DNA of 64,000 nucleotides from Massilia sp. CF038 (GTDB lineage Bacteria > Pseudomonadota > Gammaproteobacteria > Burkholderiales > Burkholderiaceae_D): contig NZ_FQWU01000002.1 of NCBI RefSeq assembly GCF_900129765.1, positions 124,001 through 188,000 on the forward strand, in the 5' to 3' direction. A program made the translations under genes and the position numbers. The notes beneath the pieces were generated by a model, which was not told where the DNA came from, searched no databases, and saw only the letters and a program-made list of their open reading frames with translations. Of this stretch, positions 1 through 64,000 are shown piece after piece. The stretch's first letter is position 1. Every line of letters begins with the position of its first letter.

Positions 1-1
1 G

Positions 2-238
2 ATGCGCGTGGTGGTGGGTGCGGATAAAATTGCGCGCTTCTACGCCAGTTTTGCCGAACGCCACCCGCAGATCGCCTTTGAAAGCGCGACCATCAATGGC
101 TTGCCGGGATTGCTGGGCACAGTCAACGGCAAGGCCGACACCGTGATGTCGTTTGCCTTCGAGGGTGCGCGCATCAGCGCCATCTACATCGTACGCAATC
201 CCGACAAGCTAGCGCTTGCCGGGACCGCGTTCGCATAA
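2..238 (+). CDS. ECF41-type RNA polymerase sigma factor, C-terminal fragment
   Basis: Only the last 78 codons are in the window; the frame is open to the left edge, so the gene starts upstream. The visible part has the SnoaL/NTF2-like fold pattern and ends with a YIVRNPDKL segment. That RNPDKL-type motif is typical of the C-terminal extension of ECF41 (SigJ-like) sigma factors, where it modulates activity in place of a conventional anti-sigma factor. The sigma2/sigma4 regions are not visible, so the call rests on the tail alone. The stop lies 3 bp from the stop of the convergent ppnN. An unrelated SnoaL-like protein is the main alternative. Confidence 0.6.
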   Translation: MRVVVGADKIARFYASFAERHPQIAFESATINGLPGLLGTVNGKADTVMSFAFEGARISAIYIVRNPDKLALAGTAFA

Positions 239-241
239 GGC

Positions 242-1621
242 TTACTGGATCACCTTGTAGCAAGGCGTATAGGTTTTACCAGGCAGCTTCATGCGGCTTT
301 GCGCCACGAACGATGACAGCAGTGCGTCCATCGGCCCCATCACGGCCGGATCGCCGTGGATTTCGAAGTGACCGAATTTTTCGATGGCGCGAATGCCCTC
401 GTCCTTGACGTTACCGGCCACCACACCCGAGAACGCGCGCCGCAAGTTGGCAGCGAGCAGATGCTTCTCCTGATTCTTGTGCAGGCTCAGGTTGCGCATG
501 TTTTCGTGGGTGGGCTTGAACGGGCGCTGGAATTCTTCGTCGATCTTGAGCAGCCAGTTGAAATAATACGCATCGCTGCGCGACTTGCGGAATTCGCGCA
601 CCTGCTTGATCCCCTGCTGCATCTCGCGCGCCACCATTTCGGGATCGTCGATGATGATCTTGTAGCGCTTTTGCGCTTCCTCGCCCAGGGTATCGGCGAT
701 AAACTGATTAATCTGGATGAAGTAATCGCGCGCTGTTTCAGGGCCCGTGAAAATCAGCGGATACGGCATGTCGGCGTTATCCGGATGGAGCAGGATGCCC
801 AGGATGTAGAGAATCTCCTCGGCCGTGCCTGCGCCGCCCGGGAACACGATAATCCCGTGACCGGTGCGGACAAACGCTTCCAGGCGCTTTTCGATATCGG
901 GCATGATGACCAGATCATTGACAATCGGGTTGGGCGACTCCGCCGCAATAATGCCCGGCTCGGAAATGCCCAGATAGCGCCCGCGCGCCAGGCGTTGCTT
1001 GGCATGGCCAATGGTGGCGCCCTTCATTGGTCCCTTCATTGCGCCCGGGCCGCAACCGGTACAAATATCCAGGTCGCGCAAGCCCATCTGGTAGCCCACT
1101 TCCTTCGAATAGTTATATTCGACCCGGTTAATCGAGTGGCCGCCCCAGCACACCACCAGATTCGGGTTGCGCTGCGGCTGCAGCACGTTCGCATTGCGCA
1201 GAATATGGAAGACCGAATCGGTGATGCCTTCGGTGCGCGTCATGTCGAACTTGGGGTTGTCATTGACTTCGCTGCTGATGAACACAATGTCACGCAACAC
1301 GGCAAACAGGTGCTCGTGGATGCCCTTGATCATCTTGCCATCGACAAAAGCGATCGCAGGTGCGCCTTTTATTTCCAATTTGATGCCGCGTTCGCGCTGA
1401 ACGATGCTGATTTCAAACGATTTGTAGCGTTCCAGCAGCTCCTTGCCATCATCGATGGAGCTGCCGCAGTTAAGCACGGCAAGCGCGCAGTTACGGAAAA
1501 TCTGGTACAGGCCGCCCTGGCTGGTGTCGAGGAGTTTGAAGACTTCCGCTTTGGAGAGTACTTCCAGCTGGCCTTCCGGGGAAATCAGGGTATCGACAAC
1601 GTCGTGTTCCATAGTGCGCAT
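242..1621 (-). CDS. ppnN: Pyrimidine/purine nucleotide 5'-monophosphate nucleosidase PpnN
   Basis: Cytosolic nucleosidase that cleaves the N-glycosidic bond of nucleoside monophosphates to ribose-5-phosphate and free base; in E. coli it responds to (p)ppGpp. The 459-residue length matches the three-part PpnN/YgdH architecture: N-terminal DUF4478-like region, central LOG (lysine decarboxylase-like) fold, C-terminal DUF3412-like region. Visible LOG motifs are CWGGHS (about 158-163), GPGAMKG (191-197) and PGGAGTAEE (261-269), the last being the catalytic/nucleotide-binding signature. The Met at residue 4 is an equally good start. It stands alone, convergent with the sigma-factor remnant and divergent from the POT transporter. 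Confidence 0.9.
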   Translation of the reverse strand: MRTMEHDVVDTLISPEGQLEVLSKAEVFKLLDTSQGGLYQIFRNCALAVLNCGSSIDDGKELLERYKSFEISIVQRERGIKLEIKGAPAIAFVDGKMIKGIHEHLFAVLRDIVFISSEVNDNPKFDMTRTEGITDSVFHILRNANVLQPQRNPNLVVCWGGHSINRVEYNYSKEVGYQMGLRDLDICTGCGPGAMKGPMKGATIGHAKQRLARGRYLGISEPGIIAAESPNPIVNDLVIMPDIEKRLEAFVRTGHGIIVFPGGAGTAEEILYILGILLHPDNADMPYPLIFTGPETARDYFIQINQFIADTLGEEAQKRYKIIIDDPEMVAREMQQGIKQVREFRKSRSDAYYFNWLLKIDEEFQRPFKPTHENMRNLSLHKNQEKHLLAANLRRAFSGVVAGNVKDEGIRAIEKFGHFEIHGDPAVMGPMDALLSSFVAQSRMKLPGKTYTPCYKVIQ

Positions 1622-1869
1622 TCCTTGTGTGGTTCCTAAAGTTCAATCTAGTCTGCAATGCCAATATACGACAAGTCAAGACAGTGCGTGGCGGAGTTTA
1701 TATTGTGCATGTGACAGCGCATTTACACGCGCATCTAGCACACTTTGCAAAAAGTGGCTGGGCATGACCGATTTACATTAGAATGCAGCCCTATTGGAGC
1801 GCCGGGGCCACAAGTTCTGGTCTTCATAATAACAATCCATCCCCATAACCATAATCCAGGAGATACCGG

Positions 1870-3387
1870 ATGAGCGGTACCACTTCAACACCGAACAAGG
1901 AAGTCGTCATTCCCGAGTTTAAGCAGATCATGGGGCACCCTAGCCCCCTGTGGATGCTGTTCATGACCGAATTCTGGGAGCGATTCGCTTTCTACGGCAT
2001 TCGTTGGGCGCTCGTCCTGTACATCGTGACCCAGTTCTACGGCGGTAATTCAGCTGGCGAGCAATCCGCCAACCTGACTTACGGTTCCTACCTCGCGCTG
2101 GTGTATGCCGGCGCCGTCTTCGGCGGTTATGTGGCCGACCGCGTCATCGGCTACCAGCGCTCGATTCTGATCGGCGCCATTTTCATGGCCGCCGGCCTGT
2201 TCATGATCACTGTACCCAATGAAGACATCTTCAAGCTGGGCCTGGCGACGATCATCGTGGGTAACGGCCTGTTCAAACCGAACATTTCGACCATGGTCGG
2301 CAAGCTGTATGCATTGAACGACACCCGTCGCGATTCCGGCTTCACCATTTTCTACATGGGTATCAATTCGGGCGCATTTCTGGCCCCGATCTTCACCCAG
2401 ATTTTGGCTCAGAAAGTCTTCAACGTCGGCGACACCCCGGCCTACAAGGTCGTGTTCTTCGCAGCCGGCATCGGTATGCTGATCAGCCTGGTGTGGTTCT
2501 ACATCGGCCGCGCCAGCCTGAAAGGCATTGGCGCGCCGGAAGGCGAAGCCAAGAACCCGATGCGCATGGTCATGGTTGTCATCGGCGGCCTGCTGGTCAT
2601 TCCGGTCATGTATTTCCTGCTCAAGGCAGGCGCCGGCAATTTGCAGATCGTGCTGACGATCCTGTTCCTGATCCTGGCCGCGATGCTGATGGTCGAAGGC
2701 ATCAAAGAAGGCGCGGTGTCACGCGACAAGACGATCGCCATGATGATCATCTTCGCCTTCAACATCCTGTTCTGGATGTTCTTCGAACAGGCAGGCAGCT
2801 CGTTCACCTTCCTGGCCGAAAAAGTGGTCGACCGTACCGGCGCGCTGGGCATGGATGTGTTCCCGACCGCCTGGTTCCAGAGCGTGAACTCGGTCGCCAT
2901 CATCGCCTGCGCACCGATCATCGCCTGGGTGTGGGTTGCCATGGGCAAAAGGAACGTGAATCCTTCGATTCCACGCAAATTCGGCCTGGGCATCCTGTTC
3001 AACGGCCTCGCTTTCGGCCTGCTGATGTACGCCCTGACGTTCCTGGTTGACCCAACCATCAACAAGATCCCGTTCTGGACCCTGTTCGCTGTGTATTGGA
3101 TCCAGTCGATCGGCGAGCTGTGCCTGTCGCCTATCGGCCTGTCGATGGTCACCAAGCTGGCCCCGACCCGTCTGGTTGGCCTGGGCATGGGTGGCTGGTT
3201 CCTGTCTACCGGTATCGGCAACAACCTGTCGGGCATCTTTGCCAGCCATGTGTCGGGCGACTCCGGCATGTCGATCGGCTCCGCTTTGTCCGGCTACACC
3301 TTCGGCTTCTGGTCGCTGATGATTGGCGGCGTGATCCTGTTCCTGCTGGCACCGTTGATCCAAAAACTGATGCACGGCGTTAAGTAA
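1870..3387 (+). CDS. POT-family proton-dependent oligopeptide transporter
   Basis: Inner-membrane major-facilitator protein that imports di- and tripeptides with protons. The POT signature ExxERFxYYG is present as E34-FWERFAFYG, with E37 and R38 being the proton-coupling residues. The rest is a succession of hydrophobic helices consistent with 12-14 membrane segments over 505 residues, a normal family length. The start is supported by AGGAGAT at 1858-1864, 5 nt before the ATG. Monocistronic, closed by a strong hairpin 20 bp after the stop. Exact substrate (DtpT/DtpA/YjdL-like) cannot be told from sequence. Confidence 0.92.
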   Translation: MSGTTSTPNKEVVIPEFKQIMGHPSPLWMLFMTEFWERFAFYGIRWALVLYIVTQFYGGNSAGEQSANLTYGSYLALVYAGAVFGGYVADRVIGYQRSILIGAIFMAAGLFMITVPNEDIFKLGLATIIVGNGLFKPNISTMVGKLYALNDTRRDSGFTIFYMGINSGAFLAPIFTQILAQKVFNVGDTPAYKVVFFAAGIGMLISLVWFYIGRASLKGIGAPEGEAKNPMRMVMVVIGGLLVIPVMYFLLKAGAGNLQIVLTILFLILAAMLMVEGIKEGAVSRDKTIAMMIIFAFNILFWMFFEQAGSSFTFLAEKVVDRTGALGMDVFPTAWFQSVNSVAIIACAPIIAWVWVAMGKRNVNPSIPRKFGLGILFNGLAFGLLMYALTFLVDPTINKIPFWTLFAVYWIQSIGELCLSPIGLSMVTKLAPTRLVGLGMGGWFLSTGIGNNLSGIFASHVSGDSGMSIGSALSGYTFGFWSLMIGGVILFLLAPLIQKLMHGVK

Positions 3388-3406
3388 CATCCGACGCAAC
3401 AAAACG

Positions 3407-3433
3407 AACGGCGGCCGCTTGGCCGCCGTTTTT
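3407..3433 (+). terminator. Rho-independent terminator after POT transporter
   Basis: Perfect 10-bp stem AACGGCGGCC (3407-3416) / GGCCGCCGTT (3421-3430) with a GCTT loop, followed by T residues. It lies 19 bp past the transporter stop codon. Confidence 0.9.
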
Positions 3434-3461
3434 ACATCCTGGGTGCAGACCCCGTTGCCCC

Positions 3462-3756
3462 CGGGGTCAGACCTCATTTCTGGAATTGTTTTTTAATCGG
3501 GGTCAGACCTCAAATTTGCAAGGGAATGGCCCATCATTTGTTCCATGGCCGTGCAATAGTCGTCAAAAAATGCCCGCGATTTTCAAACATTCGTGTTTTC
3601 CCGTGAATACGGTCCGATTCATCACAGATACAGCGCCTTTTCCGTTGCAAAATCGAGGTCTGTCCCCGTTTAAACGTTGCAAAATCGAGGTCTGACCCCG
3701 ATTAAAAAACAATTGCAGAATTGAGGTCTGACCCCGATTAAAAAACAATTGCAGAA
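3462..3756. repeat. GGGGTCAGACCTC repeat array in tandem and inverted orientation
   Basis: This is the only gene-free region over 300 bp (3388-3771). The core CGGGGTCAGACCTC occurs at 3462-3475 and 3498-3511, exactly 36 bp apart. Its reverse complement occurs at 3655-3668 (one mismatch), 3687-3700 and 3723-3736; the last two are again 36 bp apart. Between the cores lie AATTG/CAATT and a run of A or T. The two direct copies and three inverted copies flank about 140 bp of non-repeated sequence, so the whole is roughly palindromic. No transposase is adjacent. Short open frames inside only spell the repeat and are not credible genes. GGGGTCAGACC-type repeats recur in related genomes (general knowledge), but their role is unknown to me. 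Confidence 0.85.
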
Positions 3757-3771
3757 TGGGGGCTAAGCGCC

Positions 3772-4665
3772 TTAGTTGAGGGTGCGGCTCATTTCGTTCA
3801 TTTCGGCAACTAGCCAGGCGCGGAAGCGTTGGACTTTTGGCATGTCTTGCTTGCGCGGGTTGACCAGGAAACGGTAGCCGCTGCCGAACGGGGCGCTGCG
3901 GCAGTTGATCTTGCGTAGCGAGCCTTTCAGGATGTCCTGGGCGGCGATGCCGTAAGCGACCAGGGCGATTCCTTGCCCAGCCACCGCCGCTTGCGCCAGC
4001 ACGCCCCAGTGGCTGTAGCCTCGGGAGAAGTCGTATTTACCCTTCAGGGCCTTGTTTTCGTTCAGCAGCTTGAGCCAGGATTCGGGCGTCTTTTCATACA
4101 GCAGCGGAAAATTCGGCAGGTCCGCCAGCGTCAGCTCGCTTTGCCCTGGCGCCAGCAGGTCGGGGCTGTAGACGGCAATCAGCCGCTCGTGGAACAGGAT
4201 GTCGGGGTCGCCATCGCTCACCGGGCCGTACCGTACGGCCACGTCGGTGGTGTCGTCGTCCAGGTTGACCGGGGCGTCGTTCGAGTCAAGCCGGATGTCC
4301 AGCTCCGGGTACAGCTTGGTGAATCGATGCATGCGCGGTACCAGCCACTTGATGGCAAACGAGTGGGTGGTCGAAATACGCAAGATGGCTTCTTCGTCCC
4401 CACCCTGCAAGGCGCCGACCTTGGCACTGAGTTCGCCCAGCAGCCGCCCCACCGTGATCGCCAGTTCCTGCCCTTTGGCCGTCAGCGTCACGTGCCGCGG
4501 GTGCCGGATGAAGAGCGCAAAGCCCACCGATTCTTCCAGGTGCTTGACTTGCTGGCTGATCGCCGCCGGTGTCTTGTGCAGCTCTTGCGCGGCCAGCTTG
4601 AAGCTGCCCCAGCGCGCTGCACATTCGAAGTCCAGCAGCCCGGATAGACTGCGAAGATGTTTCAA
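3772..4665 (-). CDS. LysR-family transcriptional regulator (GcvA-like)
   Basis: DNA-binding regulator of 297 residues, the usual LysR length. Residues 1-65 form the winged HTH: LAAQELHKTPAAISQQVKHLE is followed by FIRHPRHVTLTAKGQ. The remainder is a periplasmic-binding-protein-like effector domain. The style of the HTH and of the effector domain (NDAPVNLDDDTTDVAVRYG) resembles GcvA-type members. Divergent from the epimerase-like gene starting at 4770, with 104 bp between them, the classical arrangement for a LysR regulator and its target. The effector is unknown. Confidence 0.9.
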   Translation of the reverse strand: MKHLRSLSGLLDFECAARWGSFKLAAQELHKTPAAISQQVKHLEESVGFALFIRHPRHVTLTAKGQELAITVGRLLGELSAKVGALQGGDEEAILRISTTHSFAIKWLVPRMHRFTKLYPELDIRLDSNDAPVNLDDDTTDVAVRYGPVSDGDPDILFHERLIAVYSPDLLAPGQSELTLADLPNFPLLYEKTPESWLKLLNENKALKGKYDFSRGYSHWGVLAQAAVAGQGIALVAYGIAAQDILKGSLRKINCRSAPFGSGYRFLVNPRKQDMPKVQRFRAWLVAEMNEMSRTLN

Positions 4666-4769
4666 GGAAACTCCAAGGCTAAGTTATTCTTATTCAAAGC
4701 GTCAATATTTCTCGGTTGTTGAATCTTTCTGCTGAGCAGAAAATATACTCGATCAGACAAGGAAATGCT

Positions 4770-5699
4770 ATGCGCAAGAATATATTGGTTATCGGGGGAA
4801 CGCGGTATTTTGGCAAGCTGCTGGTGCAGCGTTTGCTGGCAGCCGGTCATCAGGTCACCATCGCCACCCGCGGCCACGCTCCAGACCCGTTTGGCGAGCG
4901 CATTTCCCGCATCCGGGTCGACCGCCGCAATGAACGCGCCATGCTGGCCGCCTTCCGCGACGCGCCGCCCTATGACATCGTGTACGACCAGATGTGCTAT
5001 TCGCCGCTCGACGCGGCCATTGCGGTACGTGTCTTTGCCGGCCGCGCCAAGCGCTATATCGTCGCCTCCACCATTGAGGTGTACCGCTCCCTGCTCGGTC
5101 AGCAGGACCGTCCCTTCGCGGAAGCAGATCTGAATGTGCTGGCGCAACCCATCGACACCCAATATCCATGGCACGACCCGCGCCTTGCAACCCAGAGCTA
5201 TGTGATGGGCAAGGTACAGGCCGAGGCTTATTTATACCGGGACGGGTCGCTGCCACTGGTCACAGTGCGCATCGGCCATGTCCTGGCCGGTTCGGAGGAC
5301 TTTACCGGCCGCCTGGCGCATTATGTGGACCTGGCGCGCCAGTACGGCGCCCTGCGCTACGCCAGCGCTGCCGCTGCCACCTCGTTCATGAGCGCGCAGA
5401 TCATCAGCGATTTTCTGGTGTGGACAGGTACGCGCGACTTTACCGGCCCCGTGAATGCGGCTTGCGAGGGCGGCCTGTCGGCCTTCGATCTGTACCAGCG
5501 CGTGGGCCAGGTGCTCGATACGCCCGTGCGCGCAATCCCGGCGACGGAAGCCGCCGCCCCCGGTCAGCTCAGTCCTTTTGATTACCCTGCCCCGTTTGTG
5601 ATGGACATGAGCCGCGCCAGATCGCTCGGCTACCAGTTCGGTCACAGAGACGATTTCATCGACGATCTGATTCGCCAGCACGATCTGGCTTTCGTCTGA
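4770..5699 (+). CDS. NAD(P)-dependent epimerase/dehydratase-family protein
   Basis: Extended short-chain dehydrogenase/reductase of 309 residues. The N-terminal Rossmann motif reads VIGGTRYFGKLL (residues 6-17), and the strand/helix alternation continues through the first 180 residues. The start at 4770 is preferred over an upstream in-frame ATG (4716) because AAGGAA lies just before it and because the Rossmann strand then begins right at the N-terminus, as in the family. The classical YxxxK is not obvious, so catalysis is uncertain; GGTR-type members include nucleotide-sugar epimerases and RNA-binding CSP41-like proteins. Likely target of the divergent LysR regulator (inference). Confidence 0.75.
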   Translation: MRKNILVIGGTRYFGKLLVQRLLAAGHQVTIATRGHAPDPFGERISRIRVDRRNERAMLAAFRDAPPYDIVYDQMCYSPLDAAIAVRVFAGRAKRYIVASTIEVYRSLLGQQDRPFAEADLNVLAQPIDTQYPWHDPRLATQSYVMGKVQAEAYLYRDGSLPLVTVRIGHVLAGSEDFTGRLAHYVDLARQYGALRYASAAAATSFMSAQIISDFLVWTGTRDFTGPVNAACEGGLSAFDLYQRVGQVLDTPVRAIPATEAAAPGQLSPFDYPAPFVMDMSRARSLGYQFGHRDDFIDDLIRQHDLAFV

Positions 5700-5721
5700 C
5701 CCCCGGGCAGCCGGCGTTAAA

Positions 5722-5758
5722 AAAGCGGAAGGTGCCAACAGCACCTTCCGCTTTTTTT
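5722..5758. terminator. Bidirectional Rho-independent terminator
   Basis: Stem AAAGCGGAAGGTGC (5722-5735), loop CAACA, and GCACCTTCCGCTTT (5741-5754), followed by more T; A residues flank the left side. It sits between the convergent epimerase-like gene and the OPT transporter and can serve both. Confidence 0.9.
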
Positions 5759-5794
5759 TGGGGCAGCTTGCGCCAGCCCGTCCGCCCACGCCTG

Positions 5795-8050
5795 TTATGG
5801 CGCTTTCTTCTCGCGTGCCACCCAGTACAGCAGCAGCATCAGGGCAGCATAAGGAATCAGCGACAGCAGATCGGAACTGGCGCCGGCAAAGAACGGGTTG
5901 GCCGCTTCCGCCCACTTGGTCATCATGGTGTCGAAGTCGGTCAGCACACCTGCGGTGATGGCGATGATGATGCCGGCCAGCGCACCGCCGGCGATGTAGC
6001 CCGATGCCAGCAGCACGCCCGAGCTGCGGTCGCCTGCCTGCTGCTGCTCTTCTTCGGTCATGGCCGCGTTATGCGCCAGCTTGTTGTTGCGGCGGTCGAC
6101 CAGCCAGCGAATGGCGCCACCGACGGCGATTGGCGCAGTCGACACCAGCGGCAGGTACACGCCCACCGAGAACGCCAGCGCCTGCACGCCGGCCATTTCC
6201 AGCACCACAGCGATCATCACGCCCAGCAGCACCAGCGTCCAAGGCAGTTGCTGATCGAGGATGCCCTTGATGATGTACGACATCAGCACCGCTTTCGGCG
6301 CATCGTATTTCTTCACTTCCGAACCATCCGGACGCTTTGTATGGGTGCCGTTGATGCCCGGGTCGACCAGGTAGGCCAGCGAACCATCGTCGGCGACCAG
6401 ATATTTACCCGACGGGCCACCAACGGTGTCGGTCTTTTGCCAGACTTTGTAGGTCTTGCTGTCGCTGGCGGCCTGCGGGCCTTGCAGCTGGGCCGTCACG
6501 GTCAGCCTGGAGGCATCGACTTTCAAGCCTGGCGCAACCTGCGCCGCCGGTACGTACACGGTGCTGGCGTCGTTCAGCTTGAGCAGGATCGGTCCGAGAA
6601 TCAGTGCCGACGCCAATGCGCCACCCAGAATCGCGTACTGCTGCAGACGCGGCGTCGCGCCGATCAGGTAGCCGGTCTTCAAGTCCTGCGAGGTAGTGCC
6701 CGCGTTACTGGCCGCGATGCAGACAATGGCGCCCACCGACAGCGCCGTCACGTAGTACTGGCCGCCGGTCCAGCCCATCAGAAGGAAGATCAGACAGGTA
6801 AACAGCAGTGTGGCCACGGCCATGCCTGAAATGGGGTTGGATGAGGAACCGACTTCGCCTGTCAGGCGCGAGGACACCGTGGAGAACAGGAAGCCGAATA
6901 CCAGAATCAACAGCGCGCCCAGGAAGTTCATGTGCAGCGGCGTGGCCAGAGAGATCACGGCGATGATGCCCAGGCAGCCAATCAGTACCCATTTGAGGGG
7001 AATATCGCGGTCGGTGCGCAGCGATTCGTCGGCCACGCTGCCTTTGCCAATGCCAGACAGACCGGCTTTCAGGCCGTTCCAGATGGTGGGCATGGCACGC
7101 GCCAGGCTGATCAAGCCACCAGCTGCAACGGCGCCGGCGCCGATGTACAGCACATAAGCGCTGCGAATGTCGTTGGCGGTCATGTCGCGAATGAGCATGG
7201 TGCCCGGCGAGACAGGTACCGTCAGCAAATCGCCGAAGAATTTGATCATCGGGATCAGCAGCAGGTACGACAACACCCCGCCCGCAGCCATGGTCATGGC
7301 AATGCGCGGGCCGATGATGTAGCCCACGCCCAGCAGTTCGGGCGAGATCTCGGCGCCGACCGAACCGGCTTTCAGGGGCGCGCCAAATTCGAAATTGGCG
7401 GTGTCCTTCCAGCCCTTGAACGAGATGTTGGCCACCTTGTACAGCAGGCCAACGGCAAAGCCGCCAAAGATGATCATGGCGCGCCGCTTGGCGTCACGCG
7501 CCGCGTCCGAGCCTTCGACCCGGCTTTCGCCCGCCGCCTCGCGCGAGGTTTCGGTCGCTGCGCACTTGAGCACTTCAGCACACGCGGTGCCTTCCGGGTA
7601 TTTTAGTTCCTTGTGCTGGTCCACGATCATGGTGCGACGCATGGGAATCATCATCAAAATGCCCAGCAGGCCGCCCAGCACGCCCACCAGCATGACGCGC
7701 GAGATCTCCAGGTCGAAGCCCAGAATCATAATCGCCGGCATGGTCACGCCCAGGCCGAAGGCAATCGATTCGCCGGCCGAACCGGCAGTCTGGGTGATGC
7801 TGTTTTCCAGGATGGTCGAATCCTTGCCGCCGACTTTTTTGGCCAGGCCGAACAAGGTAATGGCAATCACGGCCACCGGGATCGATGCGCTCACGGTCAG
7901 GCCCACCTTCAGCACCAGGTACAGCGAGGAGGCACCAAACACCATCCCCAGCAGGATGCCCATGATCAGGGCGCGCGGCGTCATTTCAGGCAGGTTTGCC
8001 GATGCCGGAATATACGGCTTGAAGCCGCCCGGCGTGGATTCTTGTGACAT
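5795..8050 (-). CDS. OPT-family oligopeptide transporter
   Basis: Large inner-membrane transporter, 751 residues with about 15 hydrophobic segments. The N-terminal pattern TPRALIMGILLGMVFG followed by SLYLVLKVGLTVSASIP is characteristic of bacterial OPT proteins, which import oligopeptides or metal-chelate complexes. A soluble stretch near residues 500-600 (YVPAAQVAPGLKVDASRLT and following) separates two membrane blocks, as in the bacterial OPT subfamily. Monocistronic and divergent from the PBP1A gene. With the POT carrier 2.4 kb away it suggests peptide use as a nutrient source (inference). Confidence 0.9.
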   Translation of the reverse strand: MSQESTPGGFKPYIPASANLPEMTPRALIMGILLGMVFGASSLYLVLKVGLTVSASIPVAVIAITLFGLAKKVGGKDSTILENSITQTAGSAGESIAFGLGVTMPAIMILGFDLEISRVMLVGVLGGLLGILMMIPMRRTMIVDQHKELKYPEGTACAEVLKCAATETSREAAGESRVEGSDAARDAKRRAMIIFGGFAVGLLYKVANISFKGWKDTANFEFGAPLKAGSVGAEISPELLGVGYIIGPRIAMTMAAGGVLSYLLLIPMIKFFGDLLTVPVSPGTMLIRDMTANDIRSAYVLYIGAGAVAAGGLISLARAMPTIWNGLKAGLSGIGKGSVADESLRTDRDIPLKWVLIGCLGIIAVISLATPLHMNFLGALLILVFGFLFSTVSSRLTGEVGSSSNPISGMAVATLLFTCLIFLLMGWTGGQYYVTALSVGAIVCIAASNAGTTSQDLKTGYLIGATPRLQQYAILGGALASALILGPILLKLNDASTVYVPAAQVAPGLKVDASRLTVTAQLQGPQAASDSKTYKVWQKTDTVGGPSGKYLVADDGSLAYLVDPGINGTHTKRPDGSEVKKYDAPKAVLMSYIIKGILDQQLPWTLVLLGVMIAVVLEMAGVQALAFSVGVYLPLVSTAPIAVGGAIRWLVDRRNNKLAHNAAMTEEEQQQAGDRSSGVLLASGYIAGGALAGIIIAITAGVLTDFDTMMTKWAEAANPFFAGASSDLLSLIPYAALMLLLYWVAREKKAP

Positions 8051-8124
8051 GGAAGATAGATCCTAACTCTGGAAACGCGTGACGCTCGCGAGGGACGCCG
8101 CTGATTGAAAGGAAAGCAAAATCG

Positions 8125-10515
8125 TTGGATTATAATCTCCCGCGAGTGGCCGTCAACACCCTAATCGGCCTGACAACAGCGAGTACCGTTTTGACAACAT
8201 CAGGCAGAATTCTCTTGCGCCGGCCGCGTGGCCGCATTTTAATCACCCTCCTTCTGCTGTTGGTCTTTGTTGCGCTGCTGGGCGCCGGTGGCGCTGCTGG
8301 GTATTTCTACCTGGTGGTCGCACCGAATGTGCCGTCGATCGGCGCCGTGACGGACTACCGCCCCAAGATCCCGCTGCGGATCTATACGTCCGACGACGTG
8401 CTGATCGGTGAATTCGGCGAGGAGCATCGCGACTTTGTCGCCGTCAAGGCCGTGCCGGACATGCTGAAAAAGTCGATCCTGGCGATCGAGGACACGCGCT
8501 TTTACGAGCATGGCGGCATCGACTGGATCCGCGCCGTGGGTGCGGCGCGCGCCAATTTGCGCGGCGGCCTGCGCCAGGGCGCGTCCACCATCACGATGCA
8601 GGTGGCGCGTAATTTCTTCCTGTCGCGCGATAAAAAATTTAGCCGCAAGATCAATGAAGTCGCGCTGGCCTACAAGATCGAACAAGCCTTGTCCAAAGAC
8701 CAGATCCTCGAGCTGTACCTGAACCAGATCTTCATGGGGCGCCGCTCGTATGGTTTCAGCAGCGCCGCGCGCGCCTACTTTGGCAAGGACCTGGCCGAGC
8801 TGACCATTGCCGAAACGGCCATGCTGGCCGGGATTCCCAAGGACCCGGTGCGCAACAACCCGGCCGTCAATCCGCACCGCGCCAAGCAGCGCCAGGAAGT
8901 GGTACTGCAGCGCATGCGCGAGCTGGCGTACATCACCGAGGCGCAGTTTGAAGAAGCCCGCAAGGAACCCATGCGCATTGCCAGCGTGCGTCAGGAATTT
9001 GGCACCCACGCTGAATATGTGGCAGAACTGGTTCGCCTGCAGGTGCTGGCGCAATTCAAGGACGACGCCTATACCCGAGGCCTGGTGGTCATCACCACCA
9101 TCGGCAAGGCCGAGCAGGATGCCGCCTATGACTCGGTGCGCCGCAATGTGCTGGCCTACGACCAGCGCCATGGCTACCGCGGCCCGGAAGCCTTCATCAA
9201 TCTGCCCAGCGGGGCCGAGGAACGGGAAGACGCCATCAACGAGGCCCTACGCGCCCGCCCTGTAAGTGACGGCCTGCTGCCCGTCATCGTGACGGCTGTT
9301 TCGCCGCGCCAGGTAACGGTCGAAAATCTGAATGGTGACCGGATCGACGTCAGTGGTCCCGGCCTGCGCCTGGTTGGCGCCGCCCTGGCCGACAGTGCCA
9401 AACCAGCGCTGCGCCTGCGCCCGGGCGCGGTTGTGCGCATCACCCAGGAAGACAAGGGCTGGGCCATCGTCCAGGTGCCGCAGGTTGCTGCGGGCTTTGT
9501 AGCGATCGACGCCAAAACCGGCGCCTACCACGCGATGGTTGGTGGCTTTGACTTCAATCTGCAAAAATACAATCACGTGACGCAGGCACTGCGCCAGCCG
9601 GGTTCCTCGATGAAGCCGTTTATCTATTCGTCGGCGATCGAGCGCGGTTACTCCCCCGGCACGCCGATTCTGGATGAGCCACTTGAGTTCCCCAGAGGTG
9701 GCGCCAACGGCGGCACCTGGGCCCCGCAAAACGATGACGGCAAATACGATGGCCAGGTCAGCATGCGCCAGGCCCTGACCCATTCCAAGAACGTGCCATC
9801 GGTGCGCCTGCTGCGCGCGGTCAGCGTGGGCTATGCCCATGCCTTCCTGGGCAAATTCGGCTTCACTCCCGAGCGCCAGCCCAAGAACCTGACGCTGGCC
9901 CTCGGCACCGGCGCCGTCACCCCGCTGCAAATGGCAGGCGCCTACGCGGTGTTTGCCAATGGCGGCTACCAGGTCCGGCCCTACCTGATCGCAGCCATCC
10001 GCGACGCCGGCGGCAAGACGCTGTGGGCCAGCGGCCCGCCCAAGGCACCCGCCGAGAGCACACGCGTGCTCGATCAGCGTAACGCGTTCATGGTCGACAG
10101 CATGCTGCGCGACGTCACGCGCTTCGGCACTGGCGCGGCTTCGTCACAGCGCCTGGGACGCGCCGACCTGGCCGGCAAGACCGGCACCACCACCGATGCG
10201 GTGGACGGCTGGTTTGCCGGTTACGCTGCCAACGTGGTTGCCGTGGCGTGGATGGGCTACGACGATCCACGCTCCCTGGGCGGTCGCGAATTTGGCGCCA
10301 CGCTGGCCATGCCGATCTGGATCGACTACATGAAAGTGGCGCTCGACAAGCAGCCGCAACAGGTGCGCCCAACGCCCGATGGCGTGGTGCGTGTGAACGA
10401 TGACTGGGTCTACGCCGAATTTGCCGGGGCAAGCAAGACCGTCGATGTCGACCAGTTACCGCCGTTGCCGGACGGCGCGGCCGAGGCGGCTACGGAGCAA
10501 AGTCCCGCTGACTAA
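8125..10515 (+). CDS. mrcA: Penicillin-binding protein 1A, bifunctional transglycosylase/transpeptidase
   Basis: Class A PBP that polymerises glycan strands and cross-links peptides at the inner membrane. After one membrane segment (about 38-60) comes the GT51 transglycosylase with IEDTRFYEHGG (near 120-130) and the RQGASTITMQVARN motif. The transpeptidase has SSMK with catalytic S494, SKN at 554-556 and KTG at 685-687. An OB-like insert lies between the two. The start is uncertain: TTG 8125 has AAAGGAA 9 nt upstream, but a perfect TATAAT lies at 8131-8136 inside the first codons. If that is the -10 box, translation must begin downstream, for example at TTG 8215. Length is normal for PBP1A. 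Confidence 0.92.
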   Translation: MDYNLPRVAVNTLIGLTTASTVLTTSGRILLRRPRGRILITLLLLLVFVALLGAGGAAGYFYLVVAPNVPSIGAVTDYRPKIPLRIYTSDDVLIGEFGEEHRDFVAVKAVPDMLKKSILAIEDTRFYEHGGIDWIRAVGAARANLRGGLRQGASTITMQVARNFFLSRDKKFSRKINEVALAYKIEQALSKDQILELYLNQIFMGRRSYGFSSAARAYFGKDLAELTIAETAMLAGIPKDPVRNNPAVNPHRAKQRQEVVLQRMRELAYITEAQFEEARKEPMRIASVRQEFGTHAEYVAELVRLQVLAQFKDDAYTRGLVVITTIGKAEQDAAYDSVRRNVLAYDQRHGYRGPEAFINLPSGAEEREDAINEALRARPVSDGLLPVIVTAVSPRQVTVENLNGDRIDVSGPGLRLVGAALADSAKPALRLRPGAVVRITQEDKGWAIVQVPQVAAGFVAIDAKTGAYHAMVGGFDFNLQKYNHVTQALRQPGSSMKPFIYSSAIERGYSPGTPILDEPLEFPRGGANGGTWAPQNDDGKYDGQVSMRQALTHSKNVPSVRLLRAVSVGYAHAFLGKFGFTPERQPKNLTLALGTGAVTPLQMAGAYAVFANGGYQVRPYLIAAIRDAGGKTLWASGPPKAPAESTRVLDQRNAFMVDSMLRDVTRFGTGAASSQRLGRADLAGKTGTTTDAVDGWFAGYAANVVAVAWMGYDDPRSLGGREFGATLAMPIWIDYMKVALDKQPQQVRPTPDGVVRVNDDWVYAEFAGASKTVDVDQLPPLPDGAAEAATEQSPAD
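8131..8136 (+). promoter_or_regulatory. Possible -10 box overlapping the PBP1A start
   Basis: Exact TATAAT with TTGAAA at 8105-8110, but the 20-bp spacer is longer than usual. It falls inside the proposed coding start, so it is either coincidental or evidence for a later start codon. Confidence 0.3.
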
Positions 10516-10622
10516 ATAACAAGGGTCTCAAGGCAATACTCATTAACAATATTGCACTTGGCATGTTAGGATAGCGCCTACGCGGTTGCCCACACGCCGC
10601 GGCCGTCACGCCAGGAGCCGCC

Positions 10623-11468
10623 TTGTACGTTTGGAAACCACTCTCACCATCGCAACCGGAGCATCTCGCCCTTGGCATTGCCTTCGGCATGACCGATATC
10701 GGCAAAGTCCGCGTTTCCAATGAAGATAATTTTCTGATCGATTGCCAGCTGGGTCTGGTCGCCGTGGCGGACGGCATGGGCGGTCACGAAGCAGGTGAAG
10801 TTGCCAGTTCCGACGCCTTGTTGTCGCTTTCTCACTACATTCGAACGCTCGACGATCACGCCAACCCCTTGGACTTTGGCGCCAGCACCTTTGATGCCGC
10901 TGCCGCCGATCCCCTGGGCGAGTGGAGCGCCGAGAACACGGTCACCATGACTGCGCTGCACGACGCGGTCGAGTTCGCCAACCAGCGCATGTTCCATCTG
11001 AACATGGAAAATCAGCATGCCGAAGGCGCCGGCATGGGCACCACCCTGACCGGCTTCTGGCAGCCCGACCCAAGCGGCCCCCTGTTTGTCTTTCATGTGG
11101 GCGACACCCGTTTGTACCGCCTGCGCGCCGGCCGCCTGAACCAGCTGACGCGCGACCAGACCATGTACCAGCACGCAATTGAGCTGGGGATTCGCCACAA
11201 TCTGCCGGGCCGCAATTTATTACTTCAAGCGCTGGGACCGTCAGCTGTCATCCGGCCCGAACTTCAGGTCCGCAACACCGCGCCCGGCGACATTTACATG
11301 CTGTGCAGTGACGGCTTGCATGGCGCCACCGCCCATGACGACATGGCGGACATTCTCACCGAAGCGGGCCCCGCGGGGCTGGGCGAGGCCTGCAGCAAAC
11401 TGATCGATCTGGCCAAGCAAGGCGGCAGCCGCGACAACATCACCGTGGTGCTGCTGCACTGCCACTAA
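10623..11468 (+). CDS. PP2C-family Ser/Thr protein phosphatase
   Basis: Metal-dependent phosphatase of the Stp1/PrpC type that removes phosphate from Ser/Thr (281 residues). Visible motifs: TDIGKVRVSNEDNF (metal-binding Asp/Glu at the N-terminus), VAVADGMGGHEAGEVAS (core DGMGG), FHVGDTRLYRLR, MLCSDGLHGA and SRDNITVVLL near the C-terminus. All canonical PP2C acidic residues appear present. The TTG start is chosen because AGGAG at 10613-10617 lies 5 nt upstream; the first ATG would cut into the fold. It lies 0.7 kb from a degenerate kinase on the opposite strand and may act on targets of the kinase at 23436-25571 (inference). Confidence 0.9.
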   Translation: MYVWKPLSPSQPEHLALGIAFGMTDIGKVRVSNEDNFLIDCQLGLVAVADGMGGHEAGEVASSDALLSLSHYIRTLDDHANPLDFGASTFDAAAADPLGEWSAENTVTMTALHDAVEFANQRMFHLNMENQHAEGAGMGTTLTGFWQPDPSGPLFVFHVGDTRLYRLRAGRLNQLTRDQTMYQHAIELGIRHNLPGRNLLLQALGPSAVIRPELQVRNTAPGDIYMLCSDGLHGATAHDDMADILTEAGPAGLGEACSKLIDLAKQGGSRDNITVVLLHCH

Positions 11469-11596
11469 ACATGCATCGCCTCGTATGATCGAATTTTTCG
11501 ATGATAGGAGTGGAAATTTTCCGTTTCCGCTAGTTCAATGATTCGGCGCATAATTTACTTCTGCCCTCTCTTCATTCACCTACAACGATCGGAACC

Positions 11597-12166
11597 ATGA
11601 TGAACAAATTCAGCGCCTTCCTGCTTGCCGCGAGCTTTTCCCTGTCCGCCTTTGCCGCACCTGACACCTTTGTGATCGACAATTCGCATACCCTGCCGCG
11701 CTTCGAATACAGCCATTTTGGTTTTTCGAATCAGGTCAGCCGCTTCGACAAGACCAGTGGCACCATTGTGCTGGACCGCGCCGCCAAGAGCGGTTCCGTT
11801 GATGTGACGATCGATACCACTTCGGTCAACACCGGTTTCCCGCTGTTCAACGGCCACATCCAGGGTGAAGACTTCCTCGACACCAAGAAATTCCCGACCA
11901 TCACCTTTAAATCGAGCAAGCTGAACTTCAAGGGCGACACCCTGGCCAGCGTGGACGGCAACTTGACCATCAAGGGTGTGAGCAAGCCAGTGACGCTGGA
12001 AGTGACGTCCTTCATGTGCATGCCGCACCCCATGCTGAAAAAAGAAGCGTGTGGCGCCAACGCCGTTACCAAAATCAAGCGCAGCGAATTTAATGCTGGC
12101 AAATATGCGCCGCACGTGGGCGACGAAGTGACCCTGACCATTCCGGTCGAAGCCGTCAAGCAGTAA
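11597..12166 (+). CDS. YceI-family periplasmic protein
   Basis: 189-residue secreted protein with a clear Sec signal peptide (hydrophobic core AFLLAASFSLSAF, cleavage after AFA near residue 18-20). The mature part has the YceI beta-barrel signature: FVIDNSHTLPRFEYSHFGFSNQ, then G-TIVLDRAAKSGSVDVTID, FLDTKKFPTITFKS and LTIKGVSKPVTLEV. YceI proteins bind polyisoprenoid or other lipids in the periplasm; the physiological ligand here is unknown. Two consecutive ATG codons (11597 and 11600) are possible starts. It stands alone between the phosphatase and the convergent kinase-like gene. Confidence 0.93.
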   Translation: MMNKFSAFLLAASFSLSAFAAPDTFVIDNSHTLPRFEYSHFGFSNQVSRFDKTSGTIVLDRAAKSGSVDVTIDTTSVNTGFPLFNGHIQGEDFLDTKKFPTITFKSSKLNFKGDTLASVDGNLTIKGVSKPVTLEVTSFMCMPHPMLKKEACGANAVTKIKRSEFNAGKYAPHVGDEVTLTIPVEAVKQ

Positions 12167-12189
12167 GCAAGACGCGCTGCCTCGTGCCG

Positions 12190-12999
12190 CTAGCGCACGG
12201 GGCGCACGCCGCGTTTGCAGGCGCTGTCAAAGGCGCTGAGAAATTCAAACGCGCTGCCAAAGCGCTGGGCCCGGTCGCGCGCCAGGGCCTGGCTGATCAA
12301 GGCATCAAAACTGCTGCCCAGTCCGGGTGACACGGCCGACGGTGCGGCCTGGGATGCATCGCGCAGTTGCGGCATCGACGTGGCGGCGCGCCCTTCAAAT
12401 GGCGCCGCCCCGGTCAGAATCTGGTACAGCACGGCGCCCGCGGCAAACAGATCGGCGCGGACATCCAGCGGCTCGCCACGTAATTGTTCGGGTGCCATAT
12501 TACCCAGCGCACTCTGTGGCGGCATGCCTGGCTCGCCCTGGCGCCGCGCATGGGTGAAATTCGCCAGGTGCAAATCCCCTTCTTCGTCAAGCAAGAGATT
12601 CTCGCTGCGCAGGTCGGCGTGGATCACGCCATTGGCATGCACGTGCACCAGGGCAAGCAGCAATTGACGGAAATTGGCCAGCGTGAGGCGATGGCCTTGA
12701 CCGTGGACGTAGCCACTGGCAAGCCATAACACGCCATCGGCTTCGGCACATTCGTACATACGAACAATGTTGGGATGGTTAAATCCCGCAGCAAGTTGCA
12801 CTGCATGCAGTATCCGCGCACGGATCAAAATTTCCTTCGGCCGCGCCAGCTTGAGCGCGACCTGTTCCCGGGTCGGCCCTTCGCCTGCGCTGGCCAGCCA
12901 GGTACGCGAGCGCGCACGATCACCCAAAAGGGAAATCAAGGTGTACGGCCCCACTCGCTCAGGTTTTTTCATTGGCGGGATATTAATATTCAATGTCAC
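12190..12999 (-). CDS. Degenerate Ser/Thr protein kinase-like protein (probable pseudokinase)
   Basis: A 269-residue Hanks-type kinase fold without membrane segment or extra domain. The VALK lysine (K50) and the catalytic-loop D129 and N134 (HADLRSEN) are kept, as is the APE motif (169-171). However, the DFG motif is NFT (147-149), removing the Asp that holds magnesium, and the glycine-rich loop has lost two of its three glycines (around residue 26). The catalytic loop is HAD, not HRD, so it is a non-RD kinase. Catalytic activity is doubtful, and a scaffolding or sensing role is possible. Met10 is an alternative start. Convergent with yceI. Confidence 0.75.
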   Translation of the reverse strand: MTLNINIPPMKKPERVGPYTLISLLGDRARSRTWLASAGEGPTREQVALKLARPKEILIRARILHAVQLAAGFNHPNIVRMYECAEADGVLWLASGYVHGQGHRLTLANFRQLLLALVHVHANGVIHADLRSENLLLDEEGDLHLANFTHARRQGEPGMPPQSALGNMAPEQLRGEPLDVRADLFAAGAVLYQILTGAAPFEGRAATSMPQLRDASQAAPSAVSPGLGSSFDALISQALARDRAQRFGSAFEFLSAFDSACKRGVRPVR

Positions 13000-13215
13000 A
13001 ATGATACTTGTTGTGTCCGCTTATTTGTATTCCTTCTCAGCTTAAATCCGAACTTTCTCGCCTGACACTGTGAATCGTTGCAGGCGGCGCGACAGTCGCA
13101 CCGACCCAGCCGTGTTCCGCTTGACATTGCAGCAAAAAAGACAACCTGACCGCGGCACAGTTACTTGCCTTAAGGTAAAATCCGTGTTCAAAATCACATT
13201 GCACAATAGGTAAGC

Positions 13216-14253
13216 ATGTTTTTACAATGGTTCAGGGGGCGCAGCAACGCGCAAGCCGCGCTGGCAGCGCCAAGCCACGCGCCGCGCATGATGGCGAATA
13301 CGGCGGCGATCGCGGCGGCGGATGCGGCCACGCCAGTGGCTTTGATGGCCACGCCGCACGCCTTGGCGCCCGCGCTGGACGACGCAGCGCTCGGTCACTT
13401 GTTCCACGCCTGGCTGCATGGCAAGACTGCAGCCGATCCGCGCGCCGCGGCCCAGCATAAAGTGCTGCTTGACGCCCTGCAGCGCCTGGCTGCCTCGCCC
13501 GGCGCGGGCGCCCACCTGGTGCCGCGCGTGCCGGCCATCATCCCGCAGTTGCTGCGCAGCTTGCGCGATGAGCACATGTCCGGCGCGGATGTGTCGCGCC
13601 TGCTGGCGCAGGACGTGGTGCTGGTTGCGCAAGTCATTCGCGCTGCCAACAGCCCCTTCTACAGCCCGCGCGCACCGATCCAGACGATTGAATCGGCTAT
13701 TCTGCTGCTGGGCCAGAACGGCATGCGGGCGCTGCTTGCGCAAGTGGCGTTCCGGCCCGTGATCAGCACCCAGACCGGCAAGCTGGCCCGCGTGGCCGCG
13801 CCGCAAGCCTGGCGCCACGCCGAACTGTGCGCCCAGGCCGCAACCCTGCTGGCCCCACGCCTGCGTGCCAACCCGTTTGAAGCGTATTTGGCCGGGCTGA
13901 TGCAGAACGTGGGCCTGATCGTTGCCTTCCGCCTGTTCGACCAGATCGACCCCGACTTGGTTCTGCCCCGTTCAGAACCATTTGATGCGGCCGTGGCCGT
14001 GCACGCGCGCGCGCTGTCGGCACGCATTGCCGCGCTGTGGGAGCTGCCGCCAAGCGTGGTCGAAGCACTGAGCGGCGCCAGCGACCCTGAAGCCAGTGCG
14101 CTGGCACGCACCCTGGTCCTGGCCGACCACGTGGCCAAGTTGCGCGTGCTGGTCGATGCGGGTGTGCTCAATGCAACCGATCCTGCCACCCTGGCCGGCA
14201 TGGATGATGCGGCGCTGGCCTGCTTTGCCAGACTCGCTGCCCCCGATGCGTGA
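13216..14253 (+). CDS. HDOD domain-containing protein
   Basis: 345-residue cytoplasmic protein with an Ala-rich N-terminus (to about residue 60) and a helical HDOD domain: IIPQLLRSLRDEHMSGADVSRL, VAQVIRAANSPFYSPRAPIQ and TIESAILLLGQNGMRALLAQ are the usual HDOD landmarks. HDOD domains resemble HD phosphohydrolases but lack the catalytic metal ligands and usually act in signalling, often around c-di-GMP or cell-cycle control. No partner domain such as GGDEF, EAL or REC is fused. Its stop codon lies inside a hairpin. Monocistronic; target unknown. Confidence 0.88.
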   Translation: MFLQWFRGRSNAQAALAAPSHAPRMMANTAAIAAADAATPVALMATPHALAPALDDAALGHLFHAWLHGKTAADPRAAAQHKVLLDALQRLAASPGAGAHLVPRVPAIIPQLLRSLRDEHMSGADVSRLLAQDVVLVAQVIRAANSPFYSPRAPIQTIESAILLLGQNGMRALLAQVAFRPVISTQTGKLARVAAPQAWRHAELCAQAATLLAPRLRANPFEAYLAGLMQNVGLIVAFRLFDQIDPDLVLPRSEPFDAAVAVHARALSARIAALWELPPSVVEALSGASDPEASALARTLVLADHVAKLRVLVDAGVLNATDPATLAGMDDAALACFARLAAPDA

Positions 14254-14263
14254 GCGCATCGGG
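14242..14263 (+). other. Hairpin spanning the HDOD gene stop codon
   Basis: Perfect 9-bp stem CCCGATGCG (14242-14250) / CGCATCGGG (14255-14263) with loop TGAG, which contains the stop codon. No T-run follows; a TAGAAT (14264-14269) follows directly and could be the -10 box for the next gene. It could be a weak terminator or an mRNA-end stabiliser. Confidence 0.45.
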
Positions 14264-14299
14264 TAGAATCCGGCGACACGCCATTTTCAAGGAAGCCGC

Positions 14300-15241
14300 A
14301 TGCCCTTCGATATTGAAAACAAACTCGTGATTGGTGTCGCCTCCAGCGCGCTGTTCGACCTGAGCGAATCGCACCAGGTCTATCTCGACAGCGGCCCGGA
14401 AGAATATCGCGCATACCAGGAACGCAATCTGGATACGATTCTGGGACGCGGCGTGGCCTTCCCTTTTATTCGCCGCTTCCTCAACATCAACAAATGCTTC
14501 CCGCATGAACCGCCGGTCGAAGTGGTGCTGTTTTCGCGCAATTCGCCCGAAACCGGCATGCGCGTCATGCGCTCGATTGCCCATTACGGCCTGGACATTT
14601 CGCGCGCCGCCTTCATGACAGGCAAGTCCCCCTACTCCTATCTGCCTGCGTTTAACACGGCACTATTCCTGAGCGCCAACGAAGAAGACGTCAAGAGCGC
14701 CATTGCCGCCAATTTTGCCGCAGGCCTGGTGCTGCCATCGAAGATCAGCGACGACGAACAGGACGCCGAACTGCGCATTGCGTTTGACTTCGATGGCGTG
14801 ATTGCCGACGACGAGTCCGAAACCATCTTCAAGCGCAATAACGACATCGACGAATTCCACGCCCACGAGACCGCGCACGTGGCCACGCCCCACCAGCCTG
14901 GTCCGCTGGCCGAAATGTTCCGCAAGCTGGCGCACATGCAGCGCATGGAAGAAGACGAGCAAAAGCGCGACCCCAATTACCGCAAGATCCTGCGCATTGC
15001 CATCATCACGGCGCGCAACGCGCCATCGCACGAACGCGTGGTGACCACACTCAAAAGCTGGGGCGTATCGGCCAACGAAACCTTTTTCCTGGGCGGGATG
15101 AACAAGGCGCGGGTGCTCGACGTATTCAAGCCGCATATGTTCTTCGACGACCAGCTGACCCACCTGAAGGCCACGCCCGGCGGCACCATCCCCATGGTGC
15201 ACGTGCCGTTCGGGGTGGCCAACCGCCGCCCCCCGGCTTGA
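14300..15241 (+). CDS. 5'-nucleotidase (cytosolic 5'-nucleotidase 1-like)
   Basis: 313-residue protein matching the bacterial 5'-nucleotidase family related to eukaryotic cN-I. The N-terminus (LVIGVASSALFDLSESHQVY) and the RNSPETGMRVMRSI stretch are characteristic. RIAFDFDGVIADDESE (about residues 153-168) supplies the HAD-like DxD motif, and IITARNAPSHERV gives the second motif. It would dephosphorylate nucleoside monophosphates in the cytoplasm. AAGGAA precedes the ATG. About 95 bp lies between its stop and mfd. Confidence 0.85.
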   Translation: MPFDIENKLVIGVASSALFDLSESHQVYLDSGPEEYRAYQERNLDTILGRGVAFPFIRRFLNINKCFPHEPPVEVVLFSRNSPETGMRVMRSIAHYGLDISRAAFMTGKSPYSYLPAFNTALFLSANEEDVKSAIAANFAAGLVLPSKISDDEQDAELRIAFDFDGVIADDESETIFKRNNDIDEFHAHETAHVATPHQPGPLAEMFRKLAHMQRMEEDEQKRDPNYRKILRIAIITARNAPSHERVVTTLKSWGVSANETFFLGGMNKARVLDVFKPHMFFDDQLTHLKATPGGTIPMVHVPFGVANRRPPA

Positions 15242-15291
15242 ACGGCCGCCACCTGGCATTTCTGACGGCGACGCGCCAAACAGCGCTACGG

Positions 15292-15297
15292 TATAAT
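15292..15297 (+). promoter_or_regulatory. -10 box upstream of mfd
   Basis: Exact TATAAT located 39 bp before the mfd ATG in the gap after the 5'-nucleotidase. No good -35 box is visible at 17 bp, so confidence is limited. Confidence 0.4.
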
Positions 15298-15335
15298 CGG
15301 CAGCTCTCCTTTTTGCTTCCAGCTTCGCCGCCTGC

Positions 15336-18300
15336 ATGCCCTTCGATTTAAAGAAATCTCTTCCCAAACCCGGTACCCGGTTCGCGCTTCCGACCCTGTA
15401 CGGCTCATCGGACGCGTACGCGCTGGCCGTTGCGGCGCTCGAGCGCAAGGCCGGCGGCCAGATGCTGGTCGTGCTGACCGCCTCGGCCAGCGACGGTCAG
15501 CGTCTGCTCGATGAAATTCCGTGGTTTGCATCCGGCAAACTGGCTTGCCATTTGCTGCCGGACTGGGAGACCCTGCCATACGACGCGTTTTCGCCGCACC
15601 AGGATCTGGTGTCCGAGCGTCTGGCCACATTACACGAAGTGCAGAACGGCCATTGCGATGTGCTGATCGTGCCGGCCACCACGGCCCTGGTGCGCCTGGC
15701 GCCGCCATCGTTCCTGGCCGGGTACACCTTCTTCTTCAAAAAGGGCGAAAAGCTCGACGAGGCAAGGCTGAAGGCGCAGCTCACGCTCGCTGGTTACACC
15801 CACAACTCGCAAGTCATGTCACCGGGCGAATACTCGGTACGCGGCGGCCTGATCGACCTGTTCCCCATGGGTTCAGCCCTGCCCTACCGGCTCGACCTGT
15901 TTGGCGACGAAATCGAATCGATCCGCACCTTCGACGCCGACACCCAGCGCTCGCTCTATCCAGTGAACGAAGTACGCCTGCTGCCCGGCCGCGAATTCCC
16001 CATGGACGACGCGGCCCGCACCACCTTTCGCAGCCGCTGGCGCGAACGTTTCGAAGGTGATCCATCGCGCTCGGTGGTCTACAAGGACATCAGCAGCGGC
16101 ATCGCGTCGGCCGGTATCGAATACTATTTGCCCCTGTTCTTCGAGCAGACCGCCACGTTGTTCGACTACCTGCCGGCCGGCGCCAGCCTGGCCCTGGTGG
16201 GCGACATCGATGCGGCCATCAAGCGCTTCTGGGTCGATACCGAGTCGCGCTACCGCTTCCTGAAGGCAGACCGCGAGCGCCCCATCCTGGCGCCGGACGA
16301 AATCTTCCTCAGCGACGAAAGCTTTTTCACGCTGGCCAAGCCGTACGCCCGCTGGGCCATCGCCAAAGATGGCGGCGACGCCGCGTCCGAACTGTCAGCC
16401 CCGATCCCGAACATTGCCGTCAACCGCCGCGTGGACGATCCCCTGGTCAATCTGCGCGCCTACCTGATGCAAAGCGCGCAGCGCGTGATGATCTGCGCCG
16501 AGTCGAACGGACGCCGCGAAACGCTGCAGCAGTATTTCAATGAATACCAGCTGGCGCCCGCCGCAGTCGAAGGCTTTGAAGGCTTTTTGCAGTCCGACGC
16601 CAAACTCGTACTGGGCGTGGCGCCTTTGCAGGCCGGCTTTGCGCTGTCCGAAGCGGCGGCCGGCAATCTGATCTTCATCACCGAGACCGAGCTGTATGCC
16701 GGGTCGGGCCGGCGCGCCGGCAAAAAGAAACAGGAAGGCGTGACCCAGGTCGAGTCGATGGTGCGCGACCTGTCCGAACTGAAGATTGGCGACCCGGTCG
16801 TGCACATCAACCACGGCATCGGGCGCTACATGGGCCTGACCAGCATGGACCTGGGCGAAGGCGAGACCGAATTCCTGCACCTGGAATACGCCAAGGACAC
16901 CAAGTTGTATGTGCCGGTGTCGCAGCTGCACGTGATTTCGCGCTACTCCGGCGCCTCGCCCGAAGACGCGCCCCTCCATTCGCTCGGTTCCGGCCAATGG
17001 GAAAAGGCCAAGCGCAAGGCAGCAGAACAGGTGCGCGACACGGCCGCCGAGCTGCTCAATCTGTACGCGCGGCGTGCGCTGCGCCAGGGCCACGCCTTCG
17101 AATATTCGGCGCACGACTACCAGAACTTCGCCGACAGTTTCGGCTTCGAAGAAACGCCGGACCAGGCCGAGGCCATCAACAACGTCATCAAGGACATGAC
17201 CTCGGGCAAACCGATGGACCGCCTGGTGTGCGGCGATGTCGGCTTCGGCAAGACCGAGGTGGCACTGCGCGCGGCCTTTATCGCCGTCATGGGCGGCAAG
17301 CAGGTCGCCATACTGGCCCCCACCACCCTGCTGGCCGAACAGCACGCGCAAACCTTCGCCGACCGTTTTGCCGACTGGCCGGTGCGCATTGCCGAGTTGT
17401 CGCGCTTTAGAACCGGCAAAGAGATCAACAACGCCATCAAGGGCATGGCCGACGGCACGCTCGACATCGTGATCGGCACCCACAAACTGCTGTCGCCCGA
17501 CGTGCAATTCACCCGTCTGGGCCTGGTCATCATCGACGAGGAACACCGCTTCGGGGTACGCCAGAAAGAAGCGCTCAAGGCGCTGCGCGCCGAGGTCGAC
17601 GTGCTGACCCTGACTGCCACGCCAATTCCGCGCACGCTCGGCATGGCGCTGGAAGGCTTGCGCGATTTTTCGATCATTGCCACCGCGCCGCAAAAACGCC
17701 TGGCCATCAAGACCTTCGTGCGCAGCGAGGACGGCTCCATCATCCGCGAAGCCTGCCTGCGTGAACTCAAGCGCGGCGGCCAGATCTACTTCCTGCACAA
17801 TGAAGTGGAGACCATCCAGAATCGCATGGCAATGCTGACCGAACTGCTGCCCGAAGCGCGCATCGGGGTGGCGCACGGCCAGATGCACGAACGCGATCTG
17901 GAAAAGGTCATGCGCGATTTCGTGGCCCAGCGCTTCAACATCCTGCTGTGCACTACCATCATCGAGACCGGCATCGATGTGCCGACCGCAAACACCATCA
18001 TCATGCACCGGGCCGACAAATTCGGCCTGGCCCAGCTGCACCAGCTGCGTGGGCGCGTCGGCCGTTCGCACCACCAGGCCTATGCCTACCTGCTGGTGAA
18101 CGACGTCAGCGGCCTGTCGAAACAGGCGCAGCGCCGGCTGGACGCGATCCAGCAGATGGAAGAACTGGGCAGCGGCTTCTTTTTGGCCATGCACGACCTG
18201 GAAATTCGCGGTGCCGGCGAAGTCCTGGGCGAAAACCAGTCTGGCGAAATGCTCGAAATCGGCTTTCAGCTGTATTCGGACATGCTCAGCGAAGCGGTAC

Positions 18301-18782
18301 GCTCGCTCAAGGCTGGCAAGGAACCCGACCTGGCCGCGCCCCTTGCCACCACCACCGAAATCAACCTGCACGTGCCGGCCCTGCTGCCGTCGGACTTCTG
18401 CGGCGATGTGCACGAGCGTCTGTCCATCTACAAGCGGCTGGCCAATTGCAACGCGCAAGACAAGATCGACGACATGCAGGAAGAACTGATCGACCGTTTC
18501 GGCAAGCTGCCCGACCCGGTCCAGGCGCTGATCGAAACGCACCGCCTGCGCGTGTCGGCCAAAACGGTGGGCATCGTCAAGATCGATGTGCATGGCGAGG
18601 CGGCCAGCCTGCAGTTCATGGCCAATCCGCCGATCGACTCGATGCGCATCATCACCCTGATCCAGAAAAACAAGCATATCAAGCTGGCCGGCCAGGACAA
18701 GCTCAAGATCACCGCCAGCATGCCTGACCTGTCGGCGCGCGTGACCCAGGTCAAGCAGACCATCAAACAACTACTCGCCTGA
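15336..18782 (+). CDS. mfd: Transcription-repair coupling factor Mfd
   Basis: 1148-residue DNA translocase that removes RNA polymerase stalled at lesions and recruits UvrA. The domain order is standard: UvrB-like N-terminal modules (1-330), a linker, the RNA-polymerase-interacting CarD/RID module (about 480-555, LKIGDPVVHINHGIGRYMG), then RecG-like helicase motors. Walker A is GDVGFGKTE (about 632-640), motif II is DEEH (about 734) and motif VI contains QLRGRVGRS. A C-terminal TRCF domain (about 1000-1110) follows. Full length, no frameshift. serB follows 15 bp downstream and may be co-transcribed. Confidence 0.98.
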   Translation: MPFDLKKSLPKPGTRFALPTLYGSSDAYALAVAALERKAGGQMLVVLTASASDGQRLLDEIPWFASGKLACHLLPDWETLPYDAFSPHQDLVSERLATLHEVQNGHCDVLIVPATTALVRLAPPSFLAGYTFFFKKGEKLDEARLKAQLTLAGYTHNSQVMSPGEYSVRGGLIDLFPMGSALPYRLDLFGDEIESIRTFDADTQRSLYPVNEVRLLPGREFPMDDAARTTFRSRWRERFEGDPSRSVVYKDISSGIASAGIEYYLPLFFEQTATLFDYLPAGASLALVGDIDAAIKRFWVDTESRYRFLKADRERPILAPDEIFLSDESFFTLAKPYARWAIAKDGGDAASELSAPIPNIAVNRRVDDPLVNLRAYLMQSAQRVMICAESNGRRETLQQYFNEYQLAPAAVEGFEGFLQSDAKLVLGVAPLQAGFALSEAAAGNLIFITETELYAGSGRRAGKKKQEGVTQVESMVRDLSELKIGDPVVHINHGIGRYMGLTSMDLGEGETEFLHLEYAKDTKLYVPVSQLHVISRYSGASPEDAPLHSLGSGQWEKAKRKAAEQVRDTAAELLNLYARRALRQGHAFEYSAHDYQNFADSFGFEETPDQAEAINNVIKDMTSGKPMDRLVCGDVGFGKTEVALRAAFIAVMGGKQVAILAPTTLLAEQHAQTFADRFADWPVRIAELSRFRTGKEINNAIKGMADGTLDIVIGTHKLLSPDVQFTRLGLVIIDEEHRFGVRQKEALKALRAEVDVLTLTATPIPRTLGMALEGLRDFSIIATAPQKRLAIKTFVRSEDGSIIREACLRELKRGGQIYFLHNEVETIQNRMAMLTELLPEARIGVAHGQMHERDLEKVMRDFVAQRFNILLCTTIIETGIDVPTANTIIMHRADKFGLAQLHQLRGRVGRSHHQAYAYLLVNDVSGLSKQAQRRLDAIQQMEELGSGFFLAMHDLEIRGAGEVLGENQSGEMLEIGFQLYSDMLSEAVRSLKAGKEPDLAAPLATTTEINLHVPALLPSDFCGDVHERLSIYKRLANCNAQDKIDDMQEELIDRFGKLPDPVQALIETHRLRVSAKTVGIVKIDVHGEAASLQFMANPPIDSMRIITLIQKNKHIKLAGQDKLKITASMPDLSARVTQVKQTIKQLLA

Positions 18783-18797
18783 CAGCGCGCTCACACC

Positions 18798-19646
18798 ATG
18801 AACATGAATCTGATATTGCAGGGCCCGCACGCCACCCAGGATGCGCTGGCGGGCATTGCCGTGCTGGCCGCGCCCGCGCGCACCACGGTGCTGGGCGCAC
18901 ATGCTCTGCGCTGCGAGCAGGTCGACGCCAGCGCCAGCGTGCGCCAGGCAGTGGAAACAGCAGCAGCGGCAGCCCGGGTGGACGCCACCTTTATCGAAGC
19001 CGGGCGCACGCTGGCCGACTTCAAGCTGGTCGCCATGGACATGGATTCGACCCTGATCACGATTGAGTGCATCGACGAAATCGCTGACATGCAGGGGCTC
19101 AAGGCGCAGGTATCGGAAATCACCGAGGCAGCCATGCGCGGCGAACTCGATTTCAGCGCCAGCCTGATGCGCCGGGTCGCCCTGCTCGAAGGCCTGGAGG
19201 CGAGCGCGCTCGAACGCGTCTATTCCGAGCGCCTGGCCATCTCAATGGGCGGCGAAGCGATGCTGGCCGGTGTGCAGGCGGCGGGCCTGAAAACGCTGCT
19301 GGTGTCGGGGGGCTTTACCTTCTTCACCGACCGCCTGAAACAGCGCCTGGGGCTGGACTACACCCATGCCAATCAGCTCGAAATTGCGGACGGCAAGCTG
19401 ACCGGGCGCGTGGTGGGCGGCATTGTCGACGCCGACGAAAAGCGGCGCACGGTCGAACGCGTCTGCGCCGAGATGGGCATTGCGCCGGCCCAGGCCATCG
19501 TCATGGGCGACGGCGCCAACGACCTGAAGATGATGGGCATTGCCGGTCTGTCGCTGGCGTTTCGCGCCAAACCGGTGGTGCGCGCGCAAGCGGGCATTGC
19601 CCTCAACTACACAGGCCTGGATGGCTTGCTGACGATCCTGCGCTGA
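18798..19646 (+). CDS. serB: Phosphoserine phosphatase SerB
   Basis: 282-residue HAD-superfamily enzyme catalysing the last step of serine biosynthesis. The nucleophile motif is MDMDSTLI with D81 and D83. Motif II is the serine in LLVSGGFTFF, and motif III/IV includes VMGDGANDLKMM, with the Asp pair that binds magnesium. The N-terminal 75 residues form a small regulatory-type segment, as in proteobacterial SerB. The start is 15 bp after the mfd stop, and an operon is likely. The stop lies 3 bp from the convergent GNAT gene. Confidence 0.95.
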   Translation: MNMNLILQGPHATQDALAGIAVLAAPARTTVLGAHALRCEQVDASASVRQAVETAAAAARVDATFIEAGRTLADFKLVAMDMDSTLITIECIDEIADMQGLKAQVSEITEAAMRGELDFSASLMRRVALLEGLEASALERVYSERLAISMGGEAMLAGVQAAGLKTLLVSGGFTFFTDRLKQRLGLDYTHANQLEIADGKLTGRVVGGIVDADEKRRTVERVCAEMGIAPAQAIVMGDGANDLKMMGIAGLSLAFRAKPVVRAQAGIALNYTGLDGLLTILR

Positions 19647-19649
19647 CGT

Positions 19650-20183
19650 TCAGCCGATCTCTTTGCGCATGCGCGTGAGCGCCACCACCACCCCGCCCGA
19701 CAGCGGCAATTCGATCCGCTCGAGCGGGCGGAAGCCGTAGCGCAGATAAAGCGGTTCGCCCGGCATGGTCGACACCAGTTCCAGTGCCTTGAAGCCGGCC
19801 CTGGCGGCGGCGCCGGTGCAATGATCAAGCAGCATCGATCCCAGGCCACGGCGGGCCATGTCGGGGTCAACAAAGAAGGCGCGGATGCGCGCAGGCTCGG
19901 TGGCTGGATCGAGCGGACGGTCGGTGCCGCTTTTGGCCTGGTCGCCGCCGAAATCGGTGGCGCGCCGGCTCCAGCCACCGCAGGCGACAATCCGGCCCTG
20001 CGCTTCGATGGCGAAATAGGTCCCGTCTTCCACCAGCGCGCTGTCGACGCCGAACACTTCACGCGTGATCGCCTCGGCCTGCTGCTCGGTGTAGAAACCG
20101 GCGGCCAGGCCGATGCCGGATTTTTTGATCAGCGCGTTCAGCGCGCTCTTGTCGTCGGCGTGGGCCAGGCGAATGGTGAACAT
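19650..20183 (-). CDS. GNAT-family N-acetyltransferase
   Basis: 177-residue single-domain acetyltransferase using acetyl-CoA. The N-terminus FTIRLAHADDKSALNALI is typical GNAT strand/helix 1. RIRAFFVDPDMARRGLGSMLLDHC carries the pyrophosphate-binding R/Q-x-x-G-x-G/A loop (ARRGLG), and FKALELVSTMPGEPLYLRYGF completes motif A/B. Substrate unknown. Upstream, 27 bp separates it from the end of the triple-repeat protein gene on the same strand, so read-through co-transcription is possible. Confidence 0.88.
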   Translation of the reverse strand: MFTIRLAHADDKSALNALIKKSGIGLAAGFYTEQQAEAITREVFGVDSALVEDGTYFAIEAQGRIVACGGWSRRATDFGGDQAKSGTDRPLDPATEPARIRAFFVDPDMARRGLGSMLLDHCTGAAARAGFKALELVSTMPGEPLYLRYGFRPLERIELPLSGGVVVALTRMRKEIG

Positions 20184-20210
20184 GACGATCCCTTCATCGG
20201 TATCGTCTGA

Positions 20211-21047
20211 TTATATGCGTTTGCCCGCCGCACTGCCGCGGCCTGCCTGCAGCATCACCCCATATGCGGTCAGCGCGCCTGGCGCGGCTGCGCGCGCGAT
20301 CTTGCGTGAAGCGAACCAGCCGGTCAGGCGGCCATCTTCGCGGTCCACCACCGGGCACGAGGCCGACAGCAGCAGCTCCTGGCCGGGCGTGCCACGCAAG
20401 GCGCCGCCGCCAGCCATGACGGCATTGCCGGCAGGGGCACGTACATGCACGCTCGGAAAACCCGTCATCATGCTGGCGTTGCGAATGATGCGGGCGTCGA
20501 ATTCCACGCCCTCGGTGCCGCGAATGCCAATCACAAATGCGGTCAGGCGCGCCTGGCCGGTGTCGGCCAGATCACGGCCGGTGGCGCCCCAGCCACTGAT
20601 TTTGCCATCGCGTCCGATCAGCGGGTAGCTCGATGTCAGCACATTGACCGCGCCCGGGCCGGCGCAATTGTCGCGCGCGCCGCCGCCCGTACCAATCCAG
20701 CCGGCGCCCAGACGGGCGCTCACGCCCGGTTCGCCCACCATGGCACTGGTGGCGCAAAATACTTGCTGCTCAACGGGCACCGGGCGTCCGCCGCGCGTGA
20801 CCTTGATGCCAATGGCGTACACCGCCAGCGGAAACGGTTCGCGGCCCGAAGCGGCCCAGCCCTTGTAGACACCGTCGCCATCGCGCACCGGGTAGCAGGA
20901 CGACAGCACATTGGTGGCGCCGCCGCCCAGGTCGTAAGCGCCGCCGCCCGTGAGGGTATAGCCGTCGGGCAGCCAGGCCGCCGCCTGCTCGCCGGGCAAA
21001 TTGCCCGCCATTGCCACTGCCGCAAAACTTTCGATGACCACGTCCAT
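20211..21047 (-). CDS. Uncharacterised protein made of three related ~60-residue repeats
   Basis: No function recognised. From the ATG at 21047 (preceded by AAGGGGCAGG) the product is 278 residues. A longer frame to 21206 exists, but it would run through the sigma-54 promoter. Three repeats are visible, about 29-82, 116-176 and 207-268. Each has GGGA near its start, an S(S/A)xxP core (VLSSCYP, VLTSSYP, LLSASCP), a GW dipeptide (GWAAS, GWGAT, GWFAS) and a closing hydrophobic strand (VYAIGI, AFVIGI, AYGVML). This suggests an all-beta, possibly propeller-like or lectin-like fold (inference). No signal peptide or membrane segment. A sigma-54 promoter lies at 21102-21117 and a divergent sigma-54 activator at 21243, so it is probably the regulated output of that activator. 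Confidence 0.7.
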   Translation of the reverse strand: MDVVIESFAAVAMAGNLPGEQAAAWLPDGYTLTGGGAYDLGGGATNVLSSCYPVRDGDGVYKGWAASGREPFPLAVYAIGIKVTRGGRPVPVEQQVFCATSAMVGEPGVSARLGAGWIGTGGGARDNCAGPGAVNVLTSSYPLIGRDGKISGWGATGRDLADTGQARLTAFVIGIRGTEGVEFDARIIRNASMMTGFPSVHVRAPAGNAVMAGGGALRGTPGQELLLSASCPVVDREDGRLTGWFASRKIARAAAPGALTAYGVMLQAGRGSAAGKRI

Positions 21048-21101
21048 GCCTGCCCCTTGTTGTTGTCGTTGCCGCGCTGACGCGCTGCCTCTGGCCTTTA
21101 T

Positions 21102-21117
21102 TGCAACATCTGTGCCA
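21102..21117 (-). promoter_or_regulatory. Sigma-54 (-24/-12) promoter
   Basis: On the minus strand the sequence is TGGCACAGATGTTGCA. It matches the sigma-54 consensus TGGCAC-N5-TTGCW, with GG and GC exactly 10 bp apart. The ATG at 21047 would give a leader of roughly 45 nt. The divergently encoded protein at 21243 is a sigma-54-dependent activator, which makes this site highly plausible. Confidence 0.85.
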
Positions 21118-21160
21118 TGACGAAACACGGGCACGCCAAGGCAAAAGCCAGTCCCGCACC

Positions 21161-21204
21161 TGTAAAGCAGCGCGCCTTTACATGTAATCGACGGTGTAAT
21201 TGAC
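21161..21204. promoter_or_regulatory. Candidate activator-binding (UAS) region with repeated TGTAA half-sites
   Basis: A dyad TGTAAAG (21161-21167) N8 CTTTACA (21176-21182) is followed by direct repeats TGTAATCGAC (21183-21192) and TGTAATTGAC (21195-21204), 12 bp apart. The block lies 44-87 bp upstream of the -24 element of the sigma-54 promoter and directly upstream of the -10 box of the activator gene. That is the right place for enhancer sites that could also give autoregulation. Binding is inferred only. Confidence 0.55.
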
Positions 21205-21205
21205 A

Positions 21206-21211
21206 TATAAT
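21206..21211 (+). promoter_or_regulatory. -10 box for the FHA-like/sigma-54 activator gene
   Basis: Exact TATAAT, 31 bp before the GTG start, immediately after the TGTAAT(C/T)GAC repeats. No convincing -35 box, so activator-dependent or repressed transcription is possible. Confidence 0.5.
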
Positions 21212-21242
21212 CTGGGCGAAAATTGCCCTAAGGAATAGCCGC

Positions 21243-22760
21243 GTGATCGATCCGGATAACACCCTGACCACCCATCTGTTCGCACGCGAAGGCGGGCCCA
21301 GCGCAGCCTTGCTGGGACTGACCATTCTGTGGCACCCCGACAGTGCCCGCATCGGCGAGCAGTACATCGGTCCCGCCGGCGAAGGCACGATCGAGATCAG
21401 CCGCTACGCCCCCTTGTTCTTCCGCCCCGGGCAGGACGGCGTGGCGATCGGCCACCGTGCCATCGCCCGCGCGCCCCTGCAGCTGCGCCGCACTGCCAGC
21501 GATGGGCTGATCATCACGCCAGCTGCCAGCGCCATGGCGGTGGAAGTCAATGGCCGCATCCTCGACAGCGTGCTGCAGTTCGAACGCGCCGACATGGCGC
21601 GCGGCGTCGTCATCGGCCTGGGCGGCCACGTGCTGCTGTGCGCGCACTGGATGACGTCATTCCCGCGTGCCAACGGCTTGCCCGGTCTGCTGGGTGTCTC
21701 CAGCGCAGCGATTGCCACGCGCGACCTGATCCGCCAGGTGGCCGCGACCGACCTGTCGGTGCTGCTGCTGGGCGAAACCGGCACCGGCAAGGATGTCGCC
21801 GCGCGGGCCATTCACGGCGCCAGCAAACGCAATGGCCGGCCGCTGGTGGCGGTCAATATGGCCACGCTCAATGAATCGCTGGCGGCAGCCGACTTGTTCG
21901 GCGCCGTCAAGGGCGCCTACACGGGGGCGCAGTCGGCCCGCAGCGGCCTGTTTGCGGAAGCCGATGGCGGCACCTTGTTTCTCGACGAGCTGGGCGACAC
22001 GCCAGCATCGGTGCAGCCGATGCTGCTGCGCGTGCTGGAGACGGGCACCTATCGCCCGCTTGGATCGAGCCAGGATGCCAGCAGCAGCGCGCGCCTGATT
22101 GCCGCCACCGACCAGGACCTCGATGCCAAGGGCTTCAATCAGCCGCTGCTGCGGCGCATGGAAGCGTTTGTGATCCGGGTCCCGCCGCTGCGCGAACGGC
22201 GCGAAGATATTGGCGTGCTGCTGCTCGAGGCGCTGCGGCTGTGCAGCGAGAATGCAGACGAACTGGCAGCGTTTCCGTCCGCCCTGGTCAGCGAGATGTG
22301 CAATTACGATTGGCCAGGCAATATCCGTCAGCTGGTCAATGTCACGCGGCGCGCCCTGATGACGCAGCGCGCCGGCGGCGTGCCGGCACTGGGCCAGTTT
22401 GTCGACCTGACGCCGGCAGCCCGTACCAGCGCAACAGCGCTGCCAGCCGACAAGGCCGAGGCGTCCGCGCGGCGCCGCCTGGCCGACATTGGCGCCGACG
22501 ATTTGCTGCAAGCGATGGAAGACAGCGGCTGGCAGATCAGCGCTGCGGCCCAGCAGTTGGGCGTGTCACGCCCGTCGCTGTATAAAATGATCGAAGCCCA
22601 TGCGGGCATCCGCGCTGCGCCAACGATTCCCGAACAGGAAATCCACATGGCATGGCAGGCGTGCAGCCACGACGTGGCCGCCTGCGCAGCGCTGCTCAAG
22701 ACGCCGTCCGAAGCCCTGCGCCGCCATTTGCGTGCGCTGGGCCTGGAACCTGGCGTCTGA
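21243..22760 (+). CDS. FHA-like/AAA+ sigma-54-dependent transcriptional activator with two HTH segments
   Basis: 505-residue enhancer-binding protein. The N-terminus (about 35-135) looks like an FHA phosphothreonine-binding fold (VEVNGRIL then [12 protein letters not shown]), although canonical FHA residues are weak. The AAA+ domain (about 150-380) has Walker A GETGTGKD (177-184), Walker B TLFLDE and the sigma-contact loop GAYTGA (224-229), Tyr replacing the usual Phe of GAFTGA. A Fis-type HTH (419-452) is followed by a second HTH-like segment (464-500), which is unusual. The GTG start has AAGGAA 7 nt upstream. Divergent from the triple-repeat gene and convergent (10 bp) with the orphan gene of the kinase operon. 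Probably activates the promoter at 21102-21117 in response to Ser/Thr phosphorylation (inference). Confidence 0.85.
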
Positions 22761-22770
22761 GGGACAACGC

Positions 22771-23439
22771 TTACTGGTTCTTTTTCGGCGGGCTGACACC
22801 GCTGCCCACTTCGCCTTCTGGCATCAGGGTCGACATCGCCGTCATGCCAGGGAACGCGTCGCGCGCCTGGATTTTTGGCGGGCTCACACCGCTGCCGACT
22901 TCACCTTCCGGATCGAAGGAGAAGGCGCGCTGCTCCGTGGTGCCGTCGGCGCGCTGAATTTCCACCGTCAGGACGAAGGCGATTTCCCAGCGTCCGGTGG
23001 CCTTGCCCACGGTCAGTTCGCTATTCCATTCCAAGGCAAATTCGTTGTATTCGGGATCGTCCGGATGGACTGCCGACGGCACGAACTGGCTGCCCGGCAA
23101 GGACACACTGGCGCCTGGAATCGCAATTTTTGTGGTCGTGACAAACGGCGACACCGGCGCGAACTCGGTGCGAACACCAGCGCCAATCTGCGTCACTTGC
23201 GGCATGGTGATCAGGGTGCAGTCCAGCACCTTGAAGCCATTGAACTGACTGTAGCTGCCGGCGCGCACGCGCACACGGGTCAGTTCGCCCACGGTAAAGT
23301 AAATCCCGCCGGCGTAGCGGCCCTTGAGCGGATTGCCATGGCCATCCTTGCGGCTGAAACGCCACTCGAGCGACTGGCCAACCTGGTCAATATCGAAGTT
23401 GGCTTCAATCAGCATGGTGGTGGGTTTTTTTTCTATCAT
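22771..23439 (-). CDS. Uncharacterised protein with duplicated PEGEVGSGVSPPK tail
   Basis: Function not recognised. 222 residues, soluble, no signal peptide. Residues 1-175 are rich in beta-type alternation (IYFTVGELTRVRVRAGSY, WEIAFVLTVEI). The C-terminal tail contains the 13-residue segment PEGEVGSGVSPPK twice, 17 residues apart (DNA 22873-22911 and 22783-22821). The first ATG overlaps the stop of the kinase gene (ATGA, 23436-23439), so the two are translationally coupled and likely work together. The Gly/Pro-rich repeats could be exposed peptides, binding sites for a partner or phospho-acceptors (each has two Ser); this is speculation. Confidence 0.75.
   Translation of the reverse strand: MIEKKPTTMLIEANFDIDQVGQSLEWRFSRKDGHGNPLKGRYAGGIYFTVGELTRVRVRAGSYSQFNGFKVLDCTLITMPQVTQIGAGVRTEFAPVSPFVTTTKIAIPGASVSLPGSQFVPSAVHPDDPEYNEFALEWNSELTVGKATGRWEIAFVLTVEIQRADGTTEQRAFSFDPEGEVGSGVSPPKIQARDAFPGMTAMSTLMPEGEVGSGVSPPKKNQ
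22783..22911 (-). repeat. Duplicated 13-codon peptide repeat inside the orphan gene
   Basis: Copies at 22873-22911 and 22783-22821 encode the same 13 residues. They differ at five nucleotide positions, all synonymous by my reading (Pro, Val, Val, Gly, Pro codons). This pattern implies selection for the peptide after an old duplication. Confidence 0.8.
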
Positions 23440-25571
23440 TTGGCGCTTTCCAAAATGGTGGACTGGTGAAAACGGGAATCGCGCCGAAGCGCAATCAGGT
23501 CGGGCTCGGCATTAATCAAATTGAGCGGATAACCACGCTGACGAGCAAGCAACAATTGTTCCAGGGCCGCCTCGCGCTGGCCCGACAATTCATAGGCCAT
23601 GGCGGCGCGGTAGCGCACATCGGCGCTGTCGGGGTCGGCAACCAGGGCGCGCCGCGTCAGCGCCGCAGCTTGCTCCCTTTCGCCCAGCCTTGCTGAATAC
23701 AAGCCCATGCGCGACATCATGGTCGCATCCTTGGGTGAACGTTCGAGCAAGGGCTTGAGCAAGGCCAGCGCCTGGCGATACGCTTCGCGCGACGCTTGTT
23801 CGCGTCCTGGAATCCAGCGCAGGGTATCGGCCAGATTGGCCCAGCGCACATAGGTGTTGCTGTTGCCGCGCGCCGAGGAGACGGCGTTTTCAAAGGCCTG
23901 CGCCGCGCCCACATAGTCGCCCCGGTTGAACAGCGCGTTACCCAGATTGGTGTACAGACTGCCGTTCGGACGTACCTGCAAGCCTTGTTGCAGCACCTGC
24001 AGCGACTCGTCGCCCCGGTCCTGGCGCAGCAAGGCATAGCTCAGATTTGCATACGCCATCACCGAATCCGGTTCGGCCGCGATACTGCGCCGGAACGCCG
24101 CTTCGGCCCCCTTGTAATCGCCCTGCTCGAAACGCAGCAAGCCCAGCACGTCGAGCAGCTTGCGCTCGTTCGGGTACACGGCCAGCGCGCTGTCGAGGTG
24201 AGTCTGGGCATCGCCAAAGCGCGCCATGCGAATCAGGATATCGGCCTTGATGGTGAGCGCAAAGACATCGAGCGGATCAAGACGCAGCGAATGCTCGATC
24301 AGGCGCAAGGCATCTTCTTTTTTGCCCTGGCCCAGGCGCACGGCAGCCTGCGCCGTGTAAGCCATGGCCAGCTGGTCGTTCAGGCGCAATGCCAGCTGGG
24401 CGCTGGCGTCGGCCCGCTGCAGCCAGGTCTCATCGCGGCTGTCGCCCACGTGGCGCATGTTGTACGCGATGGCCAGGCCAGCCGCGGCGCCCGCATGGTC
24501 GGGCTTGCGCTCGAGGATGGCGTTGAAACGTTCGATGGCAATTTCAAGACTTTCATCGCGGTCGAAGGTCTTGAGGGCATACATCCCCTCACGCATGGCC
24601 ACCGCTTCCGAGAAAAATGGCGTGTGCTGCTTGTACCAGCCAGACGGCGCCAGCAGCAGCGCCGCACCCAGCACCAGGGCCGCCCCGGCGCCACCCATGA
24701 ACAGCTTGTTGCGCCAACGCGCAGGCGGGGCGGACGCGGGCGCCGCCGGCAGCACCACGGCAGGCGCACCCAAGGTCGCCAGACGCGCACCCACGGCTTC
24801 CATCGAAGGCAGGCGCTGCGTCAGGTCGCGCGCCGTCATGGCCCGCACCAGGGCTGCCACCGGGGCACTGGTCTCGGGCGGAAATTCCCATGTCGCCGAC
24901 GACGACTGGATGTGGGCCGCAGCCAGCGACAAGCCGCTTAAATGGGCAAACGGGCGGGCACCGGTCAGCATTTCGAACATGACCACGCCCAGCGCGTAGA
25001 TGTCGCTGGCCGCGCCAGGAGCGGTGCCCAGCATCAGTTCCGGCGCCAGATACGCGACGGTGCCGGGCGACTGCTCGAGCGGCGCCACTTCGGTGGCGTC
25101 CGGGTCAATGCGGCGCGCCAGGCCGAAGTCGAGAATGCGCACCGCGCCTTCGGCGTCGAGCATCAGGTTGGACGGCTTCAGGTCGCCGTGAATCAAGTTG
25201 GCTGCGTGGGCCTGGGCCATCGCATCGGCCACCTGGCCGACGATCGACAGCACTTGCGGCAGCGGCAGCGGACCGCGCGCGCCCAGTTCGCGCAGCGTGT
25301 GGCCAGCCACGTATTCCATGATGATCGACAGCTGCGAACGGTCGCCGTCGATCGAAAAAATGCGCACGAAGGCAGGGTGGCGCAGCGAGGCCGCCAACCG
25401 TGCTTCTTCCAGTAAGTCATCTGGCCGTGCCGTGAGCAGATGCGGCTTGAGCCGCTTGATCGCGACACTGCGCTGCAGCCGGGTATCCCAGGCTTCGACC
25501 ACTTCGCCGAAGCCGCCCTCACCCAGTACGCGCAGCAGCTTGTAGTGACCTAAATCTTGTTCCAGCTGCAA
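23436..25571 (-). CDS. Membrane Ser/Thr protein kinase with C-terminal TPR repeats
   Basis: 711 residues. The N-terminal Hanks-type kinase (about 10-270) is intact: LGEGGFGEV loop (16-24), VAIK lysine K39, alphaC E56, HGDLKPSN with D130 and N135, DFG at 148-150 and APE at 176-178. The catalytic loop is HGD rather than HRD (non-RD), so activation-loop control may differ. A single membrane segment (about 289-309) leads to an array of TPR-like helices (about 330-700; for example YANLSYALLRQDRGDESLQ, YTNLGNALFNRGDYVGAA), presumably a periplasmic or membrane-proximal interaction surface. The downstream orphan gene overlaps by 4 bp. Probable input kinase for the FHA-like activator nearby (inference). 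Confidence 0.92.
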   Translation of the reverse strand: MQLEQDLGHYKLLRVLGEGGFGEVVEAWDTRLQRSVAIKRLKPHLLTARPDDLLEEARLAASLRHPAFVRIFSIDGDRSQLSIIMEYVAGHTLRELGARGPLPLPQVLSIVGQVADAMAQAHAANLIHGDLKPSNLMLDAEGAVRILDFGLARRIDPDATEVAPLEQSPGTVAYLAPELMLGTAPGAASDIYALGVVMFEMLTGARPFAHLSGLSLAAAHIQSSSATWEFPPETSAPVAALVRAMTARDLTQRLPSMEAVGARLATLGAPAVVLPAAPASAPPARWRNKLFMGGAGAALVLGAALLLAPSGWYKQHTPFFSEAVAMREGMYALKTFDRDESLEIAIERFNAILERKPDHAGAAAGLAIAYNMRHVGDSRDETWLQRADASAQLALRLNDQLAMAYTAQAAVRLGQGKKEDALRLIEHSLRLDPLDVFALTIKADILIRMARFGDAQTHLDSALAVYPNERKLLDVLGLLRFEQGDYKGAEAAFRRSIAAEPDSVMAYANLSYALLRQDRGDESLQVLQQGLQVRPNGSLYTNLGNALFNRGDYVGAAQAFENAVSSARGNSNTYVRWANLADTLRWIPGREQASREAYRQALALLKPLLERSPKDATMMSRMGLYSARLGEREQAAALTRRALVADPDSADVRYRAAMAYELSGQREAALEQLLLARQRGYPLNLINAEPDLIALRRDSRFHQSTILESAK

Positions 25572-25744
25572 ATTCGCACTCCGTTGTCATACTGCTAGAA
25601 AATATTTCTATAGTGTACATTTTTTCCGCCTTTTTACGGGGAAAAGTTTCGAGTTTCCCGCTCTGTGTAACAGCCTGTAATTCCGCCCCTGAAAGGACTA
25701 AACTTCTCTATGATGAAATCATCAGAAATGGAAAGGATCCTCCC

Positions 25745-26116
25745 ATGAAATCGCTGCTCGTCATTGCTGTCGTCTCTGCCCTGGGTGGCTGCGCGGTTGG
25801 CCCACCGGTGCAGCAGCGCTATGCGCAGCCGGCCGATCCGGGCCAGTGGCGCGTGGTGTCTGTCACGCCGGTGCCGACCGGTACCGGCGCCAGGGTTGCT
25901 GCCGAATCCAAGGATGGCACGCCGGTCGAATACTCCAGTGTGCCTGTTGCTCGCGCGCCCATCTATGCGCCAGCGCCCGTGTATGTACCGCCCCCCGTGT
26001 ACTACAGCGAGCCGGAGTATTACTGGCCGCCTGTGTCGCTCAGCCTCGGCTTTGTATTCGGCAACCGCTGGGGCTATGGCCGCGGTCACTACCGCGGCCA
26101 CGGACGGCGCCGGTAA
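25745..26116 (+). CDS. Small proline/tyrosine-rich lipoprotein
   Basis: 123-residue predicted lipoprotein: hydrophobic core LLVIAVVSA and lipobox LGGC (Cys at about 16), followed by a Pro/Tyr-rich segment (APAPVYVPPPVYYSEPEYYWPP) and a Gly/Arg/His-rich C-terminus. The start at 25745 is supported by AAAGGA upstream and by the lipobox position; the frame extends further upstream but without signal character. Similar small YXXP-rich lipoproteins occur in Burkholderiales; function unknown. Divergent from the kinase gene with 173 bp between, and closed by a hairpin terminator. Confidence 0.75.
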   Translation: MKSLLVIAVVSALGGCAVGPPVQQRYAQPADPGQWRVVSVTPVPTGTGARVAAESKDGTPVEYSSVPVARAPIYAPAPVYVPPPVYYSEPEYYWPPVSLSLGFVFGNRWGYGRGHYRGHGRRR

Positions 26117-26138
26117 ATACACCCGCATAGCGTTAAAA

Positions 26139-26173
26139 AAAGGGCGATTTTGGCAACAAAATCGCCCTTTTCC
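26139..26173 (+). terminator. Rho-independent terminator after lipoprotein gene
   Basis: 13-bp stem AAAGGGCGATTTT (26139-26151) / AAAATCGCCCTTT (26158-26170), loop GGCAAC, ending in T residues. Confidence 0.88.
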
Positions 26174-26215
26174 TCATGTAGAATCCTGCATCCACAAACG
26201 ATTCCAAAAATCAAC

Positions 26216-26242
26216 ATGCGTACGTCCCTGCCCGGCCCATGA
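26216..26242 (+). CDS. Possible 8-residue leader peptide overlapping the sensor kinase start
   Basis: ATG at 26216 opens an 8-codon frame (MRTSLPGP) whose TGA overlaps the ATG of the sensor kinase (ATGA). The kinase has no recognisable ribosome-binding site of its own, so coupled initiation is conceivable. No strong Shine-Dalgarno precedes this mini-frame either, and chance is possible. Confidence 0.25.
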   Translation: MRTSLPGP

Positions 26243-28437
26243 GACTGCGCTCCCATTACCTCCTGCTTGCCTTTTCGATCGTGCTGCCGATCGCCGTGTT
26301 TTGCGGCATCGCGCTGCGCATGCTCCAGCAAGCCCAGCACGACTCGGCGATCGGGCGCATTGAGGAAAGCGCCGGCCTGATTGCCCAAGTGATCGACGCT
26401 GATATTTTCCGCGCACAATCGGTCATCAAGGTGCTGGCGCTCTCGCAGACGTTGGCCAGAGGCGACCTGCCTGCCTTCTACGATGAAGCCAAGTTGGCCA
26501 GCGCTGGCCCCGGGGCCTGGATCATTCTGTACGACGAGCACGGCCAGCAACTCGTCAATACGCGCCGTCCCTTCGGTGAGCAATTACCCGCCCGCCCAGA
26601 TCCGGAGGCGGTGAGCAGCATGCTCGCCAGTGGCCGCGGCCAGGTATCGGACATGCGCTGGGGAATCGTCTTAAAAGGCAATTTCGTGATGGTGGAAGAA
26701 CCGATCCGCATGCCGGACGGGCGCCGCTACGTGATTGCCCAGGCGTTTTCGCCCGAATTCTTTGCCCAGGCTTTCTCACGCCGCCGTTTGCCAGCCAGCT
26801 GGCGCGTGGCCGTGCTCGACCGCAATGGCATCATCATTGCCCGCAGCGCCCGCGAGGGCGACTTCATCGGAAAACGCGTGCGCCCGCACACACTGCAAGT
26901 GATCAATAGCGCCACGTCGGGGGTGTTCCGCCATGCTTCCGGCGACGAAACCGAAGTGTACGACGCCTACACCCGTTCCGAGCGGGCCGGCTGGTCCATC
27001 ATCGTTGGCGCCCCGGTGGCCGAAATCAACGGCGCCGTGGTGCAAGGCATTTCCTTTATCTCCGCCGGGCTGTTCATCGCCCTGCTGGCCGCGCTGACAT
27101 TGGCGGTGTTTGCCGGCCGCCACGTGGTGCGTTTTGTGGCGCAGGCTTCCGAGGCTGCCGCCGCGCTGGGACGGGGCACCAGCGTCAGGCACCTGCGGCG
27201 CTCCGCGATCTACGAACTGGAATCACTGAACGATGCGCTGCGCGATGCCGGGCAACGCCTGCACACCGAAATGGCTTCGCGCGCGGCGGCCGAGAACGAA
27301 CGCAATGAGCTGCTGGTGCTCGAGCAGCAGGCACGGGCCCGCGCCGAACAGCAAAACACGGCCAAGGACGAGTTTCTGGCCATGCTCGGACACGAGCTGC
27401 GCAATCCGCTGAGCGCGGTCGCCGGCGCCGTGGACATCCTCGATCGTGGTGCCCAGATGGCGCCCGAGGCGAGCACGCGCGCGCGCGAAGTATTGCGGCG
27501 CCAGACTGAACACCTGCGCAAAATGGTCGACGATCTGCTGGAAGTGAATCGGGCCTTGATGGGCAAAGTCACCCTGCAGACAGAAACCGTGGACCTGGCC
27601 GACATTGCCCGGCGCGGCATCGATGCCTTGCACGCGAGCGCCCGCACCACCGGCTTCAGCTTGCACTTCGAGGGCGAGCGCGCGCTGGTGCTCGCCGATC
27701 CGGCGCGCCTGCTGCAAGTGGTGGACAATATTCTCGACAATGCCCTGAAATACAGCCCGGGCGGCGGACGCATCGCGGTCGCGGTGCACGCCATCGACGG
27801 CAGCGCCGTGCTGACCGTGCGCGATCAGGGACAAGGCATTCCTGCGGCCCTGCTGCCGCAGGTATTCGACATGTTCGTGCAGGGTGCGCAATCGCTGGCA
27901 CGCACCAGCGGCGGCCTGGGGATCGGTCTGGCCCTGGTGCGGCGCATGGTCGAACTGCATGACGGCAGCGTCAGCATCGACAGCGCCGGCGCCGGACTGG
28001 GCACCTGTGTGACGGTACGCCTGCCCCTGGCCGAGGCAGGGGCCGTGCCAGCCACGCCCCCGGCAAGCGCGCCGGCAGCGCCGCCGCGGCGCCGCGTCAT
28101 GCTGGTGGAAGACAACGACGATGCACGCGAGATGATGACCATGCTGCTCGACCTGCACGGTTGCGAAGTACATGCAGCCAGCAGCGGCCAGGCCGCCATT
28201 GCGCTGGCCCCGAGTGCGCAGCCGGTGCTGGCCTTCATCGACATTGGCTTGCCCGGGATGGACGGCTACACCGTGGCGCGCGCCCTCAAGGCCGACCCGG
28301 CAACGGCGCACATCGAACTGATTGCATTGACCGGCTACGGCAGCGAAGCCGACCGCCAGCGCGCGCGCGACGCCGGCTTCAAGCACCACTTCACCAAGCC
28401 GATCAGGCTTGAGGATCTGCAGACCGCGCTGGCGTGA
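26239..28437 (+). CDS. Hybrid sensor histidine kinase with Cache-type sensor and receiver domain
   Basis: 732-residue inner-membrane two-component protein. Membrane segments at about 6-25 and 265-290 bracket a periplasmic Cache/PDC-like sensor. The HisKA phospho-acceptor is H385 in MLGHELRNPLSAV. The HATPase_c domain has the N-box VDNILDNALKYSP and G-boxes RDQGQGIP and GGLGIGLALVR. A C-terminal receiver starts near 617 (MLVEDNDDA) with phospho-acceptor D668 (FIDIGLPGMDGY). No output regulator is adjacent, so the receiver may pass phosphate elsewhere. The N-terminal segment lacks a signal-cleavage site and acts as TM1. The stop overlaps the end of the convergent DUF72 gene by 35 bp. Confidence 0.92.
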   Translation: MRLRSHYLLLAFSIVLPIAVFCGIALRMLQQAQHDSAIGRIEESAGLIAQVIDADIFRAQSVIKVLALSQTLARGDLPAFYDEAKLASAGPGAWIILYDEHGQQLVNTRRPFGEQLPARPDPEAVSSMLASGRGQVSDMRWGIVLKGNFVMVEEPIRMPDGRRYVIAQAFSPEFFAQAFSRRRLPASWRVAVLDRNGIIIARSAREGDFIGKRVRPHTLQVINSATSGVFRHASGDETEVYDAYTRSERAGWSIIVGAPVAEINGAVVQGISFISAGLFIALLAALTLAVFAGRHVVRFVAQASEAAAALGRGTSVRHLRRSAIYELESLNDALRDAGQRLHTEMASRAAAENERNELLVLEQQARARAEQQNTAKDEFLAMLGHELRNPLSAVAGAVDILDRGAQMAPEASTRAREVLRRQTEHLRKMVDDLLEVNRALMGKVTLQTETVDLADIARRGIDALHASARTTGFSLHFEGERALVLADPARLLQVVDNILDNALKYSPGGGRIAVAVHAIDGSAVLTVRDQGQGIPAALLPQVFDMFVQGAQSLARTSGGLGIGLALVRRMVELHDGSVSIDSAGAGLGTCVTVRLPLAEAGAVPATPPASAPAAPPRRRVMLVEDNDDAREMMTMLLDLHGCEVHAASSGQAAIALAPSAQPVLAFIDIGLPGMDGYTVARALKADPATAHIELIALTGYGSEADRQRARDAGFKHHFTKPIRLEDLQTALA

Positions 28438-29164
28438 GCACGGCCAGCGCGTTGGGCACCGACGCGCCGGACGCGGTGTTATCAAACATGAGCCACACGT
28501 CGCGCCCCTGCGCTGCATGGGTGCGCGCGTCATGCCCGAGCCGGGCCAGATAGTCCGGATCGTACGAGGAATAATAGATGCGCGGCGAACCGTGCAAACG
28601 CGCGTACAGGGCGGCGCTGGTGGGCTCATGCGCGCCCGGCTGCCCCTTGGGCGGATCGGCAATCACGCGCGTGACGCCCCGCGCCGTCAACAAGGCGGTG
28701 GCCTCGGCACCGAACCAGTCCGGGTGGCGTGCCTCACACGCCACCATGCAGCCAACATGGTCCTGCAAGCGCGCAAAGAAATCGGCTGCCACAGCGGCGT
28801 CGAACCCCAGTTTGGGCGGTAGTTGTACCAGCACGCAACCGAGCTTCGCGCCCAGTGTGCCTGCCTCGGCGGCAAACTGGGCCAGCGGCGCGGCGATCGA
28901 CTGCAGACGCGCGTCATGGGTGATGGTGCGCGGCAGCTTGACGGAAAAACGGAAGGCATCCGGCACGCTGTCGGCCCACCGCGCATAGGTGGCAGCGCGG
29001 TGTGGCCGGTAAAACGACGAGTTGATTTCAACGGCGTTGAATACGGCCGCGTAGCGCTCGAGGTGGCTGCCCTCGAGCGGAAACGCGGCGCTTGCTGCGC
29101 GCGGAATGGTCCAGCCGGCGCATCCGATGCGAATTCGGCCCGATTGTGGAGACTGTTCTGACAT
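28403..29164 (-). CDS. DUF72 (YecE-like) protein
   Basis: 253-residue TIM-barrel-like protein of the widespread DUF72 family, biochemical role unknown. Family landmarks: RIGCAGWTIP at the N-terminus, ERYAAVFNAVEINSSFYR, FRFSVKLPRTITHDARL, GCVLVQLPPKLGFD, RHPDWF, YARLHGSPRIYYSSYDPDYLARL and DVWLMFDNTASGASVPNA. Length is normal. The 3' end overlaps the tail-to-tail sensor kinase gene by 35 bp. It starts 118 bp from the trxC start on the other strand. Confidence 0.9.
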   Translation of the reverse strand: MSEQSPQSGRIRIGCAGWTIPRAASAAFPLEGSHLERYAAVFNAVEINSSFYRPHRAATYARWADSVPDAFRFSVKLPRTITHDARLQSIAAPLAQFAAEAGTLGAKLGCVLVQLPPKLGFDAAVAADFFARLQDHVGCMVACEARHPDWFGAEATALLTARGVTRVIADPPKGQPGAHEPTSAALYARLHGSPRIYYSSYDPDYLARLGHDARTHAAQGRDVWLMFDNTASGASVPNALAVLTPARSADPQA

Positions 29165-29282
29165 GGCGCCCAGTCTAGCAGTCCCGCGCGCACTAGCGGA
29201 ACACCGTAGACCCGCTTCAGGTCTTACAATATGGGCATGCCGACAACATCACGCCATCCCATCATTCAACGCGGAGACACCC

Positions 29283-29726
29283 ATGAGTGAAGCCCAGCAC
29301 ATCGTCTGCCCCCACTGCGACGCCGTCAATCGGGTTGCACCGGAGCGCCTGAACGACCAGCCGGTCTGCGGCAAATGCAGCCGCGAGCTGTTTCTGGCCA
29401 AGCCGCTGGACGTGACTAGTGCGCGCTTTGCGCGCCACATCGAACGCAACGACATCCCGGTCCTGGTCGATTTCTGGGCGCCCTGGTGCGGTCCCTGCAA
29501 AATGATGGCGCCGGCCTACCACCAGGCCGCCCAGCGGCTCGAACCGGCACTGCGCCTGCTCAAGGTCGACACCGAAAGCGCGCAAGACCTGGCGGCACGC
29601 TACAACATCCGCAGCATCCCGACCCTTGCCCTGTTCCGCAATGGGCGCGAAGTGGCACGCCAGCCGGGCGCCATGGACAGCGCCGGCATCATCGCCTGGG
29701 TGCAGGCCCAGCTTGGCAAAGCTTAA
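29283..29726 (+). CDS. trxC: Thioredoxin 2 (TrxC)
   Basis: 148-residue zinc thioredoxin that reduces disulfides, typically under oxidative stress. An N-terminal zinc-binding module with two CxxC pairs (CPHC and CGKC, residues about 9-30) precedes a thioredoxin fold with active site WAPWCGPCK. The cis-Pro loop is IRSIPTLALFRNG. The start at 29283 is chosen because GGAGA lies just upstream and the Zn module begins immediately; the frame upstream has no thioredoxin character. The small membrane protein follows 24 bp downstream and may share a transcript. Confidence 0.95.
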   Translation: MSEAQHIVCPHCDAVNRVAPERLNDQPVCGKCSRELFLAKPLDVTSARFARHIERNDIPVLVDFWAPWCGPCKMMAPAYHQAAQRLEPALRLLKVDTESAQDLAARYNIRSIPTLALFRNGREVARQPGAMDSAGIIAWVQAQLGKA

Positions 29727-29750
29727 TCCGCAGTCAAACAAGGAAACCTC

Positions 29751-30113
29751 ATGAACCAGCCACTGACCATTGAACGCAAGGCCGAAGACGCCATCAACAT
29801 GGCGCGCATTTTGTATGCGGCCCACGCCGTCACCTTCTTCTTCTCGCTGGGACTGCTGTCGATCGTCCCCCTGATCATCAACTACGCCAAGCGCCCCGAC
29901 GCCGAAGGCACGATCGCCTACAGCCACCATGGCTGGATGATCCGCTCATTCTGGTGGTATGCAGCCTGGATGATCATCGGCGGCGTGCTGTTTGCCACCC
30001 TAATCGGCATTCCCATCGCGTTTGGCATCTGGGGCCTGGCATGGCTGTGGAAAGCCTATCGGCTGATCCGCGGCTTCATTGACCTGAACAACAACCGCGC
30101 CGCGCCGGAATAA
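29751..30113 (+). CDS. Small inner-membrane protein (DUF4870-like)
   Basis: 120-residue protein with two or three hydrophobic helices: AVTFFFSLGLLSIVPLIINY, FWWYAAWMIIGGVLFATLIGI and IAFGIWGLAWLWKAYRLI. The C-terminal YRLIRGFIDLNNN and the layout resemble bacterial DUF4870 or related transmembrane proteins of unknown function. AAGGAA lies 7 nt before the ATG. 24 bp after trxC on the same strand, so likely co-transcribed. Followed by a long palindromic REP-like element that could terminate transcription. Confidence 0.75.
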   Translation: MNQPLTIERKAEDAINMARILYAAHAVTFFFSLGLLSIVPLIINYAKRPDAEGTIAYSHHGWMIRSFWWYAAWMIIGGVLFATLIGIPIAFGIWGLAWLWKAYRLIRGFIDLNNNRAAPE

Positions 30114-30131
30114 GCCACCACGAAGTTGACC

Positions 30132-30219
30132 AACATCGCCCTCGCGAAGGCGGGGGCCTATACCATTTATCCGGATTAGTTGGCGTGGTATAGGCCCCCG
30201 CCTGCGCGAGGGCGATGTT
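30132..30219. repeat. REP-like palindromic element, copy 1
   Basis: Arms 30132-30165 and 30186-30219, 34 bp each with one mismatch, around a 20-bp loop. The arm begins AACATCGCCCTCGCGAAGGC. It lies between convergent genes and could act as a transcription barrier for both. Related copies are at 32877-32969 and 62790-62881. Confidence 0.88.
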
Positions 30220-30245
30220 AATGCTCTTTCAGGAAGAACAGGCGG

Positions 30246-31406
30246 CTACAGCGTGGCGAACGCCCGCGTCAGATCGGCAATCAGGTCCGGCGTCTCTTCC
30301 AGACCGATATACAGGCGCACCAGCGTGCCCGTGCTTTCCCACCCTGGCCGCATGGCCTGCATGCGGTACGGTACCGCCAGACTGTGGGCCCCGCCCCAGC
30401 TGTAGCCAATCCCGAACAAGGTCAGCGCGTCGACAAAGCGGTCGGTTTGCGCTTCCGTATAGCGAGCGTCAAAGACGACCGAAAACAAGCCGCCGGCGCC
30501 GCGGAAATCGCGCTGCCAGTGCGCGTGGCCGGGACAATCCTCAAACGCCGGATGCAGTACGCGCGCAATTTCAGGGCGGCCCTTGAGCCAGGCCGCAATG
30601 GCGCGCGCACTGGCATCGTGCGCATCAAAGCGCAGCTGCATGTGCGACAGGCCGCGCATCACCAGGTAAGCATCGTCGGCGCTCACGCCCAGCCCCAGGC
30701 GCATGTGCGCCAGGGCGATCCGGTCATTCAAAGCACGTTCGCGCGTGATCACCGCCCCCATCAGCACGTCCGATCCGCCCGACTGGTATTTGGTCAGCGC
30801 CTGCATGACGATATCGACGCCATGCTCAAAGCCGTTCAAGGCCAGGCCAGCGGACCAGGTATTGTCCAGCGCGACCAGCACGCCGCGCGCGCGTGCCGCC
30901 TTGCACAAGGCCGGCAAATCAGGCACCTCCATCGACACCGACCCGGGCGCCTCGGTCCACAGCAGCTTGGTATTGGGTGCAATCAGCTCGGCAATGCCGG
31001 CCCCGATCATGGGATCGTAATAGCGCGCGCTGATGCCAAAATCGGCGCTGAGCCAGCGTGCCATTTCGCGGTTCGGTGCATACACGTTGTCAGGCAAGAG
31101 CACATCGTCGCCTGCCTTGAGCAAACCCAGGTTGACCATGGCAATGGCGGCCAGCCCGCTGGGTGCCAGCAGGCAGAAACGGCCGCCATCAATGGCGGCC
31201 AGCTTGGCTTCGAGCGTGAAGGTGGTGGGCGTGCCGTGCAGGCCGTAAGTGTAGCCGTGCTTGGTTTTCCAGAGCCCGGCGCGCATGGCGCTGACGCTGG
31301 AAAACAGGACGGTCGATGCGTGATGGATGGCCGGCGGGAAGGCGGCGAAGCCTTCCGGCGGCTTGTAATCGCTGTGGATCAGCGCGGTTTGTGGCGACTT
31401 TTTCAT
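30246..31406 (-). CDS. metC: Cystathionine beta-lyase / Cys-Met metabolism PLP enzyme
   Basis: 386-residue PLP-dependent enzyme of the Cys/Met metabolism family, in methionine biosynthesis converting cystathionine to homocysteine, pyruvate and ammonia. The PLP lysine is K206 in LTKYQSGGSD, D181 (ALDNTWSAG) contacts the pyridine nitrogen, and HGYTYGLHGTPT gives the phosphate-binding and substrate residues of the neighbouring subunit. The pattern fits MetC better than MetB (WGGAHSLAVPY near the C-terminus). rimO lies 24 bp upstream on the same strand, so the two may be co-transcribed. Confidence 0.9.
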   Translation of the reverse strand: MKKSPQTALIHSDYKPPEGFAAFPPAIHHASTVLFSSVSAMRAGLWKTKHGYTYGLHGTPTTFTLEAKLAAIDGGRFCLLAPSGLAAIAMVNLGLLKAGDDVLLPDNVYAPNREMARWLSADFGISARYYDPMIGAGIAELIAPNTKLLWTEAPGSVSMEVPDLPALCKAARARGVLVALDNTWSAGLALNGFEHGVDIVMQALTKYQSGGSDVLMGAVITRERALNDRIALAHMRLGLGVSADDAYLVMRGLSHMQLRFDAHDASARAIAAWLKGRPEIARVLHPAFEDCPGHAHWQRDFRGAGGLFSVVFDARYTEAQTDRFVDALTLFGIGYSWGGAHSLAVPYRMQAMRPGWESTGTLVRLYIGLEETPDLIADLTRAFATL

Positions 31407-31430
31407 TCGCCAACTATACCAATTTCTGTC

Positions 31431-32810
31431 TTAGACGACAGAGGCCCACAAATCGTGTGCGTCAGCTGCCGTGACAGTCACGTCGGCGAATTCGCCCACC
31501 GTCAATTTCTTGCCGGGCACCAGGGAACGCTTGATGTGCACAACGCCATCGATTTCCGGCGCATCGGCGGAGGAACGGCCGATTGCCTCCTTGGCGCCGA
31601 CTTCATCGATCAGCACGCGAATGGTCTTGCCGACCTTGGCTTGCAGACGCTTGGCGGAAATTTCTTCCTGCAAAAGCATCACGCGCGCGCGGCGTTCTTC
31701 CCGCAGGGCTTCCGGCACCGGATTGGCCAGCTCGTTGGCAGTGGCGCCTTCTACCGGGGAATAGGCGAAGCAGCCAAGGCGGTCGATCTGCGCTTCCTTC
31801 AGGAATTCAAGCAGGTACTCGAACTCGGCTTCGGTCTCGCCCGGGAAGCCGGCAATAAAGGTCGAACGAATCGTCAGATCCGGATTCATGGCGCGCCAGG
31901 CCTGGATGCGGTCCAGATTCTTTTCGCCGCTGGCAGGACGCTTCATGCGCTTGAGCACATCCGGGTGGGCATGCTGCAAAGGGATGTCCAGGTAAGGCAG
32001 CACATGACCGCCGCTCATCATCGGGATGATCTGGTCCACATGCGGGTACGGATACACATAGTGCAGGCGCACCCAGGCGCCGTACGACTTGGCCAGTTCG
32101 CCCAGCGCTTCGACCAGCTGCGTCATGTGGGTCTTGACCGGACGGCCATTCCAGAAGCCGGAGCGGAACTTGACGTCCACGCCATAGGCGCTGGTGTCTT
32201 GCGAGATGACCAGCAATTCCTTGACGCCGGCCTTGAACAGGTTTTCCGCTTCCAGCATCAGGTCGGCGATCGGACGCGAGACCAGGTCGCCGCGCATCGA
32301 TGGAATGATGCAGAAGCTGCAACGGTGGTTGCAGCCTTCGGAAATCTTCAGGTAAGCATAATGCTTGGGGGTGAGCTTGATGCCTTGCGACGGCACCAGG
32401 TCAAAGAAGGGTTCATGCGGCTTTGGCAAGTGCAAGTGCACCGAATCCATCACTTCGGCCAGCGCATGCGGACCGGTCACGGCCAGCACTTTGGGATGCA
32501 CCTTCATGATGATGTCGTCGCCGGCGGCGTCTTTCTTGGCGCCCAGGCAGCCCGTGACGATCACGCGGCCGTTTTCGGCCAGCGCTTCGCCAATGGCATC
32601 GAGCGACTCCTGCACGGCGGCATCGATGAAGCCGCAGGTGTTGACGATGACGAGGTCGGCGCCATCGTAGGACTTGGCGGTGTCGTACCCTTCGGCGCGC
32701 AACTGGGTCAGGATCTGTTCGGAATCGACCAGCGCCTTGGGGCAGCCAAGCGAAACGAAGCCAACTTTAGGAGCGGCAGCAGGAAGGGGGATACGGCGCA
32801 ATTCGGACAT
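31431..32810 (-). CDS. rimO: Ribosomal protein S12 methylthiotransferase RimO
   Basis: Radical-SAM enzyme that adds a methylthio group to an aspartate of ribosomal protein S12. The three-part family architecture is complete over 459 residues: UPF0004 domain with cluster cysteines C23 ([12 protein letters not shown]), C59 and C88; radical SAM CxxxCxxC at C160, C164 and C167 ([10 protein letters not shown]); C-terminal TRAM domain. [12 protein letters not shown] is diagnostic of RimO rather than MiaB. Upstream is a REP-like element; downstream is metC. Confidence 0.97.
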
Positions 32811-32876
32811 GATGGAGGCACAATAAAGCAGGGGAATCCGCTATTGTACCTTGTTGCCGCTGGCAATTGGTGGTCG

Positions 32877-32969
32877 TCGCCCTCGCGAAGGCGGGGGCCT
32901 ATTCCACGTGACCGGATTTGTCGGCGTGGCATGGGGCCGGTACATGCACCAACCCCTTCGCGAGGGCGA
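32877..32969. repeat. REP-like palindromic element, copy 2
   Basis: Arms TCGCCCTCGCGAAGG (32877-32891) and CCTTCGCGAGGGCGA (32955-32969) are perfect inverted repeats. The interior also carries the GCGGGGGCCTATTCCA segment seen in copy 1. Located between phaR (downstream end) and the rimO start. Confidence 0.85.
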
Positions 32970-32976
32970 TGAAACT

Positions 32977-33540
32977 TTACTTTTTATCTACAGGCGGCAC
33001 GACGGGCGGAAACGGGAATGCCCCAAAGATCGATTTACTCTGGCTCTGCATCTGCTCCTGCATCTGCACAAACAGATTTTTGCTCTGGTCGATGTAATTG
33101 TTCATCATGCCCTGCATCATTGGGCCCTGGACGTTCATGAACTGGGTCCACATCTCCGGGCTGAATGGCTTGCCCTCAAAGGCGCCAGTGGTGCCGCTGG
33201 TGAACTTGTTCTGGATGTCGGTGAACGCCTGGACGTTCTTTTCCAGGTAGGAGCCCATCATGCCCTGCATGGCGTGGCCATAGTAGCGGATGATCTGCGA
33301 CAGCACGCCCGAGGAAAACATCGGTGCGCCATTGGCCTCTTCTTCCAGGATGATTTGCAGCAGGATGCTGCGCGTCAGGTCTTCATTCGACTTGGCATCA
33401 ACCACGGTAAATTCGTCGGCATCGAGCACCAGCTGCTTGACATCGGTCAGCGTGATGTAGGAGCTGGTCTGGGTGTCATACAGGCGACGGTTCGGGTATT
33501 TCTTAATCAGGCGTTCGGTACTCTTTTTTGCACTACTCAT
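32977..33540 (-). CDS. phaR: Polyhydroxyalkanoate synthesis repressor PhaR
   Basis: 187-residue regulator that represses phasin and PHA-related genes and binds PHA granules. The N-terminal PHB_acc_N domain is clear (RLIKKYPNRRLYDTQTSSYITL), with a Lys/Arg-rich DNA-binding start. Two PHB_acc helices follow (LFVQMQEQ and similar), and the C-terminus is Gln/Pro-rich. Same strand as phaC, 206 bp downstream of it, with a terminator between. No phasin gene is visible in the window. Confidence 0.95.
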   Translation of the reverse strand: MSSAKKSTERLIKKYPNRRLYDTQTSSYITLTDVKQLVLDADEFTVVDAKSNEDLTRSILLQIILEEEANGAPMFSSGVLSQIIRYYGHAMQGMMGSYLEKNVQAFTDIQNKFTSGTTGAFEGKPFSPEMWTQFMNVQGPMMQGMMNNYIDQSKNLFVQMQEQMQSQSKSIFGAFPFPPVVPPVDKK

Positions 33541-33584
33541 CTCAAGGTCCGCTTATTGCGCCGCAGCGCTTTTATATTGATTTC

Positions 33585-33610
33585 GAAAAAAAAGCGGACT
33601 TCGGTCCGCT
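33585..33610 (-). terminator. Rho-independent terminator after phaC
   Basis: Stem AGCGGAC (33593-33599) / GTCCGCT (33604-33610) with TTCG loop. On the minus strand it is followed by eight U residues (33586-33593). It ends the phaC transcript 45 bp before the phaR start. Confidence 0.85.
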
Positions 33611-33746
33611 CCTGAATAGCCTACTTTTTGCATTATAGGATGGATATTCGCAAAAATACCACTTTGTCTCCTCCCGTGCAGCAATTATTGCGACGCACCT
33701 AAATAGGTGGGCTTGAGCAACAACGCTTATCGGCCTTTCAATGTCC

Positions 33747-35495
33747 TCAGTCCGCCCGAACCTTGACGTAGCGCCCGGGCGCCGGCTCGACCGCCTTGTA
33801 ACGGGTATTGCCGGGCTTGGCAGGCGCCTTGACATCTTTGCCGCCATGTTCGGCCAGGAAGGCCGCCCATTCCGGCCACCAGCTGCCGGCATGCTCGGTC
33901 GCCCCGCTGATCCAGGCGTCGGCGCTGAGCGGCTTTTTGGCAGTTTTGCCCTTGGGCGCATCGTTAGTCCAATAAGAACGCTTCTTTTTCGATGCCGGAT
34001 TGATCACGCCGGCAATGTGACCAGAGGCGCCCAGTACGAAGCGGTTGGCCTTTGGCTTGGCGGGATTCAGCAGCGCGGTCGAGGCGTAGGCCGCGTTCCA
34101 GGGCACGATGTGGTCTTCCTTGGAGCCGTACACGAATACGGGCGCATCAATGCTGCCCAGATCGACAGCGGCGCCGGCGACAGTGAGCTTGCCCGGCACT
34201 TTGAGACTGTTTTCCAGATAGGTATTGCGCAGATACCAGCAGAACATGGGGCCGGGCAAATTGGTGCTGTCGGCATTCCAGTACAGGAGGTCGAACGCGG
34301 GCGGCTCGTTGCCTTTCAGGTAATTGGACTGCACGTAATTCCAGACCAGGTCGTTCGGGCGCAGGGCCGAGAACGTGGTCGCCAGGTCGCGCCCCGGCAT
34401 CAGGCCGCCGCCGCCCAGGGTCTGCTCGCGCAGGGCCACCTGGGTTTCATCAACAAATACTTCCAGCACGCCCGTCGATTCGAAATCGAGCAAAGTGGTC
34501 AGCAGGGTCAGACTGGCGGCAGGCTGCTCGCCGCGCGCGGCCAGGACCGCCAGCGCCGTGCTGACAATGGTGCCGCCCACACAGAAGCCGAAGGCATTGA
34601 CCTTCGCGGCCCCGGAGATGGCGCGCGTGACTTCGATCGCCTTGATCGCCCCAGTTTCCACATAATCATCCCAGGTGGTGCCGGCCAGCGCCTTGTCCGG
34701 ATTGCGCCAGGACACCAGGAACACGGTATTGCCCTGCTCCACCGCGTAGCGCACCAGCGAATTTTCCGGCTGCAGGTCCAGGATGTAGAACTTGTTGATG
34801 CAAGGCGGCACCATCAGCAGCGGCACCTGGTGCACCGTGGCAGTGACGGGTTTGTACTGGATCAGCTGGAACAGTTCATTTTCGAACACCACGTCGCCTG
34901 GCGAGGTGGCCACATTGCGGCCCACTTCAAATGCCGACTCGTCCGACTGGGAGATGCGGCCCTTCTGCATGTCATGCAGCATGTTGGCCAGGCCCTTGGT
35001 CAGGCTTTCGCCCTTGGTCTCGATCAATTTTTGCTGGGCTTCTGGATTGGTCGCCAAAAAATTGGCCGGCGACATGGCGTCAACCATCTGCTGAACCGCG
35101 AAGCGGATTTTCTGATGCTCGCGCGGCGGCGCCTCGACCGCATCGGCCATGGCCGTCAGGAAGGCAGCGTTTAAGAGGTATGATGCTGCACTGAAGGCCG
35201 CCATCGGGTGGCTCTGCCATTCGGGCGAGGAAAAGCGGCGGTCGTTCAGCGCTGGCGTTTTACCGGACAGAAAATCTTGCCACAGCAAGCCTGCTTTTTG
35301 CAGATAATCGTTGCGCAAGGCCTCCAGCGCGTCAGGATTGAGGTGGGCGCCGGAATCCTTGAGCATGCTGGCCATGGGTCCCGCATCCATGGCAGGTACC
35401 TTGAAGAAGGCTTGCCAGGCGGCCGGGTCGGAGAACTGGTGCATCCAGGCCGAAGCCATGGTCTGGTGGTCGGGCATGTTCATCTGTGCGTCCAT
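33747..35495 (-). CDS. phaC: Class I poly(3-hydroxyalkanoate) synthase PhaC
   Basis: Polymerises 3-hydroxyacyl-CoA into PHA granules. The lipase-like box GFCVGG carries the catalytic Cys. Asp in YGSKEDHIVPW and His in GASGHIAGVINP complete the triad. The N-terminal helical domain (about 1-200) and total of 582 residues fit class I. The ATG at 35495 is preferred over 35525 because AAAGG lies 8 nt upstream and because a TATAAT (minus strand, 35534-35529) falls right before the longer start. No phaA or phaB is adjacent, so the monomer-supply genes are elsewhere. Divergent from the Ser-rich membrane protein gene. Confidence 0.96.
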   Translation of the reverse strand: MDAQMNMPDHQTMASAWMHQFSDPAAWQAFFKVPAMDAGPMASMLKDSGAHLNPDALEALRNDYLQKAGLLWQDFLSGKTPALNDRRFSSPEWQSHPMAAFSAASYLLNAAFLTAMADAVEAPPREHQKIRFAVQQMVDAMSPANFLATNPEAQQKLIETKGESLTKGLANMLHDMQKGRISQSDESAFEVGRNVATSPGDVVFENELFQLIQYKPVTATVHQVPLLMVPPCINKFYILDLQPENSLVRYAVEQGNTVFLVSWRNPDKALAGTTWDDYVETGAIKAIEVTRAISGAAKVNAFGFCVGGTIVSTALAVLAARGEQPAASLTLLTTLLDFESTGVLEVFVDETQVALREQTLGGGGLMPGRDLATTFSALRPNDLVWNYVQSNYLKGNEPPAFDLLYWNADSTNLPGPMFCWYLRNTYLENSLKVPGKLTVAGAAVDLGSIDAPVFVYGSKEDHIVPWNAAYASTALLNPAKPKANRFVLGASGHIAGVINPASKKKRSYWTNDAPKGKTAKKPLSADAWISGATEHAGSWWPEWAAFLAEHGGKDVKAPAKPGNTRYKAVEPAPGRYVKVRAD

Positions 35496-35533
35496 TGTTT
35501 CAACCTTTGTATCAACGATTTTCAAGGAATTAT

Positions 35534-35893
35534 ATGTGGATTGTCGCCGTTGCCTGGGTCTACGTGGTGGGCCTCATGGCTGTGACCGAACACAGTATCG
35601 TCGCCGGATTCATGACGTTTTTCGGTTACTGTGTGCTACCCCTGTCCATTTTGTTCTACCTGACTGGCGGGCGCGCGCGCCGGGCACGGCGTGACGCGCG
35701 CAATCATAGTGAAAGCGGCGGCAGCACCAGCAGCCTGGCGGCCGACACCAGCACCTACCACAGCAGTTATACCAGCCACGACAGCAGCCACCGCGGCACG
35801 CATGACAGCGACTGTAGCAGTTCCGACAGCAGCAGCTCGGACAGTAGCTGCTCCGACAGCGGCAGTAGCGACAGTGGCAGTAGCAGCGACTGA
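35534..35893 (+). CDS. Small membrane protein with Ser/Asp-rich tail
   Basis: 119 residues starting at the ATG at 35534 (AAGGAAT just upstream). Two hydrophobic helices (WIVAVAWVYVVGLMAV and AGFMTFFGYCVLPLSILFYL) are followed by a basic stretch (RARRARRDARN). A long low-complexity tail follows, rich in Ser, Asp, His and Thr, ending in many S-S-D units. Membrane anchor plus acidic or phosphorylatable tail can be read; function is unknown. The -10-like TATAAT of divergent phaC overlaps its start codon. Convergent with pgeF, 26 bp away. Confidence 0.65.
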   Translation: MWIVAVAWVYVVGLMAVTEHSIVAGFMTFFGYCVLPLSILFYLTGGRARRARRDARNHSESGGSTSSLAADTSTYHSSYTSHDSSHRGTHDSDCSSSDSSSSDSSCSDSGSSDSGSSSD

Positions 35894-35919
35894 CGCAGTA
35901 TTGCGGAAACTCAAGTTAA

Positions 35920-36708
35920 TCACTTGAGCCAGATCAAACTCACCTGGCGTCCGGTCACGCCATCACGCCGATACGAGTAAAAACGCTGCGTATCAGTGAC
36001 CGTGCAATGCTGGCCACCAGCGACCTGGGTGACGCCATCGCGTGCCAGAAACAGGCGCGCGAGCGTAAAAATATCTGCCAAGTATTTGCCGTCATGGCCC
36101 GCATGAGGCCGGAACGCCGCCTGGATCGCCGCCGCCTCGGCCCCGGAACGCGCACCGCCCACAAAACTATCAAGCACATCGTGGCCAACTTCAAATTGTT
36201 CCGGTCCGATTGCGGGCCCCAGCCAGGCCAGGATCTCGCCCGCGCCCGCTGCACGCATCGCCTCGACGGTGGCGCCCAGCACGCCACCTGCCAGTCCGCG
36301 CCAGCCAGCGTGGGCCGCGCCCACCACCTTGCCGGCACGGTCGGCAAACAGCACCGGCAAGCAGTCGGCCGTCATGACGGCGCACACCACGCCAGGCACG
36401 GTGGCAATGCTGGCATCGGCCACCAGTACTGGCCGGTCTGGCTGCACTTGCGCTGCATCGACCACGGCAATGCCGTGCACCTGCGAGGTATAGGCGGGCA
36501 CGCCCGGCACGTGCTGTGCCAGCAGGGCACGGTTGCGCGCCACCACGGCCGGATCGTCACCCACATGCAAACCCAGGTTCAATCCACCACCGCCCTGCCC
36601 GTCGTCGTACGGAGCGGCACTGAAACCGCCCGCGCGGGTACTGGCCAGCGCACCGATGTTGGCCGGTCCACCAGGCCAGTCAGGCACGATGGGATCGAAC
36701 CCTGCCAT
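35920..36708 (-). CDS. pgeF: Peptidoglycan editing factor PgeF (YfiH family)
   Basis: 262-residue member of the YfiH/multicopper-polyphenol-oxidase-like family, a purine nucleoside/peptidoglycan-editing enzyme depending on the homologue. Signature residues: QVHGIAVVDA, TADCLPVLFAD (Cys ligand) and GAAHAGWRGLAGGVL (His ligand). Its ATG overlaps the rluD stop by one base (TAATG), so it is translationally coupled. The pair rluD-pgeF divergent from bamD is the common betaproteobacterial order. Confidence 0.93.
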   Translation of the reverse strand: MAGFDPIVPDWPGGPANIGALASTRAGGFSAAPYDDGQGGGGLNLGLHVGDDPAVVARNRALLAQHVPGVPAYTSQVHGIAVVDAAQVQPDRPVLVADASIATVPGVVCAVMTADCLPVLFADRAGKVVGAAHAGWRGLAGGVLGATVEAMRAAGAGEILAWLGPAIGPEQFEVGHDVLDSFVGGARSGAEAAAIQAAFRPHAGHDGKYLADIFTLARLFLARDGVTQVAGGQHCTVTDTQRFYSYRRDGVTGRQVSLIWLK

Positions 36709-37772
36709 TACACCTGCTCCGGCTCTTCGATCCCGGCACGCGCGATCAGTTCGGCAAAATCGTCAGCCAGCGGCACGATCCATTCGCACTGTTCGCCGGT
36801 GGCGGGATGGACCAGGCCCAGGCGGCGCGCCTGCAAGGCCTGGCGCGGGAACACGGGCGCCAGATGCTGCTTGCCATACACCGAATCGCCCACCAGCGCA
36901 TAACCGATCGAGAGCATGTGCACGCGAATCTGGTGGGTGCGGCCCGTTTCGAGCTGGCACTGCACCAGGCTGACCGGACGCCGGTCCAGCATGCCGGTGG
37001 CCAGACGCTGGTAGTGGGTGATGGCCGGCTTGGCCGAAAAATTGGTCGAGACTGCCATCTTGACGCGGTCTTTCGGGTGCCGTCCCATGGATGCGTCGAT
37101 CGTGCCCGACAACTGTGGCGTGCCCCACACCAGCGCAAAATATTCGCGCTTGACGCTGCGCGCCTGCAGCTGGCGCACCAGGTCCGTTTGCGCGGCCAGT
37201 GTTTTGCCGATCACCATCAGGCCACTGGTGTCCTTGTCGAGCCGGTGCACAATGCCGGCGCGCGGCACACCTGCCAGTTGCGGCGCGTGGTGCAGCAAGC
37301 CGTTGAGCAGGGTACCGGCCCAGTTGCCCGCGCCCGGATGGACCACCAGGCCAGCCGGCTTGTTGATGACGATAATGTGCTCGTCTTCGAACACGATATT
37401 GAGCGGAATGTCTTCCGGCGTATAGGCCGCATCTTCGGGCGCACTTTGTGGCACGATAACGACCGTTTCATCGCCATACGCGGTATCCTTGCCGCGCGCT
37501 GGCTTGCCGTCGACCGACACGTGGCCGGCGTCGAACCACAATTGCAGTCGGCTGCGCGAAAATTGCGGCACCAGGCCGGCAATGACTTTGTCGAGGCGGT
37601 GGCCGCACGCCTCCGGGGTCAGCTCCAGGGTGATCGGCGAAAGGTCGATACCGTCCGCCAGGGGCAGGAACTCGGCGTCGCTTTCCTCGTCGAAATCAGG
37701 GTCAAAAGGTAAATCCGCCGAATTCGGCGTTGGAGTTAATGTCACAGCAGTCCCATCGGCTATAATCAGCAT
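36708..37772 (-). CDS. rluD: 23S rRNA pseudouridine synthase RluD
   Basis: Makes pseudouridines 1911/1915/1917 in helix 69 of 23S rRNA. An N-terminal S4 domain (about 55-110) is followed by the catalytic domain with HRLDKDTSGL (catalytic D179) and GRTHQIRVHM. The first 50 residues are an acidic extension seen in Burkholderiales RluD. The start is not backed by a good ribosome-binding site, so a slightly shorter protein is possible. bamD is divergent, with its probable promoter overlapping the first rluD codons. Confidence 0.96.
   Translation of the reverse strand: MLIIADGTAVTLTPTPNSADLPFDPDFDEESDAEFLPLADGIDLSPITLELTPEACGHRLDKVIAGLVPQFSRSRLQLWFDAGHVSVDGKPARGKDTAYGDETVVIVPQSAPEDAAYTPEDIPLNIVFEDEHIIVINKPAGLVVHPGAGNWAGTLLNGLLHHAPQLAGVPRAGIVHRLDKDTSGLMVIGKTLAAQTDLVRQLQARSVKREYFALVWGTPQLSGTIDASMGRHPKDRVKMAVSTNFSAKPAITHYQRLATGMLDRRPVSLVQCQLETGRTHQIRVHMLSIGYALVGDSVYGKQHLAPVFPRQALQARRLGLVHPATGEQCEWIVPLADDFAELIARAGIEEPEQV
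37761..37766 (+). promoter_or_regulatory. -10 box upstream of bamD
   Basis: Exact TATAAT 45 bp before the bamD ATG, overlapping the first codons of divergent rluD. No clear -35 box. Confidence 0.4.
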
Positions 37773-37810
37773 TTCGTTGAATCTCGGTTAATACTCTCTT
37801 GCACAAAGTT

Positions 37811-38620
37811 ATGCAAAAAAAATTATCTTCTGTTGTTGCTACATGTGTTCTGCTGGCCGTATCGGCTTGCAGCTGGCTGCCGGAAAAAACCGACGAAACA
37901 AAAGGCTGGCCAGTTACGAAATTATACGCTGAGGCGCGCAGCGAGGCCGATGCAGGTCAATACGAAAACGCCATCAAGCTGTGGCAGCGTCTCGAAACGA
38001 ACTATCCGTTCGGTAATTATGCGACTCAGGCGCAGATGGAAATCGCCTATCTGTACTACAAAACGGGCGACCAGGCACAAGCGCTGGCCTCGACCGAACG
38101 CTTCATTCGCGAGCATCCGACCCATCCGCAAGTGGACTATATGTACTACCTGCGCGGCCTGATCAGCTTTAACGACCAGCTCGGCCTGCTGAGCGTGGTG
38201 TACGAACAGGATCCGACCGAGCGCGACCCGAAAGCGACGCGCGAATCGTTTGCCGCCTTCAAGGCGCTGGTCGACAAGTTCCCGAACAGCAAATACACGC
38301 CGGACGCGCTGGAGCGCATGAATTACCTGATCAACGCCATGGCCCAGTACGAAGTGCACGTGGCGAACTACTACTTCCGTCGCGGCGCCTTCCTCGCCTC
38401 GCTCAACCGTGCCCAGGGCGCGGTGTCGGAATACCAGAATGCGCCAGCCCGCGAAGAAGCGCTGTACCTGATGATGCGCAATTACGAGAAACTGGGCATG
38501 CCGGACCTGCGCAAGGATACCGAGCGCGTGCTCACCACCAACTACCCGAACAGCCGCTTCCTCAAAGGCGGTCAGCAGGACAGTTCGTGGTGGAAGTTCT
38601 GGTCCAAGAACGAGAAGTAA
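37811..38620 (+). CDS. bamD: Outer membrane protein assembly factor BamD
   Basis: Essential lipoprotein of the BAM complex that inserts beta-barrel proteins. Signal peptide with lipobox AVSAC; Cys near residue 19. TPR-type helices follow through the mature protein (KLYAEARSEADAGQYENAIKLW; MEIAYLYYKTGDQAQAL; NSKYTPDALERM). The ATG at 37811 gives 269 residues, normal for BamD/ComL; a TTG four codons upstream is in frame but less likely. Closed by a strong terminator 1 bp after the stop. Confidence 0.97.
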   Translation: MQKKLSSVVATCVLLAVSACSWLPEKTDETKGWPVTKLYAEARSEADAGQYENAIKLWQRLETNYPFGNYATQAQMEIAYLYYKTGDQAQALASTERFIREHPTHPQVDYMYYLRGLISFNDQLGLLSVVYEQDPTERDPKATRESFAAFKALVDKFPNSKYTPDALERMNYLINAMAQYEVHVANYYFRRGAFLASLNRAQGAVSEYQNAPAREEALYLMMRNYEKLGMPDLRKDTERVLTTNYPNSRFLKGGQQDSSWWKFWSKNEK

Positions 38621-38621
38621 G

Positions 38622-38648
38622 AAAAAACCGGGCGCGTCCCGGTTTTTT
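38622..38648 (+). terminator. Rho-independent terminator after bamD
   Basis: Stem AAAAAACCGGG (38622-38632), loop CGCGT, CCCGGTTTTTT (38638-38648). The A/T tails make it usable from both sides, so it also faces the convergent yaaA. Confidence 0.92.
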
Positions 38649-38659
38649 TTATCGCCGGG

Positions 38660-39430
38660 TCAGCTCTCGAGCTTGCGCGTGAACACCCAGTGGCTGGCGT
38701 CCGATCCTTTTTTGTCGAAGCTGTAGCCGTCCACATTGAATCGCTTGAGCTTGGCGGGATCGGTGATCCCCTTGACGGCGGCGTAACGCGCCATCATCCC
38801 GCGCGCACGCTTGGCAAAGAAGGAAATGATCTTGTACTTGCCGTTTTTCCAGTCGTGGAACACGGGTGTGATCACGGGTACCGCCAGACGCGCCGGCTTG
38901 ACCGATTTAAAGTATTCTTCGGACGCGAGATTAATCAGCACTTCCGCGCCATTGTCGGCAATCGCGCCATTCAGCGCGCCAGTGACGGTCTCGCCCCAGA
39001 ATGCATACAGGTCCTTGCCGCCCGGGTTGTCCAGGCGGGTACCCATCTCGAGCCGGTGCGGGTGAATCAGGTCAAGCGGGCGCAGCACGCCGTACAGACC
39101 GGACAGGATACGCACGTGCGCCTGGGTGTACGCCAGCTGTGCGGGTTTCAGCGAGCGCGCATCGAAACCGGCATACACATCGCCATCGAAGGCCATGATC
39201 GCTTGCCGCCCTTCACGCGTGTCCATGGTCCAACTGGCGTAGCGGCCCACGTTCAGATGGGCCAGCGTGTCGGAAATATCCATCAGGCTGGCCAGCTCGG
39301 CAGGTGAAAACCCACGCAGGCGCTCGATCAGCTGGGCAGAGCGATCCAGAAAATCGGGCTGGGTGTGCAACTTGGTGGTCGGGGGCGTCTCGAGGTCGAG
39401 GGTCTTGGCAGGCGATAATACAATCAACAT
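38660..39430 (-). CDS. yaaA: Peroxide stress protein YaaA (DUF328)
   Basis: 256-residue protein of the YaaA family, which in E. coli lowers intracellular iron during hydrogen-peroxide stress. The N-terminus [14 protein letters not shown] is diagnostic and fixes the start at 39430. Further landmarks: [61 protein letters not shown] and [11 protein letters not shown]. Open sequence upstream of the ATG belongs to the antisense of the PIN gene and is not part of it. The divergent PIN-domain gene starts 28 bp away, so the promoters must overlap. Confidence 0.95.
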
Positions 39431-39457
39431 AACATTCAAACGAGTAAGCAGACCACT

Positions 39458-39895
39458 ATGATACCCGCTCCAGCCCAACGCATCGTGCTTGACACCAATG
39501 TTTGCCTCGACCTGTTCGTGTTCCGCGATCCGCGCTGGGCCAGCCTGATGGCGGCCCTGGAAAGCGGCGCCGTCGAAGCGGTCACGCGTAGCGATTGCCG
39601 CGACGAATACCTGGTCGTGCTCCATTACAGCCATCTGCCACTGGACAACGACAGCCGCCCCCTGGCGGCACAGCGCTTCGACGCCTTGATCAAGGTGGTG
39701 GCGCCCGCGCCCAAGCTGGTGCGCCTGCCGGTCTGCACCGACAAGGATGACCAGAAATTTCTGGAAGTGGCGCGCGACGCCGATGCGGCCATCCTGGTCA
39801 CCAAGGACAAGGCCTTGCTCAAGCTGGCCCGCAAAACCGCACAAGCCGGCATGTTCCGCATCATGGTCCCGGAAGCCTGGCTCAAACTGGCTTGA
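39458..39895 (+). CDS. PIN-domain protein (COG1569-type putative toxin component)
   Basis: 145-residue PIN-domain nuclease-like protein. The N-terminal [13 protein letters not shown] gives the first acidic ligand (D12); [29 protein letters not shown] gives the C-terminal acidic cluster. The family is annotated as a putative toxin of toxin-antitoxin pairs, but no small antitoxin frame is adjacent: the upstream gap is 27 bp to divergent yaaA, and downstream is an aminotransferase. It may be a housekeeping RNase or a solitary member. Confidence 0.8.
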
Positions 39896-39942
39896 ACCGC
39901 TCGGGGTAAAATGAGGGTTCGTGCAACTTTTACTGACGCTTC

Positions 39943-41100
39943 ATGTCCACCCCTGCCCTGCCGTCCCGCCTGCCTGCCGTTGGCACCACCGTCTTTTCCT
40001 TGATGTCGGCCCTGGCCGCCGAACACGGGGCCGTCAACCTGGGCCAGGGTTTTCCTGACTTTGCCTGCGACCCTGCCCTGATTGACGCCGTCGGCGCCGC
40101 CATGCGCGCCGGCCACAACCAGTATCCGATGATGACGGGCGCGCCCGTGCTGCGCGAGGCAATTGCAGCCAAAATCGCGGCTGAATATGGCGCCACCTAT
40201 CACGCCGCCAGCGAAATCACCGTCACCGCCGGCGCCACCGAAGCGCTGACCACGGCCATTCTGTGCTGCGTGCATCCCGGCGACGAAGTCATCGTCATCG
40301 AACCGAGCTACGACAGCTACCTACCCGCAATTGCGCTGGCCGGCGGCGTGCCGGTGACGGTCTCGATGACCGTGAACGAACTGGGCTACACGGTGCCGTG
40401 GGACCAGGTGGCGGCAGCAGTCAGCCCGCGCACGCGCCTGATCATCATTAATTCGCCGCATAATCCGACCGGTTCGATCTTGCGCGCCGCCGACATCGCC
40501 GCCTTGACCGATATTGTGCGCGGCAGCGACATCCTGATCTTGTCCGATGAAGTCTACGAGCACATGGTCTACGACGGCCAGCGCCACGAATCGGTGTGCC
40601 GCACACCCGAACTGGCAGCGCGCAGCTTTGTCGTCTCCAGCTTTGGCAAGACCTACCACGTCACCGGCTGGAAAGTCGGCTATGTGGCCGCCCCCGCTGC
40701 GCTCAGCGCGGAGTTCCGCAAAGTCCATCAGTACAACGTATTTTCGGTCAACACGCCGATGCAGCACGCCCTGGCCGCCTACATGGCCGATCCGGCGCCC
40801 TACCGCGATTTGCCCGCCTTTTACCAGCGCAAGCGCGACCTGTTCCGCGAGGGCCTGGCGGGATCGCGCTTCACGTTGTTGCCAGCCGACGGAACTTATT
40901 TCCAATGTGTCAGATACGATGCGATTTCCTCTATACTGGAGTCGGAATTCGCGCAATGGCTGACCACCGAAATCAAGGTGGCGGCAATCCCCGTTTCGCC
41001 CTTCTACAGCCAGGGCCGCGAGTCGGGCATCGTGCGTTTTTGCTTTGCCAAACAGGACGAGACCTTGCGCCTCGCGCTGACGCGCCTGGCCAGGCTCTGA
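39943..41100 (+). CDS. PLP-dependent aminotransferase, methionine aminotransferase YbdL-like
   Basis: 385-residue class I aminotransferase. The PLP lysine is K236 in SSFGKTYHVTGWKVGY; the SxGKxxxxTGWKxGY pattern marks the KAT/YbdL group, which transaminates methionine and aromatic amino acids. NSPHNPTG and SDEVYEHMVYDG are the usual PLP-contact motifs, and VRFCFAKQDETL supplies the carboxylate-binding Arg. The PIN gene ends 47 bp upstream; the HD-like gene begins 44 bp downstream on the same strand. Confidence 0.88.
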   Translation: MSTPALPSRLPAVGTTVFSLMSALAAEHGAVNLGQGFPDFACDPALIDAVGAAMRAGHNQYPMMTGAPVLREAIAAKIAAEYGATYHAASEITVTAGATEALTTAILCCVHPGDEVIVIEPSYDSYLPAIALAGGVPVTVSMTVNELGYTVPWDQVAAAVSPRTRLIIINSPHNPTGSILRAADIAALTDIVRGSDILILSDEVYEHMVYDGQRHESVCRTPELAARSFVVSSFGKTYHVTGWKVGYVAAPAALSAEFRKVHQYNVFSVNTPMQHALAAYMADPAPYRDLPAFYQRKRDLFREGLAGSRFTLLPADGTYFQCVRYDAISSILESEFAQWLTTEIKVAAIPVSPFYSQGRESGIVRFCFAKQDETLRLALTRLARL

Positions 41101-41144
41101 GCGATCCTCTTGCAACCTGCAGCGATCAAGGTCAGACCGACACC

Positions 41145-42242
41145 ATGGCCATTCGACGTATCACTCTTGCCGACATCGTGTTCGGCCAGCCGCTGCCCTG
41201 GGACGTGTTCAACACGCCGGCCGCCACCCGCCCGTTGCTGGAAAAAGGCAAGGTCGCTGCGCCGGAACAGCTGGAAGGCTGGCTCGATGCCGGACTGTAT
41301 GCCGAAGCAGGCGGCCAGGCCTCCATCCTGCAGCACCTGAACCAGCTCAACCGCCGTCTGGAAGCCATCCTGCTCAGCCTGCGCGACCAGAACAGCGCCG
41401 ACAGCGACTTGCGCCAGCTGGCCCAGGAACTGATCGACACGGTCGAACGCGACCAGGACATCGTGCTCGCCGCCATTTTCCTGAACCAGATCGCGGGCGC
41501 CTATGCCGTGCGCCACTGCACCGAGGCGGCCATCGTCGTGTGCCTGATCGCGCGGGCGATGCGCAAGTCGGCGCCGGAAGTGCTGCTCGTCACTGCTGCC
41601 GCCCTGACCATGAATGTGGGCATGGTGCGCCAGGCCGACCTGTACCAGAACCGTGACAGCGCGCTGAGCAGCGAAGAACGGGCCGCCATCCGCCGCCATC
41701 CGTCCGACAGTGTCGACATGTTGCGCTGGGCGGGCATTGAAGATGACGCCTGGCTTGACCTGGTCTTGCTGCACCACGAGAACGATGACGGCAGCGGCTA
41801 TCCGCAAGGCCGGCTGGGCGACGAGATTTCCCAGAATGCCAAGTTGATTGGTCTGGCGGACCGCTACTGCGCCTTTGTCTCGGCCCGCAACTACCGGCGC
41901 TCGCTGCTGCCGCCTGTGGCCCTGGGCAAGCTGGCCTGCGACAGGGAAATGCCGATCGATCCCGCCGTGGTAGCCCATTTTTCCTATGAAATCGGCCCCT
42001 ACCCGCCTGGCACCCTGGTGCGCTTGCAAAATGGCGAGATCGGGGTGGTGTCGCGCCGTCCGGACGCCGAGGGCACCTTGGGTGTGCACATACTGCGCGC
42101 CGCCGATGGCAGCACCCTGCCCCAGGCACACCCGCGCCGCACCTGCGATGAGGGCTGCGAAGTGGCCGAGGCGCTGCACGAGGACCAGGCCAGGGTCCGC
42201 TTCACGATGAAGCTGATCTGGGGTGAGGCTGCCAGCCTGTAA
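41145..42242 (+). CDS. HD-GYP-like protein lacking the HD pair
   Basis: 365 residues. The C-terminal half resembles c-di-GMP phosphodiesterases of the HD-GYP class: LHHENDDGSGYPQG (209-222) matches the HHExxDGxGYP signature, and H124, H185 and D239 occupy other ligand positions. The defining HD dyad is replaced by M156-N157 (ALTMNVG instead of LHDIG). Catalysis is therefore doubtful and a c-di-GMP-binding or structural role is possible. The start at 41145 is the first ATG with family-like content; frames further upstream overlap the aminotransferase. Convergent with mshN, the end of the pilus cluster, 18 bp away. Confidence 0.8.
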   Translation: MAIRRITLADIVFGQPLPWDVFNTPAATRPLLEKGKVAAPEQLEGWLDAGLYAEAGGQASILQHLNQLNRRLEAILLSLRDQNSADSDLRQLAQELIDTVERDQDIVLAAIFLNQIAGAYAVRHCTEAAIVVCLIARAMRKSAPEVLLVTAAALTMNVGMVRQADLYQNRDSALSSEERAAIRRHPSDSVDMLRWAGIEDDAWLDLVLLHHENDDGSGYPQGRLGDEISQNAKLIGLADRYCAFVSARNYRRSLLPPVALGKLACDREMPIDPAVVAHFSYEIGPYPPGTLVRLQNGEIGVVSRRPDAEGTLGVHILRAADGSTLPQAHPRRTCDEGCEVAEALHEDQARVRFTMKLIWGEAASL

Positions 42243-42260
42243 GCACTGGGGCGCCGCGCC

Positions 42261-43358
42261 TTACCGACCCAACTTCTGCAATTTGCGATCGACGAATTCC
42301 TGCAACGGGGCCGTCAGCGTGCGGCTTGCTTTGGCGCGCTGAAACGCTTGCACCGCTTCGCCGTTGCGCTGCTCGGCCTCGAGCGAAATTCCCATCCCCA
42401 TCAGCCAGACGCCGTGCTCGGGATTGGTCCGCAGCGCCAAGGCATACTGATCAATTGCTTCAGGGTGGCGCTGTTCACGCTGCAAAGCGCCAGCCAGGAA
42501 GGCGTGATAATCACCATTGCCGGCCGCAGCCGGCAAGCTGCGCAGCAGCGTGGCCACACCGGATTGGCCGGCATCGATCTGCATCCGCGCCAGCAGCATG
42601 GCCAGCGCCGGCTGCCCTGCATCGGCGGCCAGACCTTGCTCGAGCTGCTGCATCGCTTCCGCCTTGCGTCCGCTTTCCACCAGCAGGCTGACCAGACTCT
42701 GGCGGGCACCTTCATGGCGCGGGTTTAACACCAGGGTCTGGGACAGCACGTCCATGGCTGCGCTGGCGCGGCCTTCATCGAGCATCGTCATGGCCTCGCG
42801 ATAGCTGCGTTCAGCGCGCTGTTCGCTGGTCATCTGGCGTCCGCCTGTTGGTGCGGTGCTGCCGGCAGGCGCATTGTGCGCGGTGCTTGCTGCTGGCGCC
42901 ACCTTGCTTGCGACCTTGTTTGCCGCCTTGGCGGGCGCGTTGCTCGCTGGTGCCCTGGGCGCGGTAACTGTCGCGGCGCCGGCCGGCTCTGGCTGAACCG
43001 GTGCGACCGCCACTGGCGCCGATGGTGCCTGTTTGGGACCGTCGGGCACAACGCCCTTGTTCGTGACCGTGGCAGGCACCGCCACGCCAGGAACCGGCAC
43101 GGAGGGTGGCGGCGTCGCAGTGGGCGCATTCGCCGCAGGTGCGTCCATGGTCAATGCACGCGGCCCGGCCGGCTTCTTGAGCCAGAACCACGCCCCCATC
43201 GCCAGTGCGAATACGATGAGCACCGCGGCAGTGGCGATCTGGCGTACAGGCAGGCGCGGCTCGGCCACCAGCACCGGTTTGATTTCAGACTGCATGCCGG
43301 TGCCCGATTGGGAACCGCGCGCATCCAGGTCTTGCAGCATTTTGTTTATCAGACTCAT
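42261..43358 (-). CDS. mshN: MSHA-pilus TPR protein MshN-like
   Basis: 365-residue protein with cytoplasmic N-terminus (MSLINKMLQDLDARG, as in MshN), one membrane segment (about 42-60), an Ala/Pro-rich linker and TPR repeats (about 180-360; YREAMTMLDEGRASAAMDVL and following). Likely a periplasmic scaffold of the pilus machine. The start overlaps the mshM stop by 4 bp (ATGA). Last gene of the mshI-mshN unit. The linker is low complexity and probably fast-evolving. Confidence 0.85.
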   Translation of the reverse strand: MSLINKMLQDLDARGSQSGTGMQSEIKPVLVAEPRLPVRQIATAAVLIVFALAMGAWFWLKKPAGPRALTMDAPAANAPTATPPPSVPVPGVAVPATVTNKGVVPDGPKQAPSAPVAVAPVQPEPAGAATVTAPRAPASNAPAKAANKVASKVAPAASTAHNAPAGSTAPTGGRQMTSEQRAERSYREAMTMLDEGRASAAMDVLSQTLVLNPRHEGARQSLVSLLVESGRKAEAMQQLEQGLAADAGQPALAMLLARMQIDAGQSGVATLLRSLPAAAGNGDYHAFLAGALQREQRHPEAIDQYALALRTNPEHGVWLMGMGISLEAEQRNGEAVQAFQRAKASRTLTAPLQEFVDRKLQKLGR

Positions 43359-44245
43359 TTGCTAAACATCCAGGTTAGGCCGGCCAGGGCCACAAGCGCG
43401 GGCACGGCAGCCAGCGCCCAGCGCGGCGCGGCGGCTTTGCTTGCCAGTGTGTCTTTGGCGGCTTCGGCCACATGGGCCCGGCTCACTTGTTGCGTTCCCT
43501 GACCAAAACTGACCATCAAGGACTTGTGCGCCAGAATATTCACCAGCCGTGGAATGCCGCCACTGGCGCGGTACAGCTTGTTCAGCGCCTGGCGCGTGAA
43601 CATGCGCGAGCCACCGTAGCCGGCAATGCGCAGCCGATGCACCAGGTAATACTCCATGTCATCGCGGCTCAGGGCGCCCAAGTGGTAGTGGAAGGTAATG
43701 CGCTGCGCCAGCTGGCGTATCGACTGCTCCTGCAAGTTCTTGTCCAGCTCGGGCTGGCCAAACAGCACGATTTGCAGGAGCTTGCGCTTTTCCGTTTCCA
43801 GATTGGTCAGCAGGCGCAGTGCTTCCAGACTTTCAATGGGAATCGCCTGCGCCTCATCAAGGCACAGCAGCACGCGCTTGTCGTCCGCTGCCAGTTCCAG
43901 CAGACGATTGTTAATCGACTTGAGCAACTGGTGCTGGTCCACATCGCGCCCCAGCGCGATCTCCAGTTCATCAGCCAGCGCAAGCATCAGCGTGCGCGGC
44001 TCCAGCAAGGGATTGGGAATGTAAGCGGTGACGTATTCCTTGCCCAGCGTCGCCATGAACTTGCGGCACAGCAGCGTCTTGCCGGTGCCCACCTCGCCCG
44101 TGATCTTGATGAAGCCTTCGCCATTGCGCGCCGCCACCAGCAAGGTGTTGAGCGCCTCCTGCGAGTGGGGGCTGGTGAAAAAGAAGCTGGTGTCCGGCGT
44201 GATGCCGAACGGTGCTTCGCGCAAGCCGAAATGGGCGGTGTACAT
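43355..44245 (-). CDS. mshM: MSHA biogenesis AAA ATPase MshM (ExeA family)
   Basis: 296-residue ATPase: Walker A GEVGTGKTLL, Walker B VLLCLDEAQ, sensor motif LLQIVLFGQPELD, and a C-terminal membrane helix (about 275-293). ExeA/MshM proteins use ATP to help assemble or insert the secretin. The start (MYTAHFGLREAPFGITPDTSFFF) is the family hallmark. 2 bp after the mshL stop and 4 bp overlap with mshN. Confidence 0.93.
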   Translation of the reverse strand: MYTAHFGLREAPFGITPDTSFFFTSPHSQEALNTLLVAARNGEGFIKITGEVGTGKTLLCRKFMATLGKEYVTAYIPNPLLEPRTLMLALADELEIALGRDVDQHQLLKSINNRLLELAADDKRVLLCLDEAQAIPIESLEALRLLTNLETEKRKLLQIVLFGQPELDKNLQEQSIRQLAQRITFHYHLGALSRDDMEYYLVHRLRIAGYGGSRMFTRQALNKLYRASGGIPRLVNILAHKSLMVSFGQGTQQVSRAHVAEAAKDTLASKAAAPRWALAAVPALVALAGLTWMFSK

Positions 44246-44247
44246 GC

Positions 44248-46020
44248 TTATCTGCGCTCCTGCGACGGCGGCGCCAGCTGCTCGATGCGGCGGCTGGCGT
44301 CGAGCATGTCGTTGCCAAAGGCATTCGGATTGCTGTCGTCGACGATGGTCGGCTTGATCAGCACCACCAGCTCGCGCTTCTGGTTAACCCGCCCTTTGCT
44401 GCCAAACAGCGCGCCCAGCACCGGCACCCGCTGCGCGCCCGGCACACCGGACTGGTCGTTGGTGGATGACTGGCGCATCAGGCCGCCAATGGCGACCACC
44501 CGGCCATCCTGACCGCGCACCATGCTGTCCATTTCGGATGTGGACGAGGCTGCCAGCGGCAGCGACAGCGAACCAGCCGTGCCCAGGTTGATCCCCTTGC
44601 TCACGGTGGACACCTGGCTCACCGACGGGTGCACGTGCAGGATGATGTTGCCCTTCTCGTCGATCTGCGGGGTGACGTCCAGCACCACACCGGAGAAGAA
44701 GGGCTGCAGCGTCACGCTCGGCGTGGACTGGGTATTGCCCGTCAAATTCGTGCTGGTGTTATTCGTCACACCGGTCACATAGTATTCATCGGTACCGATC
44801 TTGAGCACGGCCTTCTGGTTGTTCATGGTGGCGATGCGCGGGCTGGACAGCACGTGCACCGTCCCTTGCGATTCCAGGAAGGAAATCAGGGTCGCAAAAT
44901 TCTGGGTCTGGAATGCCAGCCCGAACAAGGAGCCAGCTGCCGAATTTGCCGCTGCAATGGCAGAGCCGGCCACTGCACTGACGCCTGCGGGCCCGGTATT
45001 GGCCAGCGTGCCCGTCGGTGCCAGTCCCGTGCCGGGCTGCAGCAAGCCGGCGGAAAGGCGGCGGTCGCCACCACTGTAGTTCCCGAAACCGGCCCAGTTG
45101 ATGCCCATCTGGAAGCTGTCGTTCAATTCCACTTCGAGGATCTTCGCTTCCAGGATCACCTGGCGGTTGACCGACAACTGGCTGGCCTTCAGATACTCGG
45201 CCACGTTGCGCAAATCCTCGGGCATGCCGCGCACCACGATCACGCCCGATTGCGGACTGATGACGACGCTGCGGCCATCGCCGGGCACCACAATGGCCGT
45301 CAGCGCGGCCTTCAGTTCGGCCCAGAACTCGCTGTTCGAGGTGGTGGTGATCTGGCTGCTTTCCTGCGGCCCGTTGTTGCTGGTGTCGCCGCCGCCATTG
45401 TTATTATTGTTGTTATTGTTCTGGCCGTTCCCGTTCTGGTTGTTCTGATTATTGTTATTGTTACTGTTGTTGGCCGCGGAACTGACCGAAGTCGAGGTCA
45501 CTTTCAGGCTGGATGTGCCCTTCCGGTTACCGATCAGGTAATTGATCTGAAAAACACGCGTTTGCATGGTGAGCGGCTTGATCGAAATGCGGGTGCCCTC
45601 GATCTTGTAATCGAAGCCGTACATTTCACGGATGGCATCGAGCGCTTCGACCATCGTCACATCTTTCAAGTTGGCCGAAATGGTGCCGCTCACGTCCGGA
45701 TGCACCAGCATGTTATAGCGCGTGCCTTCCACAATCGAGTGGTAGAACTGCTGCACCGGCACGTTGTTGAAGGCCACATTGAAGCGCTCTTCCTGCGCAG
45801 CGCGCCCGCGCGGCAGGCGGTTGTTCATCACGGCAACGGGTGGCAGCAGCGCGTCGGCCACGGCGTCGGGCTGGCGCACCGGCGCGTTGCTGTTGCGCGC
45901 GGCATCTTCCTTGAGGCCATTGCTGAGCGTATCGTAGGTGCTGCGCGTGGCCGGCGGCGCGGCGCAGCCCGCCATCGTGCTCAGGGCCAGCATACAAGCA
46001 ATCCAGGTAGTTTTCTGCAT
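44248..46020 (-). CDS. mshL: MSHA pilus secretin MshL
   Basis: 590-residue outer-membrane secretin lipoprotein. Signal peptide with lipobox-type MAGCAA at the N-terminus, STN/N-terminal ring domains (about 80-190) and the secretin core (about 290-570) with VPVLGALFGSKGRVNQKRELVVLIKPTIV. Between them is a low-complexity segment (about 192-222) that is mostly Asn with some Gln and Gly. The secretin forms the pore for the pilus. 15 bp after mshK and 2 bp before mshM. Confidence 0.95.
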   Translation of the reverse strand: MQKTTWIACMLALSTMAGCAAPPATRSTYDTLSNGLKEDAARNSNAPVRQPDAVADALLPPVAVMNNRLPRGRAAQEERFNVAFNNVPVQQFYHSIVEGTRYNMLVHPDVSGTISANLKDVTMVEALDAIREMYGFDYKIEGTRISIKPLTMQTRVFQINYLIGNRKGTSSLKVTSTSVSSAANNSNNNNNQNNQNGNGQNNNNNNNNGGGDTSNNGPQESSQITTTSNSEFWAELKAALTAIVVPGDGRSVVISPQSGVIVVRGMPEDLRNVAEYLKASQLSVNRQVILEAKILEVELNDSFQMGINWAGFGNYSGGDRRLSAGLLQPGTGLAPTGTLANTGPAGVSAVAGSAIAAANSAAGSLFGLAFQTQNFATLISFLESQGTVHVLSSPRIATMNNQKAVLKIGTDEYYVTGVTNNTSTNLTGNTQSTPSVTLQPFFSGVVLDVTPQIDEKGNIILHVHPSVSQVSTVSKGINLGTAGSLSLPLAASSTSEMDSMVRGQDGRVVAIGGLMRQSSTNDQSGVPGAQRVPVLGALFGSKGRVNQKRELVVLIKPTIVDDSNPNAFGNDMLDASRRIEQLAPPSQERR

Positions 46021-46035
46021 AACAGGTTCTGTCTT

Positions 46036-46395
46036 TTAAGGTTGGGCTGCGGCCGCGCTCTCGGGCGGCCGGAAAAGCTTCAGGGTCACGCGCTGCTGGC
46101 CGCGCTTGAGCACCACTTCAGTGGGACGGATCGTTTCCAGGATGGCGTCGCCAACGCGCTGGCCCTGGCGCACCGGCTTGCCGTCGATCACAGCCACGCG
46201 CCGTCCACCAGGGCGTTGCGATACCAGAATCGATTGCAGGTCAGGCAGTCCGGCCGCAGCGGGGGCGCCGCTTGCCGCCGGCGCGCTCAGCGCGGCAGGC
46301 GGCCGGGTTGGATCGTCCAGCGCGTCTTGTGCCATCGCCATGCCAGCAGAGGCCAGCATGGCCACAGCGGCAAGCAGGCGCGCCAGCGCGCTCAT
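46036..46395 (-). CDS. mshK: MSHA pilus biogenesis protein MshK-like
   Basis: 119 residues with Sec signal (LLAAVAMLASAGMAMA) and the DPTRPP motif, then a compact domain LQSILVSQRPGGRRVAVIDGKPVRQGQ typical of MshK/PilP-like pilotin-associated proteins. The start at 46395 overlaps the mshJ stop by ATGA; a longer frame starting at 46407 is less likely. Periplasmic part of the assembly platform. Confidence 0.85.
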   Translation of the reverse strand: MSALARLLAAVAMLASAGMAMAQDALDDPTRPPAALSAPAASGAPAAAGLPDLQSILVSQRPGGRRVAVIDGKPVRQGQRVGDAILETIRPTEVVLKRGQQRVTLKLFRPPESAAAAQP

Positions 46396-47048
46396 AGTTT
46401 CACCCATTTCTTGTCCAGGTTGACGGTATAAGCCACCAGCGTCAGGGTGGCGTCGGGATAAGTATCGACCCGCATATTGGCGCTGCCCCAGAACAGCTGG
46501 CCATGCATTGCTTCCAGCGCGGCCATGTATGCGACCATGTCCGGATAACTGCCCTGCACCACCAGTTCCACCCCATGCTTTTGCAGCAGCGCTGCCGGCG
46601 CGGCTGCCGCACCTGGCGCCGGCGCCGCTTCCACCTCGCTTAGGGTGCGCAAGGATTTAAGCCGCAAACCACGGTGCGCGCGCAGCATCTGTTCCAGCAT
46701 GGTGGACATGCGCTCGGCCGGCACCATGCCCTCCTGCATGGCCAGCAACTTGTCGGACAGGGCCTTGGCGTCGGCGCGTATCTTCGCCAGGCGTGCGCGT
46801 TCGGCCGCGTCCGGGTCGATCGTATGGGTGAGAATGGTTTGCGCCGTTTCTGCGTCGACCGCGGCGATCTGGTCGCGCTGGCGCGCCATCTCGTCCAGCA
46901 GCACGCGCTGCTGCGCATAATTCGGATTCAGGTAGAAAAAGAAAGCGGCAAAAATGAGCACGGCAGCTGCCGCGGCAAACATCATGGCGCGCTCGCGCAA
47001 GGTACGCGCATCGATGCGCCCGCTGATGATTTTCCAGTATTGCTTCAT
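46392..47048 (-). CDS. mshJ: MSHA biogenesis protein MshJ (PilO/GspM-like)
   Basis: 218-residue bitopic membrane protein: helix at about 24-43 (AAAAVLIFAAFFFYL), coiled-coil (about 45-110, DEMARQRDQIAAVDAETAQ) and ferredoxin-like C-terminal domain (VELVVQGSYPDMVAYMAALEAM). This is the GspM/PilO-type arrangement of the inner-membrane alignment complex. Overlaps mshI2 and mshK by 4 bp each. Confidence 0.88.
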   Translation of the reverse strand: MKQYWKIISGRIDARTLRERAMMFAAAAAVLIFAAFFFYLNPNYAQQRVLLDEMARQRDQIAAVDAETAQTILTHTIDPDAAERARLAKIRADAKALSDKLLAMQEGMVPAERMSTMLEQMLRAHRGLRLKSLRTLSEVEAAPAPGAAAAPAALLQKHGVELVVQGSYPDMVAYMAALEAMHGQLFWGSANMRVDTYPDATLTLVAYTVNLDKKWVKL

Positions 47049-47692
47049 TTGACCACCTCCGGCGCGGCCGCTGCAGTTGCCAGACTCGATTGCAGACTGA
47101 AACTGAGATAGCGCGGCGTAGCTGCGCCTGCGCTCTTGTCGGTTTCCGGCGTGCCGATCTCCAGGGTGGAAAAAGTGGCCCCCTTCATCACCGGTTCACG
47201 CGCCAGGCGCTGCAAGTACTGGGGCACCAGCTCCGCATTGAGCGCGTTGCCCTGCACCCCGATTGCATTGCCGCTGCCAGCCACGCGCAGTTCCGTCAGC
47301 CACAGGCCATCGACTTTTTGGCGCGCGAATGCACGGAAATACGGAGAAAACCCGCGCGTATCGCCAAACCCGCCGCGCTGCACCGTGTCGGCTGCCTCGG
47401 ACAGCATGGTCAGCTCGTTTTGCGCTGTCGTGATTTCCGCGCTCAGCGTGGTGCTTTTCGGCCGCGGTGGATATTGCACTTTCGCGTCGGCCAATCGCTG
47501 TTGCTTGTTGACCAGTAGCGCATCGGTGGCGGCGGCCTGGGCTTTGAGCGAGCGCATGCGATAGGCGGCATCGGCTGCCAGCAAGGCGCAGCCCAGGCAA
47601 ATCAGGCCCAGGGACTGCAACATCGTGACGCTCGAAAAATACTTCTTCTGCTTGCGGAAGATCGGATTGAACAGATTGATTTGCTGGCTCAA
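47045..47692 (-). CDS. mshI2: PilN-like fimbrial assembly protein (MshI2)
   Basis: 215-residue PilN/GspL-C-type protein: short cytoplasmic MSQQINLFNPIFRKQKKYFSS motif (binds the PilM-like partner), one membrane helix (about 26-42), coiled coil and a ferredoxin-like domain. Together with mshI it forms the PilM-PilN pair. 4-bp overlaps with both neighbours show tight translational coupling. Confidence 0.85.
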   Translation of the reverse strand: MSQQINLFNPIFRKQKKYFSSVTMLQSLGLICLGCALLAADAAYRMRSLKAQAAATDALLVNKQQRLADAKVQYPPRPKSTTLSAEITTAQNELTMLSEAADTVQRGGFGDTRGFSPYFRAFARQKVDGLWLTELRVAGSGNAIGVQGNALNAELVPQYLQRLAREPVMKGATFSTLEIGTPETDKSAGAATPRYLSFSLQSSLATAAAAPEVVK

Positions 47693-48633
47693 AGCACCAT
47701 CTCCTCGTGGCGCAACGCAGCGCCAAGCGTCAGGAAGTGGCGCTGCTGGGCTGCCAGGCCCGTCAGGTCGGGCACTTTGCTTAAATCGAATACGCTGGCC
47801 AGGTTGAGCGAATCAACCGGCATGTACAAATTGGATGAGAGGTAATCGGCCAGTGCCGATGATGGCAACGGCGCCAGCACCAGCTTGGACACGTTCACGT
47901 AATGGAACTGGCGGTCGAAGTGGTCGAGCGAGCGCTGCAGTTCGAGGGTGACCCGGTCGAAACACTGGTTGCGCCGGTCCGGATCGGTCTCGAGCACTTG
48001 CGCCAGCGTGACGTCGATCCGGCGCGACAAATACAGTTCGGCACCGAAGGTCACGGTCAGCAAACCGCCCTCGTCGGCGAACGAGAGCATGGCGAGGCCA
48101 CGCCCTTCGGGTTCCAGCATGGCCGAGATATTTCGCTGTGCCATTTCAGGGATGTCGATCACGGCCAGATTCACCTTGGCGCTGGCAAACAGGCTCTGGC
48201 GCGCTTCGATAACGGCATTGCGCGCGGCAATGGCGAACATCGAACTGGGACGGGTGTTGGCGTTTTTGTCGGCGGGAATATCAAGGACATCGATGGTGGC
48301 GTCGTCGACATGAAAGTCGAGCATGTCCTTCAGGCGCCAGCGCACCGCCGCCTTCAATTCTTCCGGCTGCACATTGGGGGACTCGACTGCTAGCATCTGG
48401 TAATCGCGCCCGCCCAGCAAGGTGGACACCTGGTACTGCAGCGCCTGCAGTTCGCGCGCGATCTTGTCGAGCGCTTCCGGTGTGGGCGCCAGTTTTGCAG
48501 GAAACGCGGCAGCCAGGTCGACCACCGGTTTGGCATCGGGCACCCGGCTCACGCGCGCGGCACACACACCGCCGGCATCGAAGCCAATGGCCAGCAAGCC
48601 ACTGGTTTTCCTAGTTTTCTTGAAAAAACCCAT
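47689..48633 (-). CDS. mshI: PilM-like actin-fold protein (MshI)
   Basis: 314-residue cytoplasmic protein of the PilM/MshI family with an actin/FtsA-like fold (TSGLLAIGFDAGGVCAARV at the start; LGGRDYQMLAVESPNVQPEELKAAVRWRLKDML). The start at 48633 is preferred over an in-frame ATG at 48696. The latter precedes a TATAAT on the minus strand (48691-48686) which would be the promoter of this unit. First gene of the mshI-mshN transcription unit, after the mshA terminator. Confidence 0.85.
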   Translation of the reverse strand: MGFFKKTRKTSGLLAIGFDAGGVCAARVSRVPDAKPVVDLAAAFPAKLAPTPEALDKIARELQALQYQVSTLLGGRDYQMLAVESPNVQPEELKAAVRWRLKDMLDFHVDDATIDVLDIPADKNANTRPSSMFAIAARNAVIEARQSLFASAKVNLAVIDIPEMAQRNISAMLEPEGRGLAMLSFADEGGLLTVTFGAELYLSRRIDVTLAQVLETDPDRRNQCFDRVTLELQRSLDHFDRQFHYVNVSKLVLAPLPSSALADYLSSNLYMPVDSLNLASVFDLSKVPDLTGLAAQQRHFLTLGAALRHEEMVL

Positions 48634-48685
48634 GCACTGAATCCAATGCTGAAATGATTGTTCAGGAAGCCGCTCTAGCGTCTTG

Positions 48686-48691
48686 ATTATA
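48686..48691 (-). promoter_or_regulatory. Possible -10 box for the mshI-mshN unit
   Basis: TATAAT read on the minus strand, about 53 bp before the mshI ATG and after the mshA terminator. The -35 region is weak (GGTCGC at 17 bp). Confidence 0.35.
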
Positions 48692-48776
48692 TTCACATTT
48701 CATGCGCGGCGACCCCTATTTTTCAATCGGGAAAGCGTTTTTTGACATTTTGGACGAGGCCGGGCACGCGCAATGA

Positions 48777-48804
48777 AAAACAGGCCAATCGCTTGGCCTG
48801 TTTT
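48777..48804 (-). terminator. Rho-independent terminator after mshA
   Basis: Stem AAAACAGGCCAA (48777-48788), loop TCGC, TTGGCCTGTTTT (48793-48804). It lies 31 bp downstream of the mshA stop and divides the pilus cluster into two units. Confidence 0.9.
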
Positions 48805-48834
48805 GACTGACCGGGGCGACCCCGGTGCGTTGGC

Positions 48835-49455
48835 TTACTGGCAGTTGGCCAGGGTCAGCAGTGCGGTGTCGATGACAGGCTGATTCACTACGGTTGGCGA
48901 AGCGCCCACCACGGTGGCGGAACCGGTACCGCCAGCGGTCTGCGTCGCTTCGGTGTAGGTGAAGCGGCAGTTCGGGTGGGTGGCATCAGCCGCAACGCTC
49001 AGGGTCGTGGCAGTCGGGGCAGCAGCACCCAGGGCCGGACCGAAGGTGGTCAGTACATAGTCGCCCTGCAGGTTGGCTGCATTGACCATGCCGCCAATGG
49101 CGTTCACGGAAGTATTCGTCACGCCATCGCCACCGACTTCAGGGAAGCCGCCAATGGTCAGGATGTTGGTGCCTTCGGCATTGATCACGCTTGGCAAGAC
49201 GGCAGTACCATTCAGGCCGCAAGTGGCGCAGCCAAGCTGGCCGCCATTCACCAGCCAGGCAGCATGGGCCGTGGCCGAGGCCGAGCGCACTGCACCCAGA
49301 GCCGCTTGCATGCGCGCCAGACGGGCCTGGCCAGTCATGTCGAACATACGTGGCAGTGCGGTTGCGGCAAGAATGCCCAGGATAACGATGACGACGATCA
49401 GTTCGATCAGGGTGAAACCAGCTTGGGCTTGCTTGCGGATGATTTGGGTGTTCAT
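48835..49455 (-). CDS. mshA: MSHA-type major pilin MshA
   Basis: 206-residue type IV prepilin. Leader peptide MNTQIIRKQAQAG is cleaved before F of FTLIELIVVIVILGILAAT, with Glu at +5 and the usual hydrophobic assembly helix. The C-terminal globular domain contains a CATC motif (about 76-79) and further Cys pairs (PNC, LANC) for disulfides. Last gene of the mshE-mshA unit, followed by a terminator. Likely a surface pilus for attachment. Confidence 0.9.
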   Translation of the reverse strand: MNTQIIRKQAQAGFTLIELIVVIVILGILAATALPRMFDMTGQARLARMQAALGAVRSASATAHAAWLVNGGQLGCATCGLNGTAVLPSVINAEGTNILTIGGFPEVGGDGVTNTSVNAIGGMVNAANLQGDYVLTTFGPALGAAAPTATTLSVAADATHPNCRFTYTEATQTAGGTGSATVVGASPTVVNQPVIDTALLTLANCQ

Positions 49456-49494
49456 TGGGTCGGGCTCCTAACGGCTAAAAAGAAGGAAATAAAA

Positions 49495-50016
49495 CTATCT
49501 GCTGAGATTGCTCGGGACTTCGTTCAAGACGATTCCCTCAATTGTCGTGCGATCTGACGTCTCGGCAGGTTTTGGGCCGTTAGCGTCCTCCAGGGTTCTT
49601 GACAGTTCGATACGGTAACTGAACTGTTTCGATGCTGCGCCCGGAAGTGTTGCACCTGTCCGAGTAATATACACGAGGAGCAATTTTTTTCGATTGAAAA
49701 ACCAGTTCCCGGGAGAAATTTTAAAGTTCTGTGGCGTAAAGTACTCACCCACATAGTTTGCTGGTTTTTGTGCCAACAAGCTCATCGGATTTATCGTTGC
49801 CAACTGTTCAATCTGATGCTGTTTGCCTTCTGCAATCAACTGCGCGGCACGCATGTTCAAACTGCTACGAAGCGCAGCGACAACCCGGTGCATTGCTGCC
49901 AACTCGGCTTCTTCCTGATACCAGCGCAGCCGTGTCAGCAAGGTGCCCGTCAGTACGCCGATAATCGTCACCACCACCGCCAGCTCGAACAGCGAAAAGC
50001 CGTGCTGGCGTTTCAT
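49495..50016 (-). CDS. Type IV prepilin-like protein (MshB-like position)
   Basis: 173-residue prepilin: MKRQHG leader, then FSLFELAVVVTIIGVLTGTLL with Glu at +5. The helical part is unusually charged after the assembly segment (RWYQEEAELAAMHRVVAALR). The rest has no family match I can name. The position between mshG and mshA suggests a minor pilin (MshB-like). 4-bp overlap with mshG, 39 bp before mshA. Confidence 0.7.
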   Translation of the reverse strand: MKRQHGFSLFELAVVVTIIGVLTGTLLTRLRWYQEEAELAAMHRVVAALRSSLNMRAAQLIAEGKQHQIEQLATINPMSLLAQKPANYVGEYFTPQNFKISPGNWFFNRKKLLLVYITRTGATLPGAASKQFSYRIELSRTLEDANGPKPAETSDRTTIEGIVLNEVPSNLSR

Positions 50017-51245
50017 TTTGTCATGGCCGCTTTGCCCAGGTCCCAGATCGGCATGAAAATGCCCAGCGCCAGGATTGTTACCAGCACGCCCAGGAACACG
50101 ATCAGGATCGGTTCGATCTGGGCCGACAGCGTCTTCAGTTCGTAATCGACTTCGCGCTCATACATTTGCGCGATCTCATCCATCATGTCGTCCAGCGAGC
50201 CGGTCTCTTCACCGACGGCAATCATCTGCAGCACCAGCGGGTTGAACACGCCCGTCATGCTGGCCGTGCGCAAGATGGTTTCGCCCCGCTCCACCCCGTC
50301 GCGCATCTGCTCGATGCGCGCGCCCAGATAGGCGTTGTCCACCGTTTGCGCGACCGTGGTCAAGCCTTGCACGATGGGCACGCCGCTGCGGCTGGCCAGC
50401 GAAAAACTCCGTGCAAAGCGCGCCATCGTGCCCTTCATCATGATCTTCCCTGCAATGGGCAGCCTGAGTTTGCGGCGGTCCCATTCGTAGCGGCCATGCT
50501 CGGTATTGACCCAGGCGCGCGCGCCCAATACGCCCGCAACCGTCCCAATGAGCAAATGCGGCCAGTAGTTGACGGTAAAGGTCGACGAGGCCACCAGCAG
50601 GCGCGTCATCAGGGGCAGCGTGGTGTGGAAACTGTCGAACACCTTTTGAAACTGCGGGATCACGAATACATTCACCACCGCAATGGCGATGATCATGGCC
50701 ACCACCACAAAGCTGGGGTAGCGCAGCGCCGACTTGACCCGCTGGCGCATTTCACGGTCGAACTCCAGGTGGTCAAACAAGCGCAGGAACACGTCTTCCA
50801 GGCGCCCAGTCATTTCGCCCACGCGCACCATGCTGAGATAAAAATTATCAAACACTTCAGGGTGGCGGCGCATGGCGGCCGACAATTCACGCCCCGAGTC
50901 GAGCGACTCGCGCAGGTCGCCGATCACCCGTCCAAAGGCCTTGCTGGTGGACGACTCCTGCAAGCCAGCCAGGCCGCGCATGATGGGCACGCCCGACTTG
51001 AGCAGGGTGTACAGCTGGCGGCTGAACATCTGCACGTCCATCGAGCTGACCTTGCGTTCCATCAGCGCCGCCAACCAGCCTTCCTTGTTGCTGGCGACCA
51101 CGGGTTTTTTTGCCTCCACAATTTCGACGGGCGTGGCGCCGGTGCCAAACAACTGGTTGGCAATGGCACTGCTGTCAGCGCCCTCGATCACGCCTTCGAG
51201 CAGCTCACCGCGGGCATTGCGCGCTTTGTAGGCGTAAAAGGGCAC
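50013..51245 (-). CDS. mshG: MSHA biogenesis inner-membrane protein MshG (GspF/PilC family)
   Basis: 410-residue platform protein with two repeats of the T2SSF domain: FSRQLYTLLKSGVPIMRGL and FARSFSLASRSGVPIVQGL. Three membrane helices, the last near the C-terminus (ILIVFLGVLVTILALGIFMP). Works with MshE to polymerise pilin. Starts 3 bp after the mshE stop and overlaps the prepilin gene by 4 bp. Confidence 0.95.
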   Translation of the reverse strand: MPFYAYKARNARGELLEGVIEGADSSAIANQLFGTGATPVEIVEAKKPVVASNKEGWLAALMERKVSSMDVQMFSRQLYTLLKSGVPIMRGLAGLQESSTSKAFGRVIGDLRESLDSGRELSAAMRRHPEVFDNFYLSMVRVGEMTGRLEDVFLRLFDHLEFDREMRQRVKSALRYPSFVVVAMIIAIAVVNVFVIPQFQKVFDSFHTTLPLMTRLLVASSTFTVNYWPHLLIGTVAGVLGARAWVNTEHGRYEWDRRKLRLPIAGKIMMKGTMARFARSFSLASRSGVPIVQGLTTVAQTVDNAYLGARIEQMRDGVERGETILRTASMTGVFNPLVLQMIAVGEETGSLDDMMDEIAQMYEREVDYELKTLSAQIEPILIVFLGVLVTILALGIFMPIWDLGKAAMTK

Positions 51246-51248
51246 CGT

Positions 51249-52952
51249 TTAATCCTCGAGCTGGTTACTGATGCGCATCGCTTCCGACACGGTGGTCCTG
51301 CCCTGCACCACCAGCGCGACCGCGTGCCGGCGCAAGGTTTCGCCCGCCATCTGCGTGTGGGCCGCTTTCAGGAAGTGGGCAGGATCGGGGTGGTTGGCCG
51401 CGTCCACCACTTCCTTGGTCATTTCCAGCAACTCGTACACCCCGGTACGGCCGCGGTAGCCCATGCCATTGCAGTGCGAGCAGCCCTTGCCGTGGAAGTA
51501 CTTGACGTTGTCCACCGTATCGGCCAGTTCGGCGCGCAGGAATTCGCGCTCCGTCACGGTCGGCTGATATTCGGTGGTGCAGCTTTCGCAAATTTTGCGT
51601 ACCAGGCGCTGCGCCAGCACGGCTTGCAGCGAACTGCCCACCATGTAGCGCGGCACGCCCATGTCCATCAGGCGCAGCGGGGTACTGGCCGCATCGTTGG
51701 TGTGCAAGGTCGACAGCACAAGGTGACCGGTCATGGCAGCGCGTAAGCCGATCTGGGCTGTTTCCTGGTCGCGCATCTCGCCCACCAGCACAATGTCCGG
51801 ATCCTGACGCAGCGCCGAGCGCAGCACGCGCGCAAAGGTCAGCTCGATCTTGTCGTTCACCTGCACCTGGTTGATGCCCGGCAGGCGGTATTCGACCGGG
51901 TCTTCCACCGTGATCAATTTTTTCTCGGTCGAATTCAATTCCGACAGGGCACTGTACAAGGTGGTGGTCTTGCCGCTGCCGGTGGGCCCGGTCACCAGCA
52001 CCAGGCCGTTGGGCCGCGCCACGATGGAACGGAATTTGTCGACCAGACGCGCCGGCATGCCAATCGCATCCAGGCGCAGCGTGGTGCCACCCTGGTTGAG
52101 CAGACGCATGACGACCGATTCACCGTACTGCGTGGGCATGGTGGAAATACGCACGTCGACCCGCTGCTGCTTGACCTTGACGGCAAAGCGCCCGTCCTGC
52201 GGCAAGCGCTTTTCCGAAATATCAAGGTCGGACATGAGTTTCAGGCGCAGTGCCAGCGGAATGGCCACCTTGATATCGGCTTCGGTCTGCAGGTGCAGCA
52301 CGCCGTCGATGCGAAAACGAATGTGCAGGCGCGACTCTTGCGGCTCGATATGAATGTCGGACGCGCGCACCTGCGTGGCATCATCAAACACCGATTGCAG
52401 CAGTTTGACAATCGGCGCCTCTTCCAGGTTCGGGTTCGACGCGAGCGCACCAAAGTCGACAAAGCTGTCGCCCAGGTCCTGTTCCACTTCGCGCGCGAAG
52501 TCAGTAATTTCTTCGGTACGGCGGTAGATGCGGTCAATGCTGGCCAGCACCTCGGTTTCATTGACGACGGCCAGCTCGATCGGGCGTTTGACCTGGCGGC
52601 TGATCTCGTCATAAGCAAACAGATCGGTCGGGTCGGACAGGCCGATCAGCAGCGAGCCGCGCCTCTCTTCCAGGGCAATGGCGCGAAAACGCCGGGCCTG
52701 GGTTTCCGGCAGCAGGCGCACGATGTCCGGATTGGTGTTGAAGAACTTGAGATTGATGTAAGGGATGTCAAGCTGCTTGGCCAGGGCCCCGGAAATCTGA
52801 TCTTCCGTGACGAAACCGCTTTCCACGAACACGCGGCCCAGCTTGCGCCCGCTGCGCTTCTGGTCTTGCAGTGCCAGCCCCAGCTGATCTTCCGACAACA
52901 GCTTTTGCTGCACCAGGATTTCACCCAAACGCACTTTTTCCGGCCGTGCCAT
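51249..52952 (-). CDS. mshE: MSHA pilus extension ATPase MshE
   Basis: 567-residue GspE/PulE-type hexameric ATPase. The N-terminal MshEN region has the two c-di-GMP-binding motif copies: R8-L9-G10 ... QLGLALQDQ (about 24-32) and LGRVFVESGFVTEDQISGALAKQ (about 38-60). Walker A GPTGSGKTTT, an Asp box, Walker B VGEMRDQETA and the four-Cys zinc motif (CESC ... CSHC) follow. Intact. First gene of the mshE-mshA unit; its activity is probably set by c-di-GMP (established for MshE). Confidence 0.95.
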   Translation of the reverse strand: MARPEKVRLGEILVQQKLLSEDQLGLALQDQKRSGRKLGRVFVESGFVTEDQISGALAKQLDIPYINLKFFNTNPDIVRLLPETQARRFRAIALEERRGSLLIGLSDPTDLFAYDEISRQVKRPIELAVVNETEVLASIDRIYRRTEEITDFAREVEQDLGDSFVDFGALASNPNLEEAPIVKLLQSVFDDATQVRASDIHIEPQESRLHIRFRIDGVLHLQTEADIKVAIPLALRLKLMSDLDISEKRLPQDGRFAVKVKQQRVDVRISTMPTQYGESVVMRLLNQGGTTLRLDAIGMPARLVDKFRSIVARPNGLVLVTGPTGSGKTTTLYSALSELNSTEKKLITVEDPVEYRLPGINQVQVNDKIELTFARVLRSALRQDPDIVLVGEMRDQETAQIGLRAAMTGHLVLSTLHTNDAASTPLRLMDMGVPRYMVGSSLQAVLAQRLVRKICESCTTEYQPTVTEREFLRAELADTVDNVKYFHGKGCSHCNGMGYRGRTGVYELLEMTKEVVDAANHPDPAHFLKAAHTQMAGETLRRHAVALVVQGRTTVSEAMRISNQLED

Positions 52953-53141
52953 CCACCCACCTTCATTGTTAAATTCCTGCGGACCATTCTAAGGCAGAAC
53001 CACCAGAATTTTGTCGATAAGAATGATTTAGCGTCTACCGTGCGCACGAACATTGTGAAATCGCGACACTTGCCTTATTGAAGCGGCAAGCTTGCAATGG
53101 GATAGAATCCATCATCGATGTTGTTCACTTGACGGAGTCGC

Positions 53142-53846
53142 ATGCTTCCCCCTTCCTCTTCCCGCCGCCGCATTTACCTGATGCGCCACGGCAGCGTTTC
53201 CTATTTTGATACGGCCGGCAACCCGGTCCTGCCCGAGACCGTGGTCCTGACCGAACAAGGCCGGGCGCAGGCCACTGCCGCCGGGCGCGTGTTTGCCGAT
53301 GCCGGGGTGCGCTTCGACCGGGTGATTGTGTCCGGCTTGCCGCGCACGGTGGAAACCGCGCGCCGCGTGCTGGCCGAGACCGGGCAGGACATTGCCATCG
53401 ACGCCTGGCCCGAGCTGGAAGAAATACGGGGCGGGCGCCTGTCCCAGATCCCCGACCACGCCTTGCGCGACGCCTTCATGGGTGCCTTCGAGGGCGTGGT
53501 CAGCGAAGACAAGCGCTTTCTCGGTGGCGAGTCGGTCGGCGAGCTGATGGACCGCATCCACCCTGCCATCGAGCGCCTGCGCGCTGATCCCGACTGGGAC
53601 ACGGTGCTGCTGGTGCTGCATGGGGGCGTCAACTGCGCAATCCTGTCGCTGGCCCTGACCGGGCAACGCCTGTTTTTGGGGGCACTGGCGCAAACGCCAG
53701 CCTGCATCAATGCGCTCGACGTGGGCGCCGAACGGGGCGACTGGGTGGTGCGTTTCATGAACTTTGTACCGCCCTTGCCGCTTCAGACGGATTCGCGCAG
53801 CACCACCATGGAACAGTTATATGTGCAGTACCTGAAATCGCGCTGA
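53142..53846 (+). CDS. Histidine phosphatase-family protein
   Basis: 234-residue phosphoglycerate-mutase-like phosphatase. The RHG motif is in RRIYLMRHGSVSYFD, with further family residues at VIVSGLPRTVETARRVL, ELEEIRGGRLSQIPD and LLVLHGGVNCAIL (second catalytic His). Substrate unknown (family includes sugar phosphatases, cobC-type and others). CGGAG precedes the ATG. A possible promoter (TTGAAG 53078-53083, N19, TAGAAT 53103-53108) lies upstream. Divergent from mshE. Confidence 0.85.
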   Translation: MLPPSSSRRRIYLMRHGSVSYFDTAGNPVLPETVVLTEQGRAQATAAGRVFADAGVRFDRVIVSGLPRTVETARRVLAETGQDIAIDAWPELEEIRGGRLSQIPDHALRDAFMGAFEGVVSEDKRFLGGESVGELMDRIHPAIERLRADPDWDTVLLVLHGGVNCAILSLALTGQRLFLGALAQTPACINALDVGAERGDWVVRFMNFVPPLPLQTDSRSTTMEQLYVQYLKSR

Positions 53847-53922
53847 AGCGGCTGGCAAATAAATAGTACGGGCGTGCTTTTAATCGGCTAGAATAGGCCG
53901 GACCAATGACCCAGGAGACACG

Positions 53923-55008
53923 ATGTTCGAAGAAATGATGGGGACCAAACCGGTGTCGGAACGCCAGAAGTTCGACGTCGACGCGCTTGATGCGTATTTG
54001 CGGGTGCACGTGCCCGGCTATCCCGGCGGCCCGCTGTCGGTAGAGCAATTCAAGGGTGGTCAGTCCAACCCGACCTTCAAGATCACCGCGGGCGGCCAGC
54101 ATTACGTGCTGCGCACCAAGCCCGGTCCGGCGGCCAAGCTGCTGCCTTCGGCCCACGCGATCGAGCGCGAATTCCGCGTCATGGATGCGCTGCAAAAAGC
54201 CGGCTTTCCCGCCGCGCGCCAGTATGCCCTGTGCACCGACGAGAGCGTGATTGGCCGTGCCTTTTATGTCATGGAGTTTATCGATGGCCGGGTCCTGTGG
54301 GACCAGTCGCTGCCGGGCATGACGCCCGCCGAGCGCGCCGCTATTTATGACGAATTGAACCGCGTGATCGCCCTGCTCCACACCACCGATTACGCCGCCA
54401 TCGGCCTGGGTGACTTTGGCAAGCCAGGCAACTACTTTGCGCGCCAGATCGAGCGCTGGACCAAGCAATACCAGGCCTCCAGCACCGAGACCATCGACGC
54501 CATGGACCAGCTGATTGCCTGGCTGCCGCAAAACATTCCTGCGGGTGACGACACGGCCATCGTCCATGGCGACTTCCGCCTCGACAACATGATTTTCCAC
54601 CCCACCGAGCCACGCATTCTGGCCGTGCTGGACTGGGAATTGTCGACCCTGGGCCACCCGGCTGCCGACTTCTCTTACCACTGTATGAGCTGGCACATTC
54701 CCCCTGGCCAGTTCCGCGGTATTGCCGGCTTGCCGCTGGCGGAGATGGGCATTCCCAGCCAGGAACAATACATTGCCGCGTACTGCGCACGCACGGGCAA
54801 GAGCATCCGTATCGAAGACTTCAATTTCTATCTGGCCTACAACATGTTCCGCCTGGCCGGCATCATGCAGGGCATCATGAAGCGCTATGTGGACGGCACC
54901 GCATCCAGTGCTCAGGCCCTGCAGAACGGCAAAGCGGCCCGCCCCATGGCCGAACTTGGCTGGACCTACGCCCAGCGTGCAATCTCACTGATGAAGGACA
55001 AGCAATGA
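53923..55008 (+). CDS. Aminoglycoside-phosphotransferase-like protein (ACAD10/11-type kinase domain)
   Basis: 361-residue kinase-fold protein: [20 protein letters not shown] at the N-terminus, catalytic [12 protein letters not shown] (D and N of the Brenner motif) and [16 protein letters not shown] (metal-binding Asp). The family is usually paired with acyl-CoA dehydrogenases; in mammals the fused ACAD10/11 proteins handle 4-hydroxy acids, so a similar role is plausible here. AGGAGA precedes the ATG. The dehydrogenase gene overlaps by 4 bp (ATGA). Confidence 0.88.
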
Positions 55009-56264
55009 ACTTCGACTACTCCGACCGCTGCAAGGAACTGCAGGGGCGCCTGCTCGGCTTCATGGACGAGCACATTTATCCAAACGAAAAAGCCTTCAAG
55101 CAGGAAGTCGACGCCAACGGGACCGAAAAAGGCAACCGCTGGATTCCTACCGAACTGATCGAGCGCCTCAAACCGCTGGCGCGCGAACAGGGCTTGTGGA
55201 ACTTGTTCCTGCCCAAGTCGGCGCGGGCCCCGGAAGGCTTGTCCAATCTCGATTACGCGCCCCTGTGCGAAATCATGGGCCGCGTGGTGTGGGCGCCGGA
55301 AGTGTTCAACTGCGCTGCGCCCGATACCGGCAACATGGAAACGATCGAGCGCTACGGCACCGAAGAGCACAAACGCCAGTGGCTCGAACCGCTGCTGCGC
55401 GGCGAGATCCGCTCGGCCTTTGCCATGACCGAGCCGGCCGTGGCCTCATCGGACGCGACCAACATCGAAACGCGGATCGAGCGCGATGGCGGCGACTATG
55501 TGATCAATGGCCGTAAATGGTGGATTTCCGGCGCCGGCGATCCACGCTGCAAGATTTACATCGTGATGGGCAAGACCGACTTCAACGCCGCGCGCCACGC
55601 GCAGCAGTCCATGATTCTGGTGCCGGCCGACACGCCTGGCCTGACCGTGGTGCGGCCGCTGCCCGTGTTTGGTTACGACGACGCGCCCCATGGCCACTGC
55701 GAAATTTTGTTCGAGAACGTGCGCGTGCCAGCGGCCAACCTGCTGCTGGGCGAAGGGCGCGGTTTCGAGATTGCCCAGGGCCGTCTGGGACCGGGCCGGA
55801 TTCACCATTGCATGCGCGCCATCGGCGTGGCCGAACGCGCGCTGGAACTGATGTGCCAGCGCCTGGGCAGCCGCGTCGCCTTTGGCAAGAAAATCGCCGA
55901 TCAGAGTGTCTGGCGTGAACGCATTGCCGAGTCGCGCATCCAGATCGATACCGCGCGCCTGCTGACGCTCAAGACCGCGTCGCTCATGGATACGGTGGGC
56001 AACAAGCATGCGCAGGCCGAGATTGCCATGATCAAGGTGCTGGCGCCGAATGTGGCCCAGCAAGTCCTGGACTGGGCCATTCAAGCGCACGGCGCCGCGG
56101 GCGTGTCCGATGAATTCCCGCTGGCCTATCAGTGGGCCGGCAACCGCACGCTGCGGCTGGCCGACGGTCCGGACGAGGTGCACCGCAATGCTATTGCCAA
56201 ACTGGAATTGGCCAAGCACATGCAGCTGGCTGAAGGGACGGCCCTGCCCGTGACGCGCGGCTGA
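55005..56264 (+). CDS. Acyl-CoA dehydrogenase (ACAD10/11-like)
   Basis: 419-residue flavoenzyme oxidising acyl-CoA to enoyl-CoA. Motifs: [35 protein letters not shown] (FAD-binding signature), [43 protein letters not shown] (C-terminal domain). Family resemblance is strongest to ACAD10/11 types, matching the kinase-fold partner encoded immediately upstream with overlapping ATGA. The two probably act as one pathway for unusual hydroxy-acyl substrates (inference). Confidence 0.93.
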
Positions 56265-56419
56265 CGGCGGGTATGAGCAGATGCTGCCACAAGTGCTTTT
56301 TGTTCAACGTGGTGCGTCTGCTTGTCAGCACGTAAAGTACTTTCAAGAAATCCTCTGCTCGGCTACCATCAGGCATACGGCGTGCGAATGCGCCGCAGCG
56401 CGTGGCGGAGGCATTTCTG

Positions 56420-59400
56420 GTGCAGTTTTCTTCAAGCAAAACCCTTCCTTCAATTCGCTCCAAGACGGCGAAATTGGTGCTGGCCTGTCTGTTACCCAGC
56501 TTGATTGGTTTCGCCGCCCTGACCTTCGACTCGTTCAACCGCGAACGCAGCAGGCTGCTGCTCGAGGCCGATCGCATCAGCGCAACGCTCCTGACCGCGG
56601 TCGAGCGCGATCTCGACACGGCCGAGACCGCGGCCCGCGCCCTGGCCAGCTCTCCCAGCCTCGCCGCAGGCAATCTGGCCGACTTCCACATGCAGGCCCG
56701 CAGCATCCTGCGCCCGGAACTGCCGGCCACGGGCTTTGTTCTGTCCGACCGCGACGGTCGGCCGCTGCTCGACACCCGCGTCGCTTACGGCCGCCCGCTC
56801 GCGCCCAACCCGAATGCTGAAACCATCCGCAAAGCCTTTGCCGGCGGCGATGTACTCACATCGGACCTGTACCGCAACGGCGCCGACGCCCCCTATCACG
56901 CCTCGGTCGAGGTGCCGGTGTGGCGCAACGGCGAAGTCGCCTACATCCTGTCGGCGCAACTGTCGGCCAGTCACATGACGCGTCTGCTGGAGGAATTGCG
57001 CATGCCCGCGACCTGGCATGCCTCGATTCTCGACAGCCAGTACCGCATCGTCACGCGCAGCCGCGATCCGCAACGCTGGATGGGCAAGATGACCCACCCC
57101 GACGTCTTGCAGGCACTGGCCAAGTCGGGGCATGGCATGCTGGAACTGGTCACGCGCGACGGCCTTGAAGTCATCCTCAGCTACACCCGCTCGGACCAGC
57201 GCGGCTGGGTCGCCAACATTGGCGTCCCGCGCGACGCCGCCTACGCAGGTGTGCGCGCCTCGATGTCCAACATCATTCTCAGCGTTGGCGGCTTGATGGC
57301 GGTCGGTTTCTTTTATGCCTGGGTGATCGGCGGGCGGATCAGGCGCTCGGTGCGCGCGCTGTGCGCACCGGCACAAGCGCTGGGCCGGGGCGAGCCGGTC
57401 GAAATTCCCCCGCTGCGCATTCGCGAAGCGGCCGAAGTGGCCACCGCCTTGCAGCAGGTCGAAGCCGAATTGCAGCGCTACCGCACCGGGCTGGAAGAGC
57501 GGGTACGCGAGCGTACCGAAGAACTGCATAACGCCTATGCCTTGCTGGAGAACGTGTACGCCACCGCGCCAGCTGGCCTGGCCCTGCTGGACTGCGACCT
57601 GCGCGTGGTCATGGTCAACGACTACCTGGCGCGCATCAATGCGCGCACGCCGGCCGAGCATATCGGGCGCACCCTGCCCGAGCTGCTTGGCCCCATCGGG
57701 GTCGAGTACGAGCGCGCCTACCGCCAGGTGCGCGACACTGGCCAGCCCCTGCTCAATGTGGAAGGCCAGGGCGACGTGCCCTATGATCCGGGTGTGATCC
57801 ACCACTGGCTGGTGAGCTACCACCCGGTCTACAACAGCGAACACAAAATGGTGGGCGTGAGCGGCCTGGTGCTCGATGTCAGCGAAACCAAGCGCCTGAC
57901 GGCGCAGCTGCGCGACATCAGCGAACAGTTCCACGTGATTTACGAAATGTCCGGCGACGCCCATCTGCTGGTCTCCCCCGAGGAAGGCTACGTGGGCGGC
58001 AACCGCGCTGCCGCCGCCATTTTCGGCTGCAGCAGCGTGGAGCAATTCCTCACCTTGTCGCCCGCGGCCACCTCGCCCGAGTTCCAGCCCGACGGGCGCC
58101 GCTCCGCCGACAAGGCCGATCAGTTCATGCGCTATGCCCTGGAGCGGGGCAGCCATCAGTTCGAGTGGCTGCACCAGCGTGTGGACGGCACCTTGTTCCA
58201 CGCCGACGTTATCCTCACGAGCCTGAACTCCAGCGGCAAGCCGGTGCTGCAAGTCATCGTGCGCGACATCAGCGAACGCATCGCCGCCGAAGCGCGCATG
58301 CAGTCGCTCAACGAACAACTGGTGCACGCGGTGGAACGGGCCGAAACAGCCAACCGTGCCAAGAGCGAATTTTTGGCCAACATGAGCCACGAAATCCGCA
58401 CCCCCATGAACGCCATCATGGGCCTGGCACGCCTGCTGGAAGAGTCGCCCCTGGCGCGGCGCGAACGCGGCTATGTGGCCAAGATCAAGATGTCGACCCG
58501 CTCGCTGCTGGGCATCCTCAACGATGTCCTCGACTTCTCCAAGATCGAAGCGGGCCAGATGCGGCTGGAATACACCTCGTTCCGCATCGACCAGGTCCTT
58601 GACAGTATCTCGGTGCTGCTCGCGCCCAACGCCGCCAGCAAGGGCCTGGAACTGGTCTACGACGTGGCGCCGGATGTGCCGGTGCAGCTGGTGGGCGACC
58701 CGATGCGGCTCGAGCAGGTGCTGCTCAACCTGGTCAGCAATGCCATCAAATTCACCGAACGGGGCGAAGTGGTGCTGGCCGTACGCCGTGGCGCCCAGGT
58801 CGACGAACAAAGCATGACGCTGGTGTTTTCGGTGCGCGACAGCGGCATCGGCATCGCACCCGAGCAGCACAGCAAGATGTTCAACGCGTTCTCCCAGGCC
58901 GACAGTTCCACCAGCCGCAAATACGGCGGCACTGGCCTGGGCTTGACCATTTGCAAACGCCTGGTCGGCCTGATGGGCGGCACCATCGAAGTTCACAGCG
59001 CGCTTGGCCAGGGCGCCGAGTTTGTGTTCGATGCCGCCTTCGGCATTCATCCTGGCGCCGCCACCGTCGGTCTGCCTGACTTGCCGGGCCTGGAACGCCG
59101 TTCCGTGCTGGTGGTCGACGACAACCCGGGTGTGCGCGCCAGCATCGCTGCGCAGTGCAGCTGGTTCGGCTGGCGCGTAGAGACGGCAGCGAGCGGCTCG
59201 CAAGCGCTTGAGCTGCTGCGCGCGGCCAAAGGGCACGACAAGCGTTACGATTTTCTGCTGCTCGACGCGGCCATGCCGGAACTCGACGGTATTTCTGTGC
59301 TCACCTATGCCCAGGCCGACCGCAGCATTGCGCTGCCGCGCACCGCGCTGATGGTGGGCGAAGACACCCGTGCCCAGCTTGACGGCTTGGCCGGCGACAT

Positions 59401-60562
59401 CAAATTTGATGCTGTGCTGAGCAAACCGTTCACGCGCGACGCGCTGGTGGCGGCCATCGTCGAGCTGCACACAGGCCGCCCGCAACTGGCCACGGGGCAG
59501 GCCAGCGGCCTGGCCGGCCGCCTGGAAGGCATTTACGTGCTGCTGGTTGAAGACAATCAGATCAATCAGGAAGTGGCCAACTACCTGCTGCTGCATGCGG
59601 GCGCCGCGGTCGACATCGCCGCCGATGGCAAGATCGCCGTCGACATGCTTAGCGACGCCCCTACCCGTTACGACGCGGTCCTGATGGACATTCAAATGCC
59701 GGTCATGAATGGCTACGAAGCCACGCGCGCCATCCGCAGCATGGGGCTGGCCGACTTGCCAATCATCGCCATGACTGCCAACGTGATGGAAGACGACCGC
59801 GCGCGCGCCATTGAAGCAGGCATGAATGGCCATATTTCCAAACCCATTGACGTGGATAATCTGGTGTCGGCGCTGCTGCGGGTCACCTCGGGCGGCGATG
59901 TGCGCGAACTGCGCGAAGCGCCACGCAGCCGCTATCGGGCCGATCCCGGCGCGGTGGACGGCGCGCTCCCGGCCCAGATCGAGGGCATCGACCTGCGCTC
60001 CACCCTGCCCCGCTTTGGCGGCAATTTCGCCAACTTCGTCGCCCTCTTCAAGCGCTTCGAACAATCCCAGGGCGGCACGCTGGCCGAAGTGCGCCAGCAT
60101 TTGCGCAGCAACGAACGCGATGCGGCGGTAGCGCTGATGCACCGCTTGCGCGGCGTGGCGGCCAACCTGGGCGCCACCGAATTTGCCGGCCTGGCGCTGG
60201 AATTCGAGCAGGCCGTGCGCAAGGATAGCGTGGACATTCTGCTGCCGCGCCTTGATTTGCTGGAAGTGGAACTGGCCAAATTGATGGTGGCCGCGCGCGA
60301 GCTGCAACTGCCCGACGCGCCCGGAAACAACACGGCCAGCGCCGATTCCCGCTCCCTGGATGAGAAACTGGCGAATCTGCTAGGATTACTTCAAAATAAC
60401 AACCTGAAAGCGCTGGCGGAGTTCGATGCGCTGCGTGGCCAGCTGGCCGCGCTGGCCCCGGCGCCAATGCTGGGAGCACTGGCTGACGCGATTGCCACAC
60501 TGGCGTTTGCCAATGCTGCACGGCAGCTGAAAGAGATCATGGATCGAAGGGTGACGCAATGA
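56420..60562 (+). CDS. Large hybrid histidine kinase: Cache-like sensor, PAS, two receivers, Hpt
   Basis: 1380 residues from the GTG at 56420, which has GGAGG (56407-56411) 8 nt upstream; a GTG at 56402 lacks one. TM1 (about 18-37) and TM2 (about 285-307) enclose a periplasmic sensor. Then PAS-like domains (about 370-480 and 500-620), HisKA with H657 (NMSHEIRTPMN), HATPase (N-box LVSNAIKF), receiver 1 (D949), receiver 2 (D1090) and an Hpt domain with H1241 (MHRLRGVAANLGA). All phosphorelay residues appear intact. The diguanylate cyclase follows with a 4-bp overlap, so it is the probable output. Confidence 0.94.
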   Translation: MQFSSSKTLPSIRSKTAKLVLACLLPSLIGFAALTFDSFNRERSRLLLEADRISATLLTAVERDLDTAETAARALASSPSLAAGNLADFHMQARSILRPELPATGFVLSDRDGRPLLDTRVAYGRPLAPNPNAETIRKAFAGGDVLTSDLYRNGADAPYHASVEVPVWRNGEVAYILSAQLSASHMTRLLEELRMPATWHASILDSQYRIVTRSRDPQRWMGKMTHPDVLQALAKSGHGMLELVTRDGLEVILSYTRSDQRGWVANIGVPRDAAYAGVRASMSNIILSVGGLMAVGFFYAWVIGGRIRRSVRALCAPAQALGRGEPVEIPPLRIREAAEVATALQQVEAELQRYRTGLEERVRERTEELHNAYALLENVYATAPAGLALLDCDLRVVMVNDYLARINARTPAEHIGRTLPELLGPIGVEYERAYRQVRDTGQPLLNVEGQGDVPYDPGVIHHWLVSYHPVYNSEHKMVGVSGLVLDVSETKRLTAQLRDISEQFHVIYEMSGDAHLLVSPEEGYVGGNRAAAAIFGCSSVEQFLTLSPAATSPEFQPDGRRSADKADQFMRYALERGSHQFEWLHQRVDGTLFHADVILTSLNSSGKPVLQVIVRDISERIAAEARMQSLNEQLVHAVERAETANRAKSEFLANMSHEIRTPMNAIMGLARLLEESPLARRERGYVAKIKMSTRSLLGILNDVLDFSKIEAGQMRLEYTSFRIDQVLDSISVLLAPNAASKGLELVYDVAPDVPVQLVGDPMRLEQVLLNLVSNAIKFTERGEVVLAVRRGAQVDEQSMTLVFSVRDSGIGIAPEQHSKMFNAFSQADSSTSRKYGGTGLGLTICKRLVGLMGGTIEVHSALGQGAEFVFDAAFGIHPGAATVGLPDLPGLERRSVLVVDDNPGVRASIAAQCSWFGWRVETAASGSQALELLRAAKGHDKRYDFLLLDAAMPELDGISVLTYAQADRSIALPRTALMVGEDTRAQLDGLAGDIKFDAVLSKPFTRDALVAAIVELHTGRPQLATGQASGLAGRLEGIYVLLVEDNQINQEVANYLLLHAGAAVDIAADGKIAVDMLSDAPTRYDAVLMDIQMPVMNGYEATRAIRSMGLADLPIIAMTANVMEDDRARAIEAGMNGHISKPIDVDNLVSALLRVTSGGDVRELREAPRSRYRADPGAVDGALPAQIEGIDLRSTLPRFGGNFANFVALFKRFEQSQGGTLAEVRQHLRSNERDAAVALMHRLRGVAANLGATEFAGLALEFEQAVRKDSVDILLPRLDLLEVELAKLMVAARELQLPDAPGNNTASADSRSLDEKLANLLGLLQNNNLKALAEFDALRGQLAALAPAPMLGALADAIATLAFANAARQLKEIMDRRVTQ

Positions 60563-61479
60563 CTTGGGGCAGCATCGTAAAGAAGGGCCGGATCCTGATC
60601 GTCGATGATGCGATGGAAAACATCCAGATTCTGCACCAGGCGCTGCAGGACGAGCACGACGTGCTGTTCGCCATGAACGGGACCAAGGCCCTGCACATGG
60701 CCCAGCACCAGCTGCCTGACCTGATTCTACTGGACGCCATGATGCCGGATATGGATGGCTACGCCGTGTGCGCGGCCCTGCGTGCATCCGAGCTGACGCG
60801 CGACATTCCCATCATTTTCGTCACCGCGCTCAAAACGCCGGAGGATGAAACGCGCGCACTGAGTTCCGGTGCGGCCGACTTCATCAGCAAACCGGTCAAC
60901 GCCGCCGTGGTGCGGGCCCGCGTACGCACCCAGTTGACCGTCAAGTTCCAGAGCGATGCGCTGCGCGAACTGACCCTGACCGACAGCCTGACCGGCGTGG
61001 CCAACCGACGCGCCTTCGACGAACGGCTCGATGCCGAATGGCGCCGCTGCGCGCGCAGCCAGATGCCGATTGCGCTGATCCTGGTTGACATCGACCACTT
61101 CAAGAATTTCAACGACGCCTATGGCCACCAGGCAGGCGACGCCTGCCTCAAAAAAGCCAGCGAGGCGATGGGGCGCGCCGCGATGCGGCCACAGGATTTG
61201 CTGGCCCGCTACGGCGGCGAAGAGTTTGCGATCCTGCTGCCGTACGAAGACCTGGGCGGCGCCGAGGTGGTGGCAGGCAAAGTGATTGACGAGGTCGCGC
61301 GGCTGGCGATCCCCCATGAACGGTCCTCGGTGGGCCCGATCCTGACAGTGAGCATGGGCGTGGTCAGCGTCATGCCCAGCGACCGTTTCGAGTCCGCCAT
61401 GATGATCCGCAGCGCCGACGCCCTGCTGTACGAAGCCAAGGCCGAAGGCCGCAACCGCTTCAAGTCTAAAGGCCAGTAG
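60559..61479 (+). CDS. Response regulator diguanylate cyclase (REC-GGDEF)
   Basis: 306 residues. Receiver with phospho-acceptor D59 (LILLDAMMPDMDG) and conserved Lys in FISKPVN. The GGDEF domain has an intact active site GGEEF (219-223) and an inhibitory I-site RPQD exactly five residues before it. It should synthesise c-di-GMP under control of the upstream phosphorelay, with product inhibition. Overlaps the hybrid kinase gene by 4 bp. Convergent with the acyltransferase-like gene (3 bp). Confidence 0.96.
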   Translation: MTWGSIVKKGRILIVDDAMENIQILHQALQDEHDVLFAMNGTKALHMAQHQLPDLILLDAMMPDMDGYAVCAALRASELTRDIPIIFVTALKTPEDETRALSSGAADFISKPVNAAVVRARVRTQLTVKFQSDALRELTLTDSLTGVANRRAFDERLDAEWRRCARSQMPIALILVDIDHFKNFNDAYGHQAGDACLKKASEAMGRAAMRPQDLLARYGGEEFAILLPYEDLGGAEVVAGKVIDEVARLAIPHERSSVGPILTVSMGVVSVMPSDRFESAMMIRSADALLYEAKAEGRNRFKSKGQ

Positions 61480-61482
61480 GCC

Positions 61483-62730
61483 CTAGGCAGCAGCCTTTTC
61501 TTTCTTGAACGGGTTACGCTCGGGCGCTTCCTCGTGCTCGATCCCGAGCAGCACGCGCTTCATCATCTTGTTGAGGACTGGCTGGCGATGCCGCACCAGA
61601 ATGCCGAAGGGCTGTGGCTTGGCGCCCAGCGCCGCCTTTGGTTCGAGCGCGGTGCGCCCGTAGGAAATCTCCTTGCAACCCATTGAAATGGCGTCGGCGA
61701 TCCCCGCGTGCAGCAGGCGCAGGTAGATTGGCAGGTCTTCCGCAGCGGCGCGGTCAAAACCGATGTGGTAAGCCACGGCAGTGTCGCCGTCCGCCACTGA
61801 AATCAGGAAGCCAAGCAGCGCGCCGTCGCGCTTGATGACACTGCAGCGGAAACGCTCACCCGCCGCCGCCTGCAGGGCAGCGAAGTAGTCCGGCACCAGT
61901 TCGAACATGCGCACGCCTGCATTCGACTGCACGGCCTTGTACAGCGCATGCAGCTGATCGCGCGCGCCGGCCAGGTCGGCCAGCTGCTCGATGCTGCAGG
62001 CGCCATCGTCCATTTTTTTGAAAACCGCATTGCGCACATTGGTGCGGTATTTCGAGGCCAGGCTGGCCAGGTAGTCGTCGTAATTTTTCCAGGCTGGGTT
62101 CAGCGTCAGCACCATGTTTGGCTCGGTCTCGACGTAGCGGTAGCTCAAGTGCTCCAGGTGCGCGGCCTGCTCGCGGTGATGCGAGTGCAAGTCCTTGATC
62201 ATGATGAAGTGGGTCTTGCCTTCCAGTTTTTCGGACTGGCGAATGCGGTACAGCACTTCGGCCACGCCGTGCCAGGCCAGCTTCGGGTCGGCGTCGGGCG
62301 CCAGCGCAATGCCATGCTGGCCATAGGTCAGCAGATTGCCGCACGTGAGGATGCGCTGGGTGGTGCTTTTGGCCAGTTCATCGAGCTTGGCGCCGCGGTC
62401 TTTCTCCGGCCGCAGCTGCGCCAGGCTGACGTCCGCCATCTGCATGTAGATCGCTGCCAGCGGCCGGCGCTCTTCGCCCACGCCACTGAAAACGAGGGCA
62501 TAGCGCGGCGACAGATTCAGCGGCAGCACCTTTTCCAGCGCTTTCAGATAGGCGGCCGACATGAAGAAGCCCGATGGTGCCGTCAAGGCCTGCCAGGCAT
62601 CCTGATCGAGCATCTCGACCGCGTCGGCGATGGCGTAATACAGATCGGCGGGGCCGCGCAGCGCCTTGCGGACCTGCTTGCGCTCCTTGAGCGCGGATGC
62701 GATGGACTTGATCTTGCCTGGGATTTTCAT
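61483..62730 (-). CDS. GNAT/FemAB-like acyltransferase domain protein
   Basis: 415-residue cytosolic protein with a GNAT_6/peptidoglycan-FemAB-like fold: LTLNPAWKNYDDYLASLASKYRTNVRNA is the recognisable core, and YHIGFDRAAAEDLPIYLRLLHAGIADAI the C-terminal acyl-CoA-binding part. It begins with a Lys-rich helix (IKSIASALKERKQVRKAL) and ends Lys-rich. Such proteins are often annotated as peptidogalycan biosynthesis or acetyltransferases; substrate unknown. Convergent with the cyclase, followed by a REP-like element on its 5' side. Confidence 0.7.
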   Translation of the reverse strand: MKIPGKIKSIASALKERKQVRKALRGPADLYYAIADAVEMLDQDAWQALTAPSGFFMSAAYLKALEKVLPLNLSPRYALVFSGVGEERRPLAAIYMQMADVSLAQLRPEKDRGAKLDELAKSTTQRILTCGNLLTYGQHGIALAPDADPKLAWHGVAEVLYRIRQSEKLEGKTHFIMIKDLHSHHREQAAHLEHLSYRYVETEPNMVLTLNPAWKNYDDYLASLASKYRTNVRNAVFKKMDDGACSIEQLADLAGARDQLHALYKAVQSNAGVRMFELVPDYFAALQAAAGERFRCSVIKRDGALLGFLISVADGDTAVAYHIGFDRAAAEDLPIYLRLLHAGIADAISMGCKEISYGRTALEPKAALGAKPQPFGILVRHRQPVLNKMMKRVLLGIEHEEAPERNPFKKEKAAA

Positions 62731-62789
62731 GCGTGATTATGCAAAATTGATAACATATGCAGTCTACACGCGCGGCTGCAAACCAGCAA

Positions 62790-62881
62790 CATCGCCACCG
62801 CGAAGGCGCCGGCGCCATGGCCCTATTCCACCAGCCGAATTCGCAGACGTGGTGTGGGCCCCCGCCTTCGCGAGGGCGATG
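62790..62881. repeat. REP-like palindromic element, copy 3
   Basis: Outer arms CATCGCCACCGCGAAGGCG (62790-62808) and CGCCTTCGCGAGGGCGATG (62863-62881), with one mismatch. It carries the same interior pieces as the other two copies (GGCCCTATTCCA, GGGCCCCCGCC). Between the acyltransferase start and the end of the first MaoC gene. Confidence 0.85.
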
Positions 62882-62890
62882 GGCGGCTGT

Positions 62891-63346
62891 TCAGGGGTAG
62901 CGGCGCAGCAGCAGCTCTGCCACGCACACGGGTTTGTCACCGCCTTCGCGCTCGACCAGCACGTGCCATTCCAGCTGGGCGCCCTCGTCCAGATCGTCGA
63001 TGCGGGCCAGCGTCAGGCGCGCGCGCACGCGGCTGCCAACCGGCACCGGCGCCGGGAAACGCACCTTGTTCAAGCCATAGTTAATGACCATGGTGGCGTC
63101 GACCATGCGAATGGTTTTTTCAAACAGTGCCGACAGCAGCGACAAGGTCAGAAAGCCATGCGCAATCGGACCGCCGAAGGGCGACTCGGCCTTGCTGCGG
63201 GCCAGATCCACGTGAATCCATTGATGGTCGTCGGTGGCGTCGGCAAACTGGTTGACGCGCTCCTGGACAATCTCGATCCAGTCCGACACTGCCAGTTCCT
63301 GGCCCACCAGCGCGCGCATCTGCGCCAGGGTGGCGAATTCACGCAT
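62891..63346 (-). CDS. MaoC-family (R)-hydratase, second of a pair
   Basis: 151-residue hot-dog-fold enzyme hydrating enoyl-CoA to (R)-3-hydroxyacyl-CoA. FADATDDHQWIHVDLARSK is the hydratase 2 motif (catalytic Asp/His); GPIAHGFLTLSLLSAL continues it. The start at 63346 is fixed by GGAGG upstream and by the family N-terminus. It overlaps the upstream MaoC gene by 8 bp. (R)-hydratases can feed PHA synthesis; here the partner acyl-CoA dehydrogenase suggests fatty-acid use (inference). Confidence 0.9.
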   Translation of the reverse strand: MREFATLAQMRALVGQELAVSDWIEIVQERVNQFADATDDHQWIHVDLARSKAESPFGGPIAHGFLTLSLLSALFEKTIRMVDATMVINYGLNKVRFPAPVPVGSRVRARLTLARIDDLDEGAQLEWHVLVEREGGDKPVCVAELLLRRYP

Positions 63347-63800
63347 CGGCGCCTCCGCCTGGGCGTCGCCCGAACATGCCCATCCCCTCAATGGTGCACA
63401 CCAGTTCCCCGCGCTGGTTGTGGGCGCGCCAGGTCGACCAGACCACGCCGCGGTCGGGCTTCGAGCTCGATGCCTTGACGGCCGTGGTCAGGTAGCTGAC
63501 GGTGAGCGTGTCGCCGGCGCGCACTGGCAGGATCCAGCGCACTTTGTCCAGGCCGGGCGAGCCCATGCTCGAGGCGCTGGCCATCATGCCGTCCACCACC
63601 AGCCGCATCATCAGGCTGCAGGTATGCCAGCCGCTGGCAATCACGCCGCCGTAGGGCGACGCGGCAGCGGCTGCATGGTCAATGTGAAAGGGCTGCGGAT
63701 CGAACTGGGTGGCAAAGGCGATGATCTCGTCTTCGCTGACGGTGCGCGAACCGAGCGCCACTTCCTGCCCTGGAAAAAAGTCCTCGAAATACCAGCTCAT
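63339..63800 (-). CDS. MaoC-family hydratase, first of a pair
   Basis: 153 residues. Motif FATQFDPQPFHIDHAAAAASPYGGVIASGWHTCSLMMRL carries the catalytic Asp and His of MaoC-type hydratases. Different from its neighbour, so the two likely form a heterodimer or serve distinct chain lengths. Starts with ATGA overlap after the acyl-CoA dehydrogenase stop and overlaps the following hydratase by 8 bp; one operon. Confidence 0.9.
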   Translation of the reverse strand: MSWYFEDFFPGQEVALGSRTVSEDEIIAFATQFDPQPFHIDHAAAAASPYGGVIASGWHTCSLMMRLVVDGMMASASSMGSPGLDKVRWILPVRAGDTLTVSYLTTAVKASSSKPDRGVVWSTWRAHNQRGELVCTIEGMGMFGRRPGGGADA

Positions 63801-64000
63801 TCGAGCACCCCTTCGGCGAAGCCGGGCTGCGCAATGAAGCGCTGCAGGTGGTGGTCGGAGTCGCCCAGCGTCAGTTCGATCATGGTCAGGCGCTTGAAAT
63901 GGTGGGCGGCCGGCAGCTCGTCCGTCACGCCCATGCCGCCGTGCAGCTGCACCGCCTGCTGGCCGACGAACTTGAGCGCCTGCCCGACCCGGAACTTGGC
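63797..64000 (-). CDS. Acyl-CoA dehydrogenase, C-terminal fragment
   Basis: 67 codons to the stop at 63797; the gene continues beyond the window. GQQAVQLHGGMGVTDE (substrate-binding loop with the HGGxG motif) and FKRLTMIELTLGDSDHHLQR are typical of the final alpha-helical domain. It leads the operon with the two MaoC hydratases (ATGA overlap). Probably a second acyl-CoA dehydrogenase unrelated to the ACAD10-like one. Confidence 0.85.
   Translation of the reverse strand, partial: AKFRVGQALKFVGQQAVQLHGGMGVTDELPAAHHFKRLTMIELTLGDSDHHLQRFIAQPGFAEGVLE

Follow-up and report, generated by a model that had tools for sequence, protein, structure and literature searches.

Jelsbak, Givskov and Kaiser reportedly described, in 2005, sigma-54 enhancer-binding proteins with FHA domains in Myxococcus xanthus. 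The threonine phosphorylation pathway of T6SS involves PpkA, PppA, and Fha, and the PknB/Stk1-type transmembrane kinases have PASTA as their sensor region. To our knowledge, bacterial Ser/Thr kinases are seldom paired with an obvious dedicated transcription factor, and the signal paths of these kinases are therefore hard to trace. The locus analyzed here lies in a 64-kb window (the whole 64,000-nt stretch of DNA under study) from Massilia sp. CF038. Like the Myxococcus proteins, its activator (ACT) joins a predicted FHA domain to a sigma-54 activator; in a comparison that took the Myxococcus side in outline rather than in detail, ACT differs in that its gene belongs to a compact cassette that also encodes a kinase (KIN) and a protein of the ORPH family, carries a conserved palindrome, and has an exchangeable output. 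The T6SS threonine pathway also combines a Ser/Thr kinase with an FHA reader, but the reader in this locus is a transcription activator with gene expression as its expected output. FHA activators as such have a precedent in Myxococcus; a cassette whose outputs can be exchanged appears to be a new variation on them, and in the open-licence literature, the part that was searched, we found no account of this KIN-ORPH-ACT cassette.

All four open reading frames, KIN, ORPH, ACT, and REP, were verified, which confirmed the cluster of four genes with a sigma-54 promoter near REP on which an earlier note about this DNA was built. KIN (23436..25571, minus strand) and ORPH (22771..23439, minus strand) overlap by 4 nt. 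ACT (21243..22760, plus strand) is convergent to ORPH with a 10-nt spacer, and REP (20211..21047, minus strand) lies at the other side of ACT.

KIN, a protein of 711 aa, matches Pkinase (E 4.9e-48) and TPRs in Pfam. The glycine loop, the VAIK lysine, the catalytic Asp, and DFG, that is, the Hanks-type hallmarks, were all found; the catalytic loop, HGDLKPSN, is of the non-RD type. A single hydrophobic stretch occurs around residue 290. These motifs and matches point to a non-RD Hanks-type Ser/Thr kinase with one probable TM segment and C-terminal TPRs as the probable sensor. PknB/Stk1-type kinases have the same plan of a kinase domain, one TM segment, and a C-terminal sensor-like region, but KIN has TPRs in place of PASTA and the non-RD HGD loop, and its match to NF033483, the model of this type, stays under the curated cut-off (E 9.4e-66; 223 bits vs. 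450).

ORPH matched none of the Pfam and NCBIfam families, and its best match in the PDB was at chance level (E 0.45). The family ends in a motif of the DPE-x-(E)VG type: DPE was present in all 45 members examined and the fuller pattern in 37 of them, and the window ORPH repeats a related motif, PExEVG, at its extreme C-terminus. Profile comparison related ORPH to the small proteins encoded at its position in other loci (hhalign probability 95%, E 3.6e-8). A relationship to PixA was ruled out (hhalign probabilities of 0.9% and 0.2%).

The Pfam matches of ACT comprise Sigma54_activat (E 8.1e-50) and a Fis-type HTH, and the window protein carries the Walker A motif GETGTGKD and a GAYTGA loop. 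Its N-terminus (segment modelled, 21243..21701, plus strand) had been called FHA-like from the letters alone, an assignment now supported by structure prediction. The AF2 model (pLDDT 81.8, pTM 0.76) gave 12 Foldseek matches at E ≤ 0.001, all of them FHA proteins, the best being 1uht (E 6.4e-6), with 3gqs at E 1.4e-4; the N-terminal profile also found 3gqs in the PDB (E 0.0016). Pfam alone would miss this domain, as only 2 of 17 ACT members reached Pfam FHA, at best with E 0.087. According to the model, ACT is thus a protein that starts with an FHA domain. The arginines R54 and R76 do not vary, but Ala replaces the Ser just before R76 in the window protein, and Pro stands in place of the SRxH His. 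These positions, which we take to be those of the FHA phosphothreonine pocket, predict a pocket that is only partly canonical.

REP consists of three repeats, and repeat 2 recovers repeat 1 (E 2e-8) as well as repeat 3 (E 3e-5). A longer open reading frame would start at 21206; because it would cross the promoter, 21047 is the likely start, and the Met at this position is conserved in the eight relatives with an unbroken frame. By eye, a signal peptide is absent. The best AF2 model is weak (pLDDT 61, pTM 0.68; 36–48 pLDDT for the other four), and with this model Foldseek found the C-terminal domain of PCSK9 (7anq, E 5.4e-7) and APCbeta (E 0.013) at about 14% identity. The PCSK9 V-domain and the APCbeta of perforin-like proteins are double-layered beta-prisms, according to PMC6294395. 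As modelled, REP is also a three-repeat, all-beta protein and resembles the PCSK9 V-domain; it differs in being bacterial, in lacking a signal peptide by eye, and in its low identity.

The promoter of REP, TGGCACAGATGTTGCA (21102..21117, minus strand), has one mismatch to the sigma-54 −24/−12 consensus and is the only such site in the 64 kb. By itself, it is within chance, since 83 of 100 shuffled sequences contained at least one such site (mean 1.68). It is convincing because each of the 10 genus members with the locus, the window included, has a sigma-54 site ahead of REP: seven of these promoters are perfect, the window has one mismatch, and L040 and L045 have two. The host genome encodes an rpoN-type gene (PF04552, E 2.6e-64). 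Upstream lies TTTACATGTAAT (21177..21188), the sole place in the window that matches the palindrome TTKACATGTMAA at 11/12 or better and a putative ACT operator; a weaker second copy, TTGACATATAAT (21200..21211), matches at 10/12. The conserved promoter and the putative operator support REP as a likely sigma-54 output, as proposed earlier. A large palindrome regulon in the window genome was rejected, with no perfect and nine one-mismatch places vs. 17 in the reversed control.

We scanned the outward 600-nt cassette edges of related loci for sigma-54 sites (score ≥ 14) and for TTKACATGTMAA (at least 11/12). Among 32 ACT loci, which are related so that the counts are not independent events, a sigma-54 site was found in the edge of 19 (13 without) and the palindrome likewise in 19 (13 without); 15 had both elements in one edge, the palindrome starting 70–221 nt upstream. 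Of 29 palindrome matches in 1,134,313 bases scanned, 22 fell inside edges, although the motif was first noticed in the same edges in which it was counted and the edge width was chosen after later loci were visible. Among the 11 ACT loci retrieved after the motif had been fixed, five contained it (L128, L131, L134, L147, and L149). The edge palindrome occurred in none of the 22 loci without ACT and in none of the three kdp-linked ACT paralogs. Sigma-54-like sites in the KIN edge of 3 of these 22 loci (L060, L062, and L068) were discounted, as they apparently lie inside tssF. Additional perfect palindromes in the genomes G138, G145, and G144 were not counted; the extra palindromes of L139 and L140 have no sigma-54 site nearby, and that of L138 lies about 85 nt from TGGCCCGGAATTTGCA (score 14.1), with the next clear same-strand gene about 0.7 kb off. 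The loci L016–L029 and L040–L045 were left out of the edge scan because nearly all of them duplicate places in L053–L094. The non-duplicates lost thereby are L018 and L043, which have REP, a sigma-54 site, and palindrome-like sites, L029, which carries ACT and stands outside the site scan, and L024, without ACT. L127–L137 are known as genome-search stretches only.

The state of the ACT loop provides a natural control, because the Thr of the GAFTGA-type loop contacts sigma-54. In the 32 ACT loci, the loop is intact in 27, broken in 3, and unread in 2, which were kept in the total (L053, from the 48% complete G152, has broken frames that were read unmended; in L079, the contig ends inside ACT). 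Where GAYTGA is intact, 22 of 27 genes have the palindrome, the sigma-54 site, or both, and five have neither. None of the six genes with a broken loop has either element: these are the cassette genes of L127, L129, and L130 (GAYPGA, GAYAGA, or GALPGV) and the three kdp-linked paralogs (GAFARA or GAFAQA).

The distribution of the genes separates a constant part, KIN-ORPH-ACT, from an output that is exchanged between lineages. An ORPH-based search found KIN directly upstream in all 42 loci. ORPH and REP are present in the same 10 of 17 genus genomes; REP occurs in 4 of 145 family genomes, in a 398-genome phylum sample only in the window's own genome, and on plasmids nowhere at E ≤ 1e-3. Outside the genus, the cassette-edge sigma-54 promoter faces genes other than REP, and seven distinct neighbours lie behind edges that carry both palindrome and sigma-54 site. 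The proposed link of kinase, orphan, and activator is therefore supported by genomic co-occurrence, and the three genes travel together; the fixed set of four that the earlier note had envisaged was not upheld, as REP turned up in a single genus in these samples. The PP2C at 10623, which the earlier note had named as a possible off switch, is still a candidate for that role. Within the genus, each of the 10 genomes with the cassette has an ortholog (at least 54% identity), as do 2 of the 7 genomes lacking the cassette. The window PP2C had no match (E ≤ 1e-5) in the other 56 scanned loci, but these span at most about 20 kb each, and the PP2C gene of the genus lies farther out than that.

We consider it rather probable that KIN-ORPH-ACT is a transferable Ser/Thr-phosphorylation module driving sigma-54 output, with REP plugged in here. 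It is unlikely, though deserving some weight, that ACT controls the adjacent sigma-54 promoter next to a separate KIN-ORPH pathway, its FHA domain being a degenerate, phosphate-blind module for protein binding or dimerization. KIN-ORPH does stand without adjacent ACT in 22 of the 42 loci, the Pfam FHA signal is weak, and ACT occurs without KIN in 4 of the 18 places found with ACT alone in 145 family genomes; one of these, L131, retains the palindrome and an intact loop, and the 2.9 kb past ACT contain other genes and no kinase. However, KIN is alongside in the other 14 places and also beside ACT in two further families, and three of the four ACT genes without KIN are the kdp paralogs with a broken loop and no palindrome. 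In a sample of the order, 6 of 399 genomes have ACT, all six with KIN, three of them being already in the family sample.

The loci without ACT leave room for a different origin, in which KIN-ORPH would act, like PpkA-Fha, as a post-translational switch on a contractile injection machine (either T6SS or eCIS) and ACT and REP would have been grafted on later. Full-length tssF and tssG lie in the examined stretch of 11 of these 22 loci, a further likeness to the T6SS threonine pathway, and among the 32 ACT loci L081, L083, and L129 have eCIS-type genes and L091 a TssG relative. Yet all 11 T6SS cases are from Janthinobacterium and may be one event, and TssF, TssG, and eCIS queries were unmatched in the window (E ≤ 1e-8) and in 28 of the 32 ACT loci; T6SS families were also absent among the nine window proteins scanned. 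We regard this origin as improbable. That KIN belongs to an anti-phage defence unit is very improbable: its top PADLOC matches are the defence kinases mad6 and PD-T4-6 (E down to 1.3e-66), but the best matches listed cover the kinase region, as expected for Hanks kinases generally, ORPH and REP have no PADLOC match, and ACT was matched over the AAA+ and HTH regions only.

For the transferable module, we envisage that a cue would activate KIN, with the kinase inside and the TPRs probably outside the inner membrane. KIN would phosphorylate a Thr on KIN itself, ORPH, or ACT, and the FHA domain of ACT would bind, or be released by, this phospho-site. ACT may then bind the TTKACATGTMAA palindrome and drive RNA polymerase-sigma-54 at the adjacent promoter. 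ORPH would be a pathway-specific partner, either adaptor or substrate, probably acting via its conserved DPE-x-EVG tail. A wider reading, which we put forward tentatively and hold to be somewhat doubtful, is that KIN-ORPH-ACT serves the order as a general plug-in phospho-switch, the Ser/Thr-kinase counterpart of a two-component system, in which a new DPE-x-EVG partner family joins the kinase to the FHA activator. The switch would have moved between genomes and been fitted to new sigma-54 outputs behind one palindrome. Often these outputs would be beta proteins of an unusual kind or genes related to competition, in the present case a bacterial PCSK9/APCbeta-like beta-prism, and the sites of the switch would be lost where the ACT loop decays.

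In this locus, kinase, partner, FHA activator, putative operator, and promoter all lie within 5.4 kb, and the exchanged outputs and broken-loop versions of its relatives serve as natural controls. Signalling from kinase to promoter thus becomes testable, opening a little-known type of circuit to direct test. The uncharacterised ORPH-type partner family gains a context, and the palindrome TTKACATGTMAA may be used as a probe for further targets.

The earlier note's description of the four reading frames of the cassette, of their strands, of the overlap (4 nt) and of the sigma-54 site agrees with the window sequence. The four genes encode a non-RD Ser/Thr kinase with TPRs (KIN, 23436-25571, minus strand), its partner protein (ORPH, 22771-23439, minus strand), an activator with FHA, sigma-54 AAA+ and Fis-type HTH domains (ACT, 21243-22760, plus strand) and a triple-repeat protein (REP, 20211-21047, minus strand). 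Of 17 genomes of the genus, the same 10 contain both ORPH and REP; the two share one locus and thus represent one linked unit rather than independent co-occurrence. In a sample of 145 genomes of the family, ORPH was found in 14 and REP in 4. A scan of named genomes with an ORPH alignment yielded 42 loci, which belong to Massilia, Janthinobacterium, Duganella and Rugamonas and in one case to Roseateles, with KIN directly upstream of ORPH in all 42 and ACT convergent on ORPH in 20. In the reverse search, the N-terminus of ACT was detected at 18 places in 15 genomes of the family sample, and KIN lies alongside at 14 of these. The other four are three paralogs near genes named by eye as kdp-like, and L131, where the 2.9 kb past ACT contain other genes and no kinase. 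An ORPH BLAST match was absent at seven of the 14 places with KIN (L127-L130, L134, L135 and L137). In the six of these whose slot could be read (all but L134), the ORPH slot is occupied by a small protein with a terminal DPE motif, and the profile of these six proteins matched ORPH with an hhalign probability of 95% and an E value of 3.6e-8 in a single comparison. Among 399 genomes of the order, ACT was found in 6, and the three of these outside the family (two families; L147-L149) contain KIN, ORPH and ACT. Taken together, the ACT-side and order-wide results indicate that KIN, ORPH and ACT are a unit, of which ORPH is the fastest-changing member. The ORPH of the window carries two copies of a PEGEVGSGV motif, one following DPE and the other at the extreme C-terminus; a similar second copy is present in most relatives in the genus and absent from L045/L059.

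Taken alone, the sigma-54 site before REP is within chance expectation for 64 kb. Every one of the 10 genus members with the locus, the window included, nevertheless has such a site before REP, seven of them with a perfect consensus, and it is convincing because of this conservation, not by itself. In the relatives, the REP-ACT gap also contains repeated half-sites of the form TTKACAYGT. Among the 20 ACT loci from the genome scan, 13 carry the palindrome TTKACATGTMAA, a putative ACT operator, at 12 of 12 positions, always at the cassette edge; none of the 22 loci without ACT does. The palindrome was discovered in the same edges in which it was counted, and a fairer test is provided by 11 ACT loci obtained later, 5 of which contain it. 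The copy in the window matches at 11 positions. Both elements were then counted over 32 ACT loci (including the window), 22 KIN-ORPH loci without ACT and three kdp-linked paralogs; 22 of the 29 palindrome matches at 11 or more positions are within the outward edges of 600 nt, and 20 of the 47 sigma-54-like sites on both strands are in outward edges of ACT loci, with 3 in those of loci that lack ACT. At 15 of the 32 ACT loci, a single edge contains both elements, the palindrome lying upstream of the sigma-54 site with 70-221 nt between the two starts. Because the loci are related, none of the palindrome and sigma-54 site counts given here can be taken as a probability. A second perfect palindrome in genome G138 (L138:9226-9322), separated by roughly 85 nt from a sigma-54-like site and distant from any cassette gene, is possibly a further ACT target.

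Genes with a broken sigma-54 contact loop serve as a natural control. The loop reads GAYTGA in 27 of the 30 readable cassette-type ACT genes, the exceptions being L127 (GAYPGA), L129 (GAYAGA) and L130 (GALPGV), and it is GAFARA or GAFAQA in the three kdp paralogs. Of the 27 genes with an intact loop, 22 have one or both elements (palindrome, sigma-54 site) in an edge, whereas neither was found in the edges of the six with a broken loop (L130 has a perfect palindrome, but 1.3 kb off). These six derive from few lineages, so that the contrast is suggestive only, although it is the pattern expected under ACT-driven sigma-54 control. The three paralogs (L132, L133 and L136; second ACT copies in G138, G094 and G125) combine an FHA-type N-terminus and a broken loop with neighboring kdp-like potassium transport genes, and neither a kinase nor the palindrome is present there. 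At L131, the sole cassette-type ACT that has no kinase beside it faces the gene for a CxxCH protein (L131:4494-6203, minus strand), beyond which lies an FHA-like reading frame (L131:6490-7302, minus strand).

The FHA-like character that the earlier note had ascribed to the ACT N-terminus was borne out by structure prediction and by profile comparison. The AF2 model (19 sequences) reached a pLDDT of 81.8, all 12 Foldseek matches at E 0.001 or better are FHA proteins (top E 6.4e-6), and the profile matches the FHA domain of CT664 (E 0.0016), with SR of CT664 aligned to SR of the SRxH motif. However, Pfam FHA was reached in just 2 of 17 members, and the pocket deviates somewhat from the canonical one; on balance, the modeled domain is considered likely, rather than certain, to bind phosphothreonine.

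The output gene is exchanged between groups. Behind both elements lies REP in this genus; in the Massilia timonae group (L080, L082 and L086), the output is a 713-aa protein with repeats visible by eye and a fascin match slightly below cut-off. In Rugamonas rubra, a small ORF behind the sigma-54 site is followed by a radical SAM gene (L087:12249-12602, plus strand; L027:5882-6931, minus strand), possibly a modified-peptide cluster. Other outputs are an ORF of unassigned family (L091), a DUF1842 protein (L094), a GGDEF protein (L128) and a tryptophan-halogenase-like FAD enzyme (L134). At L135, a sigma-54 site without palindrome precedes genes including one PixA match, and at L081 eCIS genes are followed by ACT in the same direction. 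Full-length tssF and tssG are present in the examined stretch of 11 of the 22 KIN-ORPH loci without ACT, all from Janthinobacterium, perhaps a single event.

For REP itself, the AF2 model was weak (pLDDT 61, other models 36-48; seven sequences). With this weak model, Foldseek ranked the PCSK9 C-terminal domain first (E 5.4e-7, TM 0.61/0.74, nearly full length), followed, much more weakly, by APCbeta of perforin-like proteins. Both are described as double-layered beta-prisms of threefold pseudo-symmetry, and APCbeta as inserting into the membrane (PMC6294395). That REP has a membrane or surface ligand is our guess. Some relatives have a further gene that overlaps REP, at full length in L055 and L056 and with short matches only in L054, L057 and L058; no match was found in L053, L059 or the window. 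By reading, its product at L017:5720-6970 (minus strand) is hydrophobic at the start and contains a CxxCH motif that may be c-type haem-like, and it has no Pfam family above cut-off. By eye, the CxxCH protein of L131 resembles this gene.

Orthologs of the PP2C phosphatase (window 10623-11468, plus strand; Stp1-like, below the NCBIfam cut-off) at an identity of at least 54% are present in 12 of the 17 genus members, namely in all 10 with the cassette and in 2 of the 7 without, a distribution that fits common descent equally as well as function. It lies close to a second, small Ser/Thr kinase (12190-12999, minus strand; Pkinase E 1.3e-26), 8-10 kb from the cassette. Elsewhere in the window, a minus-strand gene run at 42261-52952, judged from the gene starts only, resembles a cluster for a type IV or MSHA-like pilus.

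Altogether, kinase, partner and activator form a genuine and conserved module whose sigma-54 output is swapped. FHA activators are a known theme from Myxococcus, and the module described here is a new variation on that theme.
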